DNA from: Kiritimatiellia bacterium
GTDB lineage: Bacteria; Verrucomicrobiota; Kiritimatiellia; SLAD01
NCBI GenBank assembly: GCA_007134735.1
Contig: SLKG01000065.1
Coordinates: 1-38,025, forward strand
Direction: 5' to 3'
Length of the DNA stretch: 38,025 bases
In this document: positions 1-38,025 of the stretch, piece after piece
Position numbering within the stretch: the first letter of the stretch is position 1
How the letters are laid out: the number at the start of each line of letters is the position of its first letter
Translations under genes and position numbers: made by a program
The notes under the pieces: generated by a model
Told to the model about the DNA's origin: nothing
Databases searched by the model: none
The model's input: the letters and a program-made list of their open reading frames with translations, nothing else

Positions 1-436
1 CGTGATCGATCTGCCGTTCGAAGATCGATCCTTCGACGTCGTTATGGCGTTTCGCATGCTCACGCACTGTTCGCAGTGGCCGGTGCTGGTTCGCGAGCTG
101 TGCCGCGTCTCCAACCGATCGGTGATTGTGGATTATCCCACCGGCCAGAGCCTGAACGCCGTCGCGCCCATGCTGTTCGGGGCGAAGAAGAAAATCGAAA
201 CAGACACCCGGGTCTGGCGTCTGTTCAAGCACCGCGAAGTGCGGGAGGAATTCGGCCGGCAGGGTTTCGGCTTGCGGCGCCAACAAAAACAATTCTTTCT
301 TCCCATGGTGCTGCACCGCATGTTGAAGAACCGGGCGCTTTCCGCTGGACTGGAAGGGATCTGTCGCTATATAGGTCTCACTCCGATATGGGGTTCGCCC
401 GTGATCTCGCATTTTCAACGGCACGACGCAACGTAA
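1..436 (+). CDS. Class I SAM-dependent methyltransferase, C-terminal part (5' end outside window)
   Basis: The reading frame is open from the left edge and ends at TAA 434-436, so only the last 144 or so residues are visible. They start with a segment of the form LPFEDRSFDVV, followed by an ELCRVS segment and a beta strand VIVDYP. This order is typical of the second half of a Rossmann-fold methyltransferase of the Methyltransf_11 type. The SAM-binding glycine motif would lie upstream of the window. The tail (about residues 60-144) is basic and may contact a lipid or glycan acceptor. The gene ends one base before the next ATG, so it probably belongs to the same operon as the SDR that follows. 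The substrate is unknown; modification of a sugar or lipid carrier is inferred only from context. Confidence 0.75.
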   Translation, partial: VIDLPFEDRSFDVVMAFRMLTHCSQWPVLVRELCRVSNRSVIVDYPTGQSLNAVAPMLFGAKKKIETDTRVWRLFKHREVREEFGRQGFGLRRQQKQFFLPMVLHRMLKNRALSAGLEGICRYIGLTPIWGSPVISHFQRHDAT

Positions 437-437
437 C

Positions 438-1457
438 ATGGACTTCACACCACAGATTGCTCCGGGCACGCCTGTTCTGGTTACCGGCGCCACCGGTTTC
501 ACCGGGTCGCTCCTGGTGCGCCGCCTGGTCGAGGCGGGTGTGCGGGTACGCGCATTGGCCCGTCCCTCCTCCTCGACGGAACACCTGAAGGATCTCGAGA
601 TTGAGTGGTTCACGGGCCACATCTACGAACCGGACACGGTCAACGCCGCGGTGGACGGCACGGCCTATATTTTTCATCTGGCCGCCGTGTATCGCCAGAC
701 CAACATACCCGATGAATTGTTTCACCGCATTCATGTGGAGGGTACGAAATGCGTGGCGGAAGCCGCGCGCCGCAACACCGCGCTGCAGCGGCTCGTGCAC
801 GTTTCCACCATAGGGGTGCACGGTCATGTCCGAAACCCTCCCGCCGATGAACAGGCGCCGTTCAATCCCGACGATCGGTACCAGGCCACCAAGGCGGAGG
901 CGGAACAGTGGGTGCGTGCCTATGCCACCGAACATGGGGTGCCCCATACCATCCTGCGTCCGTGCGCCATTTACGGCCCAGGCGATACGCGATTGCTCAA
1001 GGTCTTCCGCATGGCCTCCCGCCGGTATTGCCCGATTCTCGGACAACGCGATTGCCATTATCACCTGATCCACGTCGAAGATCTCGTCCGGGTCATCCTT
1101 TTGGCTGCCACCCGGCCGGCTGCCCTGAACGAAGTGTTCATCGCGGGCAATCCAGAATCCGTGACCATGGAGCGCATGATCCGGATCATTGCCGGGGCCC
1201 TGAATCATTCGGTGCGCATCATCCGGCTGCCGGCCTGGCCGTTCTTCGCCGTTGCGGTGGTCTGCGAAACCGTGTGCCGGCCGCTTGGGATCGAACCGCC
1301 CATCCATCGCCGGCGCGTGGCGTTCTATACAAAAACGCGGGATTTTGACACCCGGAAGCTGCGCCATACGCTCCAATACGAGATGCAATACACCAACGAG
1401 GAAGGACTCGCGGAAACCGCCCGCTGGTATGCGGACCACGGCATGCTCCGCGTGTGA
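438..1457 (+). CDS. NAD-dependent epimerase/dehydratase (extended SDR family)
   Basis: This 339-aa protein starts with a Rossmann strand and the nucleotide-binding motif TGATGFTG near residue 16. The catalytic region has a Ser-Thr pair in HVSTIGVHG and a YQATK motif, the Tyr-x-x-x-Lys pair of extended short-chain dehydrogenases. Family members epimerise, dehydrate or reduce nucleotide sugars, or act on sterol-like and polyketide substrates. The C-terminal segment ending in a WYADHG-type helix is usual for the family. ATG 438 follows the methyltransferase stop by one base. It resembles the SDR at 12229 closely, sharing the GVHG-V-NPP segment before the catalytic Tyr and a RRR segment near the C-terminus, so the two are probably paralogues. 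A nucleotide-sugar substrate is inferred from the neighbours. Confidence 0.87.
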   Translation: MDFTPQIAPGTPVLVTGATGFTGSLLVRRLVEAGVRVRALARPSSSTEHLKDLEIEWFTGHIYEPDTVNAAVDGTAYIFHLAAVYRQTNIPDELFHRIHVEGTKCVAEAARRNTALQRLVHVSTIGVHGHVRNPPADEQAPFNPDDRYQATKAEAEQWVRAYATEHGVPHTILRPCAIYGPGDTRLLKVFRMASRRYCPILGQRDCHYHLIHVEDLVRVILLAATRPAALNEVFIAGNPESVTMERMIRIIAGALNHSVRIIRLPAWPFFAVAVVCETVCRPLGIEPPIHRRRVAFYTKTRDFDTRKLRHTLQYEMQYTNEEGLAETARWYADHGMLRV

Positions 1458-1464
1458 CGTGACA

Positions 1465-4008
1465 ATGACCGGTTCACGAAGACTGATGATATCGTTCCTG
1501 GTCACCCTTTTCATCTGGGGACTGTTTACGTGGCCCCTACCCCGGCATCTGACCACCGCCATTCCATCTTCCGAGATGCGGGGCGACTACACATCGCGCG
1601 CCATGATTCCGGGCGACCATCTTCAGTTGATGTATCACTTCTGGCTCTTCAGCGACATGATGCGCGGCCGGACTCCATGGTTTACCAATGTGTACGAATT
1701 CAATACGGGGCGCGACGAAGACCGTTTTGAATTAACCTATAATTTCATCCCGTTCTCCTTTTTCTTCGCGGTCGGCGAACGGATGGCCGGCCGGGCGTTC
1801 GGATGGAATTTTTCCGCGTTCCTGTCGCTATGGTTCACCCTGCTCGCTTCCTGGTACCTGGCTCGCCGTTTTACGGACCGTGATACGACGGCCCTGGCGG
1901 CGTCGCTGGTCGGCATTCTGTTCACGTACCGCTGGCACGCCCTGATGGGCGGCAGTCCTACGGGATTCGCCATGATGTGGGTACCGGTTCTTTTCCTCGG
2001 CCTCGATATGGCCGTCCGCGAATCCCGCATCGGCGGCGGGGTGTTGGCCGGCGCCATCATTTTCATTACCAACATCAGCGATACGCATGTATTCTTCTTC
2101 ATCGTCATCTTCAGCCCCGTCTGGTGTCTCCTGTCCTTCACACTGCGGGACGATTTCCGCTGGCTGCGCATCCGCGATTCCATCAGCATCGCGGCGGCGC
2201 TGATTCCCGTTGCCGTGTTTACGGGGCTGGCGTTGCTGGTCAGCAAACTGCTCGCCCGTGAATTATCCGAGTCGGTCATGGTGCACGGACGCCGCCTGGG
2301 CGAAGTGGCGGGCTTTTCGCCGAGACCGGAGGGCCTGTTTTCGCTGAACCATATCCACATCTCCAGCCAGGCCTATCTCGGCATCTTTTCCGTGGCGCTG
2401 GTTTTCGCGGGATGGATCATTCTAATCCATCGGGTCGCCACACGGGAAACACGGTTCATCCGGCCGCTGGTGTTCATGACCCTGACGTTGGCCGTCATGA
2501 CCGCGTTGGTGATTCTGGCGCTCGGTCCGCATGGTCCGTGGGACGCCCGGCTGTTCGTCCTTGTCCGGGAACTGATTCCTCCCTACGCCATGATCCGGCA
2601 GGCGGGCAAGGTACTGTGCCTGATGCCCGCGCTGCTGACGGCGGCGAGCGCCGTCACGCTGACCCAGCTGGTTCGCCTGCGTCCGTCGCGCGCCTGGCAG
2701 GCCGCCTGCCTCATCGTTCCGGCCCTGATCTGGATCGGGGAATACAAGACGCGTGTGGCGCCGACGCTATCATATATTTTGGAAGAGCAGCCCGCCTACG
2801 CGGCCGTCGCCGAACACGCCGCGGGCGAAAATCAAAAACCGCACGTCGTGGTCGTCGTGCTCTGGCCGGGAGATTCGCACTATGCATCGGTCTATGAGCA
2901 CTATGTGTCCCGCTACCGCATACGTATGGTCAACGGCTACCGCCCCGCCGTGCCCCTGGATTATTACAACAACATCTTCCTGCGCTTTGTGAGCATCAAC
3001 CAGGGCCATTTCACCGTCGATCAAGCGGACGCGCTGCTCGACATGGGCGTTCGGTATGTCCTCGTGCATCAGGATCTTTTTCCGGAACAGGTCAGTCCCT
3101 TCCCCGCGACGCATACCCTCCGGCAATTCCTGAACCATCCGCGCCTGAACCTCCTGAAGCAGGGAGACCGGGTATGGGCCTTCCGCATCCTGGAAACGGA
3201 GGAATCCCGGCCGCCCATACTCACCCATTGGAATACCGCTTTTCCGGCGCGACACTGGGAAATGGAGCGGTCTCGCTATCACGAAGTGGATAGGGTCGAA
3301 GACCCGAACGCAAGCGGCGGCGGGTACCTGTCCTTCTCCCGGTACGACGCGTCCGTGCTGACCCGCCACACCAGCATGCCGCCCGCGGACCATCTGCGCT
3401 GGATGATTAGGGCCCGCGGCAAGGGACAGGTGACCGCCCGCGCACTGGTTCACAACGAGATCATCGATGAAAAGATACTCGATATCTCGGCGCCCGAATG
3501 GGCGTGGATCGAATACCCCCTCCCGCTGGAGAATCAGGCCACCATCAATCTGCATCTGATTTGGAAAGAAGGTGATTTCGATATCGATTCGGCCCTGTTG
3601 ACCGCCGGCACATGGGCGCCCCCCGAACCCCGAGAAACCCTTGATCTGCCCGCACCCCTGTTCTTTCATTCCGGGTACACGGATCCTGCGAAGGAACATG
3701 TGGTGATCGAAAAAATGTTCGAACCGACCGGCCGCATCTTTTACGGACCGGGACTACCACTTGACGCCGGCCTGTACGACGTGGAATTTTTATTTGATAC
3801 GGATGCCGCGCATGGGACAAAATTGGGTGTGTTCCGCGTGGAAGCCGTGCGGCCCGAGGATGAAGACGTGTCGATTCCGGTCATCGCGGGACAACCGGTT
3901 CGCGCTACCGTAAACCGGGAACACAATCTGCCTTTCACGGTTTCGTTCCGGTACGACAAGCAGGATGATCTGATCATTGAAGCGGTGCGGATTAAGCGAA
4001 CAAAGTAG
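1465..4008 (+). CDS. Giant polytopic membrane protein with periplasmic beta-rich tail, tandem copy A
   Basis: The start at ATG 1465 is chosen because it opens directly into the first membrane helix and follows the SDR stop by 7 bases; the frame stays open further upstream only as a shadow of the SDR. The protein has about 847 residues. Roughly residues 1-430 hold about ten hydrophobic helices, with a first loop carrying MIPGDHLQL and a PWF-N-YEFNTG segment. Residues about 430-600 are soluble, with the sequence VRYVLVHQDLFPE, and resemble the extracytoplasmic part of YfhO-like and other GT-C membrane proteins. The last 240 residues or so are beta-rich and include RIFYGPGLPLDAGLYDVEF, similar to small glycan-associated beta-sandwiches. 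The next gene is a full-length paralogue. A GT-C-type transferase or polymer-modifying role is inferred; no catalytic residue can be assigned. Confidence 0.8.
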   Translation: MTGSRRLMISFLVTLFIWGLFTWPLPRHLTTAIPSSEMRGDYTSRAMIPGDHLQLMYHFWLFSDMMRGRTPWFTNVYEFNTGRDEDRFELTYNFIPFSFFFAVGERMAGRAFGWNFSAFLSLWFTLLASWYLARRFTDRDTTALAASLVGILFTYRWHALMGGSPTGFAMMWVPVLFLGLDMAVRESRIGGGVLAGAIIFITNISDTHVFFFIVIFSPVWCLLSFTLRDDFRWLRIRDSISIAAALIPVAVFTGLALLVSKLLARELSESVMVHGRRLGEVAGFSPRPEGLFSLNHIHISSQAYLGIFSVALVFAGWIILIHRVATRETRFIRPLVFMTLTLAVMTALVILALGPHGPWDARLFVLVRELIPPYAMIRQAGKVLCLMPALLTAASAVTLTQLVRLRPSRAWQAACLIVPALIWIGEYKTRVAPTLSYILEEQPAYAAVAEHAAGENQKPHVVVVVLWPGDSHYASVYEHYVSRYRIRMVNGYRPAVPLDYYNNIFLRFVSINQGHFTVDQADALLDMGVRYVLVHQDLFPEQVSPFPATHTLRQFLNHPRLNLLKQGDRVWAFRILETEESRPPILTHWNTAFPARHWEMERSRYHEVDRVEDPNASGGGYLSFSRYDASVLTRHTSMPPADHLRWMIRARGKGQVTARALVHNEIIDEKILDISAPEWAWIEYPLPLENQATINLHLIWKEGDFDIDSALLTAGTWAPPEPRETLDLPAPLFFHSGYTDPAKEHVVIEKMFEPTGRIFYGPGLPLDAGLYDVEFLFDTDAAHGTKLGVFRVEAVRPEDEDVSIPVIAGQPVRATVNREHNLPFTVSFRYDKQDDLIIEAVRIKRTK

Positions 4009-4048
4009 CCGGCGTATACACGGCGCCCCGCCCAATAAAGGCCACGAC

Positions 4049-6628
4049 ATGAAACATACGGATGCACATGCGAATACACCCTCCGGCCCCATGCGCCTCT
4101 TCGCGCTTTCGCTGTTCATCAGCCTGGCGGTCTGGATGCTCTTTACCTGGCCTCTGCCCCGGCACGTGACTTCCGGCATCCCGGCCACGCACACCAAGGT
4201 TGAGGAAACCCACGTCCGCTACATGATCCCGGGCGATCATCTTCAGCTGCTGTATTACTTCTGGCTGTTCGGGGACATGATGTCCGGACACACGCCCTGG
4301 TTTTATAATCTCTATGAATTCAATACGGGCGACGATGAGGAACGCTATGATCTCACGGCCTATTACTTTCCCTTCTCACTGTTCTACTCCGTCTTCGCAT
4401 GGATGGGCGGTCGCGCTTTCGGATACAACGTTTCCGGTTTTCTGTCGATCTGGCTGACCTATTTTTTTACCTGGTTGTTGCTGGCGCGTTATGTGCGAAA
4501 TCCGTGGATCGCGGGCGCCTTCGCCATGGCAGGAATGGCCCTGCCCTATCGTTGGATCGCGCTATTGGGCGGAAGTCCAACCGGCTTTGCCATGGCCTGG
4601 GTTCCGATGATGCTGTACGGCCTGGACCGGGCCGTCCGGGACAATGATCCATGGGGCGGTCTGCTGGCGGGGCTGGCCGTTGTGTTTTCCTTCACCAGTG
4701 ATATACACGTCTTCTTCTTCAATGTCCTCGTCACACCGGCCTGGTGCGTATGGGCTTTCGTTGCCCGGGAACACTTCGCCTGGAGGGCCTGGCGGGCCTA
4801 CAGCCGGATCCTCATCGCCTTGCTGCCCGCCGCGGTACTGATCCTGGCGGTGGCCTGGCTCAGCCACGTTGTGCACGCCGACCTCGCGGAAACGCACATG
4901 GCCGAGGGGCGGGATCTTCGGGAAGTCATCAGTTTCTCACCGGAACGCAAAGGGCTTTTCACGTGGGCGGATGCCGGCTTATCCAGCCAGGTGTATATCG
5001 GATACACCCTGCCCGTGCTGATTTTGATCGGGTTCCTGCTCACGGTCGCGCGTTTTCTGCGCGACCCCAAATCCGCATGGCGACCGGTCCTCCTGCTGGG
5101 CCTCCTCGTACTGGGCCTGGCCGTCATAGCGCTGTTGTCGCTGGGGCCCCACGGGCCGCCCGGGGGACGGATTTTTCTGCTGGTGCGGCATTGGATTCCG
5201 CCCTACATCATGATCCGGCAGGCGGGTAAAATCTTCAGTCTCATGCCTCCGCTGCTCGCGCTGGGCGGAGCGCTTGCGATCTCGACATGGCTGGACCGGG
5301 TCCGTTCCCAACGCCTTGCCTGGTTCGTCATCCTCATACCGGCCCTGCTCATGCTGGGCGAGTACCAGCGGCGCATCGAACCGACGCTCTCGTTGCTGTA
5401 CAAGGAACAACCCGCCTATGCCGCTGTGGCGGAAGACGCCGAAAAAGAGGGGTGGGTTCCCCATGTGCTTGTGGTTTCCCTGTGGCCCGGAGATACCCAT
5501 TATGCGTCCATCTACCAGTATTTCGTAACCCTCTACCGTATCCGCATGATCAACGGCTACACGCCCGCCGTCCGTCACGATTACCTGGAAGACGTGTTCA
5601 TGCGATTTCAGACGATCAACCAGGGTTGGATGACCGACGAACAGGCGGACCATCTGATCGCGCGCGGCATCCGGTATATCGTGGTCCACGAGGACATATT
5701 CCCCGAAAAGGTCAGCCCGTTTCCCATCGCCTACACGCTCAAGAGCTTTCATGACCATCCCCGCATGCGCTTTCTCAAGCAGTCGGGCCCGGTCTGGTCC
5801 TTCCGCATCCTGGAAGACCCGGAACCTCGCCCCGAATGGATGCCCGAATGGAATCTCTTCTTCCCGGCGCGCCACCTCGAGTTTGAACATGCCCGGCACG
5901 AAAACGCGCGGATCGTGCGGGACCCTGGCGCCGGCAACCGCGAGTATCTGCACGTGTCCACCCCCGGCGAAATTGTCCGGATGCACGACACGCCCACCCC
6001 CCCCGCACCCGACCTCCACTGGAAGGTCCGCGTGAGGGGATCGGCGGAACTGCACCACGAGGTATTGATTGGCGGTGAAGCGGCGATCGAAAGCCGCATA
6101 CGAATCGAGGAAACAGACTGGCACTGGATCGATCTGCCCATCCCGCTCGATACGTATGGGAAAGTCAGCCTGCAATTGACTCTCATGGAAGGTGAGGCGG
6201 ACCTGGACATGGCCATCCTGGCGTCCGGGCTTTGGCCCATGCTGAAACCGGGCGAATCGATATCGGTCAGGGCCCCGCTGTTTTGCCATGCCGGACACAT
6301 GCATGAAAACCGGCGCCGTCTCGTATTCCGGGAAAGACACGACCGCAGTGGACTCATGTTCTACGGTCCCAAGCTTCCCTTTGAGCGGGGAGTCTATGAC
6401 ATTGAAGTGGACATCACCTCCGACGCACCCGACGGCATTCAACTGGGCTGGGTTCACATCGAACACGACTGGAACACGGGCGCGGGAAAGTCCGTAGACG
6501 TCATCGCCGGACAGCCGGTCCGCGGCACCCTGACGCAAACCGAAAACCTCCCCTTCAATGTGGTCTTTATCTTTTCCGCACGCGCCGATATGGAATTACA
6601 CCGCTTGACCTTTACGCGGATCGAATAG
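4049..6628 (+). CDS. Giant polytopic membrane protein with periplasmic beta-rich tail, tandem copy B
   Basis: ATG 4049 is preceded by AAAGG at 4037-4041, a suitable ribosome-binding site, and gives an 859-aa protein. It is a paralogue of the gene immediately upstream across its whole length. Both share FTWPLPRH at the first helix, MIPGDHLQL, a PWF-N-YEFNTG segment, LGPHGP and a conserved IPPY-MIRQAGK segment before the last helices. Both also carry the GP-LP-G-YD beta segment in the tail. By eye about 60 percent of residues match in the N-terminal third, fewer in the tail. The layout is a membrane domain (about residues 20-450), then a periplasmic domain containing GIRYIVVHEDIFPE, then a beta-rich C-terminus. 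The 40-bp gap to copy A suggests cotranscription. The function is unknown; glycan assembly or modification is inferred from context. Confidence 0.8.
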   Translation: MKHTDAHANTPSGPMRLFALSLFISLAVWMLFTWPLPRHVTSGIPATHTKVEETHVRYMIPGDHLQLLYYFWLFGDMMSGHTPWFYNLYEFNTGDDEERYDLTAYYFPFSLFYSVFAWMGGRAFGYNVSGFLSIWLTYFFTWLLLARYVRNPWIAGAFAMAGMALPYRWIALLGGSPTGFAMAWVPMMLYGLDRAVRDNDPWGGLLAGLAVVFSFTSDIHVFFFNVLVTPAWCVWAFVAREHFAWRAWRAYSRILIALLPAAVLILAVAWLSHVVHADLAETHMAEGRDLREVISFSPERKGLFTWADAGLSSQVYIGYTLPVLILIGFLLTVARFLRDPKSAWRPVLLLGLLVLGLAVIALLSLGPHGPPGGRIFLLVRHWIPPYIMIRQAGKIFSLMPPLLALGGALAISTWLDRVRSQRLAWFVILIPALLMLGEYQRRIEPTLSLLYKEQPAYAAVAEDAEKEGWVPHVLVVSLWPGDTHYASIYQYFVTLYRIRMINGYTPAVRHDYLEDVFMRFQTINQGWMTDEQADHLIARGIRYIVVHEDIFPEKVSPFPIAYTLKSFHDHPRMRFLKQSGPVWSFRILEDPEPRPEWMPEWNLFFPARHLEFEHARHENARIVRDPGAGNREYLHVSTPGEIVRMHDTPTPPAPDLHWKVRVRGSAELHHEVLIGGEAAIESRIRIEETDWHWIDLPIPLDTYGKVSLQLTLMEGEADLDMAILASGLWPMLKPGESISVRAPLFCHAGHMHENRRRLVFRERHDRSGLMFYGPKLPFERGVYDIEVDITSDAPDGIQLGWVHIEHDWNTGAGKSVDVIAGQPVRGTLTQTENLPFNVVFIFSARADMELHRLTFTRIE

Positions 6629-6713
6629 AACCGATCCATCCCCAAAACAGCAAGAACCCGTTTTTTTACTGTTACCGCCTGTATTTCCATCTATAGTTTG
6701 CCCCGGTAAACCG

Positions 6714-7520
6714 ATGAATGCGCTCCGAACACTGACAACCTATCGCGAATTGCTCCATAACCTGGTGGTGCGGGATCTGAAAAGCCGGTACAAGGGATCC
6801 GTCCTGGGGTTTCTCTGGACAATCCTCACGCCGCTGTTCATGGCGGCCATCTACATCTTCTTTCTCCAGCTCATCGCCGGACGCGGTGTGACCATCCGGC
6901 ATGCGGACATCATCATCGGCGTCTTCGCGTGGACGTTCACGGTGCAAGCGGTGACCTCGGGCATGAACTGCATCACGGCCAACGCCAATCTCGTCAACAA
7001 GGTCTTTTTCCCCCGCATCATTCTTCCCGTCGCAACAGTGCTTTCGGCATTGATTACGTTTCTATTGATGGTCGTCGTACAACTCGTCCTGGTGGCCTTC
7101 CTGCTGTATCGGGAGGGCGGCACCATGAGTCCGTGGGTGATGGGCCTGCCCGTGCTCATCGCGTATCATTTGCTGTTCAATATGGCCGTTGTCTTTTTTG
7201 TTTCGGCTTCAAACGTGTATTTCCGGGACACCCAGCACATCGTGAACCTGCTGTTGAGTGCCTGGTTCTTCATGAGTCCCGTCATGTACACACTGGCCCT
7301 GGTCGATACCATGGCGGGGGAACGCGCATGGATTACGAACCTGTATCAACTGAATCCCCTGGCCGTGATCATTACCGGCTATCGCGCGCTCCACATGTCG
7401 GATACGGCCTTCCCGCTATCAGGGATGGCGTGGGCCGGCTGGCTCTGGCCGATAGCCCTGTTGATGGCGGGCTACGTGGTCTATCAACGCGCACAAAAAT
7501 ACTTTTCGGATTGGTTATGA
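6714..7520 (+). CDS. wzm: ABC-2 type polysaccharide/O-antigen export permease (Wzm-like)
   Basis: This 268-aa protein is of the usual length for Wzm/KpsM/TagG permeases. It begins with the cytoplasmic segment YRELLHNLVVRDLKSRYKGS, the hallmark N-terminal interface helix of the ABC2_membrane family, followed by LGFLWTILTPL and about six hydrophobic helices. Such permeases pair with an ATPase to move undecaprenyl-linked O-antigen, capsule or teichoic-type chains across the inner membrane. The stop TGA at 7518-7520 overlaps the ATG of the ATPase gene (ATGA), as is common for this pair. Upstream lies an 85-bp gap after the tandem membrane-protein genes, with an unconvincing TATAGT at 6692. The assignment as exporter permease is firm; the exact glycan is unknown. 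Confidence 0.93.
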   Translation: MNALRTLTTYRELLHNLVVRDLKSRYKGSVLGFLWTILTPLFMAAIYIFFLQLIAGRGVTIRHADIIIGVFAWTFTVQAVTSGMNCITANANLVNKVFFPRIILPVATVLSALITFLLMVVVQLVLVAFLLYREGGTMSPWVMGLPVLIAYHLLFNMAVVFFVSASNVYFRDTQHIVNLLLSAWFFMSPVMYTLALVDTMAGERAWITNLYQLNPLAVIITGYRALHMSDTAFPLSGMAWAGWLWPIALLMAGYVVYQRAQKYFSDWL

Positions 7521-8704
7521 GCATGGCTATTGAAGCACGGCATCTGGGCAAGGCCTACCGGGTACAGGGGATGGCCCCGCCGACCCTGTTCGGCACGGTG
7601 ACGCGCCTGATCCGGGGACAACCGCTGGAACAGTTCTGGGCACTGCGCAACGTGGATTTCAGCATTCCGAAAGGCCGTACCGTCGGCGTCATCGGCCCCA
7701 ACGGTTCCGGGAAAAGCTCTCTGCTCGGCCTCATCGCAGGCACCATCACCCCGACCGAGGGGGGCGTACGCACCGATGGGCGTATTTCTTCGCTCCTGGA
7801 ACTCGGTGCCGGTTTTCATCCGGACCTTACCGGCCGGGAGAACATTTACCTGAACGCCGCCATTCTCGGTATCGCGCACGAGGACGTGACCCGCCGGTTC
7901 GACCATATCGTGGATTTCGCGGGCTTGCGCGAATTCATCGACATGCCCGTCAAACATTATTCCAGCGGCATGTACGTGCGGCTGGGTTTCTCCGTGGCCA
8001 TCGAAATGAATCCGGACATCCTGCTGATCGACGAAGTGCTCGCGGTGGGAGACATGGCATTCCAAATGAAATGCCTCGACCGGATTCGCCTGTTTCAGAA
8101 ACAGGGAAAGACCCTCCTGATCGTCTCCCATGCGCTCGAAACGGTGGAACAGTTCTGCGACGAGGTCATACTGATCCACGAAGGGGAAAAGATCATGGAG
8201 GGGAAACCCGAGGAGGTCATTTTCTCCTATCTCAAGGAATACATGGTTCGCATCGGCATGCTCAACGTGGAGGAACACGGTACCCGCGAAGCCGAAATGA
8301 CCGATGTGGTTCTGCGCGATGAATATGAAAATGAGTGCACGCAGTTTGAAACGGGCGGCGCCATGATCGTGGACATTCATTACCACGCCCGACGGCGCAT
8401 CGATAAACCCGTCTTCGGCTTCAACATAAAGACCGGTAACGGATTCTACGTGTACGGTTCCAACACCCAGATTGAAAATGTCCCGATGGATCATATCGAG
8501 GGCCAAGGCGTCATGCGCCTTCGGATCGCGCCGCTCACACTGCAATCGGGCAATTTCTTTCTGTCGCTTTCCATTCACTCATGGGATCATTCCGTCCAGT
8601 ATCACCGGAGGGAGGACTGGCACCCGTTCGCCGTGCGCGATCCGCACGGCGCCCAGGGCGTGTTTCAGCTTCGGCATGCGTGGGCATTACAGGAGAAGGC
8701 GTAG
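7517..8704 (+). CDS. wzt: ABC transporter ATP-binding protein with C-terminal glycan-recognition domain (Wzt-like)
   Basis: ATG 7517 overlaps the permease stop and gives 395 residues; the frame is open further upstream, but only over permease coding sequence. Visible motifs are Walker A GPNGSGKSS (about residues 60-68), an ABC signature YSSGMYVRLGFSVA and Walker B DILLIDEVLAVGD. Residues about 250-395 form an extra beta-rich domain (VFGFNIKTGNGFYVYGSNT and following) matching the Wzt C-terminal fold. In O-antigen exporters that carry it, this domain binds the modified non-reducing end of the chain before export. Its presence suggests that chain length or end modification is sensed. Together with Wzm it forms the ABC export route of this locus. 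Confidence 0.94.
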   Translation: MSMAIEARHLGKAYRVQGMAPPTLFGTVTRLIRGQPLEQFWALRNVDFSIPKGRTVGVIGPNGSGKSSLLGLIAGTITPTEGGVRTDGRISSLLELGAGFHPDLTGRENIYLNAAILGIAHEDVTRRFDHIVDFAGLREFIDMPVKHYSSGMYVRLGFSVAIEMNPDILLIDEVLAVGDMAFQMKCLDRIRLFQKQGKTLLIVSHALETVEQFCDEVILIHEGEKIMEGKPEEVIFSYLKEYMVRIGMLNVEEHGTREAEMTDVVLRDEYENECTQFETGGAMIVDIHYHARRRIDKPVFGFNIKTGNGFYVYGSNTQIENVPMDHIEGQGVMRLRIAPLTLQSGNFFLSLSIHSWDHSVQYHRREDWHPFAVRDPHGAQGVFQLRHAWALQEKA

Positions 8705-8731
8705 AGTACCGGTTGCAGGTTGCAGGCTGGC

Positions 8732-9160
8732 ATGAAAATCCTGATCAACAACGAAGATCGAACCGGCGAACTGGAGCCTCGCATCCGGGATGCGTTACAA
8801 ACGCGCAATACGCACAAGGGACCGGATGAGATCGCTCCGGAGATCGCCGCCCTGAGCCTGCGGGAAGCGGGATCGGAAGCCGATTACCAGGAACGCCTGA
8901 TCCGGCTGATCCGCTACCGCAATAACGTGGACACCCTGCCCTTTGATATTCCGAACCGGGGCGGTCTCCGCGGGCGATGCATGGTCCTGGTGAAACGAGT
9001 TCTGTGGAAATTGCTTCGGTATCAGCACAATCACATCATTTTTCGCCAAAACCTGATCAATGCCCTGTATTCCAGCACACTCGAATTCGAGCGGGAACAG
9101 CGTCTCGCTGAAATCACCCGGCTCGAAGCGCGCATCAAGGAATTGGAGCAAAGGAAATGA
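8732..9160 (+). CDS. Small protein with C-terminal coiled coil, polysaccharide-locus associated
   Basis: The start ATG 8732 gives 142 residues; a TTG four codons earlier (8720) is possible but lies in the duplicated GTTGCAG stretch just after wzt. The N-terminal half is polar and acidic. Residues about 80-115 are basic and amphipathic (RCMVLVKRVLWKLLRYQHNH), and the end, about residues 115-142, is a heptad-rich coiled coil (EITRLEARIKELEQRK). I recognise no enzyme motif. The basic helix followed by a short coiled coil resembles linker segments seen in larger methyltransferases and glycosyltransferases next to Wzm/Wzt, so it may be a stand-alone docking or chain-length scaffold; this is inference. 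Its TGA overlaps the next ATG at 9157, so the two are translationally coupled. Confidence 0.7.
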   Translation: MKILINNEDRTGELEPRIRDALQTRNTHKGPDEIAPEIAALSLREAGSEADYQERLIRLIRYRNNVDTLPFDIPNRGGLRGRCMVLVKRVLWKLLRYQHNHIIFRQNLINALYSSTLEFEREQRLAEITRLEARIKELEQRK

Positions 9161-10248
9161 CAAGACCGCGCATCGATCAGTTGCTCGCCGGGTTCGCTGA
9201 TGGCGACGCCATATCCAATGCGGCCCTGATTCTCCGCGATACGCTCCGATCCCTGGGTCACGCGTCCGACCTTTTTGCCGATCCCGACCGTGTGTCCCCC
9301 ACCCTGCGGGACGCCTGCGGCGCCCTGGACGACTATGCGCCGGGTTCCGACGATATCACACTCTACCATTATGGCATCGCGTCACCCGCAACGGACACTT
9401 TTCTCAAAATCCCGGGTTCCCGGATCCTGGTATACCACAACATTACGCCGGCCGAATATTTCAACGGGTACGACGACGCCGTGGCCCACCAATTGAACGT
9501 GGCTCGCAAGGAACTTAAAACAATCGCCGGACAGGCCGACGCCGTCTGGTCCGTGTCCCGCTTTAATGCAACGGAGCTTGAAGCCATGGGCCTCACCGAT
9601 GTGCGTGTACTCGAACTGCCTTTTGGTCCGGCCCCGCTCGCCCCGGAAGGCGACCCCGAGGTACGGAATCGACTGCAGGCCCCGCTGACCACGCTACTCT
9701 TCGTGGGGCGCATGGCCCCGAACAAACGCCTTGAAGACCTTTTCCAGGCTTTCGCTTGGTATAATAAAACCATCAACCCGCAGAGCCGCCTGCTCGTGGT
9801 GGGATCGGACCGGAGCTGTCCACGCTATTCCGCGATGTTGCGCATGCTGATCGGCGATCTGGTGACCCCCAACATCTGCCTGGAAGGATTTGCATCGCCC
9901 GCCGGCCTCTGCGCGTACTACGAGTTGTCCGACCTCTACATTTCCACCAGCGAACACGAGGGCTATTGCCTTCCGCTGTTGGAAGCCATGTACAAGGGAC
10001 TGCCCGTCATCAGCCGAAACGCCGGAGGCGTCCCGGAAGCCATGGGAAATGCCGGAGTGCGGTACGAACAGGCCTCTCCACGCGAACTGGCCGAACTGAT
10101 TCACCTGGTTCTGTCCGACCGGCGCCTCCGGACCGAGGTGATGGACGGCCAGCGGAAACGCATGGAACAAGTCCGTTCACGCAACCTGGGCGAGGAAATT
10201 ACATCCCTCCTGGAACCCATCATAAACACCCCAAAAGGAGAATCATGA
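9157..10248 (+). CDS. Glycosyltransferase family 4 (GT-B)
   Basis: This 363-aa protein has an N-terminal domain with a long acidic region and SRILVYHNITPAEYF. The C-terminal GT4 nucleotide-sugar domain begins around LLFVGRMAPNKRLEDLF, near residue 187. The donor-binding motif EHEGYCLPLLEAM has the E-x7-E pattern of retaining GT4 enzymes, followed by GLPVISRNAGGVPEAMG. The ATG overlaps the stop of the small coiled-coil gene, and AAAGGA lies just upstream. Its place right after wzm-wzt suggests it builds or caps the exported glycan in the cytoplasm. The N-terminal fold is close to that of mannosyltransferase-like GT4 proteins of O-antigen clusters, but donor and acceptor cannot be read from the sequence. 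Confidence 0.9.
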   Translation: MTRPRIDQLLAGFADGDAISNAALILRDTLRSLGHASDLFADPDRVSPTLRDACGALDDYAPGSDDITLYHYGIASPATDTFLKIPGSRILVYHNITPAEYFNGYDDAVAHQLNVARKELKTIAGQADAVWSVSRFNATELEAMGLTDVRVLELPFGPAPLAPEGDPEVRNRLQAPLTTLLFVGRMAPNKRLEDLFQAFAWYNKTINPQSRLLVVGSDRSCPRYSAMLRMLIGDLVTPNICLEGFASPAGLCAYYELSDLYISTSEHEGYCLPLLEAMYKGLPVISRNAGGVPEAMGNAGVRYEQASPRELAELIHLVLSDRRLRTEVMDGQRKRMEQVRSRNLGEEITSLLEPIINTPKGES

Positions 10249-11018
10249 CCGCACTTCCAAACAGAAAACCGGCCGGGATAGCCCTGATCGCACTTGCGTT
10301 TTTCATGGCCCCGGGATGGGGTGCCACGGAAAAATCACGATATACCACCGCATCCGGAAACAACGCGGAGCAGTATGAATCCCCGTCCCGCGCAACATCC
10401 ATATTCGAGAAATATATCTCGGAGCGGCTGGAGCTCGGCGTCCGCTATGTACAGGTATGGCTGACCGACAAGGACCGGAAAAGCGCCAGTAAGAAAAATT
10501 ATCTCGGAAGCATCAACCATCTCGACGAGCAACAGCCGCATGCGCCGTACCCGGTTGTCTACTATTATTTCAATCCCTACCTGGGGTTTACCCTGACCTT
10601 CGACCGTTTCGGGGCCATCACGCTGAAAACCGAATCAAACGTAAGCACCTTCACCGACGGCACACTGTATGTGCGCGGGCCGGTCCTCTGCCTGAGGGGA
10701 CGATGGCCGAATGAAACGATGTTTACACCGTATGCCGAGGTCGGGGCGGCCTATTACCGGGGGCGATTCAAACGGGATCATGAATGGGCCCATACCGGCG
10801 CCACGCGGATTATGGAAGTCGACAACGACGTGGCTCCCGTGGTGGCCGTCGGAACAGATATTGAAGTTCGTCCAAACTGGCATATCGAACTCTACGGCCG
10901 CTATTCAGAGGTGAGCATTGACGGCCGTTTCTACCGGAATTACCGCCCCGTACCGAGAAGGGGAACGTTTACGCTGGACCATATCGCCTACGGAGGCGGC
11001 GTAAAATACGCGTTCTAG
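10245..11018 (+). CDS. Predicted outer-membrane beta-barrel protein
   Basis: ATG 10245 has a strong site AAAAGGAG at 10233-10240 and overlaps the stop of the GT4, giving 257 residues. An N-terminal signal peptide runs from a basic start through ALIALAFFMAPGWGA, with likely cleavage after Ala. The rest alternates hydrophobic and polar residues in about eight strands (for example ELGVRYVQVWLT, YAEVGAAYYRGRF, VAVGTDIEVRP, WHIELYGRYSEV) and ends in GGGVKYAF. A C-terminal Phe is the usual sorting signal of outer-membrane barrels. Size and strand number fit a small eight-stranded barrel of the OmpW/opacity type. Coupling to glycosyltransferase genes suggests a role with the surface glycan, for example lipid A or O-antigen modification or export. 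No enzymatic motif was recognised. Confidence 0.75.
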   Translation: MTALPNRKPAGIALIALAFFMAPGWGATEKSRYTTASGNNAEQYESPSRATSIFEKYISERLELGVRYVQVWLTDKDRKSASKKNYLGSINHLDEQQPHAPYPVVYYYFNPYLGFTLTFDRFGAITLKTESNVSTFTDGTLYVRGPVLCLRGRWPNETMFTPYAEVGAAYYRGRFKRDHEWAHTGATRIMEVDNDVAPVVAVGTDIEVRPNWHIELYGRYSEVSIDGRFYRNYRPVPRRGTFTLDHIAYGGGVKYAF

Positions 11019-11043
11019 CCCGGTTGCATAATGAACGGCCGGG
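11019..11043. terminator. Possible bidirectional hairpin between convergent genes
   Basis: CCCGGTT and GGCCGGG can pair over seven positions (two of them G-T) around an 11-base loop, directly after the barrel gene stop and 12 bases before the converging lipoprotein stop. No U-tract follows, so factor-independent termination is doubtful. Confidence 0.3.
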
Positions 11044-11055
11044 TCAGCCGGGCGA

Positions 11056-12162
11056 CTACGGCGCAGCGCTTTGGGGAAGCCGGGATAAGGCGTCGCCGAT
11101 CAGCCGGATCGCCTTGCGTGTCCGTTCCGTATCGCCGCCCAGGTTGGTGTTCAGCCAGACCACGACCATATCGTATTCGGGAATGATCCAGAGCATGTGG
11201 CGATGCACATGCCCGTCCGCCCAATAGGTGTCGGTCGGCAGGGCGGGAAACATCGGTTGCGGCGTACCTTTCGGCTGATTGATCCACCAGTTGAAACTGT
11301 AATGCCCCGGGCCCTCTTCCAACAGATTCTTGCCCGCCCTTCCCCGACCCCCGAGGGTCCGCTGATTCGGCAACATGGGGGTTTCCCGCCCGCTGGTTCG
11401 TTTGAGATCGGCGAGAACCGGACTGTTCAACATCAATTCGATGAGATCCTCCCGCACGACCTCGTGGCCATCCCAGGTTCCCCGCTGAAGGAATAGAAGT
11501 CCGAACCGGGAAAAATCACGCGCCGAAATCCCCAGCCGGCCCGCCAGGCCGGCATGGAAGGTCACCGCATCCTCGAATCCGACCACCCGGCCGATTCGAC
11601 TCATCAACACGCTACCGCCCTCTTCGCCAAAGACGTTATCCGTTAACACATCATAATAATACGCCAGGGCATAATCGTTGTATGCCCAAGCCCTGCCGGG
11701 GCGCTCCTCCAAGCCGTACCCCGAGGTCTGGGATGCCAGATGACGCCATGTAATCCGCCTGTTTTTTCTGTCCAGCGTCCGCAAACGGGGATCATGCCGA
11801 ACGACCGGTTCATCCACGTTCCGCACCCGGTCCTCCTGGATGGCGATCATGAGCAGTGTACTGATCACGGGCTTGCAGGCCGAGGCCACGTCCACCGGCC
11901 GGGTTATATCGCCCCAGGAATAAACCATGTATCCGTGGCGCACCACACACCCATGCCCCCCGACCAGGGAAGCCAACTCATCCAGCCGCTCCTGATTCAG
12001 TCCGACGTCCCCGGGCGGCTTCCATTCCCATGCCGGGGATCCCGAAGTGTCAACCGGTGGTCCGGTGGGATCCCGCGGCTGATCACAACCGATCAGCATC
12101 AGGATCGTGGCCAACAGGCCGATTTGGTGTCTGGACAAGAAGTTCCGTTTTGCTAAGGTCAT
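11056..12162 (-). CDS. Lipoprotein serine hydrolase, beta-lactamase (class C)/esterase fold
   Basis: The 368-aa protein starts at ATG 12162. The frame is open for 221 more codons upstream, but that stretch is antisense to the SDR and encodes no recognisable signal. A basic start, a hydrophobic helix and the lipobox LIGC (Cys about residue 26) mark a lipoprotein. The nucleophile motif SACK (S-x-x-K) occurs near residue 93, followed by a YND motif in WAYNDYALAYYY standing in for the Tyr-x-Asn element. The C-terminal strand region DGHVHRHMLWIIPEYDMVVVW replaces Lys-Thr-Gly. Such proteins are penicillin-binding-like carboxylesterases, amidases or lactamases of the periplasm. It is alone on its strand between glycan genes, so glycan or peptidoglycan deacylation is as likely as antibiotic hydrolysis. 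The 66-bp upstream gap holds TTGACC (12219-12224, minus strand) as a weak -35 candidate. Confidence 0.87.
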   Translation of the reverse strand: MTLAKRNFLSRHQIGLLATILMLIGCDQPRDPTGPPVDTSGSPAWEWKPPGDVGLNQERLDELASLVGGHGCVVRHGYMVYSWGDITRPVDVASACKPVISTLLMIAIQEDRVRNVDEPVVRHDPRLRTLDRKNRRITWRHLASQTSGYGLEERPGRAWAYNDYALAYYYDVLTDNVFGEEGGSVLMSRIGRVVGFEDAVTFHAGLAGRLGISARDFSRFGLLFLQRGTWDGHEVVREDLIELMLNSPVLADLKRTSGRETPMLPNQRTLGGRGRAGKNLLEEGPGHYSFNWWINQPKGTPQPMFPALPTDTYWADGHVHRHMLWIIPEYDMVVVWLNTNLGGDTERTRKAIRLIGDALSRLPQSAAP

Positions 12163-12228
12163 TTTTGTCTTTTGTCCTGTGCAGGGGTCGTGTAAACAAA
12201 AGCATTCACATCGGTTCGGGTCAAGCAT

Positions 12229-13215
12229 ATGAAAACTCTGGTTACAGGGGGTACGGGATTTACGGGAAGTCATCTCGTCCGGCGGCTGCTGTCGCGCGGG
12301 CACCAGGTCGTGGTATTGGACAACCAGAAAGGTATTGTTCATGACGATCTGGTGAACCTTGGGGCCGAAATCCACCTGGGCAGTGTAACCGACCGGGAAC
12401 TGCTGCGGAAACTGATTCCCGGCTGTGAGGCGGTTTTTCATCTTGCGGCCGCCTTCCGCAAGGTCAACCTCCCCAACCGGGCCTATTGGGACGTCAACGT
12501 CGGCGCCATGAAACACCTGCTGGAAATTTCCCGGGACAGCGATGTAAGAAAATTCGTCTACTGCAGCACACAGGGCGTTCATGGAAACGTTAAGAATCCG
12601 CCCGGCGACGAAAACAGCCCCATTGCCCCGGAAGATTATTATCAGCAGACCAAGTACGAAGGCGAGTTGGTTGCCCGGGAATTCATCGAACAGGGCATGG
12701 ACATTACCATTCTTCGACCCACCGCCCTCTATGGCCCCGGCGATCCCGGCCGTTTTCTCATGATGTTCCGGCAGGTGAAAAAGGGAACCTTTCCCTTTTT
12801 CGGGAACGGGCAGGCCTTTTATCATCCGCTGTATGTGGAGAACTTTTCAGATGCCTTCGAATGCTGTCTCGAAAAACCGGAATCCCGGGGCCAAACCTAT
12901 TTGATCGCGGATGATCGATATTACCCCATCAAGGAGATCGTCCTCGAGATCGCCCGGATCATGAACGTGGATCTCAAAACTCCGCATTATCCGTTCTGGC
13001 CCCTGTACACCGTCGCCGCCATGGTTGAATTTCTGTTCAAGCCCCTGCCTTTCGAACCGCCGCTCTTTCGCCGGCGCGCAGACTGGTACCGGCAGAATCG
13101 TGCCTTCAAAATCGACAAGGCGCGCCGGGAACTCGGATACGAACCCCACATCGGCCTGCAGGAAGGATTGACGCGCACCTATGAATGGTACAAGGCCAAT
13201 GGGTATCTGGATTAA
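12229..13215 (+). CDS. NAD-dependent epimerase/dehydratase (extended SDR family), second copy
   Basis: This 328-aa protein has the motif TGGTGFTG in the first strand-turn-helix and catalytic Ser and Tyr-Lys in YCSTQGVHGNV and YYQQTKYEGE. It is closest within the window to the SDR at 438. Both share the STxGVHG-V-NPP segment, a LRP-A-YGPGD stretch, a similar C-terminal FEPP-F-RRR-W element and a final WY-(A/K)-GY-like helix. This suggests related substrates, probably a nucleotide sugar, or sequential steps on one sugar. It is the first gene of a forward block with asnB, an acyltransferase and an AglD-like protein, and sits 66 bp from the divergent lipoprotein gene. Neither gene can be assigned a specific reaction from the sequence alone. 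Confidence 0.88.
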   Translation: MKTLVTGGTGFTGSHLVRRLLSRGHQVVVLDNQKGIVHDDLVNLGAEIHLGSVTDRELLRKLIPGCEAVFHLAAAFRKVNLPNRAYWDVNVGAMKHLLEISRDSDVRKFVYCSTQGVHGNVKNPPGDENSPIAPEDYYQQTKYEGELVAREFIEQGMDITILRPTALYGPGDPGRFLMMFRQVKKGTFPFFGNGQAFYHPLYVENFSDAFECCLEKPESRGQTYLIADDRYYPIKEIVLEIARIMNVDLKTPHYPFWPLYTVAAMVEFLFKPLPFEPPLFRRRADWYRQNRAFKIDKARRELGYEPHIGLQEGLTRTYEWYKANGYLD

Positions 13216-13230
13216 CTTCGGGTTTCGCCC

Positions 13231-15150
13231 ATGTGTGGAATAGCCGGCTTTAACTGGAAAGACGCGGAACTGATCACGGCCATGACCGGGCAGATGGCGC
13301 ATCGGGGTCCCGACCAGCACGGCGCCCATGTTTCCGACCACATCTCCCTCGGGCATCGCCGCCTGAGCATCATCGACCTTTCCGAACAGGGTCGCCAACC
13401 GATGACCAACGAAGACGGCCACGTCATCGTGGTGTTCAACGGGGAAATCTACAACTTCCAGGATGTGCGCGAGGAACTGGTCCGCAAAGGTCATCACTTC
13501 GAGAGCCGAAGCGACACGGAAGTTATCGTGCACGCCTACGAGGAATACGGCCTCGACTGCGTGCACCGCCTGCGGGGCATGTTCGCATTTGCCCTGTGGG
13601 ATATGCGGAAAAAGAGACTCTGGCTGGTGCGGGACCGCATCGGCATCAAGCCGCTCTACTATTATCGTCGCAACGGGAAACTGATCTTTGCCTCCGAGAT
13701 CAAGGCCATACTGCAGTGCCCCGACGTTTCGCGCGAGGTCAACGAACAGGCGCTCTATGACTATATGGGATTTGAATTCACGCCCGCGCCGGAAACCATG
13801 TTCAACCATATCTTCAAACTGCCGGCGGGGCATCAGCTGGTCTGGGAAAACGGGCAGGCGGAGGTGTCCGCCTATTGGGACTTGAGCTACCAGCCCAGGA
13901 ACGTGTCCGGCCGGACCCGCGCCGAGATCGTGGAGGAAATCCGGGCCGAACTGGACGCGTGCGTCAAGTCCCACCTCATCAGCGATGTGCCGCTCGGCGT
14001 TTTTCTCTCGGGGGGACTCGATTCCAGCGCGCTGGTCGCGCTGATGCGACGCCATATCTCCGGCCCCCTCCGTACCTTTACCATCGGGTACCCCGACAAG
14101 ACCTTCAGCGAACTCGACCACGCCAAAGTCGTGTCCGATCACCTCGGTACCGAGCATCATGTACTCATGATCGAGGATATTACCGCCGAGGATATCGAAA
14201 AATCCCTCTGGCATTTCGATGAGCCCATGACCGACCTCTCCTCCATTCCGCTCATGAAAATCTGCGGCAAGGCGCGCGAGGACGTGACCGTATGCCTGAG
14301 CGGCGAAGGCGGGGACGAGGTGTTTGCCGGCTACGACCGTTTCCGGGCCAGCCGGCTGAACCGCTATTATGCCTGGATGCCCGCGTTCCTGCGCCGGGGT
14401 CTGATCGTACCGTTGATCCGCCGCCTGCCCGACCAGGCACAAAAGAAAGGCCCGATCAATCTGCTCAAACGCTTTGTGGACGGCGCGGAATTACCCCCGG
14501 ACGGGGAACACATGCGGTGGCAGTATTTCCTGAACAACGACCTGGCGGGACGCCTGTTCCATCCGGATTATCTTCAGCGTGTGAATCGGGACACGTTTCG
14601 ATTCGTGCGCGAATACGCCAAGCGATGCGATGCCGAGGATCCCATCAACCGCGAACTCTATATCGACACCCGCTTCATGATGACCGACAGTGTCCTGATG
14701 AAAGTGGACCGGATGAGCATGATGCACTCCCTCGAGGTCCGGGTTCCCCTGTTGGATCATAAGTTCGTCGAGTTGGTCGCCGGTCTGCCGGGACATTGGA
14801 AGCTCAAGGGCACCGAAACCAAAATGCTGTTCCGGGAAGCCCTGGAGGGCTATCTTCCCCGCGATATCATTCACCGCGGGAAGCAGGGATACAGTTTGCC
14901 CGTCAAAAATCTGCTCCGCCGGCAGTTGAAACCCTATATGATCGAACTGCTCAACGAGTCCCCGTTGATCCGGGACTATGCCGACCAAGAGTATGTAAAC
15001 GTGTTGATCGATGAACACCTGGCTTTCAAGCACAATCACAATCATGTGCTCTGGGGCCTGATGAACCTGGCCATCTGGCATAACGAGTTCATTCGATCCG
15101 GGCCCGGCCCGGTCGGAAGGACCGCCACCCGCGGAGGACAACCGGTATGA
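13231..15150 (+). CDS. asnB: Asparagine synthase (glutamine-hydrolysing) family amidotransferase
   Basis: The 639-aa protein starts MCGIAGF, exposing the catalytic Cys2 of class II (Ntn) glutamine amidotransferases. GHRRLSIIDLSEQGRQPM and the NGEIYNF segment continue the glutaminase domain (residues 1 to about 200). The synthetase domain carries the PP-loop SGGLDSS at residues 260-266, followed by acidic segments and SLEVRVPLLDHKFVELV. Length and layout are normal for AsnB. In O-antigen and capsule loci such paralogues often amidate a uronic acid or other sugar carboxylate rather than making free asparagine. The stop overlaps the next ATG (15147), coupling it to an acyltransferase and supporting a modification role. 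The substrate cannot be decided from sequence. Confidence 0.93.
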   Translation: MCGIAGFNWKDAELITAMTGQMAHRGPDQHGAHVSDHISLGHRRLSIIDLSEQGRQPMTNEDGHVIVVFNGEIYNFQDVREELVRKGHHFESRSDTEVIVHAYEEYGLDCVHRLRGMFAFALWDMRKKRLWLVRDRIGIKPLYYYRRNGKLIFASEIKAILQCPDVSREVNEQALYDYMGFEFTPAPETMFNHIFKLPAGHQLVWENGQAEVSAYWDLSYQPRNVSGRTRAEIVEEIRAELDACVKSHLISDVPLGVFLSGGLDSSALVALMRRHISGPLRTFTIGYPDKTFSELDHAKVVSDHLGTEHHVLMIEDITAEDIEKSLWHFDEPMTDLSSIPLMKICGKAREDVTVCLSGEGGDEVFAGYDRFRASRLNRYYAWMPAFLRRGLIVPLIRRLPDQAQKKGPINLLKRFVDGAELPPDGEHMRWQYFLNNDLAGRLFHPDYLQRVNRDTFRFVREYAKRCDAEDPINRELYIDTRFMMTDSVLMKVDRMSMMHSLEVRVPLLDHKFVELVAGLPGHWKLKGTETKMLFREALEGYLPRDIIHRGKQGYSLPVKNLLRRQLKPYMIELLNESPLIRDYADQEYVNVLIDEHLAFKHNHNHVLWGLMNLAIWHNEFIRSGPGPVGRTATRGGQPV

Positions 15151-15896
15151 CGGAACACGAGGATTTCAAAGTTAAGGACTATGTGGGAGACACCCGGAAA
15201 TCCGCATTCCGGAAGTACCGGGACATCTACTACGGCGATACGTCCATCTGGTATGTGATCCAGTCCGAACTGATGGTCACGTTCGTATCCGGTATCGGCG
15301 GTGCGTTGGGCCTCGCCCTCCGGAGCCTGCTCTATCCCCGGTTGTTTAAACAATGCGGCCGAAACGTCGTGTTCGGCCGTCACCTGACCCTGCGGCACGC
15401 GCGTAAAATCACGCTGGGCGATAACGTCGTGCTTGATGATCACTGCGTGGTGGACGCCAAGGGGGAAAACAACGAAGGCGTTGTCCTGGAAAACGACGTG
15501 TATGTGGGCCGTAACACGATCATCTACTGCAAGAACGGTGATATCCGCATCGGCCGCGCCGTCAATATCTCCTCCAATTGCCAGATCTATTCGTCCAACA
15601 AACTGGTCATCGGAGCGCAGACCGTTATCGCCGCCTTTGTGTATATCATGAGCGGCGGCCAGTACGATTATGCCGATCGCGAACGGACCTTCGCGGAGCA
15701 GAGCGGCATGATCACCAGGGGGCCGACGGAGGTCGGCCCCAATTGCTGGATCGGCGCCGGCGCCGTGATCGTGGACGCCGTGACCATCGGCGAACACTGC
15801 GTTATCGGCGCGGGCTCGGTCGTCACCGGGAACATTCCGCCGGACCATGTGGCGGTGGGAATCCCGGCGCGGGTCGTGAAAGAGATCGGAGCATGA
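15147..15896 (+). CDS. Left-handed beta-helix (hexapeptide) acyltransferase
   Basis: The ATG at 15147 overlaps the AsnB stop and gives 249 residues. Residues about 75-240 contain many imperfect hexapeptide repeats with the I/V-G-x4 pattern (IGRAVNI, IGAQTVI, VGPNCWIGAGAVIVDAVTIG, HCVIGAGSVV) ending in the common VAVGIPARVVKEIG. This makes it an O-acetyl- or related acyltransferase of the CysE/LacA superfamily. A prominent N-terminal extension of about 70 residues, including a hydrophobic stretch VTFVSGIGGALGLALRSLLY, suggests membrane or lipid association. It probably adds an acyl group to a glycan intermediate at the cytoplasmic side. AsnB plus acyltransferase as a coupled pair suggests amidated and acylated sugar residues. 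Confidence 0.88.
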   Translation: MTEHEDFKVKDYVGDTRKSAFRKYRDIYYGDTSIWYVIQSELMVTFVSGIGGALGLALRSLLYPRLFKQCGRNVVFGRHLTLRHARKITLGDNVVLDDHCVVDAKGENNEGVVLENDVYVGRNTIIYCKNGDIRIGRAVNISSNCQIYSSNKLVIGAQTVIAAFVYIMSGGQYDYADRERTFAEQSGMITRGPTEVGPNCWIGAGAVIVDAVTIGEHCVIGAGSVVTGNIPPDHVAVGIPARVVKEIGA

Positions 15897-15924
15897 CGGC
15901 GTCTCGCGTACCGGTCTGAAAACC

Positions 15925-16881
15925 ATGAGTGTTAAAAGAATACTGTTCGCATTCCGCTTGATCATCAGCGCCGGACTCCTGGCATTTCTTTACCGACGCG
16001 TGGATCCAGCCGAATTCATCGCGGTTTTTGCCAATGTTCGCATGCTGCCGTTCCTGCTTCTTTTTGTTCTGCTTTTTCTCAATACCGCCATCAGCGCCTT
16101 GAAATGGAAATGGCTGTTGGCCGCCGATGGAACCGTGTTGCCCCTGAAAAGCCTCGTCGCGAGCTACCTGGTGGGAACGTTCTTCAACATGTTCCTACCC
16201 TCGAACATCGGGGGCGATGCCTACCGGGTGTATGACATCGCCCGGCACAGCCGGCGCACGGCTCATTCCTTTGCGTCGGTGCTGGCGGATCGTTTGTCCG
16301 GGTTCGTGGCCCTGGTGATCATCGGGTTCGCGTTCGGCCTGATCGGGCTGAAACTCCTGCCCGATCCGGATGTGCTGTGGATTCCGCCGATGGTCATGTT
16401 AATACTCGCCTTCATCATCGGAGCCCTGCTGCAACAGCGGTTGCTGCGCCGGATTATGGAATGGCCCGTTTTCGATCGACTGGGAAAATTCCGGGTGTTC
16501 GCCTCCGGCCTGCTGGATTCCGTGCAGCAATATCAACGCGCGCCGCGTCTTTTCTCCAGGATCATGGCGCTGTCGTTCCTGTTTCAATTCAGCGTGATTG
16601 TCTGCATCTATCTGCTGGCGGAGGCTCTGAAACTGGATATCCCCTTTATCCATCTCTGCGTGATCGTGCCGTTTGTCCTGCTGGTGGAAGCATTGCCCAT
16701 TTCCATCTACGGCCTGGGAATCCGGGACGCCACGTACGTCTTCTTTTTCGCGCGCATGGGGTTGCCCGAAGTGCACGGTCTTACTCTCGCCCTGGCCTAT
16801 GTCCTGGCCACCCTTCTCTACGCGCTGTCCGGCGGTCTTATTTTCATCATCCGCCCCGTGCATAAGAAGGAAGACCGCTGA
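15925..16881 (+). CDS. AglD/UPF0104 (lysylphosphatidylglycerol synthetase TM-region) family membrane protein
   Basis: This 318-aa protein consists almost wholly of about eight hydrophobic helices. It shows the family's characteristic AISALKWKWLL segment, an SYLVGTFFNMFLPSNIGGDAYRVYDIAR stretch and a later ISIYGLGIRDATYVFFF segment. Proteins with this fold are annotated as flippase-like or lipid-linked sugar handling and include archaeal AglD and the membrane half of MprF. The conserved PSNIGGD-RVYD loop is intact. It follows the acyltransferase by 28 bp and ends the forward block, 23 bp from a converging deacetylase gene. A role in lipid-linked glycan transfer across the membrane is inferred from family and context only. 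Confidence 0.85.
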   Translation: MSVKRILFAFRLIISAGLLAFLYRRVDPAEFIAVFANVRMLPFLLLFVLLFLNTAISALKWKWLLAADGTVLPLKSLVASYLVGTFFNMFLPSNIGGDAYRVYDIARHSRRTAHSFASVLADRLSGFVALVIIGFAFGLIGLKLLPDPDVLWIPPMVMLILAFIIGALLQQRLLRRIMEWPVFDRLGKFRVFASGLLDSVQQYQRAPRLFSRIMALSFLFQFSVIVCIYLLAEALKLDIPFIHLCVIVPFVLLVEALPISIYGLGIRDATYVFFFARMGLPEVHGLTLALAYVLATLLYALSGGLIFIIRPVHKKEDR

Positions 16882-16904
16882 AACGCATTCCCGGACACGT
16901 CCGT

Positions 16905-17777
16905 TCAGACCTTCGGTTTCCTCCTCCAGGCACACGCGATACGTCCCGCTCCTATCCGATGGAGCGCCACGCGGCCTTCGCCGGGCAAACGACGGATAAA
17001 CTCCGCGCTGATCCGCACGATCCGCTCGGGTGAATCCCCCGGCTTGTTGGCCCGGCGGCGCGGCAGGGTCCCCCACCAGAAGGAGGCATAACCCAGTTCC
17101 CGGCCTGTACGAACGGCTGAATCGGTTCCCCGGTACATGGGGAATGCCAGGTGGGCCACGCGCTTGTTCAGCTGCGATTCCAGTTCCTGCTTTGCGCGGG
17201 CCAGATCATCCCTCACCGTGCCGGCATCGGACCGCTGTATGGCGTGAAGGTACCGGGAATCGATGCCCACCAAATCCAGGGGCTCCGGCCAGTTCGGAAT
17301 ATACCGGTGCGACCAGGTGTGCGCCTGCACGTCCACATGGCCCGATCGCTCCATTTCCCGCAATTCATCCCAGGTGCAGGGGCGCGCATGGTCCGGCCCG
17401 TCATGGGCATCACGATGAAACGCCGGAGCAACGAAGGCCACGGCGTGAAAACCGTATCTCTTCAGGGCCGGATACATCACGGAATACAGGTCGCATGCCC
17501 CGTCATCCACGGTCAGGACCACGGTGCGGTTTTTCGGATGTATGCCCTCGCGCAGATGCCGCATCAATTCGGCAATCGACCAGGATTGGTATCCGTTCTC
17601 TTTTAAAAAATACAGATCCGCTTCCACGGTTTCGGGATCGGCCGCGTGATAGCAAAATACCGGGATGCCGTCGGGAAGACCTTCCGGGTTCCGTCCGAAT
17701 ACAAACGACGGAAATCCCTGGCGAAACAAGGCGTCCAGGTCGGGCTGGTTCTTTCTCCATGAAAGACGAAGATTCAC
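16905..17777 (-). CDS. Polysaccharide deacetylase (NodB-like, CE4)
   Basis: This 290-aa protein has the CE4 metal-site motif VLTVDDG (Asp91, Asp92) and a second motif HTWSH (His153, His157), the D-D and H-x3-H ligands of NodB-family deacetylases. No signal peptide is evident at the N-terminus (MNLRLSWRKNQ), so it may act in the cytoplasm on a precursor or through another route. The C-terminal segment is basic. Its ATG overlaps the stop of the upstream GT4 (ATGA at 17774-17777), so it is the last gene of the minus-strand operon. N-deacetylation of an amino sugar in the glycan is the most likely reaction. Similar proteins also occur next to sugar deaminases and acyltransferases. Confidence 0.88.
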   Translation of the reverse strand: MNLRLSWRKNQPDLDALFRQGFPSFVFGRNPEGLPDGIPVFCYHAADPETVEADLYFLKENGYQSWSIAELMRHLREGIHPKNRTVVLTVDDGACDLYSVMYPALKRYGFHAVAFVAPAFHRDAHDGPDHARPCTWDELREMERSGHVDVQAHTWSHRYIPNWPEPLDLVGIDSRYLHAIQRSDAGTVRDDLARAKQELESQLNKRVAHLAFPMYRGTDSAVRTGRELGYASFWWGTLPRRRANKPGDSPERIVRISAEFIRRLPGEGRVALHRIGAGRIACAWRRKPKV

Positions 17778-18961
17778 GACAACGCCCCCGCAGGCCGGTC
17801 AAACGTCCCGTCCAACAGCGACGCATATATGGACATCAATTCCAAAACGTGCGACTCGACCGAATATTTCTTTGCATGTTGTCTCCCGTTCTCCGCCAAG
17901 CCTCCGGCTACAGCCCGATCCGAGAGCAACCGTTCCAGTTGGCCCAGCAAGTGCGAATAATCACCGGGCGGGGAGAGGAATCCGGTTTCTCCATCCCGAA
18001 TAATTTCGGGCAGGCCCCCGACTGCGAAGGCCGCCACGGGACACCCGGCGGCCATGGCTTCCAGCGCCGTGTACCCCAGACCCTCGCGCAACGAGGGGAT
18101 AACCACGGCATCGGCCGCGGCCAATACAGCCGGCACATCCTCGCGGTAACCCGCAAATCGAACCTGGTCGTCCAACCCCAGTGATTTCACCCGTTCCTGC
18201 AGTGATGTACGCAAAGGCCCGTCGCCCACGATTAACAGGCAAATGTCCGGCCTGGCCTTCAGCCAGTCCGCGCCGGCGCACAGCAGGGAGTCATGCCCCT
18301 TTTCCGGGGACAGCCGCCCGATGACGGCCACACCGCGCTGGTGCTCGTCGATATCAAGCGATGCGCGCACGGCTCGCACGGCATCGGGCGGCGGCGCGGC
18401 AAAGCGTTCGGGGGGCAAGGCATTATACAGCACGCGAACGCGTGTACGGGGAATACGCATCGTCTCCACCGCATATTCGCATACGGCTTTCGATATGCCC
18501 ACACACCCATCCGTCCATCGGGCAAAAACGCGTTGCAGGGTTTTGGTCACCGGGTCCAACGGATTGGTATCGTGTATATGGGCCAGAAAACGGGCGCCGG
18601 TACGGTGCGCGGCCATGCGGCCGAGTAAAATGCCCTTCATCCCGGCGCCGTGAACCAGATTGATGTCCTGTTCCCGAATCAATCGAGCCAGGTCTCCCAG
18701 CGCACGCACATCCCATTTCCCTCGATTCAGGAAGATGGACTCAATGCCCTCCGCTTCAAGACGCTCAGCCGCTGGATGGCGATCCCGAAGAAAACACACC
18801 GTTAAAGGCATCCCGGTCTTCTTCAGCGCCGGCAGGACATTCAAAAAGTAGGTGGTCGCCCCATGAATCACACCTTCCGCATAACCAAGATGGTCGCTGA
18901 CAAAGAGGACGCGGGGTTGATCGCTATTGTTGCCTTTCCGGCTGGAACGTTGAATCATCAT
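17774..18961 (-). CDS. Glycosyltransferase family 4 (GT-B)
   Basis: The protein begins PRVLFVSDHLGYAEGVIHGATTYFLNVL, a typical GT4 N-terminal strand and glycine loop. The donor domain has the E-x7-E-type segment SLREGLGYTALEAMAAGCPVAAF and a GLPEIIRDGETGFL stretch. I place the start at ATG 18961 (396 aa). In-frame starts at 18958, 18982, 19009 (ATG) and 19027 (TTG) also exist, and none has a convincing ribosome-binding site, so the N-terminus is uncertain. It is the penultimate gene of the minus-strand block and is coupled to the deacetylase. The 142-bp gap from the CMP-sugar synthetase holds an inverted repeat (see 19032-19077). Donor sugar unknown. Confidence 0.9.
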   Translation of the reverse strand: MMIQRSSRKGNNSDQPRVLFVSDHLGYAEGVIHGATTYFLNVLPALKKTGMPLTVCFLRDRHPAAERLEAEGIESIFLNRGKWDVRALGDLARLIREQDINLVHGAGMKGILLGRMAAHRTGARFLAHIHDTNPLDPVTKTLQRVFARWTDGCVGISKAVCEYAVETMRIPRTRVRVLYNALPPERFAAPPPDAVRAVRASLDIDEHQRGVAVIGRLSPEKGHDSLLCAGADWLKARPDICLLIVGDGPLRTSLQERVKSLGLDDQVRFAGYREDVPAVLAAADAVVIPSLREGLGYTALEAMAAGCPVAAFAVGGLPEIIRDGETGFLSPPGDYSHLLGQLERLLSDRAVAGGLAENGRQHAKKYSVESHVLELMSIYASLLDGTFDRPAGALS

Positions 18962-19031
18962 AAGATGGAACCATCGATGCATCGAAACCACGGGGAGATA
19001 GAAAGCCATAAGGGCGCACCAGGGCAATCAT

Positions 19032-19077
19032 TTTGTTCGGCTTTCTTTCGGGTTATGCGTGCCATTTGCCGAACAAA
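19032..19077. repeat. Perfect 10-bp inverted repeat in the gap between the CMP-sugar synthetase and GT4 genes
   Basis: TTTGTTCGGC (19032-19041) and GCCGAACAAA (19068-19077) are exact reverse complements, separated by 26 bases. The element lies just before the possible TTG start of the GT4 gene at 19027. No T-run follows on either strand, so a simple terminator is unlikely. A protein-binding site or an RNA hairpin regulating the downstream part of the operon is conceivable. Confidence 0.5.
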
Positions 19078-19103
19078 CATGGATGTCCCGCGACAAGACC
19101 GTA

Positions 19104-19796
19104 TCAGGACTTGAACGCACGCATCAGGGCCTCGTGGAGTATCCAGTCGTCCGGTTCATCGATTTCAAAGGCGCGCCAGATCGGTATGCGATACACGCCG
19201 GTGCGTCCGCAGAAGCGGTACCGCTCGCGCCGGAACGCCTCGCATTGCAGCGCATATACCGCACTGGTCTCCAACACCTCTTGTGGACGCTTCTGGCGCA
19301 TGCCGCGCTGTCTTTCGTCATGATTGACCCCGCGCCACACACCGTTTTCATCCTGAGTCCATATCCATCGCTGGAAATCAGCGGCCGTCATGACCGATTC
19401 ATGCGACCCGTTCATAACCATCGCCAATGCGCCGTCAACATCACCGGGTTCCACCAGGGGCGAGGTACAATGGAGCACCGCAAGGTGATCGGGTTTGACC
19501 CCCGTGCGCCCCAATTCCTGCAGCGCATGCCACAGCGTCTCCTCCAGCGTCGACTGCGGCCCCGCCAGATCCACGGGACGGCGAATCACTTCCGCGGCGC
19601 CCTGGCGGGCGATATCCGCAATCTCGTCATCGTCCGTGGTTACAAAGACGCGATTAACGAGGCGGGCGGCTCGCGCCGCTTCAACAGCCCAGAGCAGGAG
19701 CGGTTTTCCCGCGAGCGGCTTGACATTTTTTCGTGGAATACCGACCGACCCGCCACGGGCGGGGATAATGGCAATGCATTCACTGGATCCTGTCAT
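19104..19796 (-). CDS. Cytidylyltransferase, CMP-N-acetylneuraminate/nonulosonate synthetase-like
   Basis: The 230-aa protein starts IAIIPARGGSVGIPRKNVKP, the nucleotide-binding signature of CMP-sialic acid and CMP-pseudaminate/legionaminate synthetases (NeuA/PseF/LegF), with AGKPLLLWAVEAA and FVTTDDDEIA following. HCTSPLVEPGDVDGAL and a short C-terminal domain EIDEPDDW are also family-typical. It activates a nine-carbon sugar with CTP, and the NeuB-like synthase at 26592 in the same operon supplies the sugar. The ATG overlaps the stop of a flippase 3' remnant immediately upstream, showing that the gene was originally coupled to a flippase. Sugar type (sialic, legionaminic or pseudaminic) cannot be told from the sequence. 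Confidence 0.9.
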   Translation of the reverse strand: MTGSSECIAIIPARGGSVGIPRKNVKPLAGKPLLLWAVEAARAARLVNRVFVTTDDDEIADIARQGAAEVIRRPVDLAGPQSTLEETLWHALQELGRTGVKPDHLAVLHCTSPLVEPGDVDGALAMVMNGSHESVMTAADFQRWIWTQDENGVWRGVNHDERQRGMRQKRPQEVLETSAVYALQCEAFRRERYRFCGRTGVYRIPIWRAFEIDEPDDWILHEALMRAFKS

Positions 19797-19866
19797 ACGA
19801 TTTCCTTTCGCTCCGATTCCGGCCGCACAGCGTAGTACAGAATGCCGCCGTTGACAAGAAGGGCCC
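19793..19866 (-). pseudogene. Remnant of a flippase 3' end, coupled to the CMP-sugar synthetase
   Basis: On the minus strand, upstream of the cytidylyltransferase ATG, a frame reads LLVNGGILYYAVRP (from 19861) and then eight more codons to TGA 19795-19793, which overlaps ATG 19796. The same peptide, LLVNGGILYYALRP, is the C-terminus of the complete flippase at 24015. No start codon or further flippase similarity lies upstream of the remnant. It therefore looks like a leftover C-terminus from a flippase gene that was displaced when the intervening segment came in. Confidence 0.75.
19816..19863. repeat. Direct repeat, distal copy (46/48 identical to 24017-24064)
   Basis: The 48-bp stretch differs from 24017-24064 only at 19828 and 19859. 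It corresponds to the last codons of the flippase gene, just before its stop codon, and borders the segment that carries the 1308-aa membrane protein. Similarity stops abruptly on both sides. Confidence 0.9.
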
Positions 19867-19906
19867 TCGTCTCTGTAATCCGAAAATCATCAGGGCGGCA
19901 CGCTAG

Positions 19907-22900
19907 TCATGGCGCCGGAGCAAGATCCACACGATGCACCATAATCCCCAACAAACGGCCGTCACGGCTATCGCTCACCAAAGCGGGCGACCACGGATTA
20001 CATTGAATCTCCAGTTCGTGGATACCGGTTCCCCATTCCTCCGGGGGCACGGTCGCCTCCCAGACGCGAAACGGCGGAAATTCGGACTCCCCCCTGTCGA
20101 CGCCGCTCAACGGCTGACCGTTCAGCCGGAAGTTGAGCCGGGCATCCCGCGCCTGTTTAGGGCGCGCATCGAAGTAGGTCACCCGCAAGCGCACGGAATC
20201 CGTGCCGGAAGGCTCAAAGAGTCGGAGAACCGATCGTTCCGAGGTCCAGCGAAAGGGAATGACATCATAATAGCGCTCGCGCCCGAAAAATCCCTCTCCG
20301 ATGAAGGGTTCGTCGTCCGTCGCGCCCACGGTAATCGTGCGGGGCACATCTCGCAGGATGGATCTCAAGCGTAACGCACTCAATTCGACCGGTCGCGCGC
20401 CCGATCGGCCAGGGTCCGCCCATTGCAGGGTTGCGAAAACGTCACGCGACGGCGCGGGAATCATCCATGCCGCGCCATGCACACCGTGCTCGACATAGGT
20501 CACGTGAGCAACGGTTTGCCCGTCCACCTGTACGAGCACCGGTGAATCCGTTTCGCCCGCATCGTCGCGACGCCATCGCAATTCCGCAAGAACCCCATAG
20601 GTATCGGCCGGCCAGATGGCGGGGACGCGTACGCGCCAATCCCCGCTCACGGTGACCGCCGTCCAAGGCGCCTCGCCCATGCTCCGGGAGGGGGCGTCCA
20701 GCAGATCCGTATGCGGAAGCTCGGCCAACGGTGAAACGGGCATGCCGATTGACTCGTCGACCGGAAGGACCGCGGCATGTAATTGCGCGGGAAGCGGTCC
20801 GTCCGATTCCAATTCGACAACCATTTCGTCACCCGAACGATTCCTCCGCATATGGATATAATGAAATCCGTTGGTCAACCGGTCGGACACGATTTCTCCG
20901 TCCACAACGAGCCGGGCAAACGTACGGGATAATCCGGGGCGCCATAAGCACCGGGTATCCGCCCTCAAGAGGAAGGTCTCTTCACCCGGAGCAGGCAATG
21001 TCGTTCGCGTGTGTTGGGTGGTCCAGGGTATCACGCGTAGAAACGGGGCTTCCCCTTCAATATCATACAGGCGGGTGATCAGGCGCAGGACCCCGTCCTG
21101 CCGGCCCTCCGGAGGAGCGGCATCCAGGGCATGTACCGCGCGGCCCTCCGCAAGCCAATCGGAAATCATCCGGGCAATACGTGTACAGCCGTCGGGGCCG
21201 TCATTCCAAACGGCATGCAACGAGACGGGATGGCCTCCGCCGTAGGCTGTCCAGATGCCGGCATAATAGCCATCCGCCAGGACCACATCGTTTTCCGGTA
21301 ATGTCGCGGCCCATTCTTGAAGACGCGCCTTTTCCCCATACCCGATCCAGGGTTGATGCGACCAGCCGTGTTTCATCCACCGATCGTGAGGCGCCTCACG
21401 CCAGGACCATCCGACAACAGCCGGCACATCACGCGCTTGCGGCATCGGCGCCGGTTTTTCTTCTACCAGGAATTCCATGCCGTGCAGAACCAGGGCAGGA
21501 CCTTCTTCCCCCAACTTCAGAGCGCGGGCATCGAAATACAGTTCCCCCGGGAACGACCACTTGAGTTCCTGCATGTAATCACTGATATGAGGATAGGTAT
21601 CCGTGGAATAGGTCTGGTTATAGAGGACCGTCAGCGGGATGAGATCACGTTCCCCTTGCCGATACGTAAGCCGGTGTATGACATCCAGCTCGTCCTGCGT
21701 ATCCGCGGCGGCGGAATAGTACAGGCGCAGCACGCCGTGATGGCGGTCTTCGCCCACCAGGTTCGGCGGACGTATCCGCGAATCCGGCCGCAGGTATATC
21801 CACGGAATGGATTGATGACGGCGGCTGAAGGCCGCGAAATCTCTCCACCACATTCGATATCCCGTCCAACGCAGCGCAACCCGGTCGAGATGTTGCAAAC
21901 GGGACGGCAATTTCGGATAATCGGAAAAATGCACGCGGATCGGTTCCGCGCCGTGCCAGGCCGCCTCGACCAGGGAAGGCAGCGGCCGGTCGCTCTGCAT
22001 CTCCAACCCCTCCGGTCTCGTGGTCAAATCACGGGGCATCATCAGTACATTGGCGCCGGGCCGCAAAGTCACCGGCCAGGGCCGCGGCCAGGACGCGTGC
22101 CGCAGAAGCACATCCTGCTTCGTGCCGGATGGACGGGTGTCGCGCATGAAGAGAAACAGCCGGTCCGGCGCTTCCGACTCCATGGCGACATCGAAGGCAA
22201 GCGCGCGCGCATCGCGTTCTTTCACGTGATAAAGTCTAACCCCATCGTGCCCCAGCGATTGAAAACGAAGCGCGGGGCCGAGCGGATCCAGGGCGTATCG
22301 ATTGAGAAGGGCGTCCAGAACCCATCCACGATCGTCCTGGTCCGGATACGATGCGAGTGTGGACATCCATAGCGGTGTTTGTTCGGGCAGGACGATGGTA
22401 GAGGGATCGGTCGCGGCCGCGCCGCGCGGTGTGAGCGTCCATTGATTCTGCACACCGCCAAAATAGAGACTCCATGTCAACAACCCGGGAGAAAGGATCA
22501 ACAGGGCGCCGTCGCCGGGCAGATACGTCTGCGTCCAGGATGCAAACCGTTGCGCATCCTCCCACTCCGCCGAAGCGGCGCTCCAATTCGGGCCGGACCG
22601 CAGGGCGGCCGCCCCCACTCCGACGGCCAGCAAGATCGTCATCGCCGCGCGCAAGAGGCGCGTTGCCGCAACGCGTCCATGGAGCAGTCCGCGAATCAGG
22701 GCCTCGAGAAGCCAACCCGCGCCCAGGGCCCCGATCGCCGTCGTGAACAGTACGATGATGAGGGAGTAACGGCCCACCACGGCGCCGTAACAGCCGTAGA
22801 AAAGAGCAAAGACCGCCGCGCCGGCGATCAGCGGCAACAGATGAAAGGCTTTCCTTCCAGCCTGGAATATCCATCCGGCGACACCGACGAGGCAGAGTAC

Positions 22901-23833
22901 GGATATCCACACGGGATAGACATGCCAGATCTGATACCGCAAGCGGGGCATCATCATGGGTAGATTTGCAGGATGCCATCCTCTACGGATCCGCCCCGGC
23001 TCCCCATCCACGGCATCACGGATAAACAGGCTATCGGCTTGAGGAACATGGGCGATGTGACGCCCTTCGAAAAGGTTCTGAGCGGCCAACAGGGCGACCC
23101 CGAGCGACAGGCCGGCGCCCAACCACAACAAGAAGGACACGCGGCGACGGAATGTGCCCCAGGTACCCGTGCACAACACCACGAGCGCGGCGGGCACAAA
23201 AAACAGGTAGCCCGGCAGCCGGACCCAGCCGCTTAAGCCGATCAGCAGTCCCGCCCAAAACACCCAGGCCGCGCGGCGTTTCGCGAGCGATTCGCCCGCC
23301 CACAGAACCAGCAACGCGCCGAACCCCAGCGTGTGTGACAGGGTGTCGCGAAACGGCAACGCCAATTCCCAGACGCGACCTGCCATCGTGGAGAAATGGA
23401 GCAGCAACAACAGACCCGCCAGCGCCGCCCATTCACGCCGGTGCGGTCGCCCATCCATCAGGGCGATGCACAGCGCAATGAACAGGAGCAGGAACGGCAG
23501 GAGCACCGCATTGACCAGGAAAGGGGCGCGATCCCCCATCTCACGCGCCAGAAGCAGCAGAACAGGGAAACCACCTTCGATGATGCTTACGTGACGGATC
23601 TCTTCGGGCGGAACGCCGTCTCGGCGCTGGGCCCATGCCTCGCGGTTGGCGGGAATGTATTCCCGGTCCAGGGTCACGTACGCGCGAAGTATGATCCCGG
23701 GATCACCGGTAAGCCAGTACCGGTGATGGCCCATACTCGTCCACAGCAGCACACCGAATACGATCAGAACCCATGCCGAACGCCCTGCGCGACGACCGGC
23801 CCCTTCGGTCTTATGGAAACAAGGACTCCTCAT
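19907..23833 (-). CDS. Very large GT-C-like polytopic membrane protein with long extracytoplasmic tail
   Basis: ATG 23833 gives 1308 residues; in-frame ATG 23863 and GTG 23902 are alternatives, none with a clear ribosome-binding site. Residues about 20-430 hold around eleven hydrophobic helices, with an acidic first loop (LTGDPGIILRAYVTLDREY) and a conserved FRDTLSH loop, the style of GT39/GT83 dolichol-phosphate-mannose-type transferases. The remaining 880 or so residues are outside the membrane. The last 340 are clearly related to the C-terminus of the 888-aa protein at 32523, sharing RTFAR, FRWTSER, a PWSP element and a final R-LGIM segment. The gene lies inside the segment flanked by the 48-bp direct repeats, between the flippase and its displaced tail. 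Transfer of a sugar from a polyprenyl carrier on the periplasmic face is inferred; no catalytic residue is proven. Confidence 0.82.
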   Translation of the reverse strand: MRSPCFHKTEGAGRRAGRSAWVLIVFGVLLWTSMGHHRYWLTGDPGIILRAYVTLDREYIPANREAWAQRRDGVPPEEIRHVSIIEGGFPVLLLLAREMGDRAPFLVNAVLLPFLLLFIALCIALMDGRPHRREWAALAGLLLLLHFSTMAGRVWELALPFRDTLSHTLGFGALLVLWAGESLAKRRAAWVFWAGLLIGLSGWVRLPGYLFFVPAALVVLCTGTWGTFRRRVSFLLWLGAGLSLGVALLAAQNLFEGRHIAHVPQADSLFIRDAVDGEPGRIRRGWHPANLPMMMPRLRYQIWHVYPVWISVLCLVGVAGWIFQAGRKAFHLLPLIAGAAVFALFYGCYGAVVGRYSLIIVLFTTAIGALGAGWLLEALIRGLLHGRVAATRLLRAAMTILLAVGVGAAALRSGPNWSAASAEWEDAQRFASWTQTYLPGDGALLILSPGLLTWSLYFGGVQNQWTLTPRGAAATDPSTIVLPEQTPLWMSTLASYPDQDDRGWVLDALLNRYALDPLGPALRFQSLGHDGVRLYHVKERDARALAFDVAMESEAPDRLFLFMRDTRPSGTKQDVLLRHASWPRPWPVTLRPGANVLMMPRDLTTRPEGLEMQSDRPLPSLVEAAWHGAEPIRVHFSDYPKLPSRLQHLDRVALRWTGYRMWWRDFAAFSRRHQSIPWIYLRPDSRIRPPNLVGEDRHHGVLRLYYSAAADTQDELDVIHRLTYRQGERDLIPLTVLYNQTYSTDTYPHISDYMQELKWSFPGELYFDARALKLGEEGPALVLHGMEFLVEEKPAPMPQARDVPAVVGWSWREAPHDRWMKHGWSHQPWIGYGEKARLQEWAATLPENDVVLADGYYAGIWTAYGGGHPVSLHAVWNDGPDGCTRIARMISDWLAEGRAVHALDAAPPEGRQDGVLRLITRLYDIEGEAPFLRVIPWTTQHTRTTLPAPGEETFLLRADTRCLWRPGLSRTFARLVVDGEIVSDRLTNGFHYIHMRRNRSGDEMVVELESDGPLPAQLHAAVLPVDESIGMPVSPLAELPHTDLLDAPSRSMGEAPWTAVTVSGDWRVRVPAIWPADTYGVLAELRWRRDDAGETDSPVLVQVDGQTVAHVTYVEHGVHGAAWMIPAPSRDVFATLQWADPGRSGARPVELSALRLRSILRDVPRTITVGATDDEPFIGEGFFGRERYYDVIPFRWTSERSVLRLFEPSGTDSVRLRVTYFDARPKQARDARLNFRLNGQPLSGVDRGESEFPPFRVWEATVPPEEWGTGIHELEIQCNPWSPALVSDSRDGRLLGIMVHRVDLAPAP

Positions 23834-24014
23834 TGTGTTGTCTGCCCGGCATCTCAACACCATTATGCAGGTTGGCAAGGGGGTACGCAGCGAATGACGC
23901 ACGGGGAAGGTCCGCCCTTTTCGCCCTGTCCGCTTCCAGCCTGACGCGGTTCAATAAGGCATGAGGCCATTTTCTTGTCACAACATACATTACCCGCATG
24001 GCATCGTGCGGACA

Positions 24015-25280
24015 TCATTCCGGCCGCAGAGCGTAGTACAGAATGCCGCCGTTGACAAGCAGGGTGCTGGTTGCCGCGCCGGCGACCAGCCCCCACGCAA
24101 ACGATTCCAGCGTGCCGTACCGCGCGAACAAGAAAAAACTGACCGCCGCCTGGACGAGCAGGCCCGCGATCAGCATGGCACTCAAGGTTTTCTGGCGGCC
24201 TATGGTCACATAGAATATGTTGGTGCCCAATACGGATATCAGCGCACCGCTGATCAACGCGATCCGGCCCGCGGGAACACCGGGGAGGTATTCGGGAAGC
24301 AACCATCGGGTCACGGGTTCCATCAGAAACCAGGCGATCACGATGCACGGAAGGAGAATCAGCAGCAAGGGGAGCAGGCTTTGCAGGGTGGTCCGCGCCA
24401 CCTTCCGCGGATTTCGAGTGCTCCCATAGACGCGGCCCAGAGCCGGAATCAATACACGGCTGATGGCATACTGAAAGATGCGCATCAGGCCGATCACGCT
24501 GATGGCCAGAACATAATAGCCCAGCGAGCGATCATCCATGAGAAAGGCAATCAGCGTACGATCCAGTCCGAAGGAGAGCAGCAGGAGGAAACGTGAAAAC
24601 AGAATGGGTAACCCATCGCGCACGAGAATCCGGGCGGTGGGTCCGTTCCAAGCGGGCCGATAAAAGGCTCGTGCCCGAACGATGCATATCACGGCGGGCA
24701 ACAGCGCCACAAGAAGCGTACGCAAGGTCAAACCCGGCGTCCCCCCCCATGCCAGTGGCAAAAAAACCCACCAGAGAACGCCCTCAAGGAAGAACAGGCG
24801 ATTGAGCTGGCTCAACCGGTTCTCCGCGGTGAACACCGCGCTCGCGTAATTCATGAAGAGCGTAATACCCGATAGCGTTCCCGCGCAAAGCAGTTTCCAC
24901 GCGAGGACACGCGATGCCTCGTCCTGGAACAGCAGGAGCCAGGCGGCCGCACCCAACAGCACACAGGTAGCCACGGACAACAGGCACACCATCGACGCAA
25001 CGCCCCACACATGCTGAACCTCGGCGCCTCGATCCTGCGCGCGCCGTATGGGAACCAACCGCTCCGCGCCGTTGAACACGCCGCCCGTGAACCAGAGCGC
25101 GTACATGGAAAAAATGCCGATCCACGCCACGAATCCAATGGCCTCCGGACCGGCAATGCGCGCGGCGATCAATGAGGCCGCTATGCGCAGAAACAGGCCG
25201 GCCCCACGCGCACTCATAAGGGAAAACAGGGAACGCGTCAACGCGCTCGGGGAATCCACGGAAACGGGGGGCGCACTCAC
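24015..25280 (-). CDS. wzx: Oligosaccharide flippase (Wzx-like, MOP superfamily)
   Basis: I use GTG 25280, which overlaps the stop of the upstream pyruvyl transferase as GTGA and gives 421 residues, the normal Wzx length. Longer in-frame extensions only cover antisense-of-other-frame sequence in the neighbour. The protein has about twelve hydrophobic helices, starting SLMSARGAGLFLRIAASLIA and including FVAWIGIFSMYALWF, and ends LLVNGGILYYALRPE. Wzx proteins flip undecaprenyl-linked repeat units across the inner membrane. It is the third gene of an operon with NeuB-like and pyruvyl-transferase genes. The 3' end (24017-24064) is duplicated 4.2 kb downstream, and here it stops right at the repeat border, whereas the remnant copy runs eight codons past the repeat. 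Confidence 0.88.
   Translation of the reverse strand: MSAPPVSVDSPSALTRSLFSLMSARGAGLFLRIAASLIAARIAGPEAIGFVAWIGIFSMYALWFTGGVFNGAERLVPIRRAQDRGAEVQHVWGVASMVCLLSVATCVLLGAAAWLLLFQDEASRVLAWKLLCAGTLSGITLFMNYASAVFTAENRLSQLNRLFFLEGVLWWVFLPLAWGGTPGLTLRTLLVALLPAVICIVRARAFYRPAWNGPTARILVRDGLPILFSRFLLLLSFGLDRTLIAFLMDDRSLGYYVLAISVIGLMRIFQYAISRVLIPALGRVYGSTRNPRKVARTTLQSLLPLLLILLPCIVIAWFLMEPVTRWLLPEYLPGVPAGRIALISGALISVLGTNIFYVTIGRQKTLSAMLIAGLLVQAAVSFFLFARYGTLESFAWGLVAGAATSTLLVNGGILYYALRPE
24017..24064. repeat. Direct repeat, proximal copy (flippase 3' end)
   Basis: This is the last coding part of the complete flippase gene and matches 19816-19863 at 46 of 48 positions (offset 4201). The repeat ends within the stop codon, consistent with an insertion or duplication junction there. 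Confidence 0.9.
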
Positions 25281-26554
25281 CGTACCCCGCTCGTTCCCGC
25301 CGGTGTGACAACCGACGGCCCTCCGGCCGGCTCCCGCACCAGTCGCTCCCGAACCATCTCGCCCATGCGTCGCACACGGGTTCGTAATTCGCCGGACCGC
25401 TCCTTCACACGCACGCGCAGCGCCTTGCCGCCATCCATCGCATGGCGCGCCTCGCGTTCGATGGATTCGACAGCGCCCCACAGATCCGTCGGATCGAAGG
25501 GCGTGGGCATCACGTCCCCCATCAACTCCGACAGCCCCTGCACCTTGGGCGACGTGCTGATCAAGGGAACGGAGGGGCAACCGACGTTCGAGGCCATGAT
25601 AAGGTGGTGATAGCGGCCGGAAAACAGGAAGCGCGCGTCGCGCAGAATCGTCATGACATCCCGGAAGGACTGGTCCTGCCCGAAGAACAGCGATCCGGTA
25701 TCCTCCGCAACCGCGCGCAGAAACTGATCCTCCGGATCCTTGGCCATCAACACCGCCTGTGGCACAAGTTGCTTGAGCCGATGGATCACATGATGCAGGG
25801 AGGATTGATCCCGGGTACGCCTGAAATCCATCGGCAGCATCGAAAGGCTGAAGCAGAAGTAGGGCCGGTCGCCCACCCGGGCGCGGAACGCTTCAAGTCC
25901 CGGGCCGGCCGGCGAGCACTCCGATTCGTCGAACAAAAATACGGCGTCGGGAACCAGTTCGGCGCGCGCGTCCGGGACCGCCTGTTGGACCATGCGCAGC
26001 GCGTTGGGTACGCGCACCGTAATTCCGTCCAAAACGCGGAACACCTTGCGCACCATGGCCGGGAGGATGGGGTCCACCTCGGTCAGTGTGACATTGCCGT
26101 TCAGAAAGAATGCAGGCTTATTGAAACGGGTTTTCGCGAGCCAGAGCATGAACAGACATTTAAGGGCCGAGTGATTGTTCCGGTATGTGCTGCCCTCGGC
26201 ATTGAAAACTACCGCATCGGCGTCTCCAACCCGGTCCAGAAAATCCCGGGCACCCGATCCGCCCTTTCCCGCCATCCACTGTTCCGCCACATACTCATAT
26301 TCATCGACCACTTCCGGCAACAGGTGGTAGCGGGATGTGATCCGGTCGGCCAGGAAACTGGTCCGGTTGAATGCGCGCCGCCCGAACACCCACGGATCCC
26401 ACCGATAGATTCGCCCCACCCACCGTGAATCCAGCGACGTGTACGTCACGCCGGGAAGGGCTTCCGTCAGGATGGTTTTCAATGCCTCGATGTTCGCCAG
26501 CGAACCCCAATTGGAATGATCGGATGTGTCGTTCAGAATGAAAACGTTAGGCAT
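25277..26554 (-). CDS. Polysaccharide pyruvyl transferase family protein (CsaB/WcaK-like)
   Basis: ATG 26554, preceded by an AAAGAAAG-type purine stretch, gives 425 residues. The N-terminal strand VFILNDTSDHSNWGSLANIEA has the glycine-rich turn of the family. AVVFNAEGSTYRNN follows in the first half. The C-terminal domain carries ARFLFSGRYHHLIMASNVGC with PLISTSPKVQGL, the conserved R-H-H and K segments of PS_pyruv_trans proteins that use phosphoenolpyruvate to form ketals on sugar residues. The C-terminal 60 residues are basic and helical. Co-location with NeuB-like and CMP-nonulosonate genes is notable, as some family members act on other substrates; the exact acceptor is unknown. The stop overlaps the flippase GTG. 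Confidence 0.88.
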   Translation of the reverse strand: MPNVFILNDTSDHSNWGSLANIEALKTILTEALPGVTYTSLDSRWVGRIYRWDPWVFGRRAFNRTSFLADRITSRYHLLPEVVDEYEYVAEQWMAGKGGSGARDFLDRVGDADAVVFNAEGSTYRNNHSALKCLFMLWLAKTRFNKPAFFLNGNVTLTEVDPILPAMVRKVFRVLDGITVRVPNALRMVQQAVPDARAELVPDAVFLFDESECSPAGPGLEAFRARVGDRPYFCFSLSMLPMDFRRTRDQSSLHHVIHRLKQLVPQAVLMAKDPEDQFLRAVAEDTGSLFFGQDQSFRDVMTILRDARFLFSGRYHHLIMASNVGCPSVPLISTSPKVQGLSELMGDVMPTPFDPTDLWGAVESIEREARHAMDGGKALRVRVKERSGELRTRVRRMGEMVRERLVREPAGGPSVVTPAGTSGVR

Positions 26555-26591
26555 AAATCGTTCTTTCTTTATTTGCGCCGCGTCATGATCT

Positions 26592-27470
26592 CTAGTAGCC
26601 GCGGAATTTCCTGCGGTTCTCCAGCTCGGACGGCAGAGGCGCCTTGTCCGGACGGCCCAACGCCTTGAAGAAATTACGTGATCGGCGCACCAATAAGGCC
26701 ATGCCCTCCGGCTCCGCCGAGGCCGCATGGTCCGGTCCTTTCATGGTCCGGTCAAGGGTGAAATGCCGTTCGATGACGCACGCACCCATGAGAACCGCAC
26801 CCGGAGAGATGGACACCCCCCGCTCGTGCCCGGAGAATCCGACAAGACAATCATAGCGCTCTTGCAGCATGGGAATCACCCGGAAATGGATATCCTCAAA
26901 CTCGGTCGGATAGGCCGAGGTGGCCTGCAAAAGCACAAAATTTTCCGTGTGTTTCCGGATCCGTTCGATTGCCTGATCGATCTCCTCCAGAGACGACATG
27001 CCGCAGGAAATCAAGATCGGCTTGCCGGTTTGGCAGACGCGTTCTATCAGCGCGGAATCCGTCAGGTGAAAGGACGAGATTTTGTACAGCGGCACATTCA
27101 GCCGTTCCAACATGTCCACCGACACGACATCGAAGGGCGTGGAAAAAAAGATGAGTCCCAGGCTTTCTGAAAGATCACGCAACTCACGCATCTGCTCCTC
27201 GGTCAGTTCCAACGCATACTTGTGTTCACGATATGTGGCGCCGAATGAGTTGGGGCCCGTATACGGCTTGTCGAGCAAGTCTTTCGGAAAGGCCGTTTCG
27301 ATATTCTTGGACTGAAACTTTACGGCATCCACGCCCGCTTCTGCCGCCTTGCGAAGCAGTTCGCGGGCAATGTCCATGTCTCCATTGTGGTTGTTGCCGA
27401 TCTCGGCAATGATAAACGGCCATTCGCCGTCTCCGATCGCCCGGTGAGGGGTCACCTGTATCTTCTTCAT
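26592..27470 (-). CDS. neuB: N-acetylneuraminate/nonulosonate synthase-like (NeuB TIM barrel, lacking SAF domain)
   Basis: ATG 27470 has an AGGA site about 8 bases upstream and gives 292 residues. The barrel carries PFIIAEIGNNHNGDMDIA at the N-terminus, then DAVKFQSKNIETAF, ISCGMSSLEEID and LVGFSGHERGVSISPGAVLMG with VIERHFTLDRTMKGPDHAAS. These match the active-site segments of NeuB/LegI/PseI enzymes, which condense PEP with a six-carbon N-acyl sugar. Standard NeuB proteins have about 340-350 residues with a C-terminal antifreeze-like SAF domain that closes the active site. Here the sequence ends at ENRRKFRGY, where that domain would begin, with a stop codon and then the next gene 37 bp later. 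It is the first gene of the minus-strand operon and faces a divergent GT4. Confidence 0.9.
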   Translation of the reverse strand: MKKIQVTPHRAIGDGEWPFIIAEIGNNHNGDMDIARELLRKAAEAGVDAVKFQSKNIETAFPKDLLDKPYTGPNSFGATYREHKYALELTEEQMRELRDLSESLGLIFFSTPFDVVSVDMLERLNVPLYKISSFHLTDSALIERVCQTGKPILISCGMSSLEEIDQAIERIRKHTENFVLLQATSAYPTEFEDIHFRVIPMLQERYDCLVGFSGHERGVSISPGAVLMGACVIERHFTLDRTMKGPDHAASAEPEGMALLVRRSRNFFKALGRPDKAPLPSELENRRKFRGY

Positions 27471-27655
27471 ATCGTGTCCTGCCCCCGGCATCTCATTTGG
27501 CCGGTTCGTTGGTCGGAATCCCGTTGTACCGCACAGGGGTGCGCCGCCCTGGCGGATGTGCATGGTTGAATGCGACTGTACCAGACCCGCGCCGCAACAA
27601 ACCAGTCCAAAACCGCTGAATTCCTTCCACCACCCGGTCGTTCCGGAATGAAAGG

Positions 27656-27683
27656 TCGACCGCACCGGAAACACCGTTATAAT
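27656..27683 (+). promoter_or_regulatory. Possible promoter with perfect TATAAT -10
   Basis: TATAAT at 27678-27683 is a perfect -10. TCGACC at 27656-27661 (four of six consensus bases) lies 16 bp upstream. Transcription would start about 27690, next to ATG 27691. The alternative ATG 27682 overlaps the -10 itself and is unlikely to be used. Confidence 0.45.
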
Positions 27684-27690
27684 GCCTCCC

Positions 27691-28842
27691 ATGTCCAAAG
27701 CCCTGATGTTGTCCTACTGGAACGTGAACGATCCCGCGTTTGGCGGGGGGCGACGCATCAACGCACTAATAGACGCTCTCGCGGGCCGCGTGCTGTTGTG
27801 TCAGCCCGGCGCTCCCCACGATGCCTGCGAAACCGCCGTGTACAAAACGGATTTCGGAAGGCGGAAACGCGGAATCAACTGGGGCATGTTCAATTTCTTC
27901 TGGCCGGCGAACGCCGCATGCGTCGGGCGTCTCGTAACCGAACGTGCTCCCCCGGTCATCATCATGACCTCCATGTGGAATTATCATCCCCTGCGCCGCG
28001 TCATCGAAACACCGATCGTTTTGGACGCGCACGACGTCAATGCCGTCGCCGTGGGAGAGCGCATGGGTGTTCGTCATCCCTTCACGCGCATGGTCCGGTC
28101 GTGGGAAGCCCGGGTGGTCCGTGCCGTCGATCACCTGTTTGCCTGCTCGGAGCGGGACCGCGAGCAATTCATAGCGCTCTACGATCTCCCGCCGGAACGC
28201 GTGACGGTCGTACCCAACGGCGTCTACGTCACGCGGCATGAACCGCCGGCCGTCGGGACCGACGACCGGTTGCCGGACGATCTCGAGCGATCACTAAAGG
28301 ACGCCACCGTGCTCATGTTCATGGGTAAACTGGACTACCAACCAAACGTCGAAGCGCTGACGTTTCTAAACGAAAAGGTCATGCCGGCGCTGGAACAAAT
28401 CCGCCCGAACGGCTTTCGGCTCCTCGTGTGCGGAGGCCCCAGGCCGGACCGGATGCTTCATCCCTCCGTGATCCCGGCCGGCGTCCTGTCCACCGCCCGC
28501 TTGATGGCCGCCCTGCGGCGGGCGGATATATGCCTCGCGCCGATCTCGTCGGGTTCCGGAACGCGCTTGAAGATACTGGAATACATGGCCTCCGCGAAAC
28601 CGGTCGTCACCACGGCCAAGGGCGCGGAGGGCATCGATGCGCAGCCGGATCGCGATTGGATCGTCGCGGACCCATCCGAGTTTGCGGAGCGCATTGTCGA
28701 CCTGACTCATCACCCCGAACGCGCCGCCCGGATGGGAGCCGCGGCGCGAGTATTCGTAACACAACGGTACGACTGGAAGACCCGTATAGCGCCCCGCTGG
28801 CAAAGGGTGCTGGCGCAATGGATGCCCCCCGTTGCCGTGTAA
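27691..28842 (+). CDS. Glycosyltransferase family 4 (GT-B)
   Basis: ATG 27691 gives 383 residues; ATG 27682 is also in frame but lies in the putative -10 box. The N-terminal strand ALMLSYWNVNDPAFGGGRRINALIDAL has the glycine-rich loop of GT4 proteins. VVPNGVYV, LMFMGKLDYQPNVEAL and the donor-site segment APISSGSGTRLKILEYMASAKPVV follow in order; the G-T-R-K-E pattern marks the retaining GT4 active site. The gene starts 220 bp from the divergent NeuB-like gene and is followed after 41 bp by a GT2. Its donor and acceptor are unknown; chain extension of the surface glycan is the likely role. Confidence 0.9.
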   Translation: MSKALMLSYWNVNDPAFGGGRRINALIDALAGRVLLCQPGAPHDACETAVYKTDFGRRKRGINWGMFNFFWPANAACVGRLVTERAPPVIIMTSMWNYHPLRRVIETPIVLDAHDVNAVAVGERMGVRHPFTRMVRSWEARVVRAVDHLFACSERDREQFIALYDLPPERVTVVPNGVYVTRHEPPAVGTDDRLPDDLERSLKDATVLMFMGKLDYQPNVEALTFLNEKVMPALEQIRPNGFRLLVCGGPRPDRMLHPSVIPAGVLSTARLMAALRRADICLAPISSGSGTRLKILEYMASAKPVVTTAKGAEGIDAQPDRDWIVADPSEFAERIVDLTHHPERAARMGAAARVFVTQRYDWKTRIAPRWQRVLAQWMPPVAV

Positions 28843-28883
28843 AAACCTTGATATCAGCGGCCAACTGGGAATACTAGGATCGC

Positions 28884-29897
28884 ATGAATCTGATTGTACA
28901 GTTACCGGCCCTGAACGAAGCCAGGACCATAAAGGAAGTCATCCAGTCTGTCCCTGCCCGCATCGACGGCATAGACACGATCCGGATCGTGGTGGTGGAC
29001 GACGGGTCAAGCGACGAAACCGGGGCGCTGGCGCGCCAGGCGGGCGCCCATGTACTCCGCCACGAACAGCCTCGAGGGGTCGGCGCCGCGTTCCGCACGG
29101 GCGTCGAATATGCCATCGAAACGGATACCGACATCATTGTGACCATTGACGCGGATGGCCAGTTCGACCCCGCGGATATTCCATCGGTGCTCCGGCCCGT
29201 GGTGCAGGGCGAGGCGGATTTTGTCACCGCCTCGCGCTTCATGGACCATGCGCTGACGCCCTCCATGCCCCGGGTCAAGCGATGGGGCAATGCGTTCATG
29301 GCGCACTGGATCAGCTCTCTGGTCAAACAGCGTTTCCATGACGTGTCCTGCGGATTTCGCGCCTACGGCCGAAATGCATTTCTCCGCCTCGTGCTCCTGG
29401 GGGAATTTACGTATACGCACGAGACGTTTCTGGGCCTCGCCTATGCGGGCGTACGGATACGGGAAGTGCCTGTCCGCGTGCGCGGCGTACGCGAACACGG
29501 AAAATCGCGGGTCGCCAACAATCTGTTCCACTACGGATGGCGCACGGCGATGATCATTCTCCGGACCTACCGCGATTACAAACCACTCCGATTCTTCGGC
29601 CTGCTTTCCGCGGCATGCTTCATCGGAGCGCTTTGTTTCTTCGCCTTTTTGATGTACATCCGGCTGGAAACGGGCCGGTTCACACCGCATAAGTGGTCCG
29701 GCTTTGTGTCCCTGGCCCTGACGGCCACGGGCACCGCGTTGTTCCTGGTGGGTCTTGTGGCAGAGATGCTGGACCGCATGCGTGTCGCGCAGCACGAGCT
29801 CCTGTTTCGTCTTCGCCGCATGGAGCGGCAAATCAATCGTGTGAAACCGCCGGAGGAAACGCCTCCTCGATCATCTGTTCATATCGGCTCACAATAA
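28884..29897 (+). CDS. Glycosyltransferase family 2, DPM1-like, with C-terminal membrane helices
   Basis: The 337-aa protein starts LIVQLPALNEARTIKEVI and IRIVVVDDGSSDETGALA, the nucleotide-binding start of GT-A GT2 proteins. TIDADGQFDPADIP (Asp-x-Asp metal site) and a later EVPVRVRGVREHGKSR segment follow. Two hydrophobic helices near the C-terminus (GLLSAACFIGALCFFAFLMY and LALTATGTALFLVGLVAEML) place it among polyprenyl-phosphate glycosyltransferases that make sugar-P-polyprenol donors. Such donors are what GT-C membrane proteins like those in this window use, so the enzyme could supply them. Its last 65 bp overlap, antisense, the 3' end of the next gene. Confidence 0.9.
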   Translation: MNLIVQLPALNEARTIKEVIQSVPARIDGIDTIRIVVVDDGSSDETGALARQAGAHVLRHEQPRGVGAAFRTGVEYAIETDTDIIVTIDADGQFDPADIPSVLRPVVQGEADFVTASRFMDHALTPSMPRVKRWGNAFMAHWISSLVKQRFHDVSCGFRAYGRNAFLRLVLLGEFTYTHETFLGLAYAGVRIREVPVRVRGVREHGKSRVANNLFHYGWRTAMIILRTYRDYKPLRFFGLLSAACFIGALCFFAFLMYIRLETGRFTPHKWSGFVSLALTATGTALFLVGLVAEMLDRMRVAQHELLFRLRRMERQINRVKPPEETPPRSSVHIGSQ

Positions 29898-30993
29898 CCT
29901 CCCAGGCGAATTTTTCTCGCGCCCGGCGCGCGGCCTCCTCGCCCATTCGGCGCCGCAGCACATCGTTCTCCAATAGGCGCGCAATCGCCCGTTCGATCGC
30001 CCCGGGATGGCCCGGCGGCACCAGCAGACCGCTGACCCCGTCCTCCACGGCATCCGGAATGCCCCCCACGCGGGTGGACACACTGGGCACACCCCGCAGT
30101 CCGGCTTCCACCTGTACAATGCCGAAACCCTCGACATCATGCGGCAGATCCAGACAAGGCATGATAAAAACATCCGTGCATTCGTACACGGCCTGTAAAT
30201 CCTCATCGGACAACCGGCCGAGAATCCGCACCGATTCGCCCAGCTCTTTTTCCGCAATGACGGCGCGAATGGCCTCGCTCATCCGCTCCCGGTGCATGAG
30301 CGAATGCCGGGCATCTTCTCCTACAATCAATAACAACACATCGGGGTAAGTCCGAATGAGTGGCGGCATGACGTCCCGGACAAATTCGAGCAAGCCCTTC
30401 CGCCTGATCAACCGCCCCACGGAAAGCAAAACGCGTCGCCCGTCCGTCAGGCGTCGCCAGCGCTCCTGCGTTTCCGGCGAAGGAGGCCGCGATGCCGCTT
30501 GCTGATCCGCCCCCGGCTCTATCAGGACAATGCATCCGGAGGGAACGCCCCTTTCCAACACAAGACCCTTCGTATGTTCGCTGATGGCGACTACCCGGCG
30601 CGCCCCCCTCAACACGCGGCGAAGCATGAACTGGTACCCCTTCCGGGGCAACACCAGGTCGCTGCCGTATGTGATGACGGCATACGGGACCCCCGTGGCC
30701 CGGGACAACATCCAGGCGACCGGCGCCGCGGTCAGACTGCCCACCAGGATCATGGACGGACGGCGGGTTCGAAGATCCTTCCAACCGCGACGCAAGGCAA
30801 ACAGAAGAAATGAGATCAACCCCGGGCGACCCGCCCGGAAGATCTGCCGCGAAGTGTCCGCCCGCGGATGGTGGGACGTGAGTACGACGACATCGTGTCC
30901 TCGATCCGTCAAACCCTCGCACACATGACCGACCAGATATTCGATGCCGCCGATCACGGGCGGATAATTCCAACTCAGCATGAGTATTTTCAT
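29833..30993 (-). CDS. Glycosyltransferase family 4 (GT-B)
   Basis: ATG 30993 begins MKILMLSWNYPPVIGGIEYL, the classic GT4 N-terminus with the PP-x-x-GG loop, and gives 386 residues. An upstream TTG-like extension adds only 14 residues. The donor domain shows VLLSVGRLIRRKGLLEFV and VEGFGIVQVEAGLRGVPSVS, followed by TRVGGIPDAVEDGVSGLLVPP. The E-x7-E motif is intact. It is a single-gene unit: convergent with the GT2 (65-bp overlap of 3' ends) and divergent from the KpsS-like gene with an 84-bp gap between the starts. The weak ribosome-binding site may mean low expression. Probable cytoplasmic sugar transferase for the surface glycan. Confidence 0.91.
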   Translation of the reverse strand: MKILMLSWNYPPVIGGIEYLVGHVCEGLTDRGHDVVVLTSHHPRADTSRQIFRAGRPGLISFLLFALRRGWKDLRTRRPSMILVGSLTAAPVAWMLSRATGVPYAVITYGSDLVLPRKGYQFMLRRVLRGARRVVAISEHTKGLVLERGVPSGCIVLIEPGADQQAASRPPSPETQERWRRLTDGRRVLLSVGRLIRRKGLLEFVRDVMPPLIRTYPDVLLLIVGEDARHSLMHRERMSEAIRAVIAEKELGESVRILGRLSDEDLQAVYECTDVFIMPCLDLPHDVEGFGIVQVEAGLRGVPSVSTRVGGIPDAVEDGVSGLLVPPGHPGAIERAIARLLENDVLRRRMGEEAARRAREKFAWEVIVSRYEQMIEEAFPPAVSHD

Positions 30994-31016
30994 CGGCGAC
31001 CGGTTTCTGTACAACG

Positions 31017-31045
31017 TTGACTCCGCATTCCGCAACCGCTATTTT
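31017..31045 (+). promoter_or_regulatory. Sigma-70-type promoter for the 31078 operon
   Basis: TTGACT (31017-31022, five of six consensus) and TATTTT (31040-31045, four of six) are separated by exactly 17 bp. Transcription would start about 31052, 26 bases before ATG 31078. This is the best -35/-10 pair I saw and would drive the KpsS-like gene and the two GT-C genes. Confidence 0.5.
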
Positions 31046-31077
31046 TCATCAAATCCGACCTCGTGGAATATAGCGAG

Positions 31078-32526
31078 ATGAAAATGCCCTTTACCATCAT
31101 CAACAGCGGCCTCGCGGAACGTCATTTCCATACCGCACTGGCTCGTGAACTATCAAAACGCGGTCATCCCGTGCATGCCGTGGTCCTGGGCTCCCGCTAT
31201 GCGAATATGTACCGGACGACGAACTGTTACGAGGAGGTAACGGACCTTTCAGAATGGATGCGGGATCACTGGGAAACGGACCGCCATGTCCTGCTGGATC
31301 GAGCGCGGGCGATTGACGAGCAGTACGCGCCGCCGGGCCTGTGGCAGATGCTGGCCGCCGACCGCCGCATCCGTCGACGCGACCACGACTTCAATCTGCG
31401 TGCCGCTTGCGCGCAGGTCGCATTTTGGGAACAGCACTTTGACACGATAGCGCCGGGACTGGTCATCGGCGAAGTCAGCCACCTGCACAACTATATCCCC
31501 TGGGCGGTCGGCCGCCGATACGGCATTCCGTTCGCGCATTTAATCGCCGCGCGTATCCGTGGGCATACGGCCATCGGAGACGGCCCGATGGAGCATAAAA
31601 ACACGGTCGCGACCCACTACGAACGCTTTCGCCATGAAGGCACGCCGGAAGATCTTCAGCGCAAGGCCGAGGAGTACATCGCCGGTTGCCGCGCGCAGGC
31701 ACAACGCGCGCCGCACATCCCGCCCGTAAAGAAGTGGTATCAGGACCCCGTCGACATCGGTTCGGTGCCGGGCCTGTTGCAGGGGCTCAAGACATGGTAT
31801 TCATGGGAACGCAAGTACAATTATTTCCTGACCGCCCCGACCGCAAAGATTGGAACCTGGTGCCGACAAAAGGCCCTGCGCAGTTGGATGACCGTCACGC
31901 GACGCTATTTCGATGATATCCAGGGCATGACGGACCCGTTTGTGTTGTTTGCCCTGCACCTGCAACCCGAATCGTCCACGATGGTGCGCGGTCAATGCTT
32001 TCAGGACATGCTGTCCGTGGTGCGCAACTTCGCGCTGAGCCTGCCGGCCGGGTACCGGCTGTATGTAAAGGAGCACGACGTGATGTTCGGTCAGCGTCCG
32101 CTCGCATTCTTTCACGAACTGAAACACATGCCCAACGTGGTCCGCGTATCGCCCTATGAAAGCGGGCCGGACCTCGTACGCCGTTCCTCGGCGGTGGCCG
32201 CCATCACGGGCACGACCGCCTGGGAGGCCGCCATGCTCGGCAAACCGGTGGTCATGCTGGGGCATTCCTTTTTCGACATGTACCGGGGGATCGACCGAAT
32301 CACCGACCCGACCGGGCTTCCCGATGTGTTTCGCGAACGATTGCGACACTTTGAACACGACGAACAGGACCTGGTAACATTTGTCGCCGCCGTCTTTGCG
32401 TCCATCGTACCGGCCAGCATGGACGACCTGCGGGGCTTGCGCAGTCCGGACGATGTGGAAGGCGCCGGCGCGCTGGCCAAAGCCCTGATCGAGCGCGCGA
32501 CCGAAAACAGTGGAACCACCCCATGA
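31078..32526 (+). CDS. Capsule polysaccharide synthesis family protein (KpsS/LipB-like)
   Basis: I place the start at ATG 31078 (482 aa); GTG 31063 and ATG 31084 are alternatives. The second half carries FVLFALHLQPESSTMVRG, a RLYVKEHDVMFGQR segment, NVVRVSPYESGPDLVRRSS and ITGTTAWEAAMLGKPVVMLG. These are the hallmark stretches of the Capsule_synth (PF05159-type) GT-B proteins, such as KpsS and KpsC, that build the Kdo linker on lipid. The first 240 or so residues are less recognisable. No other kps genes are seen here, so a different sugar donor is possible. Its TGA overlaps the ATG of the following GT-C-like protein, coupling transfer to membrane assembly. Confidence 0.85.
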   Translation: MKMPFTIINSGLAERHFHTALARELSKRGHPVHAVVLGSRYANMYRTTNCYEEVTDLSEWMRDHWETDRHVLLDRARAIDEQYAPPGLWQMLAADRRIRRRDHDFNLRAACAQVAFWEQHFDTIAPGLVIGEVSHLHNYIPWAVGRRYGIPFAHLIAARIRGHTAIGDGPMEHKNTVATHYERFRHEGTPEDLQRKAEEYIAGCRAQAQRAPHIPPVKKWYQDPVDIGSVPGLLQGLKTWYSWERKYNYFLTAPTAKIGTWCRQKALRSWMTVTRRYFDDIQGMTDPFVLFALHLQPESSTMVRGQCFQDMLSVVRNFALSLPAGYRLYVKEHDVMFGQRPLAFFHELKHMPNVVRVSPYESGPDLVRRSSAVAAITGTTAWEAAMLGKPVVMLGHSFFDMYRGIDRITDPTGLPDVFRERLRHFEHDEQDLVTFVAAVFASIVPASMDDLRGLRSPDDVEGAGALAKALIERATENSGTTP

Positions 32527-35189
32527 ACCCGTCCGCGCAGACCGAACGGCCCGCGTCACCCGCGCCGAATGCGAAGGGTATGTGGAGTCTGCTGATCGCC
32601 GGAAGCCTGTTCCTTACCGCCCTCTTTATCTGGACGGCATGGCAGCATTTCTCGATTCGATCCTTTTCCGACCCGTATAATTATCTGATGGTTGCGCGGG
32701 ATCTGGTGAACGAGTTCCGCTCCAGCCGTTGGCCGGCCGCCTATCCCGCGTATCTCTGGCTCGCGTTGAGAGTCGTCGGACCGTACCATGTGTTCCTGGC
32801 CAACGTGCCCCTGGTTGCGTTGCTGTTGGGCCTGACGGGCACGGTGACCGCCCTTGCCGTTCGGCGCGAGCCCGGCCCGCGCGTCGCCGAAGCGGGGCTC
32901 ATCGGATTAGGCGCAGTCAGTCTATTGATCGTGTTCGATCCAGACGTCCTGATGATCCTGGCCGATCCTTATCGCGATCCGCTTTCTCATGTGTTTCTTT
33001 CATGCGCCGCGCTGTTTCTTCTTCTTTTCCTCGGCACACCGGAAGCGCGGATGCGGTGGATCGGAGTCTCCGGATTGATGTTGGGGCTGGCGGCGAGCGT
33101 GCGGGAACCCGCGATCCTGTTCGCGGGGCCGATGGTACTGACGGCGCTAATGGTCCGGCGCCATGGCGGGCGTTTCCCCCTGCGGCCCGCGGCGTTATGG
33201 TTCGCCGCCGGCACCGCCATCGGCCTGTTGCCGATCCTGGCCCAGATGTACCTGGCCACCGGTCAAGTCCTGGTCCCGCCTCAGGCGGTACAGGAAGAAA
33301 CCCTCTTTCCGGGGTTCGTCCCCGCCCGGGCAGGAACCAATATGCGGCGCGCACTGACGTACTACGCACTTCAAAGCAAATGGATGGCGCCCGCCGCCTT
33401 CCTCACGGGCATCGGTTTTGCCCTGGCGCGCCGCAATCGTTTGCTCCTCTTGCTGTTCGCAACGACGGCGCTCCTGTACGCCGTGCTCTACACGCATTAT
33501 CGCATGTTTGTCCCGCGGTATTTCTTTATTACCACGCTCTGGGCCGCCCCGATCGCCGCATACGGCCTGTACCATGCGGCGGACTCCATCCTGCGCCTCG
33601 CTCGCCGATCCCGCTGGCGGCCGGTCGCATGGACGGGACTGACCTGCCTGTTAATGGCATGGGCGGGCATGCGTATGCTCGAGCTTGAGGCACCGGCCAT
33701 CCGTTTTCTCCCCGAACATGCCCGCACCTTCAAGAAGGATATCGAAGAACATGTGCCGCCGGGCGCATTTGTCGTGAGCCCGCGCAATCTGTGCGAAGTC
33801 ATCGGCTACTTCACGCACGCGGATTCATGGCGCGCCTGGGCCATGCTGTACCCCGATTTTCGATCGGATGCGCCGGTGTATGAACGATTTCGCTCCATGC
33901 TGGATGAAAACCGACCGCTGTATCTAATGGAACTGGATTCCCCCGGCGCCAGCAATCCGGACATGATCATCTTTCGCCGCTATTTCGATCTGGAGCCCAT
34001 CGCCACATTCGACAGCGCGCGGTATAATCTCCAGCCTATCGCCGGACCGGGCTCGATGACCCTCCACCATGTCCGCCCCTGGACATCGAATACCGCGTAC
34101 GTCGCCCTGGGCCCTGTTTCCGCCGATTCCACCCTGCAATGGGATGTCGGGCGATTGTGGCGGGATGACATGCCCCGCACGTTTGCAAGGGTGTATCTGA
34201 ACAATGAGCCGCTCGGCGAAGTCCGGCACAACGACATTCAGTATTTCCGTCTCCCCGAAACGGAGGACGCGCATCTGGAGTTGCGATCGGACGCACCGGT
34301 TCCGCAATCGCCGTCCCCCGCCGTCCTCGCGGGCCACCAACCGATTCACCTCGACTTCGGCCTGCTGAGCGCCTCCAGCCATGACGCCTTCCTGTCCGAC
34401 TCCATCCTGGAGGAACCGGTCCATCGCGGCTACGTCCGGATATGGGGCGGAGAGGGCCGTATACGCCTGCCACCGCTCTGGACACCCGAAATGCGGGTGA
34501 TGGGCCGGCTGGCCGTTCGGGCAACCCGCGCAGATGAAATCATTCCCGTATCACTGGAATTCCATCTACCGGACGCCCCCGCACAAACCGTTACCTTCCA
34601 CGCATCGCGCCGCTTCGACTTGATCCCCATCCTCCTCCCCGGCGGGTTTAAGGAAGAGCAACACATCGGCATGCGTATCATCGGCGAGGAAACGCTCGAA
34701 CTGAATTTTCTCACGCTGTTCCCGCACGTACCCGCCCGCGCGTTTCACATTGATATCGGAACGGAAGAGGACGATCCGCATCTGCTCGAAGGATTCTATC
34801 ACCGGGAACGGCATCATCGGCAAATTCCCGTACGCTGGACTTCGGAGCGGGCGTCCTTGTTCTTCCATGTCGACCAGGTGGACATCGACATGATCGTCAC
34901 ACTCGGTTACGTGGACATCCCGCGTCCCGCCGATGCGCCCCCGCCGAACCTGCAACTTCATTTCAACGGCACGGAACTGGACCCGGCCACGTACGACTAC
35001 GACACCACCAAGCGGGGCGTCCGTCTCAAGGCGGTCGTCCCCCACGAACAGGTCCGGCACGGCGAGAACCGGCTCGATATCGTCGTCGAACCGTGGTCTC
35101 CCCTGGCCTACGGTGTGAGCCGGGATTCCCGGCAACTCGGCATCATGTTGGACACCGTCAAATTACAGTGCCTCCGCTTGACCCCATGA
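32523..35189 (+). CDS. Large GT-C-like polytopic membrane protein with extracytoplasmic C-terminal domains
   Basis: The 888-aa protein starts at ATG 32523, overlapping the KpsS-like stop. Residues about 18-390 form ten or more hydrophobic helices, with an early SDPYNYLMVARDLV loop and a YRDPLSHVF loop that mirror the 1308-aa protein at 19907 (FRDTLSH), plus VREPAILFAGP after it. Residues about 400-550 are soluble. The last 340 residues are homologous to the C-terminus of the 1308-aa protein, with RTFAR, VRWTSER, PWSP and R-LGIM landmarks; the final module (about residues 755-888) is beta-rich. The fold suggests a periplasmic-facing polyprenyl-sugar-dependent transferase with glycan-binding tails. 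Its stop overlaps the next gene's ATG. Confidence 0.83.
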   Translation: MNPSAQTERPASPAPNAKGMWSLLIAGSLFLTALFIWTAWQHFSIRSFSDPYNYLMVARDLVNEFRSSRWPAAYPAYLWLALRVVGPYHVFLANVPLVALLLGLTGTVTALAVRREPGPRVAEAGLIGLGAVSLLIVFDPDVLMILADPYRDPLSHVFLSCAALFLLLFLGTPEARMRWIGVSGLMLGLAASVREPAILFAGPMVLTALMVRRHGGRFPLRPAALWFAAGTAIGLLPILAQMYLATGQVLVPPQAVQEETLFPGFVPARAGTNMRRALTYYALQSKWMAPAAFLTGIGFALARRNRLLLLLFATTALLYAVLYTHYRMFVPRYFFITTLWAAPIAAYGLYHAADSILRLARRSRWRPVAWTGLTCLLMAWAGMRMLELEAPAIRFLPEHARTFKKDIEEHVPPGAFVVSPRNLCEVIGYFTHADSWRAWAMLYPDFRSDAPVYERFRSMLDENRPLYLMELDSPGASNPDMIIFRRYFDLEPIATFDSARYNLQPIAGPGSMTLHHVRPWTSNTAYVALGPVSADSTLQWDVGRLWRDDMPRTFARVYLNNEPLGEVRHNDIQYFRLPETEDAHLELRSDAPVPQSPSPAVLAGHQPIHLDFGLLSASSHDAFLSDSILEEPVHRGYVRIWGGEGRIRLPPLWTPEMRVMGRLAVRATRADEIIPVSLEFHLPDAPAQTVTFHASRRFDLIPILLPGGFKEEQHIGMRIIGEETLELNFLTLFPHVPARAFHIDIGTEEDDPHLLEGFYHRERHHRQIPVRWTSERASLFFHVDQVDIDMIVTLGYVDIPRPADAPPPNLQLHFNGTELDPATYDYDTTKRGVRLKAVVPHEQVRHGENRLDIVVEPWSPLAYGVSRDSRQLGIMLDTVKLQCLRLTP

Positions 35190-37291
35190 ACATCATCACC
35201 AACAGTACGGTCGACTTGAATCCGTGGTTCCTCGCAACGGTTCATCTGCTTTGGTGGATAGGGTTGCCCGGCGTCGCATGGGGTTGGCGGTTGCCGGCAT
35301 GGCGTAAAACCGAAGCCTCGGGACGGGCCCACCTGCTGATGAGCACGACCCGAATCCTGGTATCGGGACTCTTGATAACCCTGCTCGTCGCGCTCGTGTT
35401 GATACGCGCAGGCTTATTCACGGCCCCGGCGCACGGCATCGCGGTCACGGCAATCTCCGTGGTGGGGCTCGTCACGGGCCTGCGCCGTCATCGCGACGAT
35501 TTTATCGCGTGTGCGCGGCAGGGGTTGCCCGGTATCTGCGTGTGCGCGATCGGCTTCATCGCGATCATGTGGACGCCGAAGTGCGGCGAGTGGATTGTGG
35601 GCGGTTGGGATCCCGGTATTTATATCAACAATGGCGTTGTCATCGCCCGCGAAGGCGGTGACCGGTTTGCGCCCTCCGCGGCCTTTACGGCATTGACCTA
35701 CGAGGAACTGACCCTCTATACGCGCATCTTCGACGAAAAAGTGTACGAAGTCTTTCCGGGTGTGCCGATTGACCCGGAAACGCGTGAATATCGCCTGTAC
35801 TTCTTTCCGCTCATGTCGGCCTGGGTGGCTCTCCTGGAGCTTGCGGGCGGCCTGCGCGCCGCCACGCGCGCGAACCTGTTCGCCGGCTGGCTGCAGCTAC
35901 TGCTCATCCCCGCCCTGCTGCTGGCGCTAACCCAACGAAAGGCCTATGCCTTCTTTGCCCTGCCGTTTCTATGGATGCAACCCGTCTGGCTATACCATCT
36001 CGCCACGCCAACCTCCGAAATGCTGCAAATGCTCCTGCTGTGCGGCCTTCTTTTCTTAACGCCGTTCCGCACGGAATCCCGCAGCGCCGTCATCATGTTG
36101 GGCGGACTTCTCCTGCTTTCCGTCGTCAATCGTTTGGGCTTCCTGCCGTTCGGCGCGCTGTTTGTCGTCGTCCTCGCCTGGCTGGACGCCGGGCGCCCGG
36201 AGCGTGCCCGTGTAGGACGTGAACAGGCGTGGTACCTTGCCTGCCTCTTTCTGGGTGCGTGGATCGATTTTGTGTGGGCCACCAGCACCATCGGGCGATT
36301 GGGCGATATCGTGCCGACGCTGCTCATGGCGAGCGCAGGTTTCGCGGCGCTGGCCTTCGCGATTCATATCGCCGCCCATCGCGCCGTCGTGCGCGCGTTC
36401 CTGTCCCGTATCGACGGCCTGTTGCGTGGTGCCGGGGCCGCATCGATACTTGTCGTGATCTTGCTCTTATGGCGCGGCACACATCGATTCGGACTGGAAA
36501 TCTCCTCGCAGACGTTTCAAGGCATCCTGCCCTTCTTCACCCCTTCCCTTGTGCTCATGGGCCTTTTGGGATTCTTTCTGCTCGCCTTCGATCGGCGGCC
36601 CGGCTTCCGCACATTGTCCTGGTGGACGCTGTTTCTTGCCTCATCCGTCCTCTTCCTGCTTCTGCAACGACATATTGCGGGGCTGTACCCGTGGGCCACG
36701 CGCCGTTTCGTTACGGAGTTGACCCTGCTGCTGGTCATCGGCGCCGCCTATCCCGTCTACCGGCTATGGGCATGGCGCGGGATTCCGCGTTGGACCGCGC
36801 GTGCCGCCGCCATCCTGCTGTGCGCGGTCGTCCTGGCGCCGGCATCGAAACAGGCGTACCGCGCCGCATCGCAAACCGAATACGACGGCTTGTCCCGCGT
36901 GCTGAACGAAGTGGCACAACACATCGATCCCGACGACATCGTTGTCGCCGACCACTTCAAGTGGGGCACGCCGCTCGCCCTGATTCATGGCCGGCAGATC
37001 ATCAACGGGGAACGCCTTTGGGCGATACGGGACGACGAGCGGATAGAACACGGTGTCGAGGCCCTTCGCCGCATGGCCGCCGAGGGCCAACGCGTCCGCT
37101 TCCTAACGTCCACCGAGCGGCGACTTGATGTGTACCGCTGGCCGGTGGAAGGAGCCCGGGAGGACTGGCGCGCCGAACCGTTCACGCATACGGAATTCAT
37201 CCACCATCCACGCGGCTCGACGTTCGTCCTCCGCACCAATCAGGTTGTTTTTACGCTCTATACATGGGAAGGCGCCGCGGCGGCGCCGTGA
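35186..37291 (+). CDS. GT-C-like polytopic membrane protein
   Basis: ATG 35186 overlaps the previous stop (ATGA) and gives 701 residues, mostly hydrophobic. After two helices the sequence GGWDPGIYINNGVVIAREGG appears, resembling the first extracytoplasmic loop of GT39/GT83 polyprenyl-phosphate sugar transferases, where an Asp is catalytic. Then come YFFPLMSAWVALLELAGGL, about ten further helices and a short C-terminal soluble part (about residues 565-701) with DDIVVADHFKWGTPLAL. Unlike the other giants here it lacks a long beta-rich tail. It is last of the KpsS-like operon. Its TGA abuts the stop codon of the converging CotH-like gene. Donor and acceptor unknown. Confidence 0.82.
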   Translation: MNIITNSTVDLNPWFLATVHLLWWIGLPGVAWGWRLPAWRKTEASGRAHLLMSTTRILVSGLLITLLVALVLIRAGLFTAPAHGIAVTAISVVGLVTGLRRHRDDFIACARQGLPGICVCAIGFIAIMWTPKCGEWIVGGWDPGIYINNGVVIAREGGDRFAPSAAFTALTYEELTLYTRIFDEKVYEVFPGVPIDPETREYRLYFFPLMSAWVALLELAGGLRAATRANLFAGWLQLLLIPALLLALTQRKAYAFFALPFLWMQPVWLYHLATPTSEMLQMLLLCGLLFLTPFRTESRSAVIMLGGLLLLSVVNRLGFLPFGALFVVVLAWLDAGRPERARVGREQAWYLACLFLGAWIDFVWATSTIGRLGDIVPTLLMASAGFAALAFAIHIAAHRAVVRAFLSRIDGLLRGAGAASILVVILLLWRGTHRFGLEISSQTFQGILPFFTPSLVLMGLLGFFLLAFDRRPGFRTLSWWTLFLASSVLFLLLQRHIAGLYPWATRRFVTELTLLLVIGAAYPVYRLWAWRGIPRWTARAAAILLCAVVLAPASKQAYRAASQTEYDGLSRVLNEVAQHIDPDDIVVADHFKWGTPLALIHGRQIINGERLWAIRDDERIEHGVEALRRMAAEGQRVRFLTSTERRLDVYRWPVEGAREDWRAEPFTHTEFIHHPRGSTFVLRTNQVVFTLYTWEGAAAAP

Positions 37292-37297
37292 TCACGG
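37271..37297. terminator. GC hairpin and palindrome at abutting stop codons
   Basis: GGCGCC-GCGGC-GGCGCC (37271-37287) can form a 6-bp stem with a 5-base loop. It is followed by the perfect palindrome CCGTGATCACGG (37286-37297), which contains both the TGA of the forward gene and the TGA of the reverse gene. No U-tract is present, so the terminator role is inferred. Confidence 0.4.
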
Positions 37298-38025
37298 TGA
37301 CACGGGCTCAAATACCGCCATGCAGGCCAACCCCTCCGCGGGCAAAACCGTCAAAACGGGATTCACGAAATCATACTCCGCACCGGGCCCGGCGGCGCCC
37401 CGTCGGAGGCGCCAACCCGTAAAGCGATACCCCTCCGCGGGCAGCGCCTCCAACTCGATCGGCACGCCGGAAAAATACACGGCATCCCACGGATACGGAG
37501 ACGCGCCCACGCCCGGCGTCGCCTCTACCACCTCGATCGCGTTGACCCGAATCCGTCCGTGCGACGCATCCGATACATCCAACCGGATTTCGACGGGGTC
37601 CACCCCGAAGACCTCCGAAATATGCCGGCGCTGAATCGCGGGCCGTTCCGCCGCAAATACGAACATCGAGGCCTGCGGGCCCGTGTCCAGGTTCCACCGG
37701 TTGTTGTGTTCATCGCGATAAGGCCCAATGCGCGCTTCAAAGGCGTCGAGTACGTCCCGCACCCGTCGCGGATGAAACGAGGTATTGAGCTGGTCGGCCA
37801 TCGCATTGATGAAAGCATGGCGAAAGTCGGCGTTGTTCAGCACAAGCGCCCGAAATAAACGGTTTGCACGACTGTGCGCCACACGGGACACGCGATACGC
37901 GTCGTCGGTGAGTTCCATCACCCGGGCGAGCGAGTTGTCGGTATGATCACCCCGATAGCCATACCCGAAATCCGTGTCGTTCAACAACCAGCGCCACCGT
38001 CCGTCTCGTTCCGCATCCGGCGCCC
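37292..38025 (-). CDS. CotH-kinase family protein, C-terminal part (5' end outside window)
   Basis: The frame is open to the right edge, so the N-terminal part is missing; 244 codons are visible. The segment DGRWRWLLNDTDFGYG matches the conserved D-x-D-GxG region of CotH-type kinases, which is followed by a helical region (VLNNADFRHAFINAMADQLN and HPRRVRDVLDAFEARI). The tail VDPVEIRLDVSDASHGRIRVN and LPAEGYRFTGWRLRRG form a short beta repeat of the InlB-like type, often found at the end of surface proteins. CotH proteins phosphorylate spore or surface proteins; in other phyla they occur as large extracellular proteins. Its link to the polysaccharide locus is only positional. Confidence 0.85.
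   Translation of the reverse strand, partial: APDAERDGRWRWLLNDTDFGYGYRGDHTDNSLARVMELTDDAYRVSRVAHSRANRLFRALVLNNADFRHAFINAMADQLNTSFHPRRVRDVLDAFEARIGPYRDEHNNRWNLDTGPQASMFVFAAERPAIQRRHISEVFGVDPVEIRLDVSDASHGRIRVNAIEVVEATPGVGASPYPWDAVYFSGVPIELEALPAEGYRFTGWRLRRGAAGPGAEYDFVNPVLTVLPAEGLACMAVFEPVSP

Follow-up and report, generated by a model that had tools for sequence, protein, structure and literature searches.

Organization of the locus

The window, that is, the whole stretch of 38,025 nucleotides analyzed here, carries a gene cluster on its minus strand in the order NeuB (27698-26592), polysaccharide pyruvyl transferase (25277-26590), flippase (24015-25280), a giant gene designated GTC (19907-23833), a scar, CMP-nonulosonate-type synthetase (19104-19796), glycosyltransferase family 4 (GT4; 17774-19027) and polysaccharide deacetylase (16905-17777). 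The flippase was assigned to Polysacc_synt_3 (PF13440, 3e-11) and has about 421 residues when read from a GTG at 25280 to the TGA at 24017-24015. The synthetase was assigned to CTP_transf_3, and its closest NCBIfam family was PseF, below the cut-off of that family. As judged from the predicted genes (NeuB, the PseF-like synthetase below the cut-off, flippase and GT4), the pathway context points to a probable nonulosonic-acid-type surface glycan.

The flippase and the synthetase are separated by a segment of 4153 bp (19864-24016, minus strand) that is occupied largely by GTC, which encodes a polytopic protein of 1308 amino acids with a large soluble C-terminal part. Its ATG at 23833 matched the start of the homologues, and the longest possible open reading frame (1331 amino acids) would begin at a GTG at 23902. 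No match was found in Pfam or PDB, and an AlphaFold2 model of residues 1-520 (pLDDT 44) was too poor for a fold search. The N-terminal third is hydrophobic, and an Asp (in the motif LTGDPG) is conserved in most homologues; on these grounds the product may be described as GT-C-like. The putative glycosyltransferases LA_3751/LA_3752 (NF047440) gave a weak match to the N-terminal region of GTC (E 0.02), but the score (13.7 bits, cut-off 200) means that GTC is not a member of this family, and GTC adds a large C-terminal part. The GTC product probably belongs to the pathway of its neighbors, which would make a nonulosonic-acid-type surface glycan. A second GTC-like gene, encoding 888 amino acids with 28-30% identity and belonging to no Pfam family, is located at 32523-35189 on the plus strand.

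A direct repeat of the flippase end

The segment is bounded by two copies of a 48-bp direct repeat (19816-19863 and 24017-24064, both read on the minus strand), which are identical at 46 of 48 positions, as the earlier note had reported. When the comparison was extended to 19870 and 24071, 50 of 55 positions were identical; the 5' border of the duplication is uncertain (position 19863 or about 19870), and the flippase 3' end is accordingly repeated over 48-55 bp. The longest exact repeat of the whole window (30 bp) sits within the 48-bp repeat, which was also recovered in a blastn self-comparison (E = 4e-16), whereas in 200 shuffles of the scar region no ungapped 48-bp match to the flippase end exceeded 27/48. 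Only these two copies were found in the genome. Seams as readable as this one were infrequent: a scan of about 320 kb of related loci turned up just one further short repeat present in two copies, namely an unrelated, intergenic 43-bp direct repeat with 91% identity (L088, 137-179 and 2018-2060) that lies beside toxin-antitoxin-like open reading frames.

The upstream copy forms the final codons of the intact flippase gene. In the sense direction it ends in CCCTGCTTGTCAACGGCGGCATTCTGTACTACGCTCTGCGGCCGGAAT, the next bases being GATGTCC, which gives the flippase stop GAA TGA; the intact frame thus closes at 24015, and its product terminates in LLVNGGILYYALRPE. In the downstream copy, CCCTTCTTGTCAACGGCGGCATTCTGTACTACGCTGTGCGGCCGGAAT is followed by CGGAGCGAAAGGAAATCGTATGACAGG, and the frame continues as AVRPESERKEIV up to a stop, so that its translation ends in LLVNGGILYYAVRPESERKEIV. 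The remainder of this tail (19793-19815, minus strand) encodes SERKEIV and carries an AAAGGA ribosome-binding site immediately 5' of the synthetase ATG, and its TGA lies within the ATGA with which the synthetase starts. Since AAAGGA is placed just upstream of the ATG, the synthetase start region is inside the relic. The synthetase start is now located 110 bp past the GTC stop.

Coupled flippase and synthetase genes in relatives

If the segment had entered between two coupled genes, relatives may be expected to show them joined. Two metagenome-assembled genomes carried such a junction, one found by a class-wide search (G009, contig C86, locus L043) and a second by a scan of the genome collection (G058, locus L023). 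The former, which belongs to the same family and another genus, shares the flippase (67% identity), synthetase (62%), GT4 (47%) and deacetylase (60%) in the order of the window, and its flippase and synthetase overlap by ATGA; it should be noted that this is a 3-kb contig carrying only the last 119 amino acids of the flippase. In the latter, NeuB, flippase (62%) and synthetase (59%) were identified, and the flippase TAA overlaps the synthetase ATG in ATGAGTAA. Neither genome has a gene between flippase and synthetase, and in both the flippase C-terminus is of the longer form. The segment is thus absent from the corresponding junction of both relatives, which supports the proposal that the two genes were once directly coupled. 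Moreover, the place of the second repeat copy is flippase coding sequence in both relatives, and so this copy is not an unrelated leader.

The same junction can be recreated from the window. Joining the flippase body in silico to the downstream copy produced the tail YYAVRPESERKEIV, with the TGA inside the ATGA of the synthetase; the flippase of G009 ends in YYAIGGKTRKETE with the same overlap. At the junction itself, the joined flanks of the window read FAWGLVAGAATSTLLVNGGILYYAVRPESERKEIV compared with FAWGYVAGSLSSVLLVNLSIVYYAIGGKTRKETE in G009, with 11 and 10 residues after YYA, respectively. Thus, flanks joined at one repeat copy restore the junction of the relatives (ATGA overlap and matching tail length), and the shared overlap identifies the downstream copy as the original end of the flippase.

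Among the loci examined, the flippase-synthetase pairing was restricted to the window and these two genomes. Of the 28 other class loci fetched, not one carried this flippase directly upstream of the synthetase, and sampling across the phylum brought to light no additional close flippase. The synthetase frame of G058 (L023, 1728-2923) runs on into a phosphatase-like C-terminal extension (KdsC-like, by eye), which is missing in the proteins of the window and G009; several homologs in the class have similarly long frames.

The two copies also provide information on the age of the event. They agree with each other at 49 of 54 positions, and each agrees with either relative at only 29-32 of 54; in terms of identity, 96% between the copies is opposed to about 55-60% with the relatives. 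The copies are therefore far closer to each other than to the relatives, and the duplication accordingly postdates the split from G009. Of the two differences within the 48 bp, the change CTG to CTT at repeat position 5 is derived in the downstream copy as compared with both relatives, and the change CTG to GTG (Leu to Val) is derived in the downstream copy as compared with G058, G009 being uninformative at this site. Although two changes are few, such a pattern would fit coding constraint on the upstream copy and free drift of the relic.

Distribution and composition of GTC

Homologs of GTC with 27-40% identity were detected in 38 of 346 class genomes. Among those with a readable neighborhood, none has the gene between a flippase and a synthetase, and the order flippase, giant gene, synthetase, whose wide occurrence in relatives would have spoken against an insertion, was not seen elsewhere in the 346 genomes. 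No GTC was detectable in G009, whose genome is about 89% complete. G058 possesses a distant homolog (29-31% identity), which shares the strand of the synthetase and follows it at a distance of about 8 kb. In G008 a different gene lies upstream of GTC, and in G004 GT2 and GT4 genes lie downstream of a GTC C-terminus; such varied neighbors imply that GTC genes occupy varied glycan loci. Within its own genome, GTC has a single other match, a paralog with 28-30% identity, and a second copy of its leader was not found.

The earlier note had proposed a comparison of codon use and GC content between the segment and its flanks. The values for GTC (GC 0.620, GC3s 0.673, synonymous-codon distance z 2.8) are within the range of the neighboring genes, and a foreign origin of the segment was rejected because both GC and codon use are native. 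Neither the GTC frame nor the six other open reading frames of the insert that were scanned encode a transposase, integrase, relaxase or other mobility protein, in agreement with the previous remark that no transposase is visible. Near the insert ends, the best exact inverted match was 8 bp. These findings argue against a transposon or insertion sequence (no transposase, inverted match of at best 8 bp, and a duplication of 48 bp rather than a short one), and the recombinase gene expected inside an integrative element of the tyrosine or serine recombinase type was not found within the segment.

Proposed history of the locus

On the basis of these results, it is very probable that the GTC segment was inserted between formerly coupled flippase and synthetase genes, duplicating the flippase end, after the split from the nearest sampled relatives. 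The ancestral operon would have contained flippase, synthetase, GT4 and deacetylase genes, the first two sharing an ATGA in which the flippase stop and the synthetase start overlap. A 4.15-kb piece bearing GTC would then have been placed between the first two of these genes, and the flippase 3' end would have been duplicated over 48-55 bp. Of the two copies, the upstream one would have remained on the flippase, where a chance TGA closes the frame seven residues early, and the downstream one would have become a headless relic beside the synthetase, still supplying a ribosome-binding site that the synthetase presumably uses. The flippase would consequently have lost seven C-terminal residues as well as the stop-start coupling to the synthetase. 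The earlier note had described a repaired flippase upstream and a scar downstream; the scar was substantiated, whereas the upstream gene appears to have been closed by a new stop rather than repaired.

The opposite direction, in which a once-intervening gene was lost in both relatives and the coupled form is derived, should also be considered, given that the coupled pair was seen in no more than two relatives, one of which is represented by a 3-kb contig. Such a loss would leave the duplicated flippase end unexplained, and we infer that the direction was insertion. An assembly artefact joining two loci through shared sequence is barely credible even for an assembly of 167 contigs, as the copies differ at two positions with at most 30 exact bases in common, which excludes an exact k-mer misjoin, and as the flanking genes (NeuB with flippase on one side; synthetase, GT4 and deacetylase on the other) follow the order of the relatives.

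With regard to the molecular route of the insertion, we make no firm choice. Our first, tentative preference is a one-step insertion with long target duplication through break repair or template switching, in which replication or repair would leave the flippase end, copy the GTC region and rejoin about 50 bp upstream of the point of departure. A single event would yield both the abrupt borders and the near-identical copies, and would account for an insert that has no transposase or integrase and no exact inverted match beyond 8 bp near its ends. The donor copy of GTC was not seen in the genome, however, the 28-30% paralog being the sole other match.

Somewhat less probable is a tandem duplication of a block that began in the flippase end and ran up to a GTC gene located further downstream; deletions would then have removed GTC from the second copy and, from the first, the part on the side of the synthetase. 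The required starting order is found in G058, where the GTC homolog follows the synthetase in the same orientation, whereas the contig of G009 stops too soon to show this region; the native composition would also be explained. Nevertheless, at least three steps are needed, the rest of the window has no residual GTC fragment, and the G058 gene, with its low identity, may not be an ortholog. We found nothing direct in the literature on duplication-loss in bacteria.

A third and rather unlikely route is that a circular DNA integrated through a single crossover at the flippase 3' end, either of the RecA type or catalyzed by an integrase that had this gene end as its attachment site and was later lost. 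Integrative elements often insert at the 3' ends of genes, so that direct repeats lie on either side of the element (PMC4701971), and the anatomy of the locus resembles attL/attR, with direct repeats identical at 46 of 48 positions and an intact flippase frame. On the other hand, mobility genes such as an integrase or relaxase are absent from the segment, a search of plasmids for relatives of GTC gave no match, and the flippase end bears no other cargo in the relatives found. The earlier note offered module exchange by recombination within a shared gene end, which may have been the mechanism. A more far-reaching idea, that surface-glycan cargo repeatedly enters and leaves at the flippase 3' end via the duplicated copy and that recombination between the 48-bp copies precisely restores the coupled form (a reversible glycan switch), appears highly improbable.

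Relation to known systems

The proposed insertion is a well-supported case of ordinary operon remodeling. In the galactose-initiated O-antigen clusters of Salmonella, a partial wzy duplication is present in D3 and wzy remnants are present in D1/B1 (PMC3715488). Both that set and the present locus retain a partly duplicated gene or remnant in a surface-polysaccharide cluster after rearrangement. Several junctions in Salmonella have insertion sequences or H-repeat remnants, whereas none was found at the window locus, and the remnant described here, unlike those of Salmonella, consists of a flippase end in which the start region of the next gene is preserved. In integrative and conjugative or mobilizable elements (ICEs/IMEs), direct repeats derived from gene 3' ends flank the integrated element (PMC4701971). 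The window segment is similar in its site at a gene 3' end, its direct repeats on both sides and the intact gene, but it differs in having no integrase or transfer genes, a single glycan-type gene in operon orientation and a native composition. Operon remodeling by insertion, deletion and rearrangement was described by Price et al. (2006), as cited in PMC5399355; as far as that citation goes, the entry of a new gene between former operon neighbors is of the same kind, and at the present locus the seam is still readable at the base level.

The locus thus provides a base-level record of gene entry between two translationally coupled genes with no visible mobile element. The downstream gene would have kept working because its start region lay in the duplicated end, provided that the ribosome-binding site of the relic is used. 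Reshuffling of polysaccharide operons is already known, and the locus is a clear further example of such an event that leaves the general understanding unchanged. The flanking repeat predicts precise excision.

Other features of the window

In G058, NeuB directly precedes the flippase, whereas in the window the pyruvyl transferase gene is located between them. This may represent a second gene gain in the same operon or a loss in G058; no convincing repeat scar was found around the gene in 25200-27800, where the longest repeat was 18 bp at 83% identity. In addition, two adjacent open reading frames of about 900 amino acids on the plus strand (1252-4008 and 3977-6628), which have no Pfam match, contain DNA repeats with 81-91% identity at a constant spacing (2620) and apparently arose by tandem gene duplication.

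Follow-up and report, generated by a model that had tools for sequence, protein, structure and literature searches.

Overall, our sequence comparisons indicate that two membrane proteins of a Kiritimatiellia bacterium, P0001 and P0002, are paralogues along their whole architecture and not unrelated proteins that share a tail. We put the probability at about 0.58 that both are GT-C transferases that use a lipid-linked donor and hold the acceptor glycan with their tail. The last module of that tail is, judging from its profile matches, a mobile domain that is reused across GT-C-like, GT2, GT4, hydrolase-like and lyase-like proteins. Both genes lie in a stretch of 38,025 nucleotides (hereafter the window; NCBI contig SLKG01000065.1), which is contig 28 of a genome of 2.58 Mb in 167 contigs.

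Homology of P0001 and P0002

P0001 (1331 aa; 19907..23902, minus strand, start codon uncertain) is a GT-C-like membrane protein that ends in a long tail, and sequence alignment identified the GT-C-like membrane protein P0002 (888 aa; 32523..35189, plus strand) as its paralogue. A sequence-only reading of this DNA had proposed that the two proteins share a C-terminal region of about 340 residues with four landmarks, although their genes are on opposite strands and 9 kb apart. The similarity was borne out, since the alignment of P0001 residues 950-1327 to P0002 residues 510-881 covers 383 columns with 29% identity (106 bits, E 3e-27), and both proteins contain a single copy of each landmark (RTFAR, RWTSER, PWSP and LGIM). 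The opposite strands also held, but the distance between the genes is 8.6 kb, and the shared region extends slightly further than supposed, covering about 19922-21055 on the minus strand and 34050-35165 on the plus strand.

An identity of 29-30% might in principle reflect chance or composition. This explanation was rejected as extremely improbable on the alignment E-value, on the tail-to-tail Smith-Waterman score, which was 283 against a mean of 38.6 (sd 5.6, maximum 66) in 1000 shuffles of one tail, and on the recurrence of the P0001 tail in 23 of 97 related genomes (E<=0.001). Residues 111-429 of P0001 also align with about residues 73-386 of P0002 (phmmer domain E 2.5e-12 and 5.5e-11); because the membrane halves are homologous as well, the genes are whole-protein paralogues. 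Compared with P0002, P0001 has about 400 extra residues between its membrane half and its tail. A contig search with the profile alignment A4 returned a single locus, on a Kiritimatiellae MAG contig (isolate CSSed165cm_580), and no P0002 relative was found in the viral contigs searched.

Membrane halves

The membrane halves correspond to residues 111-429 of P0001 (22616..23572, minus strand) and residues 73-381 of P0002 (32739..33665, plus strand). In PMC11127046, GT-C enzymes are defined by an N-terminal part with 7-13 membrane helices; strict hydropathy gave 9-10 membrane segments in P0001 and 6 in P0002. By reading of the alignment, an Asp follows the first membrane segment at the same aligned position in P0001 and P0002, as well as in 14 of the 16 family rows, the other two rows being one without this residue and one truncated. 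GT-C enzymes have an Asp in the first extracytoplasmic loop, and the aligned Asp of P0001 and P0002 occupies this place. We infer that it is catalytic, as in GT-C enzymes.

No Pfam or NCBIfam GT-C family scored above its cut-off for either protein. P0001 had no Pfam match at E<=1, P0002 matched LonC_helical at 0.23 only, and the sole NCBIfam hit was the LA_3751/LA_3752 putative glycosyltransferase (E 0.02, 13.7 bits vs a cut-off of 200). Therefore, we filed both proteins as GT-C-like, and GT-C activity, its periplasmic side and the lipid-linked donor are presented here as predictions.

Three tail modules and their predicted folds

Three modules make up the tail, with lengths of about 107 (module 1), about 123 (module 2) and about 138 residues (module 3). 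Module 1, delimited with a module-1 HMM, covers residues 953-1059 of P0001 (20726..21046, minus strand) and 512-615 of P0002 (34056..34367, plus strand). The extra region of P0001 contains a second copy at residues 556-659 (21926..22237, minus strand; module-1 HMM E 2.7e-6, hhalign 91.5%). By profile comparison, module 1 is related to module 3 but degenerate (hhalign 80.7%, E 1.3e-5; 93.1% against a wider set of module-3 relatives), and the same comparison with the DUF7024 set described below gave nothing (0.1%). Module 1 is also present, with weak scores, in proteins lacking module 3 near some relatives. Module 2 lies at residues 1061-1184 of P0001 (20351..20722, minus strand), as placed by alignment and by the fold match of the P0002 copy, and at residues 617-737 of P0002 (34371..34733, plus strand), where the tail model shows a CBM35/CBM6-like fold. 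It could not be detected as a copy of module 3 (hhalign 4.9%). Module 3 occupies residues 1190-1327 of P0001 (19922..20335, minus strand), defined by profile, fold model and conservation, and residues 743-881 of P0002 (34749..35165, plus strand), defined by profile and conservation.

Modelled as a whole from three sequences, the P0002 tail had a mean pLDDT of 53.5 and showed three modules that were beta throughout. The final 130 or so residues had been described as beta-rich, which agrees with module 3, but beta structure extends over the whole modelled tail. In this model, module 2 was closest to CBM35/CBM6 (Z 10.2, rmsd 2.3-2.5 over 101 residues), and we assigned it, with modest confidence, a jelly roll of that type. 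Because the whole-tail model was weak for modules 1 and 3, module 3 of P0001 was modelled separately from a three-row alignment (mean pLDDT 64.8, pTM 0.64). Its residues 41-120 were modelled well (67-90 per block of ten) and residues 1-35 and 121-134 poorly. Many of the invariant residues fall within these two poor stretches, so no binding site was mapped on module 3.

The best structural match of module 3 was BcsB (Z 9.2, rmsd 3.9 over 125 residues); the C-terminal domains of GH86 and GH156 and CBM35 (Z 8.6, rmsd 3.1 over 109 residues) were also matched, and the jelly rolls of ephrin receptors and Cry proteins, which are not sugar-binding, scored shortly below. These Z values barely exceed the level that the structure-comparison tool calls common. 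With modest confidence, module 3 is a predicted galactose-binding-like jelly roll of the kind seen in BcsB and CBM35; the jelly-roll fold class is likely, with the nearest family left between BcsB, CBM35 and others. The fold prediction proposed in the sequence-only reading has therefore yielded CBM-like jelly rolls for modules 2 and 3 at modest model confidence, a likeness to CBM35/CBM6 and BcsB that holds at the level of fold and does not imply function.

The first place of BcsB for module 3, its recurrence in the Foldseek lists for the modelled tail modules, and the length and multi-modular build of the tail would also fit a docking or scaffold region that keeps the transferases together in a periplasmic assembly or steers the chain, as BcsB does with cellulose synthase, and that does not recognize a particular sugar. 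We consider this unlikely, as module 2 is closest to sugar-binding modules and module 3 is likewise found in hydrolase-like and lyase-like proteins, for which no assembly of this kind exists.

Spread and partners of module 3

Fifty-six stretches with module 3 were listed for the conservation analysis, and 53 were kept after three of under 100 residues were dropped. In P0001 numbering, E1209, W1219, D1314, R1316 and L1318 are invariant in all 53 modules, and P1306 (49/53), G1319 (47/53), G1204 (46/53) and R1218 (46/53) are nearly so.

A search of genomes for the same tail was carried out with a module-3 profile, A2 (the last 148 residues, 20 rows), which matched 41 of 288 genomes of the phylum, including proteins that are not GT-C-like. 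In the genome that contains the window, the profile matched three places: P0001, P0002 and, on contig 38, the end of a GT4-like frame cut by the contig end (L081 2830-3525, minus strand). From the matching places, 47 stretches were fetched, which together with the window gave 49 open reading frames with module 3, a set chosen by the module-3 match and not a census. Of these 49, 24 have at least six membrane segments by strict hydropathy, six are GH42/GH14-like, three are pectate-lyase-like, one is a GT2 and one a GT4 enzyme; the remaining 14 are contig-end fragments or proteins without a named partner. The named partners are, by their family matches, all carbohydrate enzymes. The tail had been thought to define a family of periplasmic sugar transferases, and this does not hold for module 3, given its presence in the hydrolase-like, lyase-like, GT2 and GT4 proteins. 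Among the loci examined, modules 1 and 2 come closer than module 3 to marking a GT-C-like subfamily.

The position and number of module 3 vary among these proteins. In the GH42/GH14-like L043, L045, L048, L089, L097 and L098, it lies about 80-125 residues ahead of the C-terminus. Tandem copies occur in L090, L091, L092 and L093, of which L090 and L091 are large membrane proteins with two tandem C-terminal copies and an LA_3751/LA_3752 match under the cut-off. L094, L095 and L096, which had no Pfam match, consist almost entirely of one module 3 behind a hydrophobic segment.

The five invariant residues could be a folding signature; jelly rolls are common folds, and module 3 stands at the very end of several partners. 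On these grounds it might be a purely structural C-terminal cap or spacer that binds no ligand and stabilizes carbohydrate-active enzymes. We regard such a role as improbable, since it does not explain the tandem copies in L090-L093 or the single-module proteins L094-L096, of 180-191 aa. GT4 and GT2 enzymes are usually cytosolic, and partners of these kinds fit a glycan-recognition module better than a module tied to the periplasm.

Relation of module 3 to DUF7024

Known domains under the tail were sought by sequence, and nothing credible was found. Module 3 of P0001 and P0002 had no Pfam match, NCBIfam had no match under either tail, and the PDB sequence search gave no credible match for the two-row tail profile (best E 0.39) and none for P0001; no CBM family appeared in the Pfam and PDB searches of the tail. 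Kinship of module 3 with the Wzt_C region of P0016 or the C-termini of P0013 and P0014, encoded in the same window, was also rejected (profile comparison under 1%).

The link to a described family came through tandem-copy relatives. Pfam DUF7024 (PF22895) is matched by L092 (1.1e-22) and, under the cut-off, by L093 (6.6e-4), and in Escherichia coli OpgB the DUF7024 domain is C-terminal (residues 616-759, E 1.3e-65). Compared with OpgB and the L092 and L093 copies, the module-3 profile scored 97.2% (E 4e-11), and the Wzt_C and P0013/P0014 C-terminal controls scored below 1%. Run directly on OpgB as a one-sequence database, the module-3 HMM gave marginal values (E 0.0043 for the widened model and 0.1 for the narrow model), and the link is therefore founded on profile-profile comparison and intermediate sequences. 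PF22895 itself matched four genomes in a phylum set of 288 that was sampled like the one for module 3, and its matches in genomes G120 and G224 coincide with places found by the module-3 profile. It gave none in P0001 or P0002 at E<=1 and none in their own genome, and its gathering cut-off was not reached. From these comparisons, module 3 and DUF7024 are related at the superfamily level only, and the branch of P0001 and P0002 is one outside Pfam coverage.

DUF7024 of OpgB has the conserved G, E, RW, P and R-x-LG of module 3 in the same order; of the nine conserved positions it keeps all except the D, where OpgB has S. OpgB is a phosphoglycerol transferase, whereas P0001 and P0002 are GT-C-like. 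According to PMC3818809, OpgB moves phosphoglycerol onto periplasmic glucans using its periplasmic domain. The open-access literature searched contained no paper naming DUF7024.

Gene cluster

By its domain matches, the locus is a polysaccharide cluster with a Wzt_C domain, a flippase-like protein and glycosyltransferases. Pfam matches in the cluster include a Polysacc_synt_3 protein, a pyruvyltransferase, NeuB, GT4 and GT2 enzymes and a capsule-synthesis-like protein. The flippase-like Polysacc_synt_3 protein P0005 adjoins P0001 (24015..25580, minus strand; frame as listed, with a later true start probable). An ABC-2 transporter (6714-7517, plus strand) and an ATPase bearing a Wzt_C domain (6929-8701, plus strand), both assigned by domain match, point to an ABC-dependent export route alongside the flippase-like gene of the same cluster. 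The genes for a NeuB-family synthase (26592-27698, minus strand; Pfam E 5.5e-77) and a polysaccharide pyruvyltransferase (25277-26728, minus strand; Pfam) suggest that the polysaccharide contains an acidic or nonulosonic-acid-like sugar. The GT2 enzyme P0009 (28884..29897, plus strand), a candidate donor maker, is closest to polyprenyl- and dolichyl-phosphate sugar synthases though it scores under every equivalog cut-off, and this similarity is consistent with periplasmic transfer from a lipid-linked donor.

Directly downstream of P0002 is P0004, a tail-less membrane protein that is GT-C-like by inspection only (35093..37291, plus strand) and had no blastp match with P0001 or P0002. P0013 (1252-4005, plus strand) and P0014 (3977-6625, plus strand) are tandem paralogues, 43.6% identical over 883 columns, with hydrophobic N-terminal parts, a C-terminal region different from the P0001/P0002 tail and no Pfam match. 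A 231-aa frame (37292-37987, minus strand) matches part of a CotH kinase and a divergent InlB B-repeat. Near tail proteins of six relatives, 7 of 10 neighbours, selected by hand for large size and closeness to the tail genes, match glycosyltransferase families; the remaining three match LPG_synthase_TM, DUF354 and GDSL lipase.

Discussion

From these data we propose a putative mechanism in which the paralogues P0001 and P0002 act as GT-C-type glycosyltransferases in the inner membrane and serve a surface-polysaccharide cluster. A sugar carried on polyprenyl phosphate, a donor plausibly made by the neighbouring GT2 enzyme P0009, would be picked up by the membrane half and transferred on the periplasmic side. 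The tail, with its three jelly-roll-like modules, would keep the acceptor glycan close to the active site, a role reported for the CBMs of ORF12 (GT136), EmbC and AftD, and its last module falls within a mobile superfamily of domains of which Pfam DUF7024 is also a member.

The closest precedent in architecture is ORF12 (GT136) of Citrobacter youngae O1, described in PMC11127046 as a GT-C enzyme with a C-terminal CBM. Its layout resembles that of P0001 and P0002, with a GT-C half in the membrane ahead of a beta-rich extracytoplasmic region at the C-terminus, and it too comes from a polysaccharide cluster with an ABC exporter. The CBM of ORF12 is, however, a single Ig-like domain of about 150 residues, and P0001 and P0002 have at least three modules in at least 380 residues. 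According to the same paper, the isolated ORF12 CBM binds acceptor LPS and not control LPS, and it is dispensable, as the truncated enzyme was active under the conditions tested. The arabinosyltransferases EmbA/B/C and AftD are given there as further GT-C enzymes with acceptor-interacting CBMs, the interaction being noted for EmbC and AftD (PMC11127046). They belong to other organisms and act on another polymer than P0001 and P0002, and neither P0001 nor the two-row tail profile matched them when searched against PDB sequences. In the open-access literature searched, we found no paper on Kiritimatiellota glycosyltransferases in exopolysaccharide and none on verrucomicrobial GT-C glycosyltransferases with a carbohydrate-binding module.

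The sequence-only reading had offered glycan binding or complex docking as roles of the tail. The CBM-like folds, the carbohydrate-enzyme partners, the link to OpgB and the ORF12 precedent make glycan binding the best-supported reading, in which the tail is predicted to bind the acceptor glycan. P0001 and P0002 are best seen as a variation on the pairing of GT-C with CBM, and their terminal module as a mobile relative of DUF7024 that escapes Pfam.

We further speculate, at somewhat less than even odds, that module 3 and DUF7024 form an unrecognized glycan-binding superfamily with the signature G-x4-E ... RW ... P-x7-D-x-R-x-LG. Its users would be enzymes that build glycans (GT-C-like, GT2 and GT4), decorate them (OpgB) and degrade them (GH42/GH14-like and pectate-lyase-like). 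If true, this would assign a function to DUF7024 and add a new family to the CBMs, and it offers a testable function for the domain of unknown function carried by E. coli OpgB. For Kiritimatiellae and related bacteria, the module-3 profile, which reaches about ten times as many phylum genomes as the nearest Pfam model, provides a handle on GT-C-like transferases that have so far gone unannotated.
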